Made by a program: the position numbers and the translations under genes
Source: Brachionus manjavacas
Taxonomy: Eukaryota > Rotifera > Eurotatoria > Ploima > Brachionidae
Assembly (NCBI GenBank): GCA_019054805.1
Contig: JAHQIY010000005.1
Location: forward strand, 2,463,501-2,527,500
Direction: 5' to 3'
DNA: 64,000 nt
Shown here: piece by piece, positions 1-64,000 of the stretch
Layout: each line of letters starts with the position of its first letter
Position numbering within the stretch: position 1 is the stretch's first letter
Notes under the pieces: model-generated
Told to the model about the DNA's origin: nothing
Database searches by the model: none
Seen by the model: only the letters and a program-made list of their open reading frames with translations

Positions 1-28
1 TCCAACTACTACTACTACTACTACTAAA
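1..28. repeat. (ACT)n microsatellite at the window edge
   Basis: About seven tandem copies of the trinucleotide ACT open the window. It lies directly beside the pogo-like fragment on the minus strand and may be its continuation or tail. Confidence 0.8.
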
Positions 29-170
29 TAAATCTTTTTTTTGTTCCTTACTTTGCCAATTTCTACTCCTAACTCTTTAGCGATTTGATTCTTTTTTTTT
101 TTTCCATTGAAAGTATTGCATTATGTTTATCTTCAATTGAAGTTTGGTGAAGCTTTCTTTTAAAACCTTT
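25..170 (-). mobile_element. Degenerate pogo/Tigger-like transposase N-terminus (helix-turn-helix)
   Basis: Read on the minus strand from about 165 downward, the sequence gives KRKLHQTSIEDKHNAILSME and then KKKRIKS, the pattern of the first helices of a CENP-B/psq-type DNA-binding domain. A change of frame near position 80 then continues it with AKELGVEIGKV, the expected recognition-helix region. The open frame that extends upstream to 377 is low-complexity and probably not part of the protein. The rest of any transposase lies outside the window or is lost. The family call rests only on the helix-turn-helix pattern; a domesticated gene cannot be excluded, but the frame change argues for a dead copy. 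Confidence 0.4.
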
Positions 171-744
171 TGGATTACTCATTTTATTAGATACTATTGA
201 TTTGACGTAAAAGTACTTATAAAGAAAATGTGTAATTAGATAAAAAGATAAAATTTGTATTTTTAATTTTCGAAATTTCTTTTTGCCCTTAGAAACATCA
301 AGTTCTTCCCAATCAAGACTAAAATTACGCATATTAATGACAATCTTACACTGGAATGAAATTCTGTTTTTTAACAAATTTTCAAACGGACGTGATACTG
401 ATAACAGTTTTATTGAAAAATTTTAATCGACTTTAATTTTTCTTGATATTATTCTTATTCTTTTTCTTGTTCTCTCTTTTCAATCTTATTACCACTTCTC
501 TATTCACTTGGTCAATTATCCAACCGCTAGGCTAAAAAGAAGAACTTTGATCCATTCTGAGTAGCCTGAGGTTACCCTCAAATTAATGGAATAAAAAAAT
601 AATAAGTGTAATTTTCGACTTAGGTTTTAAAATAACCAAATTTTAAAAAATTTTCTTTCGATTAAAACGAAATTTCGTCTTAACCGAGTACGACTTAATA
701 GCATAGAAAAAAAGCTGTTTTTCTTCGGGAAAATCAAAAATCAA

Positions 745-1640
745 ATTCGCAAATAGGGAATGATATAAATAGGTTCAAATCATGCATAAAGACTATTATT
801 GATCGATATAATCAAACAAATTCATTAGACGATCGTCTAAGATATCGAAGACCTAAGATTTCTACTGACAAATATGATCTTTTGTTAAAAAAAAGATCTT
901 CACCATCTAATATTTTAACTGGAAACTGTGAAATGGCAGAAAAGCATCAGATACTCTGTTTTTTTTCCTTATTCGCTCCTTGTAGAGCATAGGGTCTCTG
1001 GTTAGGCGAAGATTATTAGAAAGAAAACTCTAATGGAAATGTAAATATGCGGCTCGAAAACCATGATTAACTAAATCTTAAAAAAAGCTAGAAATTTTTT
1101 TTATTTCAATGTGAAATCATGGAACAAGGCTTCAGGGAGACAAATAGTGTTCAGTGATGAATTGAACATTGAAGTATACAATAGAAAAAACCAAATTCAG
1201 ATAAGAAGAAGTATATTGAGGAATGTATTAAACGATGAAAGCAAGAAAGAGGTTCTATTGGAATTTGGTGCTGTATGAGCTACTATGGTTTAGGAATTTT
1301 TTTGTATATTTACGGCAGGCTTAATTCTCACAGGTTTGTTGATATTCTATGGAATAACTTACTTCCATCAATTGATATATTGAAAGAAGATGATGCCTTC
1401 ATATCTCAGCAAGACAATGCCCATTGTCATCGTGCCAAAATATTGAAAGAATGGTTCCAAGAGCAAAATTTCTGAAGTCTTGTCTTGGTCTGTGAACAGC
1501 CAAGGTAATTGGATGAGCTGAAGGAAATAACTCATGTAGTCTTAATACTTTGGTTGCCAAAACGTAAAAGTGTACCTAAAAATTTGAGAGCTAAGCAGAC
1601 TCAATGTCAGATAGAAGCAATAAAAGTAAATTAAAAACAG
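745..1640 (+). mobile_element. Broken Tc1/mariner-family DNA transposon (transposase remnant)
   Basis: A transposase can be followed in pieces. Around 775-870 the helix-turn-helix part reads KTIIDRYNQTNSLDDRL then RYRRPKIST. Around 1145-1190 FSDELNIEVYNRKN holds the first catalytic Asp. Around 1235-1475 YGLGIFLYIYGRLNSHRF and QQDNAHCHRAKILKEWF hold the second Asp. Near 1510 LDELKE matches the block that follows the third acidic residue, but the third catalytic region itself seems deleted. There are several stops and frame changes, so the copy is dead. I could not find convincing terminal inverted repeats, so the ends are approximate. Only the 1275-1475 piece remains a clean open frame. Confidence 0.75.
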
Positions 1641-2860
1641 TTATACTTAATATTACAAGCTTTATTCAGTTCGTTTCTTAGCTTTTTCAAAATAAAGAAA
1701 ATTGCATGATTTGGATTTTTTTGTCTAATTAGATTAAGAAATGAATGGATTATCATTTCAATATAGAATTTTTTTTAATTTTGATCTAAGAGAATAAAGA
1801 ATTATAGAGAAAAAATAAAATCATAATCTTAACCCATTCTACGATAGTTCAAATCAAAATAGACGCTAAAAATTCAGGCGTTTCTTAACTTTATCACAAT
1901 AGCGAATTTTATTTTACCTCATGGATTCACTTTCAAAATACTAAAAAAAGACCGAAAATAGAATTTTTGTTTAACTTAAACTGAAAATTATGTTTTTTTT
2001 ACTTTATTGTTTTTTTTTGTCAGAGAAATTGATTGTTTCAATTAAAATTAGATTCATTATCAAAAAAAAAATAAAAATTTTTCTTCAAAATTCTTGTCTT
2101 TAATGAAACCTAAATCTAAAATTTAAAATCAAAGTCAGTTTTTGACATTTCAAGATACAGATTTGAAATTCTGAAATTGAAAACGATTAAAAAAATTGAA
2201 TTTCAGATTAAAAAAAAAATCATTACTTTTATCAAAAATATAAATTCCAATAAAATTTTTAATGAAAAAATAATCCGATATTTTGTTTTATTTAGTCCAT
2301 CAAATTTTACCAATCTTAATGATTTCTTTTTTAAATTTAAGATTGTGAATTTCTTTTTATACATTTTTTATCTAAGTTAAGTTTTTAAAAATTTTCACTT
2401 TAGATTTTGGGCTTTATGTAACAAAATAAAAGCTGAACAAGCTTTTGCAGGAATTTATTTTAAATTAAAGATTTTTTTTTTAAATTAAATAACTTTGATT
2501 TTATTATTATGGTCTGGAGAATAAATTTTTTTAAATTTCTGCAAATTGCTCTTACTTCGTTTCCTAAACTCTTCCAAAAAAATAAAGTATTATAAAAATA
2601 TTATTTCTTGCAAAATTTTGTGTGTAATTTTGTTCAATCTTTTATTTTATGTGTAGCACAAAGAGACTTATTTTACGATTAGTTAGTAGAATATGTCTTT
2701 ATGGGTTTAAAAATTTTATTGTTTGCTCAATCTAATTCAAGTTTTCAAATTAATCTTAATTTACTGATAAATAAAAAAATGTGCTAGAAATTAAAAATTT
2801 TGCACTAGAGTATTCCCCTCTTAGAAAAAAAATATTTGAAATTTGTTTTCATTGACTAAG
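1641..2860. other. AT-rich intergenic stretch, nothing recognised
   Basis: No coding pattern, structured RNA or repeat recognised on either strand. The open frame at 2177-2380 is made of AT-rich low-complexity codons (Lys, Ile, Asn, Phe) and is not convincing. Confidence 0.6.
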
Positions 2861-2875
2861 AGGAAGTTGCATAAG

Positions 2876-3265
2876 TTAACAATCCTCTAGGCATAAGAAT
2901 AAATTTTAAGTTAAATTAGATTTGAAAGTAAATAAAAGACAAAATAGATTAAATAAAAAAAAATTTAGTTTTACCAAGAATAAGAGGTTCCAATTCTTTG
3001 GACATTTCTTGTATTTGCTTCATTATTTTATGCGAATATCTATTTAAGGAAAAAAAAGTTTAATTTGCATTGAAAAATTACATAAATTTAGCTTGACTTA
3101 CCTACAACCTATGGTCTGAACGTTTACAAAGCACTGGGCTAAACAAAGTAGACGATCTTCGTCGTACTCACACATGAATCTGTTAATGAAAATTTTTTTC
3201 AGATGCCATTGCCGATCGCTTTCGTTGTGTCTGCGATATTTTTCTACATCCATGTTCCTACTCAT
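2876..3265 (-). CDS. XRN2-binding (XTBD) domain protein, CDKN2AIP/CDKN2AIPNL-like
   Basis: A small spliced gene. Exon 1 is 3265..3102; it starts at an ATG with an in-frame stop upstream and ends at a strong GTAAGT donor. Exon 2 is 3039..2975. A short last exon at about 2886..2876 would close the frame after Glu-Asp-Cys and give about 79 aa, but that exon is uncertain. The joined protein reads RRHNESDRQWHLKKIFINR, then YDEDRLLCLAQCFVNV and GCRYSHKIMKQIQEMSKEL. This follows the XTBD pattern (ESDrqW-lRR-F-l-N, then GcRY-kvM-kI-eMa) known from CDKN2AIP, CDKN2AIPNL and NKRF. In those proteins the domain docks the nuclear 5'-3' exonuclease XRN2. The length fits the short CDKN2AIPNL type. It stands alone among transposon debris, and both exons are too small to show up as long open frames. 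Confidence 0.6.
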
Positions 3266-4130
3266 TGTTTTTATGGGAACTCGTGGTTTTTAAGCATTAA
3301 AAATCTAAAGTCTGTTAAAATTTATTTAAGCTTGGTAAAATATTTAAAAATTTCTCTAGTAAAATTAAATACGAATTTTTTTTTTCATAATTTTTGTTGA
3401 TGCGTTTAAACTCCGTTGCACAAGACACTCTGAACAAATTTATTCTAAATCTTCAATGTTCAAACATTTGATTTATTCTTAGTTTTATCATAAATAAATT
3501 CATAAATTTTAGATATCTCAAACATCAAAATAAACTTCACAATTGCTCTTTGCCATTTTTAATTGAAAAAAAAAATTTTCAGAACAAAAATTTATGCGTT
3601 CTTAAAACTAAAATTAAATTAACGATTTTAGTTAGTTATATTTTACCTTTATCATTAATATTTTGGCAATAAAAAATATGGTAATCAAAATAATTAAACA
3701 TATATATATAAATAAAATTTACTTTTAAAATTCTAAGCTTCACTTTGAAATATTTACTTTTAGATATTCTTTTAAAATTTTAAATAAAATTTAATTAATT
3801 TTATTAAATTCTTTTTTTATTTTATTCTTTTTTTATTTTTTACATGAAATACACTTGTAACCTTAATGATGATTGTTTAAGATATATTTTTTAATGAAAT
3901 ACGCCAACTCGGCCAATAAGTTCAAGAACCGATACGACGCTTTCTGGTCTAGTCAACAATCTTGAACATGAACATTTATTTATAAAATTTTCAATTTTTT
4001 AAAAATTATTCTATTATTGCGCTTTCAATTTAAATGTAAAATTATCCATCAATTGTAATAAACATATACTCCAACTTTTTCTATCTGTAATCTTAACTCT
4101 TATTTGACCTAAAATTAAAATGTATTTCTT
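3266..4130. other. AT-rich intergenic stretch with one GC-richer pocket
   Basis: Mostly featureless. A pocket at 3894-3965 is richer in G and C than its surroundings and is open in more than one frame (for example ANSANKFKNRYDAFW on the plus strand), but I cannot assign it to any protein. Confidence 0.4.
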
Positions 4131-4149
4131 CTGTCAGTATTTTACTTTG

Positions 4150-4252
4150 TGTTATGCGCAAGGAGCTACCATAGGTGATCTCCTAGTAGGCCACCTTCGC
4201 AAGCTAGCCTTGCTGTAGCTTATATATATTATTATTATTATTATTATTAAAT
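4150..4252 (+). repeat. LINE-like 3' tail with (ATT)n, copy 1
   Basis: The stretch has GAGCTACCATAGGTGATCTC, then CTTCGCAAGCTAGCC and TGTAGCTTATAT, and ends in a run of ATT units. Related ends occur at 7085-7150 and 39430-39510. The pattern of a small hairpin followed by a trinucleotide tail fits the 3' end of a non-LTR retrotransposon. No coding part is attached here, so this is probably a strongly 5'-truncated copy. Confidence 0.5.
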
Positions 4253-5740
4253 ATGAAATTTTATATCAATTAAAAGCTTTTTTTGTGAATAATTAATTGT
4301 TTTTTTTAAGTCACACAATTTAATTATAAATTTCAGTTTGTTTTTAAAACTTTTCTTTTTAAAATTAAAATTGATTGCAATATTTTGATAATTTTAATCG
4401 TAAAAAAAAAATTCGTTTTCTATTTACAAATAACTCTTCAATTCTACACAAATCATTAATTTAAAACAATTAATTAAAAAAATTCTATTACTAATAGTAA
4501 TTTTCAGTTTAACAATGAAAATATTTCGAATGAATCAGATTGATGATTAAATTATGGAAAAAAATTGAATCAACTTATTGTTTAAATCAGATTTTTTCCG
4601 TCTATGAGATAAATTTTAACTAGATCTTAATTTCATTAGCTGTTCTACTAGAGGAATAAAATTTATTTTGTGATTTTTAATTGTTAAAGAAATTAAAAAT
4701 TTTCGCTGAATAAAAAAATTAAGATCTTAAATGATTTTAAATGGATTTTTGAAAACTATTTGTAAGGAAAAAATACTTTTTTTAGTTCAAGATATTATAG
4801 ATTTTGCAAGGCTATTTGTATAATTTGATTTTTTTTTTGAAATCTCGTTCTAATTATCTAGACAATTATTAAATGAAACTTAAGGAAAGTTAAAATATTT
4901 AAAATCAATTAAAGGGTTGAAAGATTATTATTGAATAAAGATGCATATTTGTTTTTTCTTGTTGAAAATGTCTTAAAACTTAATCATGAGCAAACGTTTT
5001 AATAAAATTTTAATGATTTGTGGAATTGTAACTTGGCCTAGCCGAGTTAGGTATTTTTTCTCACCCGCTAAGCCGAACTTTCACCCTTGCTCCAAAAAAT
5101 AACCTCATTGCCCCGTAAATTTTTCTGTTATTTTAAAATTGATCGTTTTTAGACACTTTTCAAAAACAAAAATTTACTTTTATTGAAAGTTTAAAAATTA
5201 AATTTTTTCCTATCAAAAATTTTTCGAACATCTCCATTAAATATCGCATTTGTTCTTGTCCTTAACTCCGGTTCCGGTTCTTTTCCCCATCATCTGCTCT
5301 TCTGCGATTTCTATTAGATGCTTAGATAAGAATTTCAAAAAAATCTTATTTTAATTTCCTTAAGTTAAGTATCAAAGTTAAAATCTTAAATTTTTCTATC
5401 ATTTAAGATTTTTATTATTTATCATGTACAATATTATTCTTAAATTGAATTAATTTTAATTAATTTTTTTTAAAGAACCTTATAATATCTAATAAGAGAA
5501 TCAATCTTTGGACCTTAATCACAATTTTTCCATATTTTTTTCAATATAACTTTTTTTTGACTTCATTTCAGCTTAATTGTCTTTTTTTTCTTTAAAAAAA
5601 TACTCAAGATTTAAATAGAGAAAAATATAACCAACTTTAGTCTTTTACTCTTATTCAAATTTTGGTCACTTAATGATGCCATGTTAATTTTAACAAAAAA
5701 TTATCAATAATAAAATAATTTTTGAATACCCAGAATTATT
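4253..5740. other. AT-rich intergenic stretch with two GC-richer pockets
   Basis: No gene recognised. Two pockets stand out in composition: 5030-5115, and 5230-5325, where the minus strand is open with HLIEIAEEQMMGKRTGTGVK after a possible splice acceptor. Neither is assignable. Confidence 0.4.
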
Positions 5741-5741
5741 C

Positions 5742-6130
5742 AGACGATTTAATCAGGAGATTGTTCCACTTAAAAAAGAATTAATCATCCAAATGGTTTA
5801 ACCCCGCTTTGCGAGAGAAGAGAAAGAGGTGAATTAAATAAATTCCAAAGTGATATCAATAAAGTTAATTGGACAAAACTTCCTATTTTATGTAACTCGA
5901 TAACTTCATCACGACCAGCTCAGGGAATCAGGGGACACAAGAGAAGATTATCAAGGCAGACCATTAAAAAATTGTAATCAGAGGGAACACTTTTTTATCA
6001 ATAGAGAAGTAAATGGGTGGAACAAACTTCCTGAGAAACTGATCAATTCTTGCTCAGTTAATCACTTCAAAAATGAGTAGGATAAATTCAAAAATTCCCA
6101 TCTTTGGAAATTAACTAATAATCTGTTTCG
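5742..6130 (+). mobile_element. LINE fragment (CR1/jockey-like ORF2 C-terminus)
   Basis: On the plus strand the sequence gives RERGELNKFQSDINKVNWTK, then GIRGHKRRLSRQ, and after a frame change HFFINREVNGWNKLPEKL and SCSVNHFKNE. This is the usual C-terminal block of CR1/jockey-type reverse transcriptase proteins (RGH-k-L, FF-nRvvn-WN-LP, vn-FKn). Several stops and frame changes show that it is dead. It directly abuts the inverted LINE piece at 6180-6600, which belongs to a different family. Confidence 0.7.
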
Positions 6131-6179
6131 GGATTGATTGGTTATTTTAGAAGAAGAAAATTTCAATTTAGTTACAGCT

Positions 6180-6600
6180 AAGGAGCTGAATTTTTGTACC
6201 ATCGATGGTGATCGGGGTATCCAATTTGTATTGATGCACATAACTTTCGTATTGGTCCCATTTATTTCGAGTCCGGTTGGTTTAGCGTTGTTCGCCAACT
6301 CTTGCGTTTTTATATGCATACGTGCTTCTGTATTAGATATTAGCACCAGATCGTCCGCAAAGTCTATGTGTTCAAGCTTTACTGTTAATCCCCATTGTTT
6401 AACCCTCGCACTGGCAATTGTTTTCTTCATGACATAGTCAATCAATATTAGGAATAGTGTCGGAGAGAAAACGCAACCTTGTCTGACTTATGTACACACT
6501 TTGAAACTCTCAGATTGTCCTTTTTCCAGAATCACGCTACACTCGAAATTCTCATAGAAGAGTTTTATCGAGTTAACTATCTTCTGTGACGAGTGTGTAA
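6180..6600 (-). mobile_element. LINE reverse-transcriptase segment, inverted 5' part of a twin-primed insertion
   Basis: On the minus strand the segment reads IVNSIKLFYENFECSV, VRQGCVFSPTLFLILIDYVM, then HIDFADDLVLISNTEARM and LEINGTNTKVM, and, after a change of frame, LDTPITIDGTKIQ. These are reverse-transcriptase motifs, including the catalytic F-A-D-D box. There is one stop before VRQGC and one frame change before LDTPITIDG. The block is of the RTE-like 'endonuclease-reverse transcriptase' type; the clade is not certain. The next protein block of the same type follows at once, but on the opposite strand, from 6601. Confidence 0.75.
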
Positions 6601-7160
6601 GCGAATTCGCATACTTAGAAAGCACCATCAGTACAACGATGGTAACACACAATGACATTAAGAATAGACTTGCTAAAGCAAAGAGTGCCTTTCAGCAATC
6701 ACGAAAGAGCTCATCGAAATGGGAATCACTTGGGGAGAAGCAAGGGTAAAGGCAAAAGATCGACTTGAATGGAAAAGAAAAGTAATGACCCTATGCTCCA
6801 CAAGGATTGAATAAGGAACAAAAAAAAGAAGCTGAAATGATTTTTTGGTTGGAGTAGATCGGTTGTATGTGTTTGGTTCTTTTCTATCGGTTGAGAGTTG
6901 GTAATTCTATGGATTGAAAGCTACAATATTTTCGCCGAAAGTATGATATTGACTGATCCATTTTGGCAATGTTTTGAACTATATTAATTAATTTATTTTG
7001 GATAATTATGAATTATTTTTTATTTGGGTTGTGCTTTATTATTTTTTATCTTAGATAGTAGCCTAATGTTTAGTTGTATAAACGGTGTAAAAAGCTACCA
7101 TTGTAGTATTCCCTGTAAGACTTCTCCGCAAGTAGCTAACTAATTTTATTATTAAATATA
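6601..7160 (+). mobile_element. LINE C-terminus and 3' tail, direct part of the same insertion
   Basis: From 6602 the plus strand reads EFAYLESTISTTMV, then HNDIKNRLAKAKSAF and, after a frame change, GITWGEARVKAKDRLEWKRK and VMTLCSTRIE before a stop at about 6813. This is the C-terminal block that normally follows the motif found inverted next door. The 3' non-coding part ends near 7155 with AGCTACCATTGTAG, CTCCGCAAGTAGC and a short TTATTATTA tail, like the tails at 4150 and 39430. Confidence 0.7.
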
Positions 7161-7384
7161 GTATCTTCCTATTGATATCAAATTATACCAAAAAGGCAAT
7201 AGAATATCATTCGAATGCCTTATTTTTTTGACAATTTACTTACTATAAAATCTTATGTATGCTTTGTTGAAGACTCTGTAATAATAGAGCAAGCGCTAAA
7301 AAAGTTGAAGAAAATTAGCTAACAAATAAAAATAAATTAATCAAAATAGCAAGATTAAATTATTAAGTTCAAAATTTTACCTGT

Positions 7385-8735
7385 AGAAATTTATTTATTT
7401 GTATATCTGTACCGAGCTAGAGCTCCTTCCGATTAAATAAAAAAAAAGAAAATTAATTAAAATAAAGTTAAATAAAATAAAATAAAAAAAAAAAATAAGA
7501 AAAAAATAAAGTTTAAATGATATAAGTTAAAAAGTAGATAAATATTAAAATTAAAATTAGATAAATTTTGATTGAGAGTAACAGAATACATATTTTTAAA
7601 TATTTGATGATTCAGGAAAAAAGGAAGAAATAGTAAAGTAGCAATTACACAATGGAGTTGAGTACTCGATGTGTTTTGATTCGAAACCTTTGTTATATTC
7701 TTCCACCAGTCTAACAGTTAATGGAACAGAATGGCTCAGTCCTGCCCTAACATATCTCTCACTCAACTCAAAAAGTCGATTTGAGACTGTTAGTAGTTTA
7801 AGTTTATTAAATGCCTCATTATGTAATATGTTGAAGGGAGTATCATATCTTAGTTTTAAGTATATAACGAACTTCTGAATTTTGGATTACTTCTAACATT
7901 TTGATATTAGTTTCTGAAAGAGAGTTCAGAAAGCAAAAGAATAATCTAGAATAGATCCAATCAAAGTCTTATAAAGGTTTCCTAAAGTGTTTAAGTCAAG
8001 GCTCCATTTTTTACTCGACAAGATTTTTATTAAATTTAGCCTTGAATTGCAACGTTCTTTAATTTCTTCTATCATTGAAGAAAAGGTTAATTTAGAATCA
8101 AATTTAATACCTAGGAACTTTATTTCTTTTAAGCTTTCGATTCTATTCCCATAAATCCTTAAATTAAACATAGAACTTTCTTTGTTGTTTTTAGTAAAAA
8201 TCATTGAGCAAGACTTTTCTACCGAAATCTTCATTTTCCACTTGAAAAGCCACTGTTATAATTCAATCAAGTACTTATTCATCTTACTTTCTATATTTCC
8301 ATTTTTTTTATAAATAAAAAAAGTGACAAGATCATCTGCAAAGAGAAGTGAATATTCTTTATTAGATTTATTTCTTTTAGGAATATCATTGATAAATATA
8401 CCAAATAATAAAGGACTAATAACTGATCCTTGAGGAACGCCAGCAGATATTTTGAATTCATCACTAATGTGATCATTTATATTTACTTTAAATGTTCTAC
8501 AGTTAAGAAATGATTTAATCCAATAAATTAAGTAGGCAGGTATATTTATCTTTATCAGCTTGTAAATTATACCTTCATGCCAAACTTTGTCGAAAGCTTT
8601 AGAAATGTCAAAAAATAAGCAACATACTTTTTTGTAATGCTTATAGGTCGATAATTGGATGGGTCTTGTGTAGGAGAAGATTTCTTAGGTATCATTGTGA
8701 TATTGGCACTTTTCCAAGCTTTAGGAACTGTACCT
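7385..8735 (-). mobile_element. CR1/jockey-like LINE, truncated and internally deleted
   Basis: Reading down the minus strand: VPKAWKSANITMIPKK and SNYRPIS (8735-8640); then, after a missing stretch of the fingers region, CCLFFDISKAFDKVWHEG; NIPAYLIYWIKSFLNCRTFK; ISAGVPQGSVISPLLFGIF; SLLFADDLV with the catalytic Asp pair; MKISVEKSCSMIFTKNN; EIKFLGIKFDSKLTF; and a C-terminal block RLFELSERYVRAGLSHSVPL near 7720-7790. The 3' end at 7385-7430 has GGAGCTCTAGCTCGGTACAG followed by an (AAAT)-type tail. A few frame changes and stops break it. A second, worse copy lies at 60.7-61.3 kb and a solo tail at 62.67 kb. Confidence 0.8.
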
Positions 8736-8737
8736 CA

Positions 8738-8775
8738 AATAATCAAAAAAATCAATCAAAAAAATCAATAAATAA
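8738..8775. repeat. Simple ATCAAA-rich repeat
   Basis: Imperfect tandem ATCAAAAAA/ATCAATCAA units lie directly at the 5' border of the LINE. No further function can be seen. Confidence 0.5.
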
Positions 8776-8864
8776 AAAGATCAAATAGCAAGTTTGAAAA
8801 AAATTTATTTGATAATTTATAAAAATGTTAATCAAAAAATCAATTAATCAAAATTTTATTAATA

Positions 8865-9230
8865 GTCAATAATTAAATCTAAACTATCAAAAAAATCATC
8901 AAAATTATTTATATTATAATTGCTTAGAATTTCCTTTATCGCCTCATCTAATTAAAGATAATGAGGTTTTCTCGTAAATTTTATTCCAGTGTTGGCTTGA
9001 ATAATTTTTTCTTCAGTTAAATTTTCCTCTGAACGCAGCCAGTTGATAAGCTCATGGTTCAATTATCTTTTCTACAGCTTTCGTTTTACGCCTTTTACCT
9101 ACTTTTTACTAATTCGACTGTACCAATATAGGTTTTTTCAAAAAGTCCAAAAAATCTTTGATTCTGTAAAGGCGATGTCAAAAAATCTTGACATAGCCTT
9201 TATCGCTAATACATTTCAATTCATTAAGCT
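8865..9230 (-). mobile_element. Possible degenerate transposase C-terminus (MULE-like)
   Basis: On the minus strand the pieces FFGLFEKTYIGTVELVKSR, INWLRSEENLTEEKIIQANT, GIKFTRKPHYL and DEAIKEILSNYNINNFDDFF follow one another with stops and frame changes between them. The order (an F-E-T-Y-I-G block, a helical block, a C-terminal block of the type R-YL-le-I--I---Y) reminds me of eukaryotic MULE/FLYWCH-associated transposases. This is recognition from memory of a weak pattern. It may be another family. Confidence 0.25.
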
Positions 9231-9240
9231 TAATTTTTAG

Positions 9241-9720
9241 AAAAAAATAGCTATAAAAGCAGCTAATTTAAACTATAAAAGAAAAAAAGTGCTATTTTAA
9301 TTGTTTTATTTTTTATCTTGCTTTTTTGTAGTACTCCCTTTGTTGAAGGCATAAAAAGAAAAGATTACCATTAAATATGTATTTATATTACTTGATTTTT
9401 TATTCTAGAATAAAAAAAATTTCATAAATTTGAAAAAGAATGATTATAGACGACAAAATAACTATTCATACAAAAAAAATTAAATAAGTTTTAATTTTCA
9501 AAATTTAATAACCAAACAAAATTGTTACACCGTTTTGACCTAAATTTTAATTTTTGTTCCATGATTTACAAATTTAAATTAGAAAAATAAAATAAAATAA
9601 AAAACAAAAAAGCACCTAGCTTTTTACAAACAAATATCACCGTCCTTTTTTTTTATTCTACAAAAACATTAAAAATACATAATAAATGGATAAAACTAGA
9701 CTTAAATATTTAAAATTATT
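9241..9720. other. 3' flank of the LATS gene
   Basis: AT-rich and without coding pattern. On the minus strand an AATAAA signal occurs about 40 bases after the LATS stop codon (near 9681-9686) and could direct polyadenylation. Confidence 0.4.
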
Positions 9721-12700
9721 TTAAATATAAATTGGCGGCTTGTTCGAATTTAAATTTCCGGTAACATTTTCTTTGCCTATTTGATTCGAACCTTCATTCA
9801 AACTATCTGTTGTGGCATAAGAGTTAAAATTAGTGCTTTCCTTCAACTGGACTTTGTCGTTCATTGTCTTCTCGGAATAATTATCTTCATTCAGTGTCTT
9901 GCATGAAGTTGTAACAGAAGCCATCATCGAAGTGATTGTCGGCGAAAGATTTCTTTCCTGAGTATCCATGTTGTTCACATTTTCTATATTTTTAAAATCC
10001 ATTTTTTCGCTATCAGATTTCAATAAATTTTGATTAGCAGATATATTTTTAATAAAAGATTTAAAACTATTGTCATTATCATACTCATCCATCGAATTGG
10101 AAAAAAGTTTGCTATCAGTGGTTTCGTCGAAAAACCGACGAAATGTGAACTCGTACAGAACTGGGTTACCAGACCCATTTTGGCTTCCATTCAAATCCGA
10201 ATAATCACCGCCATTTCTATAAGTACTCGAGTATCCCCGGTGCACATTTTGACTTTGTAAATTCCGAGTTCGATTTAGCTGATCAATTCTAGCCTTTCGG
10301 TCGGCCAAAATCGAAGAATCAATAGGCTCAAAATTTGAAGTGTCTGTGGGGTGTTTTATGATCGGCTTGTATAAAGCTTCTGATCGCCGTAAGTTAGGAC
10401 CGAAATCGAAGCTCTTAAAAAATGGATGCGCTTTTATGCCATCAGCACCGAGTCTTGTTTCGGCGTCAGTACACAATTTGAATATTAAATCTTTGGCTTC
10501 AAGGCTAATTTTGACTACTTCCGGAATTTTAAGAGTGTTCTTCCAATTAATTACTTTTGCTTGTGTTCCCAGAGCTGTCTCGTCTCTAAAAGGCGGTTCA
10601 CCGATGATCATTTCATACAAAATCACACCAACTGACCACCAGTCACACGATTTTGTGTAGCCTTTACGAGACAAAATTTCTGGCGCTATGTAATTAGGTG
10701 TACCAACCAAAGAATGTGCCATCAGTCGACGCTCGCTGTTTTTTTGAAGCTTGTTAATTTTTTTGTCAAGAATACGATTCGGAGCGTCATCTTAAAAAAA
10801 AAGCTTAATTTAACAAATATTAAACCCAAATCTAAATAATAAATATTATTTTTTTAATTTATTTATTGAGTTTATGTTCTTTAAATACAGATAAAATTAA
10901 TCTAAATATTTAGTAAAACAATTTTAGTACAATAAAAACCTTGAGACCTTTACACTTTATCTGAGCCAAAATGAAAAATTCAGATCGAAAGAATTGTAAA
11001 TATCAAGAATTCGTAAATTGTCGGACAAATTTCAAAATTTAATTTTTGTTTTATTCATAAAAGAGAACAAACTAACTTCAGAATTCTTTAAAATATTGTG
11101 TAAAAAATGAAAATATTAATAAAGAAAAATTAAAGAAAATGTTTATTATTCTAATTATTCAATGTCATTTTTAATTATTTTTAAATTTCAATTAAATATG
11201 ACTATTTTCCTCAAAAAATTTGGAAAATTTTAAAGTTTTCCTTATTAAAAATTAAAAGTTAAAAAAAATAAATAATTTTATGTTCAGCTAAAGGTTAGAG
11301 AAATTAATATTGTAAATAATAGTTAATATTCTATAATTCAAAAAACATTTCGTAAATTGGCTATCAAGTTTGAAAAGGGGCAATTTTTTTTATTTTGTGA
11401 GCGAGCTAATGCTTTATGGAAAAATATTAAATCGTCATTTCAATGATTAAATCATCACATAAAATCAAAATTGATTGTCATATAAAATTAAACGGGGTCC
11501 GGGGCAGGGCCCTGGTTTAAGGATTCAGGTATGTTGTTGAATAGAGAACTATTAGTTAAAATTAAAATTAATAATTAAACTTTTAATGAATTAAAATCTT
11601 TAACTAAATTATCCAAATGACGATTTAATTATTGATATGACGGGTTTCTTTTCAGTTTAAGAACGATTCCATTGTTTTTTTATTTCATCAATTATTATAT
11701 TATATTTTATCTTTAAATGTGTTGAAGCGGTGACAAACATAAAGCAAAAATGGCATTATACAATATATATATATATATTTATATGAAATCGACTAATCTT
11801 TTTTATCTTAAGATAAAAAACAAACCAAAGAATGCATTTTTATAAATGTTTTTTTTGTCGATTTGGATTATTCCAAGGGGGGATAAAGGGTAAATGTGGT
11901 TTTATGTTAATTTTGAGGTAAAATGGATGAGTTTTTTCCAAAAAACTTATTGACTGTCTTTATCAAAATTATTAACGAACTAAAATTTTTATTTTAATTT
12001 AATTTTTTATCTAGTATTTCGAATGAAATCATAGAATCATAAGCTACAGTAAATAGTTTTGAATTCGAAAGTTTATGATAATTATAATTTAATCTTCAAA
12101 AATTTTTACCCCTTTGAAAAATTTAAGCTTTACCACATCTTACTATAGTAACAATAACTATAGTAAGATGTGTGAAATTAATGGAATTCCTTATATCATT
12201 TTCTAAAAAATACTGTACTCTATTTTTCAATGTGTACTTAATATTAATATCAGTATGCTTGTTAGTATTTTTTCTAAGAAAGAAAAATGTCTTGGCAAAA
12301 AATATGTATCGAGAATTGTTTAAATATTTAATTTAATTATTATTTATTTAAAAAAAAAATAAACGAGAATAATTTTCTAACTAATCATACATCAATTTCT
12401 ATTATACAAAAATATTTTCAAATTACATTTTCATTTGAAATGCAAACATATTTAAAAAATTTGCTCAAATATACTCAAAATTCACATTTTAAAACTTTAC
12501 AGAGAAAAAGCTTTTGATATAAAGTATGAAATTGACAGTAATCACTGAAGAAAACGAGTAATTAAATTTTCAACAAAAAAAAAATTCAAGAAATACTGAT
12601 TTACATTAATTTTTTAAATACTCAATTTTATTAGAAATTAAAAATAAAATTCAAAATCCTTTAGGAAATATCTTTTTTTTGGTAATTTGTTTGTAAAGGG

Positions 12701-15700
12701 TGAAAATAAGAGCAATGGATGAAAACAATTTTGCTGAAGTAGCATAAAATTTGAATTGAAGATAAAAAGAAAGTTTAAGCTACAAACAGAAACTTTTTAT
12801 ATGCATTAATTTATAAATACTCAAGATATTTTATTAAATAACAATTTAAAATTAGTTTGCAGAACTAAGTTTTAAATTTAACAAATTGTTTGGGGCTTAA
12901 AAACGCTAAACTCTCATCGCTATCATATAGAGCGGAGCTTGAAGACGGCTAAAAGAGAACTCAAATAAAAAAAATTAATGATCATAGTACCTTTGATAAA
13001 AACTTGCTTTAGCTTGCTTTTTTTTTAATTTTTTTTTCTCTCTAAGTAAAAGTTTCAAGAAAAAAGCTTTTGGATTTTCATGTCTAATGAATTTCTAAAA
13101 AAATTATTGTTTTGAGTCAAAAAAAGAATTTTTTGAATTTTTTTAAAGTTTATTTAAATTTTGAATCCCTCTCAAACAAAAGTTTCTTGTTTCACTTTTG
13201 AATTTAAACTCTTCGTAATTTATTAAATATTTGTTAATTCTATTTTATTATTTCTCTATCCATAAATCAATATTTAAAAATGTCCTGAAATTTTTTTAAA
13301 AAATATCTTATAAAAACTATTAATCTGAAAATTATTGACATAAAACGAAATAATACTTTATTTATCTAATTTTAAAAATTAAATTTTTTAGAACATTAAT
13401 TCTTGAGTTCTCATTTTAATATTCAAGATATTAAAAATTGGATCTACCCCAATAATCAATTAGCTTAATTTAAATTTTAATACCTGACTTTCTAAATAAA
13501 ATTCAAGTTATCTTAAGTTACAATTACTGACAAGGAAAATTAAAAAAAATATCGGCTTGATATAATCATTTCACCAAAGTTTCTGAAAAATCACGATTTT
13601 TAATAAAATATCATAAAAATGACAAATTATCTATAAATTTAATTTACAATATCAAAAATAAAGGTTACCCATAAAAAATTCTGTTTACAAATAAAATTAA
13701 ATAAAAGTAGTAAAGAGTGAATTCTCTTATAAATTAATCATTTTCTTTATTTTTCCACCAAGTTTTGACCAGAAAAGAATAAGAATGTGGCATATGGTTT
13801 TTAATAAATTTTAATTAATAAATTATCTTCAGCGTCGAAGCATTTATTGTTGCGAGTTCGTGATCATATTTTGTATTTGTATTTTAGTTTAAAAAAAAAC
13901 TGATTTCAAAATCGATCATTTTGAAATTTAAAAAAACATATTTTAAAAATTTTTATGAAAAAAATTAGAATTAAAAAATATCTTAAAACCATTAAGTGTA
14001 AAGCTCAAAGATTTACATTTTTGAAAGATAATCGCAGCATATTTAGTCGGGTTAAAATAATTATAGTAATTCAGGGTTGAACTGTTAATGGGATAAAACC
14101 GTGAATTCTTCATTGAATTACTATAACTTTTCTTTGAAAAAAAAATGTTTCCATTAAATAAAAAAAAGCATATTAAAAACGTCTTAGATAATAAAAATAA
14201 CCAATAAAAGAAATATTTTTATTTTTTTTATTTCATTTAAACGACTAATCTTCGCTACTTAAAGGAAAATGCCGATCTTCAAAAAAAAATTTTATTGATA
14301 ATTAGTAAAAATTTGAACAAAGAACTCTATTGAATTTAATTTTTTATTCTGATTAAGAATTTCTTTTTGATAAATTCCCAAATTTAACCAATTTTCAGTT
14401 ATTTCAGAATTATGAAAAAAACTTTTTAAAAATGCCGAGAAGTAACTTCCAAATAACCCAAAAAGCTTATAGCGAAGAAACTTTACAATATCCATTGCCG
14501 AAATTGAAGCTAAAAATTTAAACATACATCAAGCTTCTGTGCGCTTTAACATTCCAAATTCAACACTTAACGATCGAATAAATGGAAAGTATAAAAGACC
14601 TTCCAATGGTTAAGTTGCTAATCCATGGATCCCTAAAGAATTTGAAACGCTTTTAGCTTAAGTGTTCAAACAATTAGCTGATTTATAAGACAGTATTTGG
14701 AAAAGTCAAAACAAATCAGAACAAATGGATTTCTTGTGAGAAATGTAGCAATTTGTATTGTGGGAAATGCCTTCCAAGAGGCTTTGATTTAAAAATGGAA
14801 TTTTTTTGTTCAAAAAAGTGTTCTAAATTTGATTAATTTTGTTTTAAAATAGGATGCATATATTTTCTTATACTTTTTTTGAACTAAAATTACTTGAATT
14901 TATGTAATTCACGGATATACTCCAATATAAGGGTTGAATGGTAATGAACCATCTTTTTTATTTTAACTATAAATTGTGAACCATTATTTTATTTTAAATA
15001 AAGTTTTTTTTTTTTAAATTAAAGACACTATTCTCTTTTATTATTTTATATTTTTTCGAAAAAAAATTCTCAAAACTAAATAGCGATCAAATAAAAGAAT
15101 TCACAGTTTTGCCCCATTTGACGATATTAATTAGCAAAATAAAATTGAGACCATTGATTGAAAATATTACTGAATAAAGATTGAAAATAAATCTATTTAA
15201 ATAAATTTATTTATTTTTGGCGAAATTAATTTATGATAAAATCAATAACGTCAAATAGCATGAATAATACAAATTATTGAAATTCAGCAATTTAAATCTT
15301 TTTTCAGTAATATTTTAAAGAAATATTCGTGAAAATAAAATTAATGGCCAAAAATATCGAATTGCTTACGACCAAATTCAAAATTTTTGACAAAAATTCC
15401 TAATTTTTTTTTGTCATCAAATTTAGTCAATTTTTTCTAACAAAAATTAAACATTTTTCATGTACGATCAAAAAATAATTTTCCACGAGTTTTCCTCGCT
15501 CACACACTCATACATATTTACTGATCTACTGATTATTTTTATGGCATAAAAAAAAAACCTTCTCAATAAAAATCGCCTGTCCAAAAAATTTGAAGCTTTT
15601 CAACTTTGGCGATAAAAATAATAAAAATTGAAAATTAAAAAATTAAAAAGCATTTTCCACATTTGGCTAATAGTTAATGTTTTGGAAAAACAAAATTTAA

Positions 15701-17510
15701 AATTACCTATTATGTAATTTTGAGTATTGTGAGTCCAGTGAAATCCAGTGCATAGACCAAAATCGGTAAGTTTTATATGGCCATTTCGATCTATCAAAAT
15801 GTTATCTGGTTTGATATCGCGATGAATAAAGCCCAGATTGTGAACACTCTCAATGGCACATGTCAACTCGCCAATATAAAACTGAGCCAATTTTTCACTA
15901 AATACGCCTTTTTTGATCAGCAAATTCATTAGGTCACCACCAGGCACATAGTCCATGACAAAATAGAGATTTTCATCATCCTGAAACGAGTAGTACAATT
16001 TCACTACCCATTCATTGTCGGCTTCGGCCAAAATGTCCCGTTCAGCCTTTACATGAGCAGCCTGATTCCTGTTAAACACATCGGACTTGTGCAGTACTTT
16101 CATTGCGTACAAACGCTGAGGGTCATCTTTTTTGCGCACCAAATCAACTTGACCAAAAGCACCAATGCCCAATGTTTGTATCTGCTCAAACATTGACTTG
16201 TTCATCTTGGCACGTCTCAACCGCAAATAATTGGTCTCTTTTTGACGCAACAACTTTCTCATTTGCTCTCTGACCTCATTAGATAGGCCCACTTTTTGCA
16301 TTTCGTTCTCAAGCTGCAGTCGCCTGTATTCTCTTGCTTTGTGGTGTTTGAGCACGTTTTCAGCATGTTGTTCCATAAAGAACTTGAACGCCTGAGGCGA
16401 ACATTGTCGAATTGCGCTAAAAGTGGACGCATTCGACGAATTCGACGACATGGTTGCATTTTTCAATCGCTGCTCCTCCAAATCCTTGATGGCTTGCTCG
16501 TAGGGCACGGGCGGTGGCGGCCGAGCCATTGGCAAATTGTTCTGCATCTCGGTGTCTTCTATTTTGCCCGGATACGGCGGCGGTGGTGGCTGCTTTTTGC
16601 GGTCAAAAAAAGTGTACAAATTTGATTGTATGAAAAATTGGTAGTTTTGCATGTTTTCGTCCTGGACGCCTGTGTGGTTGAAAACACTGTTGTTGTTTGC
16701 GGACGAGTTGAACGAGCCCTCGAAGTCAAAATTGCGGCTATTGTTGCCTTTTTCCGAGTTGAAGCTGTTCTCCAGCACTTGGTTGAGCAGATTTTTGTGC
16801 TGTTTGGAGTGAAAAATTTGAGGCGGAGCGTTTGGTGGTGGCGGTGGCAAATTGGCCGGTGGGGGAAGCTTTTTGCCCATCGACGACTCGTAGCTCGGAG
16901 GGGGAGGCGGCGGAGGCTGAAGTCTCTTTTTGCCATATTCAGGCAGTTGTTCGGCTATTCGACGAGCACTCTCTGGCGGCACAATTGCCTGCTGGGCTTT
17001 TGGTTTGACCACTTTTTTCGACTGCACCGACTGAATTACCAAGGGAGACTTGCAAATTTTGGGCCTTAGATATTTGGGAACTGGAAGAGCGGCGCTGGAC
17101 CGCTTCATGCTCGTGCTCGCATTTTCGACAGCCATTTGGTCGTCGGCTTTTTGCGCCGGTGGCGCCGTCGACTTTGAAGGCGAGGACGGATACGGATAGT
17201 AGTTTTGATAGTTGGGAACATAAGAGTTGCTTGTTTGGTAAAATGTGCCAGACGAGTTTAACGACGAGTTGAGGAATGATAAATTTTGGTAGTTGGAATA
17301 CTGGTAGACGAGTGGCTGGGGCGAAGACTGGTAGGTAAAGTAGCTGAGATTGGCCTGGCTGGGTGGAGGTGGTGGAGGGGGCAGAGGCGGTGGCTGGAGC
17401 GACTGGGTTGCAAATTGGTAGCTATTCTGCGGATAGAACGAGTACATTTCGTTGTGGTTTTGAGACACTTTGGTGCTCAGCGTTGAGCTGGATCGATTGA
17501 ATTCTTCCAT
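9721..17510 (-). CDS. LATS: LATS/Warts serine/threonine kinase (Hippo pathway)
   Basis: Two coding exons, 17510..15707 and 10790..9721, joined in phase 1 give 957 aa, close to LATS1/2 and Warts (about 1090-1130). Known role: an NDR-family kinase that, with MOB1, phosphorylates YAP/Yorkie. Residues 1-370 are Gln/Pro-rich with PPPPPP runs and two PPxY-type motifs (PPSY, PPPY) of the kind bound by WW domains. About 375-430 is the MOB-binding helix (SPQAFKFFMEQHAENVLKHH). The kinase has GIGAFG at 448, Lys471, HRDIKPDN at 563 and DFG at 583. The activation segment holds Ser628 in AHSLVGTPNYIAPE, and the hydrophobic motif YEFTFRRFF holds Thr817. These are the sites targeted by autophosphorylation and Hpo/MST kinases. 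No UBA domain is evident. The N-terminal ATG is the first in the long open frame. A 4.9-kb intron splits the kinase domain just after DFG. Confidence 0.92.
11426..11629. repeat. Possible MITE with 15-bp terminal inverted repeats
   Basis: ATTAAATCGTCATTT at 11426-11440 is repeated perfectly in inverse at 11615-11629. Between them lies a short GC-rich core (11491-11516, GGGGTCCGGGGCAGGGCCC) that is very unlike the surrounding intron. No duplicated target site was seen. Chance cannot be excluded in such AT-rich DNA, but the GC core favours an inserted element. Confidence 0.35.
12134..12172. repeat. Perfect 16-bp hairpin in the LATS intron
   Basis: CACATCTTACTATAGT is followed by a 7-base loop and its exact reverse complement. 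No flanking element recognised. Confidence 0.7.
14084..15122 (+). mobile_element. Internally deleted pogo/Tigger-family transposon (psq-type HTH plus Cys finger)
   Basis: Outer repeats GATAAAACCGTGAATTC (14092-14108) and, inverted, GAATTCACAGTTTTGCCCC (15098-15116) resemble pogo-group ends. Inside on the plus strand, 14497-14640 reads IHQASVRFNIPNSTLNDR then INGKYKRPSNG and NPWIPKEFETLLA, a pipsqueak-type helix-turn-helix of a DDE transposase. At about 14720-14825 it reads WISCEKCSNLYCGKCLP then FFCSKKC, the PHD-like Cys finger found at the C-terminus of such transposases. The catalytic DDE part between them is missing, so this is a non-autonomous deletion copy. It lies in the LATS intron, opposite in direction to the gene. 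Confidence 0.6.
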
Positions 17511-17598
17511 TTTGCCGGCAAAGAAAAGGAAAAATATGTTCAGTAGTTTTTTTTCTTTTTTAGCTTGACATTGCTTTGCCTATTCTAGAAAAACAAAA

Positions 17599-18707
17599 AT
17601 GGTAGAGCAACTTAGTGAGCAAGTGAGTGAGCTATGCGAATATTTTGGAAAATATTTTAGTTTGCCAAACAAGCAATTGAAGAAAAAGAAGATATGCAGA
17701 GAGAGAGCATTCTTTGAATTTTTATCGAATATTTGATTGAAATTACGAAAAAAAATCAAAATGATTTAAAAATTCTTTTAATTAAATTCTAAATTATTTG
17801 TTAATTAATCAGGAGTTGGGCAACAAAAAAAAAGTAGGAAAAGAAAGAAATATTTTAGATTTTTTGTTAAAATACAATTAAGATGTAATTTGATAGGAAA
17901 ATATCAAACAGACGGCGACGTAATGTACACGGATTAAAATTCCAATTAGGTGATAGAGATTTTGAGTTGAAATTATAAACAAGTTTAAAGGAGAAAAGAA
18001 AACAAAATTGTTTTCATTAAATTACAACATTTTTTTACTCTTCAAAGATTAAATTAAGCTGTTTTGTCAGTGTATGCTTTAGATACAGTTATTCAATGTT
18101 GCTCGAAATTTGACCTGAACGCAAAAATTACTTTATTTTCCTTCAAAGTATTTGAATTATAAATTTTTCAAATTGAATCGATCTAGAAATTTAATTTTGT
18201 TCTATCTTTTTGAAATTAGTCTAAATCTGTTAAGACTTCGAAATGTTTTAAAGACAGATTTCAAAAGTCTAAATAAAAAATAAATTTTACCTATAAAATG
18301 TCTAATTTAAATTCTTTACGCAAAAATGTTATTAACTTTGATAAAAATTTAAAAAATGTGAAATCAGAATGAGAGAATTTTAATTGCAAGCTAATTGAAT
18401 CATAAAAAATTAAAAGCGGTTTTTTTCCAAAATAATTTAGCAAAAAAGACATTCGCACTGAATTTATCAACTAAAATAATTTTCTTATTTGTTGATTACA
18501 GAGATAGTTGGTAACTTGGAAGCTCTAAATTTTAAAGACTGTTTGTTGAGGCTAAATGAGCATTTTGATATTAAATTGAATAATATTAATAAAGAAGAAT
18601 TAGTTAGGAAAATAATTAATCTTTGTCGTTTGATTTCTGAGGATGAACTGAACTCCTCTTTCTATAAAAATATTTTATACAAAGTTCTTGGGGAACAAGT
18701 TACTTAA
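17599..18707 (+). CDS. Possible small two-exon gene divergent from LATS, unknown function
   Basis: The best part is 18502-18707, an exon-like frame after a good acceptor (TTGATTACAG) that reads LNFKDCLLRLNEHFDIKL, then KEELVRKIINLCRLISEDEL and ends VLGEQVT before a stop; its composition is amphipathic and helical. A candidate first exon is 17599-17614 (ATG GTA GAG CAA CTT A, donor GTGAGC), whose phase fits and would give about 73 aa. If right, its start lies only 89 bp from the LATS start, head-to-head. I do not recognise the family. The first exon is speculative and the last exon may belong to another transcript. Confidence 0.3.
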
Positions 18708-18719
18708 GTTTTCTTTATT

Positions 18720-21700
18720 TTTTATTTTATAATAATTTTTATATATGTTTTTTTATTTTAAATCGTCCATGGGACATAAATAATAAATAATTTGTCGATT
18801 ACTTCTCTGATATTTTATTTTATAGGGGATACCTTATTTTTAGACTAATCAAATTTTTTTGTTGGAACTTAAATAATTTTTAAATCTTCAATTTTCGACA
18901 CCTTTCCATTTGTGTTTTTAAGATTTGTAATTTAGACAAAAAAACTAAATTTTGTAGCATAAAGAGGAATTTGAATATAAATTAATCCTTTTTGAAGATG
19001 GGACAAAGATCCTTCCCCAGGATCCATCTTTTTTTAATCAAATTGATTTAAAAATAAAAAAAAAAAACAACATTTTTGTTCATTCTTAAAAGCTAAATGG
19101 CCCTAAAAAAATTTATATTTTTTTTACCAATTTAAGTCGTATTGACAAAATTTAAGAATTATTTGAAATGTTTCTTTCTGAAAAATCAATTAGATAGTAG
19201 ATGTAAAATTATTACAAATGCGATTTTTAATTTGGTAAAAAATTCTTCGATTTGATAAAATAAAATTATAAATTGATAGTTATTAGCTATGAAAATAAAG
19301 AAAAATTTTTTAAAATTAATTGTAATTTTTAGATAATTGAAAACGTGCGAGCAAATTTTATTTCTTACCTATAAATAAAAATTAACGTTGTCCAATTTTT
19401 ATTTCAATTTAAATACAATTGATTAAAAATAGAAAATGCACCAACTCGTCAAATATGAAGAACAAGTAGAAAAAATGATCCCCTCAAAGAAAGAAGTGAA
19501 TTCGAATGGTTTTAGTAATTAAATTATAGAGATATGAGCTTTCATTTGATTATTTAGTAAAAAATTTTCGTATATATTTAAAATGAACGATTTATCAATT
19601 TTTGAACAAATATCCAGAAATTTGAAAAAAAAATTGAAATTAATTATCAATAAGCTTTTTTTTTTTAAATATCAAAAAATGAAATACTTTAATTAGCTTT
19701 CGCAATATTCAAAAATTTATTCTTAAACAAAAAATTTAAAATTGATTTTAGATATTATGTAAAAATAAAGCAAACTTAAAATATTTGATCTGTAGCCAAG
19801 AGTGACAAATTGTTAAGAGAATTTTTATTTTAAGTTTATAAAATTGCCTTTTTGTTTCGTAGATAAAATATCAAATTTAGTTCCTGAAAATATGTTTATT
19901 TGAGTCAATTTCTTCATTTAAATAACAAGCAAAAAAAATAACTAATTAATTCATTTGATTTTAATGAATGAATTGAGGTAATAATCAAAGACACGTATTG
20001 AATCTTTTTTGAAATAAAAAACTAATTTTTGGCAGAAAATTTCTATGAATTGAATTGATTCACTACATATTCTAATCAAGCTTCAATTTTGTTTTTAAAA
20101 ATTGAAAAAAAATTAATTTTTTCTATTTAAAGCAAAGTTTCTAGCAATGTGATGCGATAAAATTAAGCTTTAATTTTAAATTTTGAATTTTAACTGAATT
20201 ATATTTTTAAAGGAGTTTTAGCAAAAGTAATTTAAGGAATAAAAATATTTGAAACTAAAGAATTAATAAGGGACCAAATTAAAAAAAAGATGATATAATT
20301 TTTTTTCCTATTTGATCATTGTTCTAAGCATTTAGAGCAATTTTCAAAAAAAGTAATATCATTGTTTTTGTTGGTATTTAGTAATAAATTATCATTTAAA
20401 CTACAAACAAAAAAAATTTATTCATAAATTTTATAAAAGAAAAATTTCAAGTTATTTTATATTTTGAGTCATAGACTTTTATTAGCAAGCCATTATGTTT
20501 ATTTGAATAATAGTACTTTTACATTAGTTTTATTTAATTAAAATATCTAAAATTTAAATTTTCTTCATTTTATCAAGTGAATGTCTAATTTATTTAAAGA
20601 ATGTTGATTTTGTTTAGAATACAAAATTCAAATAATTGATAGCCTATCAATTGTAAATTAAAAAAAAAATAATAGAATATTAATCTAAAGATTCCTTTTT
20701 TTTCCAAATTTTTGAATTAGCATAAAAATAGTTTTGATGGCTTACTTAAACTGAACATTTTTTCTTTATCTTTTTTGCTCATCGACTTATTTTAAAAAAA
20801 TAATTTTAATTTCAATTTTGTTTCATTTTGATTGATTTTTTCTAATCAATTTGTATATTATTTAGTTCAAAAATCTCCTCAAGGCTAAATAAGTTCGATT
20901 TTTATAAATTTAATCTAAAATTTTATAATTAACAGCAATTGAAATCATTTCCAGTCGTTTTTCTTGCAGAAATATTTATTTAACTAATTAGAAAATTCAA
21001 AACTGAAAGATTAAAAGCTATATTTTTTTTTTAAATTCAAATTTTGATTAAAGTGTCTCTTCATTTAAATTGATTTAAACTTTTTTATACAAAAATGTTT
21101 ATGCTTAGGTATTGTTTTGACATGTTTAATAAAATACGTTTTAAAAAATTTTTTGATTTTTTCAGATGTAACAAAGTTCAATTTATTTAATGAAATTCAC
21201 TTGAACTAAAGAAAATCGGAAATTACTTAAATTTTTATCTTTTTTGCTATAAATTTTTTAAATCAAGCATTAACATTTTAAGAAATTGAGAAAAATTTTA
21301 GTTTTCCTTTTGATAGCGTTTATGATTGCTAAATAATTTTTAAATGATAATCAAAAACTTATTGGAAAGCTTATTCAAATAAATATTTCAATTTAAATAA
21401 TAAAAAATTAATGAATAAATATTTTTTTCTTTAAAATAATTTCAGTAAGGAAAATTTTTAAACTAGAAAATCCATTTTTATACATTAAATTTTTTGCTAA
21501 GTAAAGGAACTAAAGAATTTAGGAAGGCATTTTTGATTTTTTTTATTAATTTACTTTTTATCCGTTTAAGTTAATTATCGAAAAAATAAATGCTAATTTC
21601 CATGGTTTTGCTGTAATCGTTAGTTCGAAATTTAGCTTAAGTGGTTAAATTGATTAATTAAAAATAATTTTAATATTTTTTTATAAATTTAGCTGAATTA

Positions 21701-23820
21701 ACTTGTTGAAAATTATCTCTATTATTGACGCAGCATTACCTACAGATAATCAATTGATCAATATAAAAAAGGTAACAAATTTGCTACATTTTGTAGCAAA
21801 AAAATGACATTTAAGACAATTTCGACAAAAAGTTTTCAGTAAATATTTGAATTGAAAAATTGTTTTCAGAAAAAAATTTCAATTTTTTTAGTTTCCTTTT
21901 TTTTTAAGTTCGAATCAATATTATTAATTATAAATTGATGAGCTGAAACTGTGTTGGACTTTTTCAAGATTTTTAAAATCTTCTCATAAAACATATTAAT
22001 TTGATTAATTTAAGGAATTAGGAAAAATTTCCAGAACCTTTAATTTTTATTTGTTTTAAAATTTATTTCAAATAGTAAAACTGGAGTGAATAATAATAAT
22101 GTTAAAATATTTGAGGACAATCTTTGATTTAAGTTGCATAATTTTTTTAAAATAAACTTGTTTAATCACATGTATTTAACATTAATTTAGACGGGAATTT
22201 TTTTTTAATTATAATTTATTTGTTTTAAACAAAATTGAAATACAATTAATTCTAATTCTAATTTTATTTAAAAGTACATCTTAATTAGATAATTTTTTTA
22301 TAAGAATTCTCTACTAAGAAAAGTGTTTAAAGCTCTCCGAGCTTTTTAGGGTTTAATTAAGGTTGAAAACAAAATAAGATAAATTTGCTTTATTACGGCT
22401 TTGAGAATAGTTTTAAGTTAACAGAAGATTTATAAAAACAATTATAATGAGAAAAAAACATAATAATTTTAGATTCTTAGACCCAAAAGCTCTGTCAATT
22501 AATTTTTCGTACAGTTTGTACGAAGGTCTTAATCGATCTTTAATGCTCGTTGCAACATACTTAATTCTTTATTTGAAATTATTCAATTTACTATCTTTCC
22601 TTGAATTAAAAAAAATCTCTAATAGTTGACAATTTATTGTATCCTTTTTTCTGGAAAGACCAAAAGGGCGATCATTAAACGATAAAAAATATAATAGAAA
22701 TTTAAAAAATAAATAAAAAGAGTCATATTCATAATAATAGTCACAATTATCCTGCTTATTAATTTTTACTTGATACATGATACTTTTCAATAGTGATCAC
22801 CCTGGTAATTAGCGTCAATTATTTGAACTATGATAATGATTTGTCAAAATTTATTTTCCATACCATGATTCAGATAATTTAACAATTATGATAAGAGTTT
22901 TTTATAATCTTTCCAATTAATAATTAATTAAATCTCAATGCCGAAATCAAAAAATGCTTTGTTGTAAATTTTTTTGAAAAGCTTACGGCAGGCTTTAAAA
23001 ATATTCGAATTCAAATTGTTCATTTGGTTTGTATTCAATGAAAAAAATCAATTTAGGGTACTTTTAGCGAAAAAGTATTATATCTTAAATTATTTATTTA
23101 AAATTTTCTAAAATCGGAAACTTTTATTTGAGATAAATGAAGCATAAGTCTAGTTAGGCTAAAACTGGGGAAATAGGAATTTGGCTCTACTAATCAAAGA
23201 ATAAAAAAATATTTAATGAAAAATTAATGATTTTTTTTTTAAAATTAAACATCAATAACTTTAACAAAAAATACTTAATAAAATTAGTATTAGATAATAG
23301 AAAAAAATTCGGGTATAAATTTACACTAAATGAAATGACAGAAGCAAAATAATAGACCGAATTTCGCTAATTTGCACAAGGCTTGAATTTAAATAAAACT
23401 TTTTCTTATATAATCGGAAAATTCTTAATAAAATAAACAATAATGAAAAAATATTGATTTTAATTATCGAACTTTTCTCACTTTTTAACATTTTATCATT
23501 TTCAAACAAGATAATCGTATTTACTGAGGAAAATTTCAATTAATTAAATGATGTCGCTGATTTTTAGGATGTGCTTGGAATTAATTTTCTCAGCAATAAT
23601 CAAAAAAAAATCTAAATTTACATAGAACTTTCAAATGCATTTTTTTATTAAGATTTTTCATCTTATTGAAAAAAAAGATCGATTTTTTTATCAAATTTAT
23701 TTTTCAGGGTCTCATCTAAAGCTTCTTTTAATTATTTTCACTAGATAAAAAACGAAATAAATCAGACCTTTTTTTGAAGAAGAAAATGCCAACTTTAAAC
23801 TCGAGATTCACATAATGCAT
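18720..23820. other. Five kilobases of AT-rich intergenic DNA, nothing recognised
   Basis: Read on both strands without finding conserved protein patterns, inverted repeats or structured RNA. The open frames near 22447-22790 and 23321-23539 are AT-driven, overlap on opposite strands and show no domain. Confidence 0.6.
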
Positions 23821-23830
23821 AAAGTTTATA

Positions 23831-26800
23831 ATGTTGATGAAAAAATCATTTTACATTTTTTTCATGATATTCATGTCAATCAGTCTAATAGCTGGATTTG
23901 GTAATAAAAGAAAGAAAATTATTCAGCATGGTGATTTAATGATTGGTGTTCTATTACCGGTGCACGAACAACCATCATATGACGATTCAGCCAAAAATTC
24001 AAAATCAAAGTGTGGTCTTATCCGGGACCAGTATGGAATACAAAGAGTCGAAGCATTGCTTTTTATGCTAGATAAAATAAACAGTGAGCTAAATTTACTT
24101 CCAGGCATAAAACTAGGAGTCGAGATTAGAGATGAGTGTTGGGTGACAAGTGTAGCTCTGGAAGAGACTATAGATTTTATCAAGCATACAATTGCTAGCG
24201 CCAAAGATGAGGCAGAAAGTGATGAAAATGTTCCGATTTTTTTAGATAAAGATCAAATGACAGAGTACACTTTCAATAATTCAAGAGATAAAATATGCCA
24301 AAAAATACTTAAAGATAAGGAAAATGAGAACAAAATTTTGGCAGTAATAGGTCCTGCAGGAAGTGATTTGGCAATTAATGTGCAAAATTTAGTCCAGTTG
24401 TTCGACATACCTCAAGTAGCCTATTCAGCCACGAGCACAGATTTAAGTAATAAAAAAATGTACAAAACATTTTTGCGAGTAGTCCCAAGCGATTATCTTC
24501 AAGTTAGAGCAATGACAGATCTAGTGGTCAAAATGAACTGGACCTATGTTTTCGCTATTTATACTGACGGAAGCTATGGTCAAGGCGGAATGGAAGCATT
24601 CAGAAATAGAACTTCGCATCTAAATATATGCCTAGTAATGTATGAAAAAATTACGCAATATGCAAATGATGAAGACTATGAGAACTTGATCAAAAAAATG
24701 AACGATACCGAATCAGCAAGAGTAATTGTTTGTTTTTGTTATGGTGAAACTATTAGAGGTTTGCTTGGGGCTATTAATCGCCTTGGACTCAAAGGCCGTT
24801 TTATAATAATTGGAAGGTTTTATGAGCATTTGCTTTTCTTTTTATAATGATTTTGTAATTTGAAAATAATTTAAGTGATGGATGGTCGGATAGAATTGAT
24901 GTGGCTAGGGGCTATTATGAAGAGGCGATTGGTTCATTGTCCATAAAGGCACACTCGCCAGTTGTTACTGAATTTCATGACTATTTTGCTCGTCTAAATC
25001 CTTCTAATAATTTGCGTAATGCTTGGTTTAATGAATATTGGGAGTACAGATTCAATTGCTACATTGAAAAAGAATCAAAAAACATCTACAAAACTCCGTG
25101 CAAAAGTAAATATATTTCATTAAAGTGATAAAAATTTTACTTAAAGTCAAATAATTAAGAAAATAATTAAATTTAATAAAATTAAGATAAAATTTTTTTT
25201 AATTATTCAAAAATTAGTAACTTGTTTTTTAAAACAGGAGTTTTTTAATCAAGTAGTGATGTTTATTTTTAAATAAAGTATAAACCGTAAACTCTTGTTT
25301 ACTACCTCATGGGGTTCAAATAAAAAGGTGGGGGGGTTGTAATTTAAAAAGTAAATTTCTAGTATAGGTATTTTAAGATTGAAAAAATTAGAAACCCGGG
25401 GTAAAAAAAAAATTATTTAATAATTTAAATGGGCTTATAATATAAAATGCTTATTTTTTAAATGGGCTTATAATGAAAAATTCATAGTTTTTGAAAAAAA
25501 ATTCGATTCTTCACAGAAAAAATAGAAAAAAGTACCAAAATAATTGATTAATTTTTGGTGAGCTTACAAATTGAAAAATTAAACGAAAAAAATTTTAATT
25601 TATTTCCATTTCCGACTCATCTTCATGATGACTACTTGATGATGATGAAGAATGTTGAGCAATAGTAACGATCTGAGCTTGTGCTGCATTAAGCATCTCT
25701 TGCCATGCTGCTGCTTCTTCTTTTGATGGCCTACCTCTTTTTCTTTTTGGCAAAGCTTGAAGCTGTTGGCTTTTCATATAAGTTTTAGTTTAAGAAATTT
25801 TATGGAAATTATATTTGTAAGAAAAAAATAAAAAAAAAAATAAAGAAGCTCTTTTTATTCTAATTTTTGGTGTGTTCACACTTTTTACAAATGATGTGTT
25901 TTAAAGTCTTAAGCATTTGCAAAAATAATATAAGAATGATGAAATAATGATCACGGGTGTGCAATTTTTTTAAAATTTTAAGCTCATGGGTGTGTATTAT
26001 TTTGAAAATTTCAATCCCATGAGACAATAAAATTTTTTTTTATAATACACACTGGGGCTATGATGAAATTCAGCTAAACTTCATATAAGTATTTCAAAGT
26101 TTTTAAATTGAAATCCCGGGATTATAATGAAACTTTTTTTGAAAAACCCAGGGCTTCTAGTATATATTATGGTGGTGGGGCAATAGCTAAAACCATACTT
26201 GTACCCCGGGGTAGTAAACAAGAGTTTACGGTAGTATTTTTTACGAAACTAAAAATGTAATTATCGCATTAATTTACCAGTTTGAATCAAATATTTTTGA
26301 AGGTTTAATATGACAATCATCAAGTTAACAAATTAGAAAATACCAAATAAAAATAAGTCACCAGATTAAGTAGCAAAATGTTTTAATAATTTTAATTCAT
26401 TTTTTTTTCGTGTTTTTCATTTATTTCTATGCTCAAAATTGTAACAAAATCAAAAATAAATTTTCATTTTTTAAAAATTAAAATAAAAGCTATTCCATGT
26501 TTAAAGCAAGAAAAAAATCATATAGTTTTGATTAAATTTTATTATCTAAGAAAAAAAATCTAAAATTAAAAGACTTTCTGAGCATTCATTGAATCTAACC
26601 CCGAATTATTTTTTGGAATTGTAAAGTATTCCTGAAAACTACTAATTTTATCCAAAAAAACTTTTTATGGATATGAAGTTATGAAGATTCTTTTAATTCG
26701 ATCACTTAAATTCACTTTAATTTGAATTTTTTTTAATTAAAGCAAATTGGTTCTAAAAGGGTTGATTCATTAAAATATTTCAATATTTAAAAAAATACAG

Positions 26801-29800
26801 AAAATTTTTAAAAAATTCCTGGAATTTTTTTTACAGCTCCAGTTTCCACCGTAAAATGAATCAATGAAAGTGGTGAAAACCTATTTTGGTTATTCAACGA
26901 TCACAAAAATGAATATTTTGCAGACAAAATTGCCACGAATAATTTGAAGCTAGTAAAAACTATTTTTGTTTTATTTTGATTACTTTACACTCAAAAACTG
27001 AAAAATTTTGGAAGCCTTTAGTTATAAGCTGAATTTGAGTTCTTCAACTAGACCATAAAATATACTTTTCAACTTTTCAAGTTTTAAAAATTTTGAAATT
27101 TTTTTTCTACTTCCGATTGTGCAAAGCTATCCAACAAGATGATAGTGGTATGCTTCAAATAAACATGGCTACTAAACGAAGCTACAAGCCTCAACCAAGT
27201 GATAATAATATCTTAAGAATTAAGAACTTGGAACGATTTGATTTAAAAATTCAAGATGAACAACAAAAGTGATCTGGTTAATTGGGATCAATCTAGTTTT
27301 TTTGTATCCCTAGTCATATATCTTACAACACATCAAGTCATGAATATTAAATAACCAGGCACCTAGAGAAAATTTGCAATGAGAACAAATTTTTATATTA
27401 GTTATCTATTATTAATTATCTTAGTCAAGTAGTAATCGAGTATTCATCTACCCAATTCAATAATCACTTTGAATTTTTTTTTAACTGAAAGACTATGCAA
27501 ATGACTTTATTAAAATGCAGATAATTGCGTTTCATCTTTAGATTAAATTGAAGATTTAATACCATAATATTTTTTATATCATTATTGTTATTATATAAGC
27601 TACAAGCTGAGTTATTAATATTGTGTTTCTTTTTTCAAAAAAATATTTAATACAATAGAAAATCGCTTAATTATTTTTTTTGTGGCTAGATTTTAATTAA
27701 TTAAATTAAGAAATCTAAAGTTAGCTGCTTAAATTTTTTTATCTTCATTAGTTTAAATTATTTAAATTTATTTTAATAAAAATGGCTGACTCGTGGTCAA
27801 GCCACCGGTCAGCCAACATTATATTTTAATTAAAAACGAAAATAGATTTTAAATTTGAAAAATTTATTAAGCCTTCTTTTACACACGGCAAGTTTTTTTC
27901 TCTATTTAACTTTTTTGAAATTTTATAACTACGATGTTTCATTAAAACTCAATACTAAAGCATGTTAAAATTTTAAATATAATTACGCGATTATTTTTAG
28001 AAATGTAAAATAGAAAAAAAAAATTGCTAAATACGAAATCACATTCTTAGAGCAAATGCTAACAAAATTTTTCTCAAATTAAGTGAAAGGTTTTTCTCAT
28101 TATTCCAGTTTCCCATTTCTTCGAATTGAATTATCGAATTTATTTAACACTTTTTGACCATTTAAAATTACATACCTAAAAGCTTCTTGAATAATTAACT
28201 TTAAAATTTAATAATTTTATTTAAAAAAAATTCTAAATAAAGAATCAGAATTCAAAGTAGAAATACAATGTCTACGACTTCAAATGACATGTATTTAACC
28301 ATGTTATGATAAAAAAAATAATAAACAATTTAATTTGAAAATCAAAAATTACTTAAAAATGATATTTTGAAAATTTTTTGATTACTTAAAAATCAAAAAT
28401 TTTCAAGAAAAGCAATTAATTTTCGCCACAATTATGTTTTTTTAACTCTCAAATAATTTTTATCTTTAATTTTAATCTATATGTCTCATAATTTATAAAA
28501 AAATATAAAACTTAAATGTCTAGATTTTTTAAATAAATAATAATAATATATTTAATTAGTTAAATTCTTAAGGATCATTAATTTTTTTCAAATTGGTAAA
28601 AATATCAGATCCTTAAATTAAAAAAAAAAGTGAATTTATCAGATGACAAATCGACTAATTTAATATTATTTTTTTTCCAGCTTAATTAAAATAATGAAAT
28701 TTTTTTAAAATGAAGGAAAATGTCCGATTGAATTCCGCGAAATAGGAGATAAATGTTATTGGTTTTCGAACGAAAATTTGAATTGGCAAGATGCACGTAA
28801 AAGATGTGAAAGCAAATATCATTATTCGGATCTGCTCGATTTAAATAATCAGCAAGATTTAAAAGATTTATTTATTCACATTAGCAATCAAAGTGAGATA
28901 AAAAAATTTTATTCAAGAATGCATGTTAGAATAGAACTTGATACTGATACTGAAAAATCAAATATTGTAAATGAGTATAATTTTGATGCTGAGTCCATAA
29001 TTTTTCGAAGTTGTGGTAAAACAGCTAAGCGAAATGCCTTTGAGCAAAATTATGAGATGAGCGACTTTGAATCTAGTATCAGCTCCGAAGATGTAATTAC
29101 ATTTTACAACAGTAAAATGTACAACAACCAACAATGTATTTCCATCATGATATCAAACAAATCTGGTGAATTTGATTATTGCGTTAAATTTAAGAATTGT
29201 CATTCAAAGTTTCCTTTTGTATGCAAAATAAATACAGAAAAGATGTTGGAAACATTTTCTGGAGACTATTATCCAGACTCGCTTCACAATTACCAACAGG
29301 ATCCTAAAATGAGCTATGTTATAAATGCTCTGCTAGCAGTAACTCATGGTTTAGCTCGGATCCATAAAACTGTATGTTTGAATAAAAAAATTAAGCAATT
29401 TGAATTTTTGATTAAATTCAAATGATCATGTTCAAAAATTATCACTAAAAGAAGGTTTTTTCTTAAATTTTTTTTTAAAATTTTATTGCAGATAAAAATT
29501 TTCAAAGTAAAATAAATTTTTTCTGCAAATTTGTGCAAAAATGTATTGAATGCAGATTTATGTACAATACTTGGATATGGTTTAATTTGGTTTTCTACAC
29601 ATGAAAAAATGTTTTTGAAATTTATTTTTTTAAGGATGTACCTAAAACATGGAAAGCAACTACGGAACGCAGGAATGCAATGTGATGGAATGAAATAAGG
29701 ACCTAAAATGCGGAACATAGCAAAATACGAAATGTTTTTCTATGTAACATGAACAAAATTCTCTTAAAAATTACGAAATATTTTATTCTTAAATACGGAA

Positions 29801-32800
29801 TAAAAAATTTAAATACGGACATACTTATTTGCGTAAAAAATTTTCTGGGAATGCTAGCTAAAAAACGGAATGAGTTACGGAACAGACAAAAAATATTTAT
29901 TTAGCTTAAATATTTAACAATTTCAAAATTGAAACATAACTTAAGTTGAGGAAATTTTTCTTCAAGAAAATTTTTTCCGTCCGTACTTTGATTGTATATT
30001 TAATATTTTAGAATAGAAATTTTCGTAATTTTAATAGAATTTTTTTCCGCATTAAAATATGATCTTGTTCCGTAAATTAGTACATGTTCCATAGAAAAAC
30101 AATCCGTATTTTGATGCCTCATTACATTTCATTCCAGCATTCCGGGGTTGCGTTTCGTGTTCTAGGTACACCCAATTTTTTATTTAAAAGTGCTTAATTT
30201 TTTTTTTAATTAAAATTTAATTTTTGAAGATTTGATCATTCTTAAGCTTAAATTTGCCAAAATTAAACCTCCAACTAATTTTTTTTAAGGTTTGTGGAGG
30301 ATTGCCAGGTTTATGCGATGGAATGAAAAAGATAACTGGAACTGAATTGTTTGCTAATATAAGAGAGAGCTCGTTCAGCGGAATAACTGGAGAAAAAATT
30401 GATTTTGACTCTAATGGAGATCCTCCAGGAAGGTTTTATTTTCGAAATACTTAACTTTTAAAGTAATTATTCAAGAAGCTTTTAGATATGTAATTTTAAA
30501 TGTGCAAAAAGAGTTAAATAAATTCGATAATTCAATTCGATATGTGTACAAAGAAGTGGGAAACTGGAATAATGAGAAAAGACTTTCACTTAATTTATCT
30601 AAACTTGTGTTTCCGAAAAGTGAGCAAAATTTTGTGAGCATTTGCTCTAAAGAATGTGATTTCGGATATGTAAAAGTAGGCTTAATAATTTTTTTCAAAT
30701 TTTTCAAATCTATTTTCATTTTTAATTTAAAAAATTAAAAAATTATTTAAAATATATAAATAACAAGAATACAAAAGTAAAATTTGTAAAACAAATGTCA
30801 CTAAATAGGAGCTCGAATACAAGTAAAATGCCAATTTGATAAAAACTAACACCCAGATCGCGATTAAAACTTCACAAAATGTTCTTTATTCATTTGAATA
30901 AATTGAAAAATATTGTCTCGGTCTCTTCCTAATTTAAGACTTTTAAGCGTATTTTAGAGATTGTTTAAAATCAGACTTGTTTTTAAGTCATAAGTCTTAA
31001 ATCAAATCAAGTCAATGACTTGAATTTTTTTTTTAAGTCAAGTAAATGATTTAATAAATCCATATTTGATACCAATAAAGTAGTTGCTTCCAAATTCCTG
31101 GCCGTTAATCTTGACCTATGTGCTCTGTAAATGTAACCAGATTTAGAAAATAATTCTTTCAAATGGTCCAGATGAAACAGGTATTGATTAAAATTTTTGT
31201 GCAAGTCTTAACTTTGACTTAAAAAAAAAAAAATTCAAGTCAAAAATTAATGACTTTGACTTAAATTTTTGTTACTTAGACTTAAAACTGTGACTTACAA
31301 ACAAGTCTGTTTAAAATATGTCTTAATGTCTATAGTTTATGATATTTTTTTTAATAATTTCAATTAATTAATTACGAATAAAAAGTGCTTAAAAGACCCA
31401 TGAGGCATGGTGTTAAAATAAGGTTCAATATATGAAATTATTATTATTGTTTCATAAAATTGAAAATTATTTTCTTCTAATTTCATTTTTTAGTGGTGCA
31501 TTATGTCAAATAAGCTTTTTGCTTTTTTTGATTTTAGAACCGAAAAAATGACGCCTTTTTATAAAATTTTTAAATTGTGAGAAATTTAAGAAGAGAATGC
31601 AATTCATTTTTTAATTTCAGTTTTTATTTATTGAAATTATTTTCTATTTAAAGTTTTATCAAGCAAAAAATTGATGAAAAATTTTGAAAAATTTTAAAAA
31701 ATTTTAAAAACCAAATTAAAAAATATATTTTTTAAGCAAATAAAACAAGGTGGTCTTAAATGCTGTTGGAACTGTAAAAAATGCGAAGAACATTCTTACA
31801 TTTTGGATGGTCATACATGTCAAGAGTGCGATTTGGGATTTTGGCCGAATCAAAATTTGACCGGTTGCGACAAACTCTCTTTAAAATATCTAAAATGGAG
31901 TGAGCCTGCATCAATATTTGCTTTGCTTGTTAGCACAATTGGAATTTTGATTAATACATTTGTAACTCATATATTTGTCAGATTTTCGGACACTTCTGTA
32001 GTAAAATCGACTACCAAGCAATTGAGTTTTATTATATTATTTGGCATCTATTTGTGTTATTTAACTACCATTCCATTAATTTTAAAGCCATCCTTGATTA
32101 GTTGCTATTTGACTCGTATTCTCCCAGGATTAAACCTTTCAATTATTTATGGGGCTCTACTAACTAAAACTAACCGAATCGCCAGAATCCTATCCCAGAG
32201 TAAAAAAAGATTTTTTACCAAAAAACTTCGATTTATGAGCATCACATCACAAATTTTAATTTCGCTATCCATCATTTCTATTGAGTGTTGTTTGATCATA
32301 ACCGGATTATTCTACGAACCGAAGGTGATTTATATAAATTATTCCAAGCGGAGTGAAGCTCGATTAGAGTGTTCAATAGAAAGAATATCTGTCATTGGAC
32401 CACTAGGCTATAACATGTTCCTTGTGGTCATGTGTACACTCTATGCAATACAAACCAGAAACCTTCCGGAAAATTTCAACGAAGCAAAATTCATTGGCTT
32501 CAGCATGTACACCACGTGTGTCATTTGGATAGCTTTTTTTCCTCTATTTTTTGGATCCGATTTCAAAGTAATCACTCTGAGTTTAAGCATTAGTTTTAGT
32601 GCCACAGTTATTCTCGCTTTTCTATTCATACCAAAGGTTTACATCATAATTTTTGAGCCTGAAAAGAATCAGCGAAGCGCCTTTACCACTACAAAGAATT
32701 TACGCTGCCACATAGGATCTAATATGCAATCCAGTAGTTTTCTTGACTATGACATGCCATCGTCACAGCGAAAAAAATCCAATGGTATGTTTCTGCTAGC

Positions 32801-33551
32801 TGGTTTGGCCGGGCTTAGGACCCCAAGTCAAATAACAGAATCAAAACCCAAATATTCTATTAATTTCACCCGATATGCTTTTCGACCTAAAATTTCCAAA
32901 TTTTATGGATATGGCGAAAAAAAGAGCATAGATTCGATGGATAATGCCATGTCCATTTATCAAATTAGTGACAGGTCCTGTCAGACAAGTCTTGAATATT
33001 TGCCAATTTTAAGAGATTCGATCAAGAAAAGAAAAGGCACAAGAATCGATAAAAAACATTCTATTGATGAAACGGATAAAAACGACAAAGAAAGTGAAGC
33101 TAAAAACTTTGGAGCTCTTGGTGCTCTTGGAAATATTTTATTTTTACCGCTAATAGCTACAAATAAAAAAAAAGAGGACTTGGATAAGCAAGAAAATTTT
33201 GAAAATGATTCGCATAATAAAAACAAAGATGAGTGTTTTAGAATTTCGACCGATTCATTTGAAAAAAAAAGTTTGGAGGAAAAATATTGTCCCGATCAAG
33301 ATATTAATTTAACCGTAAACATCGAAAAAAAAGATAAATTAAGGTTTGCTAAGGAAAATGAGTTTCTTAATTCTAATAATGAATCGATTCTGGAAGAGTG
33401 TGATGCTTTTTCAAACGAACCAACTTTGGATGATTATTCTGATAAAATGAATCATGAAGATGAATCATTGGAAGATCTCAGAAAAATATTTACTAAAAAT
33501 CGAAATCTTGTTTTACAATGGGATTATGTACAATCGAGTGGATATTTATAA
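23831..33551 (+). CDS. Group I metabotropic glutamate receptor with a C-type-lectin-like domain inserted in the ligand-binding domain
   Basis: Six exons with consistent phases: 23831..24816, 24876..25105, 28716..29371, 30290..30432, 30486..30675, 31737..33551; 1339 aa. Order: signal peptide (1-22); Venus flytrap, first part (33-405); C-type-lectin-like domain (about 408-577); flytrap remainder (about 595-720, QDPKMSYVINALL, LCDGMKKITG); Cys-rich domain (741-780, CCWNCKKC); seven membrane helices (about 790-1040, with the intracellular KTNRIARIL and NFNEAKFIGFSMYTTC); long cytoplasmic tail. YSATSTDLS, FLRVVPSDYLQ, VIVCFCYGE and IGSDGWSDR match mGluR1/5 best. Glutamate-contact residues are kept: Tyr68, Arg72, Ser178, Ser199, Thr201, Asp221, Tyr249, Asp330, Arg335, Lys603. 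Known family role: class C GPCR coupled to Gq, dimeric at the surface. The C-terminus reads DYVQSSGYL, recalling the mGluR1/5 end but not a class I PDZ ligand. An AATAAA lies about 40 bases after the stop. Confidence 0.92.
25284..26232 (-). mobile_element. 949-bp element with terminal inverted repeats and a small AT-hook ORF
   Basis: ACCGTAAACTCTTGTTTACT at 25284-25303 is matched in inverse up to 26232, and the similarity runs on (ACC-C-GGGGT-CAA). The inside is GC-richer than the intron around it, with GGGCTTATAATGAA-like phrases and CCCGGG near both ends. On the minus strand, 25777..25595 is an open frame of 60 aa starting with ATG: PKRKRGRPSKEEAAAWQEM, an AT-hook (R-G-R-P), then an Ala/Gln helix, a Ser run and an acidic end. 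I do not know the family; target-site duplication is unclear (AGTAT occurs on both sides, offset by two bases). It sits in mGluR intron 2. Confidence 0.65.
27115..27272 (+). other. Orphan coding-like frame in mGluR intron 2
   Basis: About 50 codons without a stop and with codon use richer than the surroundings: AIQQDDSGMLQINMATKRSY, KPQPSDNNILRIKNLERF, DLKIQDEQQK, stop. It is not in phase with any splice site that would fit the receptor. It may be a transposon remnant or an unknown exon. Confidence 0.25.
27784..27814. repeat. GC-rich imperfect hairpin
   Basis: GGCTGAC..GTGG, a 5-base loop, and CCAC..GTCAGCC form a 13-bp stem with two mismatched positions. It is a strong GC island in an AT-rich intron. 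It may be the tip of an old repeat or a structured RNA; nothing else identifies it. Confidence 0.5.
28716..29230 (+). other. C-type-lectin-like domain within the mGluR flytrap
   Basis: Residues 408-577 read KCPIEFREIGDKCYWF, LNWQDARKRCESK, then, after a less typical middle, NNQQCISIMISNKSGEFDYC and CHSKFPFVCKI. This has the long-form lectin pattern: C-P...C-Y-W-F...W-q-A-r-k-r-C...C...C...F-v-C. The W-I-G-L signature is not recognisable and no Ca-binding EPN/QPD motif is seen, so sugar binding is doubtful. The domain starts at the exon border (phase 1) and has no intron at its end: the same exon runs on into the flytrap sequence DSLHNYQQDPKMSYV. Confidence 0.85.
29637..30170. mobile_element. 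Foldback-like MITE with long terminal inverted repeats, in mGluR intron 3
   Basis: The ends match in inverse: TGTACCTAAAACATGGAAAG on the left against TGTACCTAGAACACGAAACG read from the right. The similarity continues inward for well over 100 bases (GGAATG-AATGT-ATG, then TTTTTCTATG-AACATG). The arms are full of CGGAA/TACGGA motifs pointing inward, about six on each side, like the subterminal binding sites of a transposase. No coding frame. No clear target-site duplication was found. Confidence 0.7.
30972..31309 (-). mobile_element. Short hAT-family element with 8-bp target-site duplication, in mGluR intron 5
   Basis: The element starts CAGACTTGTTTTTAAGTCA and ends with TGACTTACAAACAAGTCTG, and is flanked on both sides by TTTAAAAT, a perfect 8-bp duplication typical of hAT. 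On the minus strand, 31204-31007 reads HLKELFSKSGYIYRAHRSRL, then TARNLEATTLLVSNMDLLNH, the C-terminal dimerisation domain of hAT transposases. The rest of the transposase is gone, so the copy is non-autonomous. AAGTC/GACTT motifs recur near both ends. The intact duplication suggests a fairly young insertion. Confidence 0.85.
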
Positions 33552-33591
33552 AATTAGAAATATTAATGTATTATATAGTTACACAATTTTT

Positions 33592-33597
33592 AATAAA
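33592..33597 (+). terminator. Polyadenylation signal of the mGluR gene
   Basis: AATAAA about 40 bases after the stop codon at 33551; no other close candidate. Confidence 0.5.
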
Positions 33598-33599
33598 AA

Positions 33600-35065
33600 A
33601 TGATGCGCTTTTTCTTACGATTAAATTTTTCTTGGTTTTTTTATGTTCATTTAGAAAAAACATTTGAACGATTCAAAAATTTCGAAACTAGTACTCTTCT
33701 TTGCATCGTAACAGCAGGTATAGCCGAGTTAGCCAAGAATAAATTTCTTTGAAAAATTTTGAAATGAAAAAAAATACTAAGATTAAAATTTAATGCAATT
33801 GATAAAATATGAGAGCTTTCATTTTTTTGCAATTGAAAAAAAAAATTATTTAAAAAGAATGACAATTCATATATGCAATAATAATAGAAAAGATTTAAAA
33901 TAAGAAAAAAATCATTTTTCAATTAAAAATAAACTTTAATTATTTAACCTTATAAACACTTAAAATTTACCATTCAATACAATCACAATCATGAATTCTT
34001 GTCGGTACAAAATTTATTAAGAAAAAAAAAATAACTCAAAAATGTAATCTTAAAATTTTGAAAAATTTAAGTGCCCAAAATCATATCCGTAGTCCAGACA
34101 TTCTAATTTTTTAAATTGTTGAACTTAAAACTCAGATAGCATAAATTTATAAAAAAAAAATTTTCCAAGAATTTTAAAGATTGTAATGTCTCTGGAACAT
34201 TTAGTGATTTGGGTCACTATAGAATGAGTAACGATGCACTAGAAACACCAAAAGAGTCATTTTGGTTCGTTTTAAAAAAAATTTAAATCCTCGTATCTTT
34301 TTAGCAGATTCTTTTAAAATAAATCTTGATTGAATTATTAAGATTTTATCTTTTTCTTTAAAAAGATTTTCGGTAAATTATATAAAATTTAAAATATTAT
34401 TTAATTAAGGTACAAAATTACTTTATTTTTTACTTTATTCTTATCTGAACTTTAAATTAAAAAAATAATTAAACAAAAATTCAGCTGACATTTTATATCT
34501 GAATTAATTACAAAATAAATTTTTTAAGAAATCCTCTTTTAATAAAATTTTCTGATTTTATTTTATTTATTATTTGTGTTTAGGTTAATAATTTTAAAGT
34601 TTATCCTACTGCTTTATGGGCTATTTTAATGGAAATACTTTCAATTATGTCAAAAATTTTTCCTTACTTCTTTTGCAATTACTTTAACTCTAAAAGATTT
34701 TTTTCTAATTTACTTTAATTAACTAAATAAACTACATAACTACTGACAATAAAAGATATTAAATTTCGCTTTGATCACGAAAGAATTGATCTATTTCTAT
34801 CATTGAATTTAACCAAAGATGCTTTTATTAGAAGTAAAACTTTTAGTAAAGGTCCTTTCTTTTATCTGAAACTTATTTTAAGAATAAAAAAAAATGATAA
34901 TAAATCAACTCTACTAATAAGTTTGCATATGATGTTAAATTACTTCCAAAAATTGTTGTAAAATTTTAATTCATATTTTTATCAATAAGCAAAACCTAGT
35001 CTTAAGCGGGAAAACTTTTTTTTGCCTGAATTTTTTTTTAATTTTTTAATAAAAAATTAAGAAAC
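33600..35065. other. Intergenic stretch with one orphan coding-like frame
   Basis: Mostly AT-rich with nothing recognised. At 34170-34288 the plus strand is open with DCNVSGTFSDLGHYRMSNDA then LETPKESFWFVLKKI before a stop. The residue mix is protein-like, but I cannot assign it and see no matching exon nearby. Confidence 0.35.
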
Positions 35066-35071
35066 TTTATT
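35066..35071 (-). terminator. Polyadenylation signal of the RGG-box gene
   Basis: AATAAA on the minus strand, 13-18 bases after the stop codon at 35084. Confidence 0.4.
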
Positions 35072-35083
35072 TTTGATTTTCTT

Positions 35084-36273
35084 TTAGAAAAAACTATCAA
35101 AATTTGAATCATCAGTTAAATTGGTTTGATCACATTCTTCTCCATTAATAATCAAATGTTCTTTGGTTGATATATCCAAATAGCATTTAGAATCCAAGTC
35201 TCCAAAATAATTTGTATCCTCAACATTTGGCTTGAATAAATCAAAACTTAGATCATTAGTTGCTGAATTTGTTGAATAGTTGGACGAAAACACATCTTCA
35301 AAATTTGTTTCTTAATTAAATTAAACAAAACCTTATCGAAAGAAAAACAAGCCTAAATTAATTACCATTATTATTATTGAGAAAATTGTTGTCATACATT
35401 TGGCTGTTAAGTTTATTTATATCATTAAACTGGTTATTCCATAAAAAGCTATAATCATCTATTAAATTGTTAGATTGTAAAGATTGATTTTTCATATTCA
35501 GCATCAATGATGAACTGTTTTCATTTGGATTTGCTAATTAGAAAATTAAATTTTTAAATTTTAGAAATAATTTTTTTAAGTTCAGAATACGAACAATAGC
35601 AAATACACAATTAATTTTTTTAAGAATGATTGATGAAGAAAAAATACTTACCTTGTTGATAACCAAGTCTTCGGAGAATTTCAGGATTAATACAAACAGT
35701 CTGATGTGGATTAGGTATCGAAGACTGTGAAACATAAGTACCTGAATGATTAAGGCCAAATTTGTTGCTGCATGGATAAACACAATTTGACATGGGATTA
35801 TTATACGAACAAGGCATATAATTTGAATTTTGATTAACCATCCTGGACCTATTACTTCCTCTAGGTTTATACGAACCTCTGCTGCCTCGACCTCTGCCTC
35901 TCTTTGAAATTTTTGATGGGACATTCTGGGGACCACTGTTATTATTATTATTGTTTAAGTTAGGAATGAATTCATTAAGTCTAATCTGGTTATCTTTTAC
36001 CGAAGAACCGATTAAATCAAACTCATCATTGGCAAAAATGCATTGATTAGGCGCCTCTTTCCGAAAGCCTAATGGATCGTCGCTAAATATTGATTGAGTG
36101 TCAATATTCGAAAAAGAATTTTGATTTGGATCAGTATATGTGAAATTTTTTGAATGATTTGAATGATCATCTGAAGAAAAAAAATTTGATGCATCATTAT
36201 CAGGACTTAATTTACTAAATTGAAGGTCGAGTGAATTAAATGAAACATCTGGCGTGTCAATATTATTCCACAT
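35084..36273 (-). CDS. Asn/Ser-rich protein with an RGG/GRGRG box, unknown function
   Basis: Three exons, 36273..35652, 35533..35366 and 35310..35084, with phases 1 and 1, give 338 aa. Introns are 118 and 55 bp with GTAAGT and GTAATT donors. The protein is acidic and rich in Asn, Ser, Asp and Phe, with a basic patch at about residues 121-145 (SKRGRGRGSRGSYKPRGS) of the RGG/AT-hook kind and a more ordered stretch just after it (NPEILRRLGYQQ). It ends with Asp/Phe-rich acidic sequence (DDSNFDSFF). The make-up suggests a disordered nuclear or RNP protein, perhaps a transcriptional activator or RNA binder; this is inference only. No signal peptide or membrane segment. I do not recognise a family. 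Confidence 0.7.
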
Positions 36274-38180
36274 TTTTAAAATTTGTTATAAATAATTTTG
36301 TCTCAGAATTGAGATTTTATTTAAATTTAAGAAAAAAATTTGGAATTTTATTTTAAGTTGCTAATTTAGCGGCAATTATAAAATAAAACAATGATTTGTC
36401 TTAATTGATAAACAAAAAAAATATTTATAAACGTATCAAAGATTATTAGCTTATGTTAAATCAAAAATCGTGTCTTAAATGATGGTTCAATTTAATTTTT
36501 TATCTAACAATCTAAAAAAAAAATATAGGCTATTCTTCGTTTTTTTATTATTTTACCGTTTAAAAAACTTTTAATTTGACTAAATTTAAATTGATTATAA
36601 CACTTAACCATCTTTTAATAAATTTACTTATTTTAAGAATATTTTCATTGTAAAATTCCGCAAGAGTAATCATTTTTTTAATATTGATATTATTTCGTCT
36701 ATTCAAAAGCTAATGAAAACCAAAAATGATTTGAAAATAAAAGAGATGATAAAATTTTACGTTAATACACTTTACTTAGCTTAAATTAAAAATATTAAAA
36801 AAAAATTGTTCACCTTTTTCGGCAAAAAATATAGACAATCTTAATAATTTAATTTATTTAAATAAATAAATAAATTAATATTTTTTAAGATGTTTAATTA
36901 TTGCTCAATATTTTTCTATTTAGCATTTGTAAAATTTTTCATGATTCTCTTTCTTGAAATTTATTTGTCTTTTTTTTAATTAAAAATTTATGCTTTATAT
37001 GTAAAATAAATCAAAAAAAATAATTTTTGGTTCTTATAGTTATAAAAAAATACTTGAATTGCTTAAAAAAAATTCTTTTATCGGTTAAGGAAGTTGAAAT
37101 CTTTATTTTTCCTAACTTCTATAATAATTAAGCTGTTAATTCAGGAAAAAGAAGGGCATAAATTTAAGATTGGAATAAGAAAGATTTTCGATTTCAAATT
37201 ATTGAAAATAATTTATCTGCATGGAAAAAGCGTTTAAGATGGATTCAAAAAAAAAATACAATTGAAGTCCATCCTTAAAAGAATTATAATTTAAAAAAAA
37301 ATCAATAATTAGTCAAATAATTAAAAATTTAATAAATAGTAAGTTATAGGATAAAATAAGATTGATTATACGAAAAAAATACATTCGTATGATATTGCGA
37401 TTTTTTTGCTTGTCAAAAAACAATTTTTGTTAAAATTCTTTTGTTAACTTTATTCACTAGAATGGGGATGAAATCTTTTAATTTTATAAATAAAAGCAAT
37501 AAAAATTATTATATAACTATGGAAGCTTATCTTTCTCTTTATAAAAAATGGTTTTTTAGAGTAATCATGTTGTCTCAATCTATTTCCACTAAACAAAATA
37601 GACTTTCCCCTTTTAAATCTTCGTTTTGTTATATTCAAATTCTCAAATTTTTCAATTTTTTTTCATTTTTTTTATAATTTTTGTAAACAAGTTTTTTTCC
37701 TATTACTCAAATTACCTTTCAAATTTTTTGGTTAGAATTTTTTTTTAATTTATCGGTGAACGATATCAATGGATGGATATATATCTTTTTATTGTTTTTT
37801 AAAAAAATATAGCTGAATAATTAAAGAAATAAATTTATTGATAAAAAAAAGTAAGTTTTATTAAAATTTGTAATTAGAAAAATTAAAAAGATCAAACAAA
37901 AATTTATATGTTTGTTACAAAATTTGTTTAAATCTTAGATGAGATTTTTTTATTCTAATAAAAAATATATTTGTTCTTTAATAAATATCAATTTAAGTCA
38001 AACAAAATAAGTTATATAATTCTGTAATTGACTAGGTAAAAATTTAAATATTCGAGCGAATTTATAAGATATTTGGACATCACAGATTACAAAAAGCACA
38101 ATTATTTTTTATAAAAATGAGCATTAAAAATTGCCAAGATTTCAAATGAGGACTCTAAATGATTTCAATCGAATCATCAA
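36274..38180. other. AT-rich intergenic stretch
   Basis: No gene recognised. Around 37480-37565 a sequence (TTTTATAAATAAAA, then ACTATGGAAGCTTAT and AAAAATGGTT) recurs in diverged form at 39115-39215, so a dispersed repeat may be present on both sides of the small membrane-protein gene. Confidence 0.4.
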
Positions 38181-38188
38181 TAACAAAA

Positions 38189-38655
38189 TCATTTGAAACT
38201 TTTTTCACTATCATTCGGTTTCCTGTCCCTTGATAAAACTAGTCTGTTTAAAAGCGATTCAATTGGTTTTTTATTTGCATTTGCATGTGTCAGTTTATTA
38301 AATTGGTCATATCGATTATCAACTAAATCGCCAATGTTTAAATTGTTATTTTTTAAGTTTATATCCTCTTGTATAGCGTACATATAGGAATTTGAGAAGT
38401 ATGTCTTAACCAGCAGGAATAAAATTAATAATGACAAAACAAGAACCACTGTCATCAAGGGCAATGCAATGTAAGATCCAAAGAATTCCAAGTACTTGTT
38501 TGGCTTGCGAGGTTGTTCTATCTGAAAATAAAAAATATTTAAAAATAAATCTGATATTGGACGTGGTGAAATAGTTACCCTGTGATACGGAAGTTCTGTT
38601 AAAAGTTGAGCCTTCATTTCAGTCATTTTTTGTGAATTTTTAAATAAGTTTGAAT
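38189..38655 (-). CDS. Small single-pass membrane protein, unknown
   Basis: The coding part is 38626..38579 and 38521..38189 (57-bp intron, phase 0), giving 126 aa from MTEMKAQLL. The exon may begin upstream at 38655 after an acceptor (CTTTTTTTTAG) and stays open there, so either a 5'UTR intron or further upstream coding exons are possible. A membrane helix is plain at about residues 33-56 (YIALPLMTVVLVLSLLILF), followed by a basic and polar tail of about 70 residues (NKLTHANANKKPIES, LVLSRDRKPNDSEKS). With no signal peptide visible in the present start, it could be a type II/III protein or the last exons of a larger receptor. No family recognised. Confidence 0.6.
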
Positions 38656-39424
38656 CTAAAAAAAAGTTTTTTATTTATATCGAAACCTTTAATTTAAGTG
38701 ATAGTAAAGAATGTGTCAATAATGTAAATGACTAAGCCTATAACTAACTAAAATCAAAGATTTTTTTGAATATTTTTTGTTTTAAAAATATTTTTTAGCT
38801 TTCCAAAATCAACAAATAAAACGAACGATTTTATTTTTTTTAAATTTCGGATCGTATGATTTTTTTCATTTGAATTAATTAGGAAAAACTAGGTCGATTT
38901 CCATAATAATATTGCAAATTATGCGAATTTATAATAGATAATTTTTATATTTCTTTACTTTCATTAATTCAAAAATGTGCTCCCTCGTCGAACTGCGTAC
39001 AATAATCAACTTTATTATTCAAAATTTTATTTTTAGTTGTTCAAAATAGTAAAATCGGATGGTTTTTTTGTTACATAAAATAGGTCAAAATAAATTATAA
39101 TATCACCTATGAATTTTATAAATAAAAACAAATACTAAGAAATTTTGATAAAAATAATGATAAAACTATGGAAACTAATTTTTTTCTTTATCAAAAATGG
39201 TTGTTAAGAGGCTTGTTTTAGGTAAAAGAGCAAACATTCTAGCATAAAGAGTTAATCTGTATTTTTTAGTTATTGATGATAATACTTATCTCAATAAATA
39301 AAATAATAAAAATTTAAAACTTTAAAAAAAATATAAAAACTAAGTAAATAAATTATGTTTGAACAATTGACATACTTTTTTGAATATTTAAATTCCTGTA
39401 AAAATCAGTGTAAATAAAAATTTT

Positions 39425-39512
39425 ATCATCATCATAGATGGGATCCTACTGTTTCCCATCTTCGCAAGTCTAGCTTGCTAGCTTGTTGTAACTTATATTA
39501 TTATTATCATCT
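39425..39512 (+). repeat. LINE-like 3' tail with TTATTATTATCAT, copy 3
   Basis: GATCCTACTGTTTCCCATCT, then TTCGCAAGTCTAGCTTGC, TTGTAACTTATATTATTATT: the same arrangement as the tail at 4150 and similar to the end of the LINE at 7085-7155. No coding part is attached. Confidence 0.5.
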
Positions 39513-39539
39513 ATGGAATTGATTTTCCACTCGTTCAGT

Positions 39540-39583
39540 TGGTCTGACCAACATCTTAAAATTTTAAGATGTTGGTCAGACCA
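39540..39583. repeat. Perfect 44-bp palindrome
   Basis: Two 22-bp arms (TGGTCTGACCAACATCTTAA...) meet without a spacer and match at every position. It lies about 25 bp beyond a LINE-like tail and 0.6 kb past the 3' end of the mucin coding region. Confidence 0.9.
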
Positions 39584-40176
39584 GTTAATTTGATCTATTT
39601 AAATCTAAATAAATAATTTGGCCTTTAAATAAATTTTTTTTATAAACCTTAGACTCATACCTAGAAACTGATAATTTCAAAAATCTATAATTCTGAAAAT
39701 TAAAAAAAAAATGTTGATTAATCAATTTTTAAATTACAAAAAAAAGTGAAATTGACTATGGTCAAAACAGTATTTTGGTCAAAATTAACGATATTAAGAG
39801 TCAGATTTTACCATTTGAAGGGAATTTTACTAATTTTGTATCTCCTATTAATAGAAAAATATTGAAATATTCAAAATTTATTTTTAAAATGATCAATAAT
39901 AAAAAATTAGAATCAAAAACCTCAGTAGATAAAAAAAAATGATATCATTAAAATGGGTTTTTTGTCGGTTAAGTTTTAACAAACTAAAAAAATTTTGCTT
40001 CAAATTCGCCTTAGGATCATCACCGGTTTTGATTCAATTTAAAATAAATAAACCAATTTTACATCATTATATAGTATAAATTTTGAAGCACGAGATGAAT
40101 TTCAAATTTTGTTAAATTAATGGATATGTACGCATAGACAATTTTTTTTATAATTTACAATTTTTTTTCACATGAT

Positions 40177-43100
40177 CTAGAAATAAGCATCACTATGATC
40201 ACTTTCATAGTCTTCAATATTAGGTCCCGTCAACCATGCTCTTGGTATGCCTTTAAAATCTTCAAAATTAATCGGACCTGGCAAGGATATTTGACTTTTT
40301 ATTGTTGATGATAAGTCTGTTCCGAAAAGATCCTTGTTTCCGTTCACATTAATTCTCGGAATCATCAAATTACTCTTAGTCAAAAACGCTGGATTAATAG
40401 CTCCCGTTTCTTCAGGGTTCTAAATATTTAAAAATTTATTTAAATAAAATTTATTTAAAAAATTCATACTTCGATTGTATTTAGGTTTTCATTTTTGCCA
40501 AATATTATATCCCAATTTACTTCGTCATCAGCGGTAAATTTATCCCATTCAGCATCGAATTCTTCATTCCAATTTGTTGGTTTTTGCAAATCTTCGAAAA
40601 AATTGTCTTTGTCAAAGTCTTCGCTATTTTCAACTTGGTGAATTTGGGTTTCTTCAAAATGTTCGTCTTGCTTAACAGTCACATCTTCAACCTTGGCTTC
40701 TTTTCTAAAAAATTTCTAGTCATTATTTAAAAAATATATTTTCATTTGTTTTTAAATACTTTTTTCTAACAATAAAACAAAACCATAATAAAATGCATGC
40801 TATAAAGCTTAAAATTAAAATGACAATGCCAATAACAAATAAAATCAGCCCATTGATCTCACAGGTGTCTCCAAAAAAAAAACTTGAACAATAACAATAC
40901 TCAATATCATTTTTGTTGTAACAGATGCCATTATTTTGACATTTTATAGTACATTCTTGAAAAAAGAGTAATATAAAGGCAAATTAAATATTTAAATTTT
41001 TCCTACTGATACAATCATTATTGTTACTTTGATATTCAAAGTATCCATTTTGACAAACGCATTTTTTTGTTTTAAAAAGTGATATTTCACATTTTCGATT
41101 TTCAAATAAACAATCATCGTTAAAAAAATTGCAGATTTCTCTATCTAGGAAACAATTTAATCAAATTGAAAATTACATCAAATTTGCAAATTTTACTCTC
41201 AGGAATGTTAATTTCGGTATATTCTTGAATGTCATTTTTCAATTCATTTAAGTAAATTTCAAGTTTTTCAGACAATTTAGACGCATTGAGGCAATCTGCT
41301 TCTATCTGACAGAAATCTTCTTTCTTATTTATAGCAAAATATAAACTATTATTAATAGAATTTAATTGAGAAAAGACAAGAGCATCAGATAAACTATGCT
41401 TCAAATTGTCAATCAATAAATACGTATAATTTTTGGTTAGATGACTTAAATCCCCATTATTATTTGAAAAATTGTTGGTAAAATACAATGAAAATTCAAC
41501 ATCAAAACGAAAGAAACAGTCTTCAATATTATATTCAAAATCATTGAAATTCGAACAGTTATTGATTAAGTTTTGAAATTGAAAACTGGAATCGTTAATT
41601 GATGAAAGCGAATAATCAAGACGGTTTTGTATAATAAGATTTCGAACAAAAGATGGAGGGCACTGATTTTTTAGAAAAGAGGATTCAATTTTACCGGTAT
41701 AATAAAGTTGAGATAAAGAACTTTTAATAAATTGATTAGTAAATTGGGGAATAGTATAAGAATTCGAATTGATCTAAAAAAAAACATTTAAAGAAAATGT
41801 GATAAAAAAATGAAAAACTTTACCACATCGGTAAATGAGTCGTTAAAATTTGATAAAAATCCATCGAAAATATCACAAATATCTTTAAATGCAATAAAAA
41901 CTGGCAAAACAACATAAACAGGAACAAATGCTAAATAAAACAAATTAATAAAAGGTAAATAAAAAATAAAAAATTACGTGTGCATCTATTATTAAAAATA
42001 ATCGTATCAATAGGGCATGAACAATCGCCAAGATGACAAATAGAATCAAAGATTAAACAATCAGAATTGAAAAGACAAGGCTTAAAGCTAGAAGCAAAAT
42101 TTGTAGACGATGAAACAAATGCAATCGAAGAAGAAATAATTGATGATGTTTCAGTTGATGTCGAATCTTGACCTGTCGAAACAATTGGTGTAGTTCCAGT
42201 AGTTTCAACAGTTCTTGTTGAACCAGTTGAAGCAGTCATTGGTGTTTCAGAACTAGAAACTTTGCTCGATGATTTTTCAGTTGATGTTGAATCTTGACCT
42301 GTCGAAACGATTGGTGAAGTTCCAGTAAATTCAACAGTACTTGTTGATCCAGTTGAACCAGTCATTGGTGTTTCAGAACCAGAAATTTTGCTTGATGATG
42401 TTTCAGTTGATGTTGAATCTTGACCTGTCGAAACAGTTGGTGTAGTTCCAGTCGCTTCAACAGTTCCTGTTGAACCAGTTGAACCAGTCATTGGTGTTTC
42501 AGAACTAGAAACTTTGCTCGATGATGTTTCAGTTGATGTTGAATCTTGACCTGTCGAAACAGTTGGTGTAGTTCCAGTAGTTTCAACAGTACTTGTTGAA
42601 CCAGTTGAACCAGTCATTTGTGTTTCAGAACCAGAAAATTTGCTTGATGATGTTTCAGTTGATGTCGAATCTTGACCTGTCGAAACAATTGGTGTAGTTC
42701 CAGTAGTTTCAACAGTTCTTGTTGAACCAGTTGAAGCAGTCATTGGTGTTTCAGAACTAGAAACTTTGCTCGATGATGCTTCAGTTGATGTTGAATCTTG
42801 ACCTGTCGAAACAGTTGGTGTAGTTTCAGTAGTTTCAACAGTACTTGTTGATCCAGTTGAACCAGTCATTGGTGTTTCAGAACCAGAAACTTTGCTTGAT
42901 GATGCTTCAGTTGATGTTGAATCTTGACCTGTCGAAACAGTTGGTGTAGTTCCAGTAGTTTCAACAGTACTTGTTGAACCAGTTGAACCAGTCATTTGTG
43001 TTTCAGAACCAGAAAATTTGCTTGATGATGCTTCAGTTGATGTTGAATCTTGACCTGTCGAAACAATTCGTGTAGTTCCAGTCGTTTCAACAGTTCTTGT

Positions 43101-46100
43101 TGAACCAGTTGAACCAGTCATTGGTGTTTCAGAACTAGAAACTTTGCTCGATGATGTTTCAGTTGATGTTGAATCTTGACCTGTCGAAACAGTTGGTGTA
43201 GTTCCAGTCGTTTCAACAGTTCTTGTTGAACCAGTTGAACCAGTCATTGGTGTTTCAGAACTAGAAACTTTGCTCGATGATTTTTCAGTTGATGTTGAAT
43301 CTTGACCTGTCGAAACAGTTGGTGTAGTTCCAGTTGTTTCAACAGTACTTGTTGATCCAGTTGAACCAGTCATTGGTGTTTCAGAACTAGAAACTTTGCT
43401 CGATGATGTTTCATTTGATGTTGAATCTTGACCTGTCGAAACAGTTGGTGTAGTTCCAGTAGTTTCAACAGTACTTGTTGAACCAGTTGAACCAGTCATT
43501 TGTGTTTCAGAACCAGAAAATTTGCTTGATGATGTTTCAGTTGATGTCGAATCTTGACCTGTCGAAACAATTGGTGTAGTTCCAGTAGTTTCAACAGTTC
43601 TTGTTGAACCAGTTGAAGCAGTCATTGGTGTTTCAGAACTAGAAACTTTGCTCGATGATGCTTCAGTTGATGTTGAATCTTGACCTGTCGAAACAGTTGG
43701 TGTAGTTCCAGTAGTTTCAACAGTACTTGTTGAACCAGTTGAACCAGTCATTGGTGTTTCAGAACCAGAAACTTTGCTTGATGATGCTTCAGTTGATGTT
43801 GAATCTTGACCTGTCGAAACAGTTGGTGTAGTTCCAGTAGTTTCAACAGTACTTGTTGAACCAGTTGAACCAGTCATTTGTGTTTCAGAACCAGAAAATT
43901 TGCTTGATGATGCTTCAGTTGATGTTGAATCTTGACCTGTCGAAACAATTCGTGTAGTTCCAGTCGTTTCAACAGTTCTTGTTGAACCAGTTGAACCAGT
44001 CATTGGTGTTTCAGAACTAGAAACTTTGCTCGATGATGTTTCAGTTGATGTTGAATCTTGACCTGTCGAAACAGTTGGTGTAGTTCCAGTCGTTTCAACA
44101 GTTCTTGTTGAACCAGTTGAACCAGTCATTGGTGTTTCAGAACTAGAAACTTTGCTCGATGATTTTTCAGTTGATGTTGAATCTTGACCTGTCGAAACAG
44201 TTGGTGTAGTTCCAGTTGTTTCAACAGTACTTGTTGATCCAGTTGAACCAGTCATTGGTGTTTCAGAACTAGAAACTTTGCTCGATGATGTTTCAGTTGA
44301 TGTTGAATCTTGACCTGTCGAAACAGTTGGTGTAGTTCCAGTAGTTTCAACAGTACTTGTTGAACCAGTTGAACCAGTCATTTGTGTTTCAGAACCAGAA
44401 AATTTGCTTGATGATGTTTCAGTTGATGTCGAATCTTGACCTGTCGAAACAATTGGTGTAGTTCCAGTAGTTTCAACAGTTCTTGTTGAACCAGTTGAAG
44501 CAGTCATTGGTGTTTCAGAACTAGAAACTTTGCTCGATGATGCTTCAGTTGATGTTGAATCTTGACCTGTCGAAACAGTTGGTGTAGTTCCAGTAGTTTC
44601 AACAGTACTTGTTGAACCAGTTGAACCAGTCATTTGTGTTTCAGAACCAGAAAATTTGCTTGATGATGTTTCAGTTGATGTCGAATCTTGACCTGTCGAA
44701 ACAATTGGTGTAGTTCCAGTAGTTTCAACAGTACTTGTTGATCCAGTTGAACCAGTCATTGGTGTTTCAGAACCAGAAACTTTGCTTGATGATGCTTCAG
44801 TTGATGTTGAATCTTGACCTGTCGAAACAATTGGTGTAGTTCCAGTAGTTTCAACAGTACTTGTTGATACAGGTGAACCAGTCATTGGTGTTTCAGAACC
44901 AGAAACTTTGCTTGATGATGCTTCAGTTGATGTTGAATCTTGACCTGTCGAAACAATTCGTGTAGTTCCAGTCGTTTCAACAGTTCTTGTTGAACCAGTT
45001 GAACCAGTCATTGGTGTTTCAGAACTAGAAACTTTGCTCGATGATGTTTCAGTTGATGTTGAATCTTGACCTGTCGAAACAGTTGGTGTAGTTCCAATAG
45101 TTTCAACAGTACTTGTTGAACCAGTTGAACCAGTCATTGGTGTTTCAGAACTAGAAACTTTGCTCGATGATGTTTCAGTTGATGTCGAATCATGACCTGT
45201 CGAAACAGTTGGTGTAGTTCCAGTCGTTTCAACAGTTCTTGTTGAACCAGTTGAACCAGTCATTGGTGTTTCAGAACTAGAAACTTTGCTCGATGATTTT
45301 TCAGTTGATGTTGAATCTTGACTTGTCGAAACAGTTGGTGTAGTTCCAATAGTTTCAACAGTACTTGTTGAACCAGTTGAAGCAGTCATTGGTGTTTCAG
45401 AACTAGAAACTTTGCTCGATGATGTTTCAGTTGATGTCGAATCATGACCTGTCGAAACAGTTGGTGTAGTTCCAGTCGTTTCAACAGTTCTTGTTGAACC
45501 AGTTGAAGCAGTCATTGGTGTTTCAGAACTAGAAACTTTGCTCGATGATGTTTCAGTTGATGTTGAATCTTGACCTGTCGAAACAGTTGGTGTAGTTTCA
45601 GTAGTTTCAACAGTACTTGTTGAACCAGTTGAACCAGTCATTGGTGTTTCAGAACTAGAAACTTTGCTCGATGATGTTTCAGTTGATGTCGAATCATGAC
45701 CTGTCGAAACAGTTGGTGTAGTTCCAGTCGTTTCAACAGTTCTTGTTGAACCAGTTGAACCAGTCATTGGTGTTTCAGAACTAGAAACTTTGCTCGATGA
45801 TTTTTCAGTTGATGTTGAATCTTGACCTGTCGAAACAGTTGGTGTAGTTCCAGTTGTTTCAACAGTACTTGTTGATCCAGTTGAACCAGTCATTGGTGTT
45901 TCAGAACTAGAAACTTTGCTCGATGATGTTTCAGTTGATGTTGAATCTTGACCTGTCGAAACAGTTGGTGTAGTTCCAGTAGTTTCAACAGTACTTGTTG
46001 AACCAGTTGAACCAGTCATTTGTGTTTCAGAATCAGAAAATTTGCTTGATGATGTTTCAGTTGATGTCGAATCTTGACCTGTCGAAACAATTGGTGTAGT

Positions 46101-49100
46101 TCCAGTAGTTTCAACAGTTCTTGTTGAACCAGTTGAACCAGTCATTGGTGTTTCAGAACTAGAAACTTTGCTCGATGATGTTTCAGTTGATGTTGAATCT
46201 TGACCTGTCGAAACAGTTGGTGTAGTTTCAGTAGTTTCAACAGTACTTGTTGATCCAGTTGAACCAGTCATTGGTGTTTCAGAACCAGAAACTTTGCTCG
46301 ATGATGTTTCAGTTGATGTTGAATCTTGACTTGTCGAAACAGTTGGTGTAGTTCCAATAGTTTCAACAGTACTTGTTGAACCAGTTGAAGCAGTCATTGG
46401 TGTTTCAGAACTAGAAACTTTGCTCGATGATGCTTCAGTTGATGTTGAATCTTGACCTGTCGAAACAGTTGGTGTAGTTCCAGTAGTTTCAACAGTACTT
46501 GTTGATCCAGTTGAACCAGTCATTGGTGTTTCAGAACCAGAAACTTTGCTTGATGATGCTTCAGTTGATGTTGAATCTTGACCTGTCGAAACAATTGGTG
46601 TAGTTCCAGTAGTTTCAACAGTACTTGTTGATACAGTTGAACCAGTCATTGGTGTTTCAGAACCAGAAACTTTGCTTGATGATGTTTCAGTTGATGTTGA
46701 ATCTTGACCTGTCGAAACAATTGGTGTAGTTCCAGTAGTTTCAACAGTTCTTGTTGAACCAGTTGAAGCAGTCATTGGTGTTTCAGAACTAGAAACTTTG
46801 CTCGATGATGTTTCAGTTGATGTCGAATCATAACCTGTCGAAACAGTTGGTGTAGTTCCAGTCGTTTCAACAGTTCTTGTTGAACCAGTTGAACCAGTCA
46901 TTGGTGTTTCAGAACTAGAAACTTTGCTCGATGATTTTTCAGTTGATGTTGAATCTTGACCTGTCGAAACAATTCGTGTAGTTCCAGTAGTTTCAACAGT
47001 ACTTGTTGATACAGTTGAACCAGTCATTGGTGTTTCAGAACCAGAAACTTTGCTTGATGATGCTTCAGTTGATGTTAAATCTTGACCTGTCGAAACAATT
47101 CGTGTAGTTCCAGTCGTTTCAACAGTTTTTGTTGAACCAGTTGAACCAGTCATTGGTGTTTCAGAACTAGAAACTTTGCTCGATGATGTTTCAGTTGATG
47201 TTGAATCTTGACCTGTCGAAACAGTTGGTGTAGTTCCAATAGTTTCAACAGTACTTGTTGAACCAGTTGAACCAGTCATTGGTGTTTCAGAACTAGAAAC
47301 TTTGCTCGATGATGTTTCAGTTGATGTCGAATCATGACCTGTCGAAACAGTTGGTGTAGTTCCAGTCGTTTCAACAGTTCTTGTTGAACCAGTAGAACCA
47401 GTCATTGGTGTTTCAGAACTAGAAACTTTGCTCGATGATTTTTCAGTTGATGTTGAATCTTGACCTGTCGAAACAGTTGGTGTAGTTCCAGTTGTTTCAA
47501 CAGTACTTGTTGAACCAGTTGAACCAGTCATTTGTGTTTCAGAACCAGAAAATTTGATTGATGATGTTTCAGTTGATGTCGAATCATGACCTGTCGAAAC
47601 AGTTGGTGTAGTTCCAGTCGTTTCAACAGTTCTTGTTGAACCAGTTGAACCAGTCATTGGTGTTTCAGAACTAGAAACTTTGCTCGATGATGCTTCAGTT
47701 GATGTCGAATCATGACCTGTCGAAACAGTTGGTGTAGTTCCAGTCGTTTCAACAGTTCCTGTTGAACCAGTTGAACCAGTCATTGGTGTTTCAGAACTAG
47801 AAACTTTGCTCGATGATGTTTCAGTTGATGTTGAATCTTGACCTGTCGAAACAGTTGGTGTAGTTCCAGTAGTTTCAACAGTACTTGTTGAACCAGTTGA
47901 ACCAGTCATTTGTGTTTCAGAACTAGAAACTTTGCTCGATGATGCTTCAGTTGATGTCGAATCATGACCTGTCGAAACAGTTGGTGTAGTTCCAGTCGTT
48001 TCAACAGTTCCTGTTGAACCAGTTGAACCAGTCATTGGTGTTTCAGAACTAGAAACTTTGCTCGATGATGTTTCAGTTGATGTTGAATCTTGACCTGTCG
48101 AAACAGTTGGTGTAGTTCCAGTAGTTTCAACAGTACTTGTTGAACCAGTTGAACCAGTCATTTGTGTTTCAGAACCAGAAAATTTGCTTGATGATGTTTC
48201 AGTTGATGTTGAATCTTGACCTGTCGAAACAGTTGGTGTAGTTCCAGTAGTTTCAACAGTACTTGTTGATCCAGTTGAACCAGTCATTGGTGTTTCAGAA
48301 CCAGAAACTTTGCTTGATGATGCTTCAGTTGATGTTGAATCTTGACCTGTCGAAACAATTCGTGTAGTTCCAGTCGTTTCAACAGTTCTTGTTGAACCAG
48401 TTGAACCAGTCATTGGTGTTTCAGAACTAGAAACTTTGCTCGATGATGTTTCAGTTGATGTCGAATCATGACCTGTCGAAACAGTTGGTGTAGTTCCAGT
48501 AGTTTCAACAGTACTTGTTGAACCAGTTGAACCAGTCATTGGTGTTTCAGAACTAGAAACTTTGCTCGATGATGTTTCAGTTGATGTCGAATCATGACCT
48601 GTCGAAACAATTCGTGTAGTTCCAGTCGTTTCAACAGTTCTTGTTGAACCAGTTGAACCAGTCATTGGTGTTTCAGAACTAGAAACTTTGCTCGATGATG
48701 TTTCAGTTGATGTCGAATCATGACCTGTCGAAACAGTTGGTGTAGTTCCAGTCGTTTCAACAGTTCTTGTTGAACCAGTTGAACCAGTCATTGGTGTTTC
48801 AGAACTAGAAACTTTGCTCGATGATTTTTCAGTTGATGTTGAATCTTGACCTGTCGAAACAGTTGGTGTAGTTCCAGTAGTTTCAACAGTACTTGTTGAT
48901 CCAGTTGAACCAGTCATTGGTGTTTCAGAACTAGAAACTTTGCTCGATGATTTTTCAGTTGATGTTGAATCTTGACCTGTCGAAACGATTGGTGTAGTTC
49001 CAGTCGTTTCAACAGTTCTTGTTGAACCAGTTGAACCAGTCATTGGTGTTTCAGAACTAGAAACTTTGCTCGATGATTTTTCAGTTGATGTTGAATCTTG

Positions 49101-49775
49101 ACCTGTCGAAACAGTTGGTGTAGTTCCAGTAAATTCAACAGTACTTGTTGAACCAGTTGAACCAGTCATTGGTGTTTCAGAACCAGAAATTTTGCTTGAT
49201 GATGTTTCAGTTGATGTCGAATCATGACCTGTCGAAACAGTTGGTGTAGTTCCAGTCGCTTCAACAGTTCCTGTTGAACCAGTTGAACCAGTCATTGGTG
49301 TTTCAGAACTAGAAACTTTGCTCGATGATGTTTCAGTTGATGTTGAATCTTGACCATTCGAAATAATTGATGTAGTTCCAGTTGTTTCAACAGTACTTGT
49401 TGAACCAGTTTTACCAGTTATTCCAGTTTTGTATGAATAATTTATTCCTGTTTCTAACGATCCCGATCCTGTCACTAATTCAGCTCCTGTTGAAATTTTG
49501 TTAGTTTCCAAAATTGTTGACGTTATTTGTTCTCTTTTTGTACTTGTAAAATCAAATTCACCAGAACCTGTCATTTCGAGAGCCTCATTTGTGTACATTT
49601 CCAGGTTTATTTTATCGTATATAAATATATCTTCATCACCTTTAATTTTTCTTTAGATTTTTTTTAAGTTAAGATCTTACTTACCTTTCGATAAAATTAT
49701 ATCGGTGCCGAATGATTGGGTATTCTTTACTAAAATTGAAAATAAACACGATATTGTTAAAAATTTACTATACAT
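40177..49775 (-). CDS. Giant membrane mucin with EGF domain and acidic cytoplasmic tail
   Basis: Eight exons on the minus strand: 49775..49685, 49639..41978, 41930..41824, 41773..41197, 41144..41007, 40955..40760, 40704..40470, 40419..40177. All phases fit; 3082 aa. Introns are only 45-54 bp. Order: signal peptide (MYSKFLTISCLFSILV); short Thr/Ser leader; 57 full 42-residue Ser/Thr/Gly repeats (115-2508) plus half a unit; a six-Cys module (CLFNSDCLIFDSICHLGDC); a non-repetitive region with scattered Cys (about 2585-2812) that might be a SEA-like fold; a second Cys module; an EGF domain with six Cys (2860-2890); a membrane helix (about 2895-2919); a 160-residue tail rich in Asp/Glu/Trp (NWNEEFDAEWDKF). 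Likely a heavily O-glycosylated surface or gut/cuticle-coat protein. Orthology unknown; repeats evolve too fast to trace. Confidence 0.9.
42207..49388 (-). repeat. 57 tandem 126-bp coding repeats (mucin domain)
   Basis: Each unit encodes 42 residues of the form ETTGTTPTVSTGQDSTSTET, SSSKVSSSETPMTGSTGSTS, TV. From the first full unit to the start of the last half unit there are 7182 bases, exactly 57 units with no net gain or loss of a base. Variation is confined to a few positions (Thr/Arg/Ile after GTT, Gln/His, Thr/Lys/Ala, Val/Phe, Pro/Gln, Gly/Ala, Ser/Arg). Long blocks of seven units (882 bp) are themselves repeated, which points to recent unequal exchange or conversion. Confidence 0.95.
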
Positions 49776-49779
49776 TTTT

Positions 49780-52700
49780 GTTTTTAATCTCGATTTAATT
49801 ACACTTTTGTCTTTTTTTTTTCAATTTGTATTGTTATTTCATAATTTTTCGACTTAAATATTTATATTTCCTTTTATCAATTTTTTTTTAATTTTTCTGT
49901 TAAATTTTTTAAAGTTAATATATTTCTTTTTCTTATTAAATATTTTTTTTTAGAATCAGTTACCTTTATACTTTTTAAATATTTTGTTGTTTTTGTCTAT
50001 TGATTTTAATGCCTAAAGTATTTCAAATATTTTTTTAATTATTTATAAAATAGTTTGTTGTATAATATCAATTTCATCTAGAATTAAACTAATGAATAGA
50101 TTGTTTTTCAAGTATCTCGCTTATAAAGTTTGTAAATATTTTTTTTTATTTTTTTTTTATGCTAGTTTTAGATTGCTTTAAAAGTATTCGGCTTCGTTTT
50201 GCTTTTTTGGAATATTTTTTTTTCTTTATTTTTATCAACAGCTTTAGAATAAATATTCAAAAAATCTTTCCAAATACATTTTCAAATCTATTTTATTTTT
50301 TTACTGTAATAAAAAATTTATAAATTGTTATCCTCATTCAATTTAATTTTTTTTTAAATTGTTTTAAAAAAAATTGATCTTTTTTTTTTAATTTTGATTA
50401 TCTTTGAAGTAATAGATCTCTAATTAATTGATGAATTTAAATAAATTTTTTATTCAACCATTTTTGTCTATCTTCAAACTAATTGAATTTTTAACAGACA
50501 TTCTTTCCCTTTATATGTTTTCTTTTATTAGCCGTTTGGCTGATTTACTTAGAAGAAAGATAATTAATTGTTCTACATATAATAAAAACCTCAACGATTA
50601 ATAAAAAAATTACTAGCTTGCTTATTCTCATTCCTAGCCAATTTAAATTTAATTAAAATCCGAGTTTGTAGATTGCCAAAAATTTAGCTGCTCTTTCATC
50701 ATTTTTTATTTTTGGCGATAGAAAAATTTAACAAATTTTTTCAATCATCTTTGATATTTGATTTCAATTAATTAACTTATCTTAGCCATATTTTAAATGA
50801 GTTTTGTTTAAGCTCAAATTGATCAAAATCAAAGGTGGTAATTTAAGATAATGATAAAATGAAAACGTTGGTAAAGCATGTCTATTTACCATAAAAATTA
50901 AATATACAACGAAACTACTCTTTTCTTCGTGATTTTCTCTTTATTCCTCAAAATCAAATAAATGCTCTCCAAATGTTTTACAAATTTAATATAAGAACCC
51001 TTTATCGATTGATATTCTATGTCAAGTATGTTTATAGGAATATTGGCTATTCTTTCATATATCAGCTAACAATGGGTCATTAACATAAAAATAAATATAT
51101 ATCTATAATATAAAACATTTACATGTGTAATCAAGTCTATAATTAATCGCTTAAAGGTAATACTCTAAAGTTTAAAAGTTTAAAAGATTTTCTTTACGTT
51201 TTTATTTGGAATAATAAAAGTTGTTTCTCTTAAATTCAATTAAGGTTAAATTTGGAACTAATCGGAAATAAATTTTTTAAAAATCAAAAACAAAAGCAAT
51301 TTAGAATCATTGAAATTTTTTTAAAATTAATTAATTAAAATGCATCTTACATATTAAGAAATAAGATTCAATTTTTGAATCGAATAAAATATTATGCTAA
51401 GTATTTGTTTTATGATAAAAGACCAAAATTTAGATTAAGTAAAATTGTATATATAAAGCTTCAAATATTTAAAAACAAGCCTGTATTCAAAATTTAACTG
51501 TGAATAAATTGAATTAAACTTTTTTTTTATGGGTTAATACTAAGAACAAAACAATCTTTATATCTTCCAATATTCCGATATGCAACTACTTTTATAAAAT
51601 CAACGAGAGGAATTTTTCATCAAATTATTGAATCAAGATTCTAATATGCTTAGTTTCAAAAACAAAATTAATAAATTATTTTTTTTTTATTTATCTGGGA
51701 GAAATTTTAAGAGTTGATTACCAATATAAAAAGCTCGAATGCAACTTTTGTCATCTAAAGAGAAATTTGATATATTACCAATTCTTATTGAGTAGTATGA
51801 ATTGGTGAGTTTTTTTTCAACAAGTTTAATACGAATTCGTAGGACTTAAGTATGTGGATGAACATATAATTTTGTTATATAAGAAAGAAAATTTGTTTTT
51901 CTCAAAAAATCGAATTCTATTAATAAGTTTATTTTCACTCAATTAAATATTTGTTTAATTTTTCTCATTTGAATCTCTTAGCTTGATATTCTAGGATAAC
52001 AGGAAATCTAATGAAATAAAATCGATTTAAATTAGCAATTGTGAATTTGAATTGTTTAAAAAAACAATTCATTTATTCTATTTGCGAACCAGAATCGATT
52101 TCCTACAAGTTATTTGTGTCAATTCAAAAAAGCTATAAGGTAAATATTTTATTTTCAATCGAACATGTCTAATATTTGTTGAAAATAGTTATTTATTCTA
52201 TTTAAATTAATGATTTCGCTTGGTTTAACTCTGATGATCGCTTTTTCGATAACACCCTGTGCTTAACCTAAAATTTTTGAAAAAAATCAATTAGTTTCAG
52301 GCTGTTTTGTAACCAAGGTCTTAAAAAGAAAACAGTTTAAATAGAACTTTGCAAGACTTGAAAAAATTCCATCTTTCATAATTTAATTTTTATATTTAAT
52401 TTTACAGGTTCAAATTTAAAAAAAATTTAAAAATATACCCAATAAACCAAACTCTTGCCAACTACTTTTTAAAATAAGGAGAGCTTCCAATTCATTTTTT
52501 TTTTAATTATTTAACATCCAAGACTTATTATTAGAATTTTTATATTCTTACTTTGGAAATTAAATTAAATTAAATATATGGTTCTTAATTATTTGTTTTA
52601 GCCTTTATTCTAGTCAAAAATTAAATTTTTATAATTAATTAAAATTCAAGTTAAATTTAGTGCTGATAATAAAGTTAATTTTATTTGGCCAAAAAACAAA

Positions 52701-52860
52701 AGTCTTAACCATTTTTAACACAGGATTACGGTGATTGTAAACAAAATGACGATGTTATCTTTCAAGTATTTAAATGGACTTTTATAAATAAAATAAAATC
52801 AACAAAACAAATTGCCATCAATTTTCAATTTATTTTTGCGAGCAATTTATTTCTTTTTCA
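49780..52860. other. Three kilobases upstream of the mucin, nothing recognised
   Basis: Very AT-rich, with long T-runs on the plus strand close to the mucin start. No coding pattern or repeat family recognised. The mucin promoter should lie in the first few hundred bases, but I see no certain TATA or initiator motif. Confidence 0.5.
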
Positions 52861-52921
52861 CATAGATAGAAAAAAGAAAAAGCTGCACCAACGCCAGCGC
52901 CGCTTCGTTTGCAAACCTAAA
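52835..52921 (-). other. Possible isolated terminal exon in a GC-rich pocket
   Basis: On the minus strand a good acceptor (ACTTATCTTTTAG) is followed by an open frame VCKRSGAGVGAAFSFFYL, CEKEINCSQK and a stop. The GC-rich core is exceptional for this region. No upstream exon was found, so it may also be a chance pocket or a structured RNA. Confidence 0.25.
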
Positions 52922-52929
52922 AGATAAGT

Positions 52930-55900
52930 TGAATTTAAGTTATTTTCAAAATAAAATTAAAAAATTGCTACAACATGGTTTGGATGGTAATCACTTCAAA
53001 AGAAATGAATAAAATGTTGGCGTCATTTAGGGTATTTAATAGTTTTAAGATTTTTCAACAAAAAAATATATTTTTTCAAAAAGTTAAAATTAATTAGGCA
53101 TGTACAGTTTTATCAAATTTAGCTTTTAATTTTGAACTGATTGATTGTTCTATATATAAATAGTTTAGTTGTAAATTTTTCATATCTTAAAGACATACTT
53201 TACTCAAAAAAATATTTCAAAATTAAACTTTTTCAGTAGATAGGAGAGCTTTTTTTAAAAGTTTTGCTTTAACGCAAGATTTCGTGTTTTTTTAATTGAG
53301 TTAATATGGGTCTAGAACTTTTTTTTTTTCACTAATTTAAATCTTAACCTAAGTGCTTTTAATTTCTATTAAACTAAACAAATTGAATTCATCAAGTATG
53401 CCTAGTTGGACTTGCCGTATTTTTTTTCTTAACATGTCTAGTGCCGCTAGGAAAATTTCAATTAATTTTGGACAAATTTTTTGCTATAAAAAATTTGCTC
53501 TAGTGAAAAATTTTCGTTTGTTCACTTTTGTTTGTTATTAAAAATTTAATTAAGAACAAACAACAAGCATTTAATAAAATATGCTCTAGCTTTCATTATT
53601 AATTAATTACTTTATATGAGGCAATACTTTCAAAATTTGTATTTTAAACTGCGCAGCACTAAATTTAAGTTCACAATACGGAACAAAATTTTTCCTCTCT
53701 TTTCTAACCAAAGCCTGTCTATTGTTTAAAATGTATTCACACTAAAATTGCATTAGCTAAAAGCTTTTTACGTAAATACAATGGTAAGAGAGACAAAAAA
53801 GAATCCTAGAGCTAAGCTTTTTTTTGTGTTACTTACTAATCGCCTAAGTAAGGTTAGAGTTACAATTTTCTATTTAGTTTCCTAGAGATCAAAAATTTCA
53901 TTGTACAAGTGTCAGCGAGTGTTTGATTAATCCAGATTTAATCTAAGTAACAAAAATTTTGATTGATTGCTAATTTTGGTTGAAAGAAAACAAAGTAAAA
54001 ACAAAAAAATGAGAATAATAGATAAAAAACTAATTTTAGAATTTTTAATATCCAAGTAGCTTTTTCGGAAGCCCAGTATGAAATTATCTTCTTAATTTTA
54101 ATAGTTAATTCTAGATTGTTTTTTGATTTCAGAAAAACACTCTCTAATCTTTTAACTTAAGATCAATTTTAATTTTATATTAACCTGCTGGGGCCAAGAG
54201 AGAAATTGCCGAAAACAAAAATAAGCTAATCTCTTCTTTTTGCACTAAAAACAGAAGGACAAACGAAATGCTCTTTTAAACGCTAATTGAATCTGTTTTC
54301 CGCTTTTAATTTTAAAAAATATTTTTTAATTTTTTTTTAATTAAAAAATGACAGTCAGTAGTCAGAGAGAAAGGTATTTAGGAAAACCCTGAGTAAAATC
54401 TCAAACGCAAATAGGAGTTTTTTAATTAAACTCAAATCTTGATTGATGTTTTCTTAAGCTATTTAAAACAAAAAAAATTTTATCTATCTTTTATCATTAG
54501 CTATTTATCTGCTATAGGCAAAGACTAATTGAAAATGCTACTTGTGATTTGTGCAAGGGCTTTATTTGAATCTTTAGTTGACTCCTCTTCAATATTCTTT
54601 TTTAATAAGCCGATTTAAATCTTGGAAATAGATAATTTTCGTTTCAAAAATTGATAAATAAAAATGATAGATTTTATCTTGACAAACAAAATTTTCGCTA
54701 TAAATTCAGCTCATATTCTGGACACATTCCTTTTTTTACGAGATTAATTATAAAATATTTTATTATCCCAAGTTATTTTATTAGTTAAATTTCAATTCGA
54801 GTACAATGTCTGCAAATTGTTGGAAAGAGAAATAAAAGCCAATTTATCTCATTCATTGGAATATCAATTTTTCTTTATTAGTCTTGATAAACAATTTTTA
54901 GGACTCATCTGGAACTTTAGAATGCAATAAAATACTTTTAATTGGGAAATTTATGGCGAAAAATGGCGTCCCATCTTAAACTAAAAGTAAATTAATTTCA
55001 ATTTTTTTCCGCACTCAAACAGAACAGATTTTCTGTTAAAAATTTTCAACAAATTTTTTTTCATTAGTTAATAATATATTCTAATCAAAAATTTTATATA
55101 ACACTTATAAACCAAGAATCCTCGAAGAGAAATAATCAATTCGAAGAAAAATGCAAAGCAGACTTGGAGCTAAGTACTCTTAGAGACCTATCAAAGTTGT
55201 GGTGTTAATTTTTGATGAAATAAAATATTTTATAAATTGATTATCTAACTAGAATTTTTTTCCTTGTTTATTTGATATTGGAGTCTCTTTGGATTAAAAA
55301 TATCTCTTTGATATTTTCGTTTAATATTATAGTTATTTTTCTATTATTAAAAGTTGTGTTTGGCGTTGACAGACTAGTATTAATTTTCAAAAAGTGGGTG
55401 CACATAATTCGATTTATTATAGTGAAAAAAATTTAATGCTTATTGTTATCACGTCATATTAGATACATTGAGAAATAATTTAAATTTTTTTTAAATTAAT
55501 TAACAAATCATGCTGTACATGAGCCTTAGGCTTGAGAATTTGACACGAATTGCATAAATTGCTTGCTTGGAGCATGACTATGATAAGTTAAGGATGTTAT
55601 TTAACCAATTTTTTTTAGAGACAAAAAATTAATATAATAAATCTATTTTATTGATAGAAATTTTGCCTTCTCTCAGGTGCATTCCACTCGAGCAAAATAG
55701 ATTAGATTCTTGAAAATCAATAAAGCCCAGTCTAATTTTTTTGAGTAAACAAAAATTAAACGCGATTTTATCTTTCTGGATTCATTTCTCTCTTTAGTTC
55801 AATATCTTTTTTGATTAAGAAAAAATTCTTCTTTACAATTTCAATAAAAATGCAGATTAATAATAAATATTTACCAAATAATATCATATTGATTTGGTTA

Positions 55901-57230
55901 TTAGCTTTAGAGACTAGCCTCAAGATTAAATATTATTTCCATCTAGCGCTTTTGATTTTTTGACCTAATGTTCAAGAAGCTCGACTTTTTCTGCTCCACA
56001 CTCAAGCCACTTGATAACAGTGCTACTTATAAATTGCATAACTATTCGCGAAAAAAAGTAATTTATCAAAACTCGATATTTTTTCATTAAAAAGAATTAG
56101 TCGAAAAAAAAGTATCTTTATTTAAAACCCCCGCAATTTTTGGCATGTTTCTTGATAGCTATAAATATTTTGATGGATTAAAAATAGTCTTCAGGTGATG
56201 GAAGCACGAAATTTTAATTTTATAGCTGGAAAAAACAATTCATCTATTAGAATTGATAGAGGAGTAAAATTAAAAGCTCTACTGGATGCTGTCAAATGCG
56301 GGTTTAATACAACAACAAAAAAGAGAAGATAAACTAATTTTCTATATTTTTATCAATTCTCAAGTATTCTTTTCAATTTAAGTAGAAATTTTTTGATTTA
56401 TTCGACAGGGTCGATATTAATAGGAATAAATTTTAGAAATCAATGTGTCAAAAAGATAAAAAAGAATCTGTCTCTAGCATTCACATTTATCTCGGCAAGA
56501 GTTGTTCCGATAGAATTAATGATTTTTCGATAGTATTGTTAAATTTGATATATTTAAAAATGCACAAGTGTTTTAACCTTCGATTTAAATGTCAAATGAT
56601 CAATAAAAAATCGATCAAATCAATTCTAATTCTTTATCTTTTTGTGAATACTAAACTATTTGAGATTTATTTAAATTAGATTAAGAAACGTTTAGGGATT
56701 TAGCACATACAAGCATAGAGACGGAATTTTATTGATAGTGCAAGTTTTAATTTTCAGGAAATATTAATTCTTAAAATTGGCCTCGTTTAGACACAACTTT
56801 TCCCTAAACTCGTGATTATTCATTTTTCAAGTCATTGATGAATTTTCGGAGAGAGATCTCTCTGAGTTAATTACAATTAAGCATTCAAATTTCCGTTTTG
56901 CTAATAATCCATTCGTCTTTGGCATACTATGATGCATACTCGAAATCAGGAAACATCAATTTTTGTCATTAAAGAATTTTTGTTTTTTGATTTGTTTTTT
57001 ATTTTACTCTGACTAATAACTAAAGTCCGAGTATCATTAATGGCTCTATAAAAACAAATTTCAAAAATCAAAATTAAATCAAAAATATTTTATTCTATTA
57101 TGCTCCCCTGATAATTTATAATTATAAAAACAAATTAATTTTTTTAAATTTAGATTTTATAAAATCAAATGCTTGAAATGATTTAAGCATTATAAAACAA
57201 AGAGTTCCCAGCCGATTAAGAAACAATTTG
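52930..57230. other. Four kilobases of AT-rich intergenic DNA
   Basis: No conserved domain found on either strand. A short ATG frame at 56198-56332 (MEARNFNFIAGKNNSSIRID then RGVKLKALLDAVKCGF, 44 aa) looks more protein-like than its surroundings but cannot be assigned. The open frames at 53353-53541 and 56443-56679 are not convincing. Confidence 0.5.
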
Positions 57231-57235
57231 TCGAA

Positions 57236-59907
57236 ATGAAATTTCAATTTAGAGTTTTAATAATATTAATTCTTTATAATGCATCGCAAAGTAGGTGTTT
57301 TTTTGTCGATTAATAAATAATTTAACTCAAATTTTGATTGAGTATTTTTACTAAAAATTATTTTTTTATTTAAGACCTTCTAAACTCTCTTTATTTCAGT
57401 GTAATTCGAAAACTTTTTAGATATTTTAAAATTTTAATTTTTATCATTTAATAAATATTACCATTTAAGAATAATTTTTCAAAATCTTACCCGAACAAAA
57501 AAAAAATTAAGTTCTGTCTAAAGAAAAGAAAAAAATGATCAAAAGGGTACCCCAAATAAGTTTATCTATTCTATTAAAATAAAATAAAATTAGTATTAAT
57601 TTGTATGAATTTTTTTGCAAATACATTTAACTTATTTAGAAAATAAAGTCAAGTTATTGAGAAATTTTAAATATTGGCTAAATAATTAAATTTTTAATTC
57701 TTATTAGATAAGTTTAAGATGCTAAACTTTAAAAAAAAGCTTCTTAAAATTGAAAGCAATTTTTTAAATGAATAATTTGATTTAGACCATTGTTTTAACC
57801 AATTTGAATAGAAATTTATTTTTTCCCTTTAATCAACTAAGTCGGTGTTTTATCCAAATTTAATCTAAAATCGTGTTAATTCGAGTTAAATCCGAATTTA
57901 GAATTTTTTTTATTTTATATTAATATTTTTATTTAAGTCGTGAATGCTGCTTTTGAATTTAGCAATAATTTAGAAACAGACAGCCAAATTCCATACATCG
58001 AAGCAAATGATTATCAAAACGCAACTGTTGGCAAATCAGTTTCCCTTAAATGCATTGTTCACCATTTAAAGAGTTATAAAGTAAGCATACAAAAAAAATG
58101 ATTAAAACAAAAAAAAGGTTCTCATGGGAGTATTTTGAACTATTTTTATTCCATTCTGGCTAATTTAAATAATCACCAGCCAGATTCATTAGCAGAAATG
58201 CAATATGAGATTTCTTATCAGCCGAAATAAAATTAAAAAAAATGATAAGATTGATTTTATGCTCAAGTAATAAAATCTTGTCAAAATAATAAATTTGTAA
58301 TTTATGACCACTTGAGTTTTTAATTTATTTTATTTTAATTGAATTAATCTTTAAAGCATTTGAAATTCTTTGATCAAACATGTGAAAAAATTTTTTTTTA
58401 ATCATTTAAAAAACTAAGATCGCTTGGTACTTTAATGGTATCCTGTTATCGTTGAATAGCATTAGAATAATTAATGACAAATATTATTCTGTTGAAAATC
58501 CGCAACCAAATGAATGGATTCTTGTTATTGATCCTGTAAATACAATTCATGATGGACAATATAGTTGTCATGTGAATAATGGTTTAAAAAAGATTATCAA
58601 CCTCAAAGTTGGAAGTAAATTATATAATTAAGAAAAAAAATACATTTATTAATTTAATAAAAATTAAAGTGCCACCTGTCTTTGTTGGTAGTAATGATTC
58701 TCATATAATTATCAATGCTCAGGAAAGAGACAATGTGACTCTGACATGTGAGGCCGAAGGAAGCCCTCCCCCTCTTATCTATTGGTATAAAAACAGTAAG
58801 AAAATTTTAGAATATTTTACTAGTTAAAATATGTCTAGCTGATAAAATTGTTTATTTATTTTTATTTAAGATAAACTTATAGCAACTGGTACCCAATTTT
58901 TTAAGAATAATGTTTCGCGTTATAGCAGCGCTATTTATGAATGTGTTGCCAGAAATGGAATCGAACCTGATCCAAGTCGTCTTTTTAAAGTTAACATCAA
59001 CTGTAAATTATTATCACCAATTTTGTTCTTAAATTTTAACTAATTATTTAAGTCAAACCTATCATGCATTTGATGTATCATTTTGCTGACTACCAAAATA
59101 ATAGCAATAGACACATTTTGAATGAGTTAGAATTGGTATGTGAAGTAACAGGGTAAAGAATTTAATTTATAATATTTTTTTTAATAACTGGGTTTTATTG
59201 TGCTTAGAAATCCAATTAATTCAATTAGTTGGTTCAAAGATGGAATAAAAATTAAAGATGATCATCGTCGAAGACACCGTTTCTATCGAAATAATAATTA
59301 TAGCTTTAAACCAGCATATAGTCCGACAAGTGAGCCTAAAAGTGTCTTGAAGAAAAAACACCCCAAGATTGTATCTATTCACTCAACTTATCATGAAAGA
59401 CACTTTAAATTAATATCTAAACTAAAAATAAAAGTATTTTTGATTTAATTCTAGAAGAAAAATCAAAATAATATATTTTTTTTAGAATTTTGATGAGTCT
59501 GAAAACGGAAATTTCAAATGCTCAGCAAATGGCTTTGAAGGCGATCATTCAAAATCGTTAAATATAGATGGTATTTGATTTAAAAAAATGATTTAAATCA
59601 ATTATTTAAATTTCCTTTCTTCAAAGAATTAACAACTAAATGGATTATGGATGAATCGAAAAAAGATTTGATTGTTAACAAGAATGAAAAGTACACCAAA
59701 AAAAACCTAAAAATTTTGAACCATCAGGATTTGAACGGTCGACTTGTACAAACCAGTTTAATGCACGAATTATCACGTGGTTCAAAATACAATTTGACCA
59801 AAAGTGCCGAAATGGTTCAAAACAATTTTAATGCTTCAAATAGTTTAGAATTTATTTATGTCTATATTTATTTAATTGTTGCTATTATTTTGAATAGAAT
59901 AAATTAA
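57236..59907 (+). CDS. Three-Ig-domain surface protein, probably GPI-anchored (IgLON/lachesin-like)
   Basis: Nine exons with consistent phases: 57236..57290, 57938..58080, 58419..58614, 58670..58795, 58871..59002, 59053..59152, 59208..59433, 59486..59570, 59627..59907; 447 aa. Exon 1 is a signal peptide (MKFQFRVLIILILYNAS). Ig1: VGKSVSLKCIV, IAWYFNG, DGQYSCHVNNG. Ig2: DNVTLTCEAEGSPPPLIYW, YECVARNG. Ig3: ELELVCEVTG, SISWFKDG, an unusual basic His/Arg/Lys-rich loop (DDHRRRHRFYRNNN), then NGNFKCSANG. Each Ig has the paired Cys and the core Trp. A 90-residue stalk ends in a hydrophobic tail (FIYVYIYLIVAIILNRIN) with no cytoplasmic domain, as in GPI-anchor signals. Such proteins act in neural and epithelial adhesion. 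The assignment to IgLON/lachesin rests on architecture only. Confidence 0.88.
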
Positions 59908-59909
59908 AA

Positions 59910-60650
59910 CGACGAAAAAATAACTTATTAGACTAGATTTTGTTTGTATAAACAGTAATCCCAAACGTTTGGATGCGCACAATTATTTTAATTGATTGGA
60001 AGCTTGGAATACGTCATTCTTGTTTATCCTTCTGGTCAATTCGTTCGCTATGAGTTTTAAATTTAATTTTATATCTGTCGATTTTTTATCAAAATAAAAA
60101 TAAATTTGTTATAAAGGTCCTATTCAAATTTTTAAATGACAAATATATGTTTTTTTTCTTATATAGTAAATAATAAAATCATCAAATATTTTAATTAATA
60201 TTTAAGTTTTTTTTTTATAACGGATGGCCAAAAATACTTGTGCAAAATTTCAATAAAAGATAATATTATGAAAATTTAACCGAATATACATAATTACATC
60301 TGGTTTTAAGAAAATTTTTTCTTTAATTTAATTATATATTTTTCTAGAAAAAACATTTCTTTTGAAAAAAAAATTAGATTAAAAAGTTTTCAAAAAGACA
60401 CTTAATTAAAAGACAAATTTATATTAAATCAATGTATAAAATTTCAAGCCAAAATATTATCTTAATAATAATATTATTATTTATTAGTTTAAAGCCCCAT
60501 AGGCAAAATTACAAAAAATTACATTAAATTCGAGTTAAATTTAAAAAAAGAAAGAAAATTGCACTAGTGTTACTAAGTATTATTAATCAAATTTTTCATT
60601 TTTTCAAATAGACTCAGTGAGGTTTTTAATGATAACTCATGAATTTTTAA
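59910..60650. other. 3' flank of the Ig gene, AT-rich
   Basis: An AATAAA-containing stretch near 60092-60104 may serve for polyadenylation. Nothing else recognised. Confidence 0.4.
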
Positions 60651-60659
60651 GCTAAATTA

Positions 60660-61275
60660 CCACTTTCTTCCTTTTACTAAAAAAAACTTACTGAACATGA
60701 ATTTTCAACTGATATCTTCATTTTCAAATTAAAAAGTAGAAATTTTCATTGTTCTAGTTCGTTGGTGTATTTATTTATCTTATTTTCTAGGTTTCCTTTT
60801 TTGCTAGGTCATTTGCAAAAAGCACAAACATTTGTTTTGTTTCGTTCAGGGATGTCATTAATAAATGTACTAAATAAAAGAGGACTAATATTGCTGAGCC
60901 TTGAGGGATACATGCATAAATGAAAGCTCAGAACCAAAATACGCTGCTTCGGTAATCGCTGCTGATCACAGATTTTCTCTGGCTACGATTTTCTTCTTGT
61001 AAAACAAAAACTGCTTTTTTTTACAATAAAAATCTGAGCAGGAATCATCATAAGGAAAAAAAATCCAATTATTAAGGTTTTTATCGCTCAAGTGGTCATT
61101 TACATTTACCTTAAATGTCTTAGAGTCTAGAAAGGATCTAATCCAGTTAATTAAGTAATGAGGTGGATTCATTTTAATCAACTTTTAAATTGAAACTTCA
61201 TGCCAAATCCTTTTAAAGGTTTTAGAAATATCAAAAATAAAGAACAAACTGTTTTCTTTCTATTAAATGACTCTG
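60660..61275 (-). mobile_element. CR1/jockey-like LINE fragment, second copy
   Basis: On the minus strand: FDISKTFKRIWHE, NPPHYLINWIRSFLDSKTFK, VNVNDHLSDKN (61240-61060), then about 130 bases of unrelated sequence, then IPQGSAILVLFYLVHLL, VLFANDLAKKE and NLKMKISVENSCSV (60910-60680). It is the same family as the copy at 7.4-8.7 kb but more decayed; the first Asp of the catalytic pair reads Asn here. Several stops and frame changes. Confidence 0.75.
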
Positions 61276-62012
61276 CAATTTTTTGAATTTAAATAAATAA
61301 ATAATTAAAGTAATAATAATGAATTAAAAAAGTATATCAAATCTGAAAATTACTGAACAGTTCGTTGGTTATTACGATGTCAAAATATGCAAAAGCTCTG
61401 AAAACTTAAAGAATTAAAAAAATAAAGAATTTATTTAAGGATATGGTTCAAAAAAAAAAGTAAAGAATAACATAATTTTAAAATTTGTAAAAGTTGAATC
61501 TTTAGAAGTGCAAGTCAATACGCATACATTAACAGCGGAATAAAAATTGATTTTAGGGATTTAAAAGAAAGAAAGAAAATTATTCAAATTGAAAAAAATA
61601 ATTTTTTATAAACTAATTGATATAACAAAAACCCTAAAAATTATTGAAAATTATTGAAAAATTAAATTCGCATTTCCATTACCACTTCAGTAAAACAGTA
61701 TTGTTAATATATTTAGCTTTCAATTTGGTAAAATTTTTTGTGTTTGAATTACAAAATGTATCCAATATTGAAATAACATTGAAAAAGTGCGATGTTTCGA
61801 ATATTTTTTTCAGTTTCAAAAAAAATAATTTTAAGCTAATATTGCAAGAATGGAAAACTTTGTTTTTCTTATAAATTTTGACTTAAGATTTTGATATGAT
61901 GATCCTTAAGATAATATTTTTTAAAAATATCTGCGCACTGTTTTCCTTTATAAATTGTTTTTGTTAAAATGCATCAAACGAAAGTCTAGAAAGAAAAAAA
62001 AAAATTTTTCAG

Positions 62013-62590
62013 ATCTAGTCGGTTAGGTAAACTCTGGTTCACCTTTTAATGGAATAACTCTTTTTCTCAGGTTTTATGAACTATTAGTTCACCTATTTTG
62101 AAATTTTTTCATCTATTTAGAAAAAAGCTATTGTAATAATTAAAAAATAAGATAGAAAAAATGTAATTACATAAAAAATTTAAAGCTGGAATGAGTAAGT
62201 AAAATTTGATAAATAGATGAATCTATGTTCCCCAAAGTCAAACACTTGAAGTGTGAAAAATTAATTTTTATTATTTGTGCTAAAAGGAAAATATTTTAGA
62301 AGAGAGCGTATTTGGGTATTTGGTATTGTTGAAAGGGTTATATCAAGTCAACCGGGCGAATGCTATTTCTAAAGCTCCTTCAAATTAGAAAAAGAACCAA
62401 AAAATTTATTAACTTTAATTATTTATTTTTATATCAGTTTCGAGAATTAGGCATTCTATTAAATAGCTTTATTCAATTTGTTGACATAATCTAAAAATTG
62501 TAAATCTAATTCTATTTTGGTTCATCTTAACGTGATAAAAAAATGGGTGAACTAATAGAGCAAGAATTTTTCGCATTAAACCGACTAGAC
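62013..62590 (+). mobile_element. Small decayed Merlin/IS1595-like DNA transposon
   Basis: Inverted ends: TCTAGTCGGTTAG on the left (62014-62026) and, read in inverse, TCTAGTCGGTTTAATG on the right; a second inverted pair CTATTAGTTCACC lies about 65 bases (left) and 30 bases (right) further in. Inside, the plus strand has IDESMFPKVKH at 62213 and ERIWVFGIVER at 62305, the first catalytic Asp block and the W-v-F-G-v-E-R block of Merlin/ISXO2-type transposases. Little of the rest remains, so it is a deleted, dead copy of about 580 bp. Target-site duplication not resolved. Confidence 0.5.
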
Positions 62591-62639
62591 CGAGTATTTT
62601 AACTATTGGTTATCTTTTTTTTTTATATTCATTTTTTCT

Positions 62640-62720
62640 TTATAAATTTTTTTTCATATATTTTTTATTCTGAAGGAGCATTAGCTCGGTACAGATAAAC
62701 AAATAAATAAATAAATTATT
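62640..62720 (+). repeat. Solo LINE 3' tail (AAAT)n
   Basis: GAAGGAGCATTAGCTCGGTA, CAGATAAACAAATAAATAAA. It is the same tail, in inverse orientation, as the 3' end of the LINE at 7385-7430. No coding part, so an extreme 5' truncation. Confidence 0.7.
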
Positions 62721-62959
62721 TAAAAGTTAAAAAAAGAATTTCCAATATTTTTTTCAAATTTCCAAATAAAAATTAAATTCATTCTATTTAACTAAAGAGT
62801 TTAATTTCAAATATGAAAATGCTTGCAATATTAACTTTAATTTATTTTTTTTTTTTGAAACTGAAAAAATTATTTGAAACATCGCACGTTTTCAATGTTA
62901 TTTCAACATTGGATACATTTTTTAATTCAAACACAAAAAATTAAACCACTTTTAAATCA

Positions 62960-64000
62960 AAATATTTTTTGTCATCATGCATCTTTCATTTTTAAAAAGA
63001 CTTTTATTATGTAATATAAAAAAAGTAAAATATATTTATAATAATAATATATATAATAATAATAGTATAATCAAAAAAAAATATTGTTAATTTCTTTTCA
63101 AATCATAGAAAATGAGCAAAAAAAATAAAATAAAGCAAGTAAAATTTATTTGAACACCAGAAAAAGCGCCATACTTTTACTTAACCAAAAGGTATCTTTC
63201 TAAAGTCAATCTTTCACTTGAAAATGATGAATAAATATTTTTTAAAAATAATTACAAAACTTATTTTTGAAGAATAAAAAGAGATAAATAAGTTCCGAAA
63301 ATTTTTTGTAGCATTTTGCTTCACATAAAAACAAACATCTGCAAAAAATTACTTTCATCTTCATATACGTTTCCAAGTGAGATAAACTGTTAAAAATTGT
63401 AGCTTTACTTTGTTTATTTATTTTTAATTAACAAAAATCCTTCGGGAGAAGTAAAAAAAGAAAAAACTCAAGTAAAATAAAAAAAAGTTGATCAAATACG
63501 AATTATTAAAAATAAAAAAGTTATAATTTAAAAAATTGATTTGTTTGAAAAAGAGAAATGAGTCTCATTTGGGTTTAATAAGCTGGTTAAATAAAGTTTG
63601 AAAATTAGAGCATTTTTCTCTCAACTAATTTATCCTTAAAATAAGACTTAAAATCTAACTCTAATTATTATTTTAGCACATTTTTATTAATTCTTTTAAT
63701 GATACTTAAATTTCAACATTCTAAATTATGTTTGTAATATTTTTTTCAATTAATGAAGAATATAATCTACAAAATCCATTTGAAATATTCCAAAATTTAA
63801 TTTATTTTTATTTTGTTTTCCTTCATTTTTGTAAAATATAATTTTATCCTATCATTTGTATTTAAATTTAAAAAAAATATAATCAATTAAAATCAAATCG
63901 AGAATTCTCACATCTACATTAAATCGAAAACTTAAGCATTGCTCTAAATTTCTTTTTATGAAAAATCAAATATCAAGAATTCAAATATTTTCATTGAACT
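62960..64000. other. AT-rich stretch to the window end, nothing recognised
   Basis: Short ATA/ATT-rich runs near 63038-63066; otherwise no pattern seen on either strand. Confidence 0.5.

What the first reader, a model, noticed from the sequence alone, without database searches (positions are those of the whole stretch)
23831..33551. A glutamate receptor with a lectin-like domain built into its ligand-binding domain
The sequence shows a complete group I mGluR in which about 170 residues with the cysteine pattern of a long-form C-type-lectin-like domain sit between the two parts of the Venus flytrap. The proof of fusion is internal: one uninterrupted exon (28716-29371) carries both the lectin pattern and the next flytrap block (QDPKMSYVINALL), and the phases of all five introns fit. 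I know of no mGluR with this arrangement. By inference, a membrane receptor could combine glutamate sensing with binding of a glycan or a protein partner, or use the insert to steer dimerisation.
Basis: partly seen in the sequence, partly recalled or inferred. Interest (0 to 1): 0.92.

Follow-up and report, generated by a model that had tools for sequence, protein, structure and literature searches.

The report
Glutamate receptor carrying a lectin-like insert
An animal gene encodes a glutamate receptor with a C-type-lectin-like domain built into a surface loop of the part that binds glutamate, an arrangement not seen in the receptors we could compare, though it still needs proof from transcripts and relatives.

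Summary
A six-exon, 1339-aa model rebuilds with GT-AG introns in frame. It is an mGluR1/5-like receptor (best E 1.7e-251) with ANF_receptor, NCD3G and 7tm_3 domains. Homology to mGluR5 stops at residue 405 and resumes at 597. [quoted passage not shown] One uninterrupted 218-codon frame matches both C-type lectins (CLEC10A, 9e-6) and mGluR1 (0.019), so the fusion is in the DNA itself. The insert lies inside lobe 1, 28 residues before the equivalent of glutamate-contacting Lys409, not between the lobes. Twelve of 13 glutamate contacts are kept. EPN, QPD and WND are absent, so calcium-dependent sugar binding is unlikely; a protein or non-canonical glycan partner is my best guess. Weak points: no RNA; Pfam's CTLD score is below cut-off; the structure model failed (pLDDT 35); no animal genomes could be searched; an in-phase acceptor at 29277 would give a receptor without the lectin. 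New variant of a known kind.

The parts
23831..24816 (+). exon 1: hydrophobic, signal-peptide-like start (by eye) and first part of the Venus flytrap (model residues 1-328)
   Evidence: 175 of 348 aligned residues identical to mGluR1 over flytrap part 1 (exons 1-2)
24876..25105 (+). exon 2: flytrap up to the Cys390-Cys404 loop (Cys390 aligns with mGluR1 Cys378; Cys404 aligns with a mGluR5 cysteine); ends in phase 1
28716..29371 (+). exon 3: CTLD plus the resumed flytrap block QDPKMSYVINALL in one open frame
28721..29224 (+). C-type-lectin-like domain, model residues 408-575 (Cys408, 419, 436, 505, 546, 561, 567, 575)
29306..29308 (+). codon of Lys603, equivalent of glutamate-contacting Lys409 of mGluR1
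   Evidence: alignment to 1ewk_A
29277..29371 (+). shorter form of exon 3 if the phase-1 AG ending at 29276 were used as acceptor: would give an in-frame lectin-less receptor (hypothetical)
30290..30432 (+). exon 4: flytrap continuation
30486..30675 (+). exon 5: end of flytrap and start of cysteine-rich domain
31737..33551 (+). exon 6: rest of cysteine-rich domain (NCD3G), seven-transmembrane domain (7tm_3, to residue 1035) and a tail of about 300 residues

Best explanation
The locus encodes a glutamate-gated group I mGluR in which a calcium-independent CTLD hangs from a surface loop of lobe 1. SHOWN at sequence level: the in-frame fusion, the kept glutamate contacts, most flytrap disulfide cysteines and the missing calcium/sugar motifs. 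INFERRED: a CTLD's N- and C-termini lie side by side, so it can be plugged into a loop without breaking the flytrap. The receptor therefore still closes on glutamate and signals, while the CTLD binds a second, probably protein or glycoprotein, partner on a neighbouring cell or matrix. That partner would place the receptor or shift its response, doing from within the receptor what ELFN adhesion proteins do to mGluR6 from outside. ORIGIN (inferred): a CTLD exon entered the phase-1 intron after the Cys378-Cys394-equivalent loop and later fused with the next flytrap exon. My odds by step: encoded fusion about 0.9; retained glutamate receptor about 0.8; own partner for the CTLD about 0.4.
For: Gene model and phases. 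Both homologies in one exon. Match to mGluR1/5 in two stretches broken at the insert. ANF_receptor, NCD3G, 7tm_3 above cut-offs. Eleven of 12 glutamate-contact positions before the insert are kept, Ser164 being Gly, and Lys409 is Lys603. CTLD profile 27.8 bits against a best of 9.4 in 5000 shuffles. Coding frame and openness. EPN, QPD and WND absent. A review passage says that the CTLD fold brings its termini together and that group V CTLDs lack the calcium motifs (PMC7618208, passages). The mGluR6 ligand-binding domain is needed for ELFN1 binding (PMC10973816, abstract and passages).
Against: No transcript and no animal relative was available. The Pfam Lectin_C hit is below its cut-off (18.2 against 22.6 bits) and was not reported for the full-length protein. 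The C-terminal half of the CTLD is weak (30 of 5000 shuffles as good), and hhalign aligned only the N-terminal 38 columns. The only acceptor that keeps the whole lectin, 28716, has a poor tract (8 pyrimidines of 18); a stronger-looking acceptor 35 nt upstream (28681, 14 of 18) stops in all three phases. The structure prediction failed; Foldseek on it gave no E <= 0.001 and no CTLD among the 50 of 1090 rows shown. Nothing tests a ligand.
Confidence: 0.6

Rival explanations
1. Splice choice: the main receptor is an ordinary mGluR made with the acceptor at 29277 (or another in-phase AG), and the lectin is a minor or regulated isoform.
For: 29277 is phase 1, follows TATTATCCAG, and joins exon 2 to give ...KTPCKNSLHNYQQDPKM, close to mGluR1 ...NESLEENYVQDSKM (ENYVQDSKM printed, the rest recalled). 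The lectin acceptor 28716 looks weak and may compete with 28681.
Against: 12 of the 36 AG sites listed in 28660-29320 are phase 1 and open, so the phase match alone means little. The lectin frame is open and coding-like, so it is translated in some transcript or was until recently.
Confidence: 0.25
2. The insert is made but inert: a tolerated decoration of a variable loop, or a CTLD decayed from its ancestor, with no ligand of its own.
For: CTLD middle and C-terminal parts are divergent; calcium motifs missing; lobe-1 loops of class C receptors are where receptor-specific contacts are described (T1r loops 1-3, PMC5457512 passages).
Against: The six long-form cysteines and the frame are intact.
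Confidence: 0.25
3. Dimer steering: the insert packs on the partner subunit and changes homo- or heterodimer choice or the activation threshold, without an outside ligand.
For: In T1r2a/T1r3, loop 3 of lobe 1 makes an inter-subunit disulfide with loop 2 of the partner (PMC5457512 passage). Cys505 and either Cys561 or Cys567 are spare to the usual long-form set.
Against: That T1r loop 3 is the loop of this insertion point was not established here. The eight cysteines of the insert can all pair internally.
Confidence: 0.15
4. Assembly or gene-model artefact: a lectin gene and a receptor gene wrongly joined.
For: The locus is rearranged: intron 2 holds a decayed inverted copy of the exon 5 region and an element with 23-bp perfect terminal inverted repeats.
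Against: Both homologies share one open frame that needs no splice; a random join in frame with intact flytrap resumption is very unlikely.
Confidence: 0.04

Closest known systems
Group I metabotropic glutamate receptors (mGluR1/mGluR5)
   Same: Flytrap, nine-cysteine domain and 7TM; glutamate contacts including Arg78 and Lys409; flytrap cysteines 67, 109, 289, 291, 378
   Different: CTLD of about 170 residues inserted in lobe 1; Cys140 aligns with Phe, though Cys156 lies in the same loop; no PPxxF Homer motif after residue 1035 (motif recalled)
C-type-lectin-like receptors (by sequence CLEC10A is the best PDB hit, then CLEC4A and NKG2-A)
   Same: Long-form start CPxxF...CYWFS...NWxxAxxxC and terminal FPFVCK
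   Different: Inserted inside another domain; longer, divergent middle; no EPN, QPD or WND, in which it resembles the calcium-independent group V described in PMC7618208 (passages)
Class B GPCR type annotated with Lectin_C
   Same: A CTLD on a GPCR (one table row, PMC8687355, passage)
   Different: 7tm_2 family, other companion domains, no flytrap listed
Hydra Sweet Tooth receptor tyrosine kinase
   Same: Invertebrate receptor with extracellular CTLDs (PMC2680970 passage)
   Different: Kinase receptor with four CTLDs

Membership tests
Class C GPCR, mGluR | Flytrap + NCD3G + 7tm_3 in one protein | tested here: met
   Pfam: ANF_receptor 1.1e-69, NCD3G 7.2e-12, 7tm_3 4.5e-59, all above cut-offs
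Class C GPCR, mGluR | Glutamate-binding residues incl. Arg78 and Lys409 (replaced in class IV, PMC6307864 passage) | tested here: met
   12 of 13 checked contacts kept, Ser164 is Gly; residue list beyond Arg78/Lys409 recalled
mGluR group I | Closer to mGluR1/5 than to other groups | tested here: met
   12 mGluR1/5 chains with 7TM 794.8-840.7 bits; full-length group II/III chains 526.8-576.6 bits (60 of 113 sequences shown); no tree with invertebrate sequences made
mGluR group I | Gq coupling | not testable with these tools
   needs a cell assay
C-type-lectin-like domain | Significant sequence match to CTLDs | tested here: met
   PDB phmmer 9e-6; yardstick profile 27.8 bits vs 9.4 best of 5000 shuffles; but Pfam Lectin_C sub-threshold, 18.2 < 22.6, and C-terminal half weak
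C-type-lectin-like domain | Six long-form cysteines in order | tested here: met
   Cys408, 419, 436, 546, 567 (or 561), 575; assignment of the last pairs is by eye, MAFFT placed Cys546 differently
[quoted passage not shown]
   AlphaFold2 without homologues, mean pLDDT 35.2; Foldseek no match at E <= 0.001
Calcium-dependent C-type lectin | EPN or QPD, and WND motif | tested here: not met
   none of the three in the exon 3 protein

The most novel reading that the evidence does not exclude
A two-input receptor: glutamate in the flytrap and a second, cell-surface ligand on a CTLD whose last cysteine lies 28 residues before the Lys409 equivalent are read together, and splicing at 28716 or 29277 decides whether the cell makes the two-input or the plain version.
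Probability: 0.15. Interest if true: 0.85.

Novelty: new variant of a known kind. Interest (0 to 1): 0.6.

Why it matters
As far as I know (recalled), mGluR ectodomains keep one layout across animals. A CTLD built into lobe 1 would show that the flytrap tolerates a whole folded domain close to its ligand site, give a natural design for receptors that read a neurotransmitter and a surface partner at once, and offer a directly testable case of how synaptic or sensory receptors gain recognition functions.

Tried and rejected
Own genome: none held. Relatives: viral contigs with exon 3, exon 1 and the 7TM exon and genome contigs with exon 3 and the 7TM exon gave none; these collections are viral and prokaryotic, so absence says nothing about animals. 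Structure: AlphaFold2 on exon 3 alone gave pLDDT 35, and Foldseek on that model showed no CTLD in the 50 of 1090 rows printed; I treat both as uninformative. NCBIfam: one chance-level hit. hhalign: N-terminal 38 columns only, and two of my options were ignored by the program. Calcium-dependent lectin: rejected on missing motifs. Separate lectin gene: rejected because the exon 3 frame has no ATG before the CTLD and runs on into the flytrap block. Acceptor at 28681: rejected as a coding acceptor because all three phases meet a stop. Literature: ten searches; some searches looked for this architecture or for rotifer mGluRs. Their listings named no mGluR or other class C GPCR with a CTLD; of the papers listed by those six I opened passages of seven (PMC2680970, PMC3703292, PMC5969738, PMC6307864, PMC8687355, PMC12716839, PMC8791074) and none whole. 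The library is open-licence papers only.

Full report
WHAT WAS CLAIMED.

GENE MODEL. I rebuilt the gene from the sequence: six exons, 23831-33551, 4020 nt, 1339 aa and one stop at the end. The five introns start GT and end AG, with phases 2, 1, 0, 2, 0.

RECEPTOR. Pfam gives ANF_receptor (1.1e-69), NCD3G (7.2e-12) and 7tm_3 (4.5e-59), all above their cut-offs. Against PDB sequences 113 distinct sequences match at 1e-5, of which 60 were shown. The 12 mGluR1/5 chains that include the 7TM lead with 794.8-840.7 bits; full-length mGluR2/3/4/6/7/8 chains follow at 526.8-576.6 and CaSR at 383.2-400.7. With one mGluR5 chain (7fd8_A) the first matched stretch ends at model residue 405 and the second starts at 597; with mGluR1 they end at 393-394 and start at 596. 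The flytrap part before the insert is identical to mGluR1 at 175 of 348 residues. Of 12 glutamate-contact positions there, 11 are kept (Ser164 is Gly), and Lys409 corresponds to Lys603. The contact list is recalled, except Arg78 and Lys409, which a passage of PMC6307864 names as critical and as replaced in class IV mGluRs. Cys67, 109, 289, 291 and 378 are kept. Cys140, which bridges two mGluR1 subunits (PMC5457512 passage), aligns with Phe, but a cysteine (Cys156) lies in the same loop. The flytrap + NCD3G layout is known from animals only (PMC12716839 passage), so the genome is probably an animal's; the phylum was not tested.

THE INSERT. Exon 3 is open for 218 codons from the CTLD to the donor site. 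The chance of that at this composition is about 2e-8 (exon model) or 1e-8 (intron 2 model). Codon usage supports the CTLD frame but did not discriminate frames in the 40-codon flytrap block. The exon's own PDB search lists 70 matches at E up to 1 (60 shown): the best are C-type lectins (CLEC10A 9e-6, residues 2-47), and mGluR1 chains match residues 190-216 (1ewk_A, 0.019). Two LIM-domain chains (0.17, 0.18) are at chance level. Pfam Lectin_C reaches E 0.0044 with 18.2 bits, under the 22.6 cut-off; it was not reported for the full-length protein. A profile of seven recalled mammalian CTLDs scores the first 185 residues at 27.8 bits; the best of 5000 shuffles is 9.4. Split in parts, the N-terminal 60 residues score 31.4 (0 of 5000 shuffles as high), residues 60-185 only 7.1 (30 of 5000 as high). 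hhalign with the same set gave 91% over the N-terminal 38 columns only. So the domain is a real but divergent CTLD, secure at its start, likely at its end by cysteine order (Cys546, Cys567, FPFVCK at 575), with an unusual middle. EPN, QPD and WND are absent.

WHERE IT SITS. Three residues separate Cys404 (Cys394 of mGluR1, by position and recall) from the first CTLD cysteine, and the last CTLD cysteine is 28 residues before Lys603. This is lobe 1 (lobe boundaries recalled), in the loop before the Lys409 helix. The CTLD fold has its ends together (PMC7618208 passage), which makes a loop insertion physically easy. A lobe-1 loop called loop 3 crosses to the partner in taste receptors (PMC5457512 passage); whether it is the same loop I did not establish.

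SPLICING CAVEATS. The whole lectin can only be entered through the AG before 28716, whose 18-nt tract has 8 pyrimidines. A stronger-looking AG before 28681 (14 of 18) meets stops in all three phases. The AG before 29277 is phase 1 and would yield an in-frame receptor without the lectin. 12 of 36 AG sites in the listed stretch are phase 1 and open, so this is a possibility, not a finding.

LOCAL REARRANGEMENT. Intron 2 holds an inverted decayed copy of the exon 5 region (27824-28217 minus; 77% over 224 columns with 38 gap positions, then 87% over 63), so exons 3 and 4 lie between inverted repeats. It also holds a 949-bp stretch with perfect 23-bp terminal inverted repeats (25284-26232). The locus has been reshuffled close to the lectin exon, which fits a gained exon but does not prove it.

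FUNCTION. Best reading: a working glutamate receptor with a calcium-independent recognition module on lobe 1. A precedent for adhesion proteins acting on an mGluR ligand-binding domain from outside is mGluR6-ELFN (PMC10973816 abstract and passages). No step from ligand onward is shown.

NOVELTY. CTLDs on other receptors are known (a class B GPCR row, PMC8687355; Hydra Sweet Tooth, PMC2680970). Six literature searches for this layout or for rotifer mGluRs listed no class C GPCR with a CTLD; the one paper that held mGluR, CTLD and rotifer together (PMC8791074) names them apart (passages). Animal proteomes could not be searched, so sister species may share the design.

Noticed in passing
27824-28217 (minus), in intron 2: Inverted, decayed copy of the exon 5 region (30445-30731) of the same gene; exons 3 and 4 are thus bracketed by inverted repeats that could pair in the pre-mRNA (exon skipping or circular RNA is conceivable).
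   Followed up: partly
25284-26232, in intron 2: 949-bp stretch with perfect 23-bp terminal inverted repeats, probably a DNA element; contains a short minus-strand ORF (25595-25789) with an AT-hook-like KRKRGRPSKEE (by eye), no Pfam hit.
   Followed up: partly
29721-30113, in intron 3: Inverted repeat arms (54 nt at 78%, 40 nt at 85%), perhaps a small hairpin-type mobile element.
   Followed up: no
41931-49652 (minus): 2573-residue open frame made mostly of Ser/Thr/Gly-rich repeats: 57.8 copies of a 126-bp unit at 94% matches, 42142-49422; mucin-like.
   Followed up: partly
9721-17579 (minus): Protein kinase pieces in two open frames (Pkinase 2.1e-40 and 7.6e-24) with a proline-rich N-terminus; looks like a LATS/Warts-type kinase (name from recall).
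   Followed up: partly
6062-6487 and 8256-8684 (minus): Two reverse-transcriptase fragments (RVT_1).
   Followed up: partly
28681: Strong-looking acceptor TTATTTTTTTTCCAG 35 nt before the lectin exon, with stops in all three phases; may compete with 28716.
   Followed up: partly
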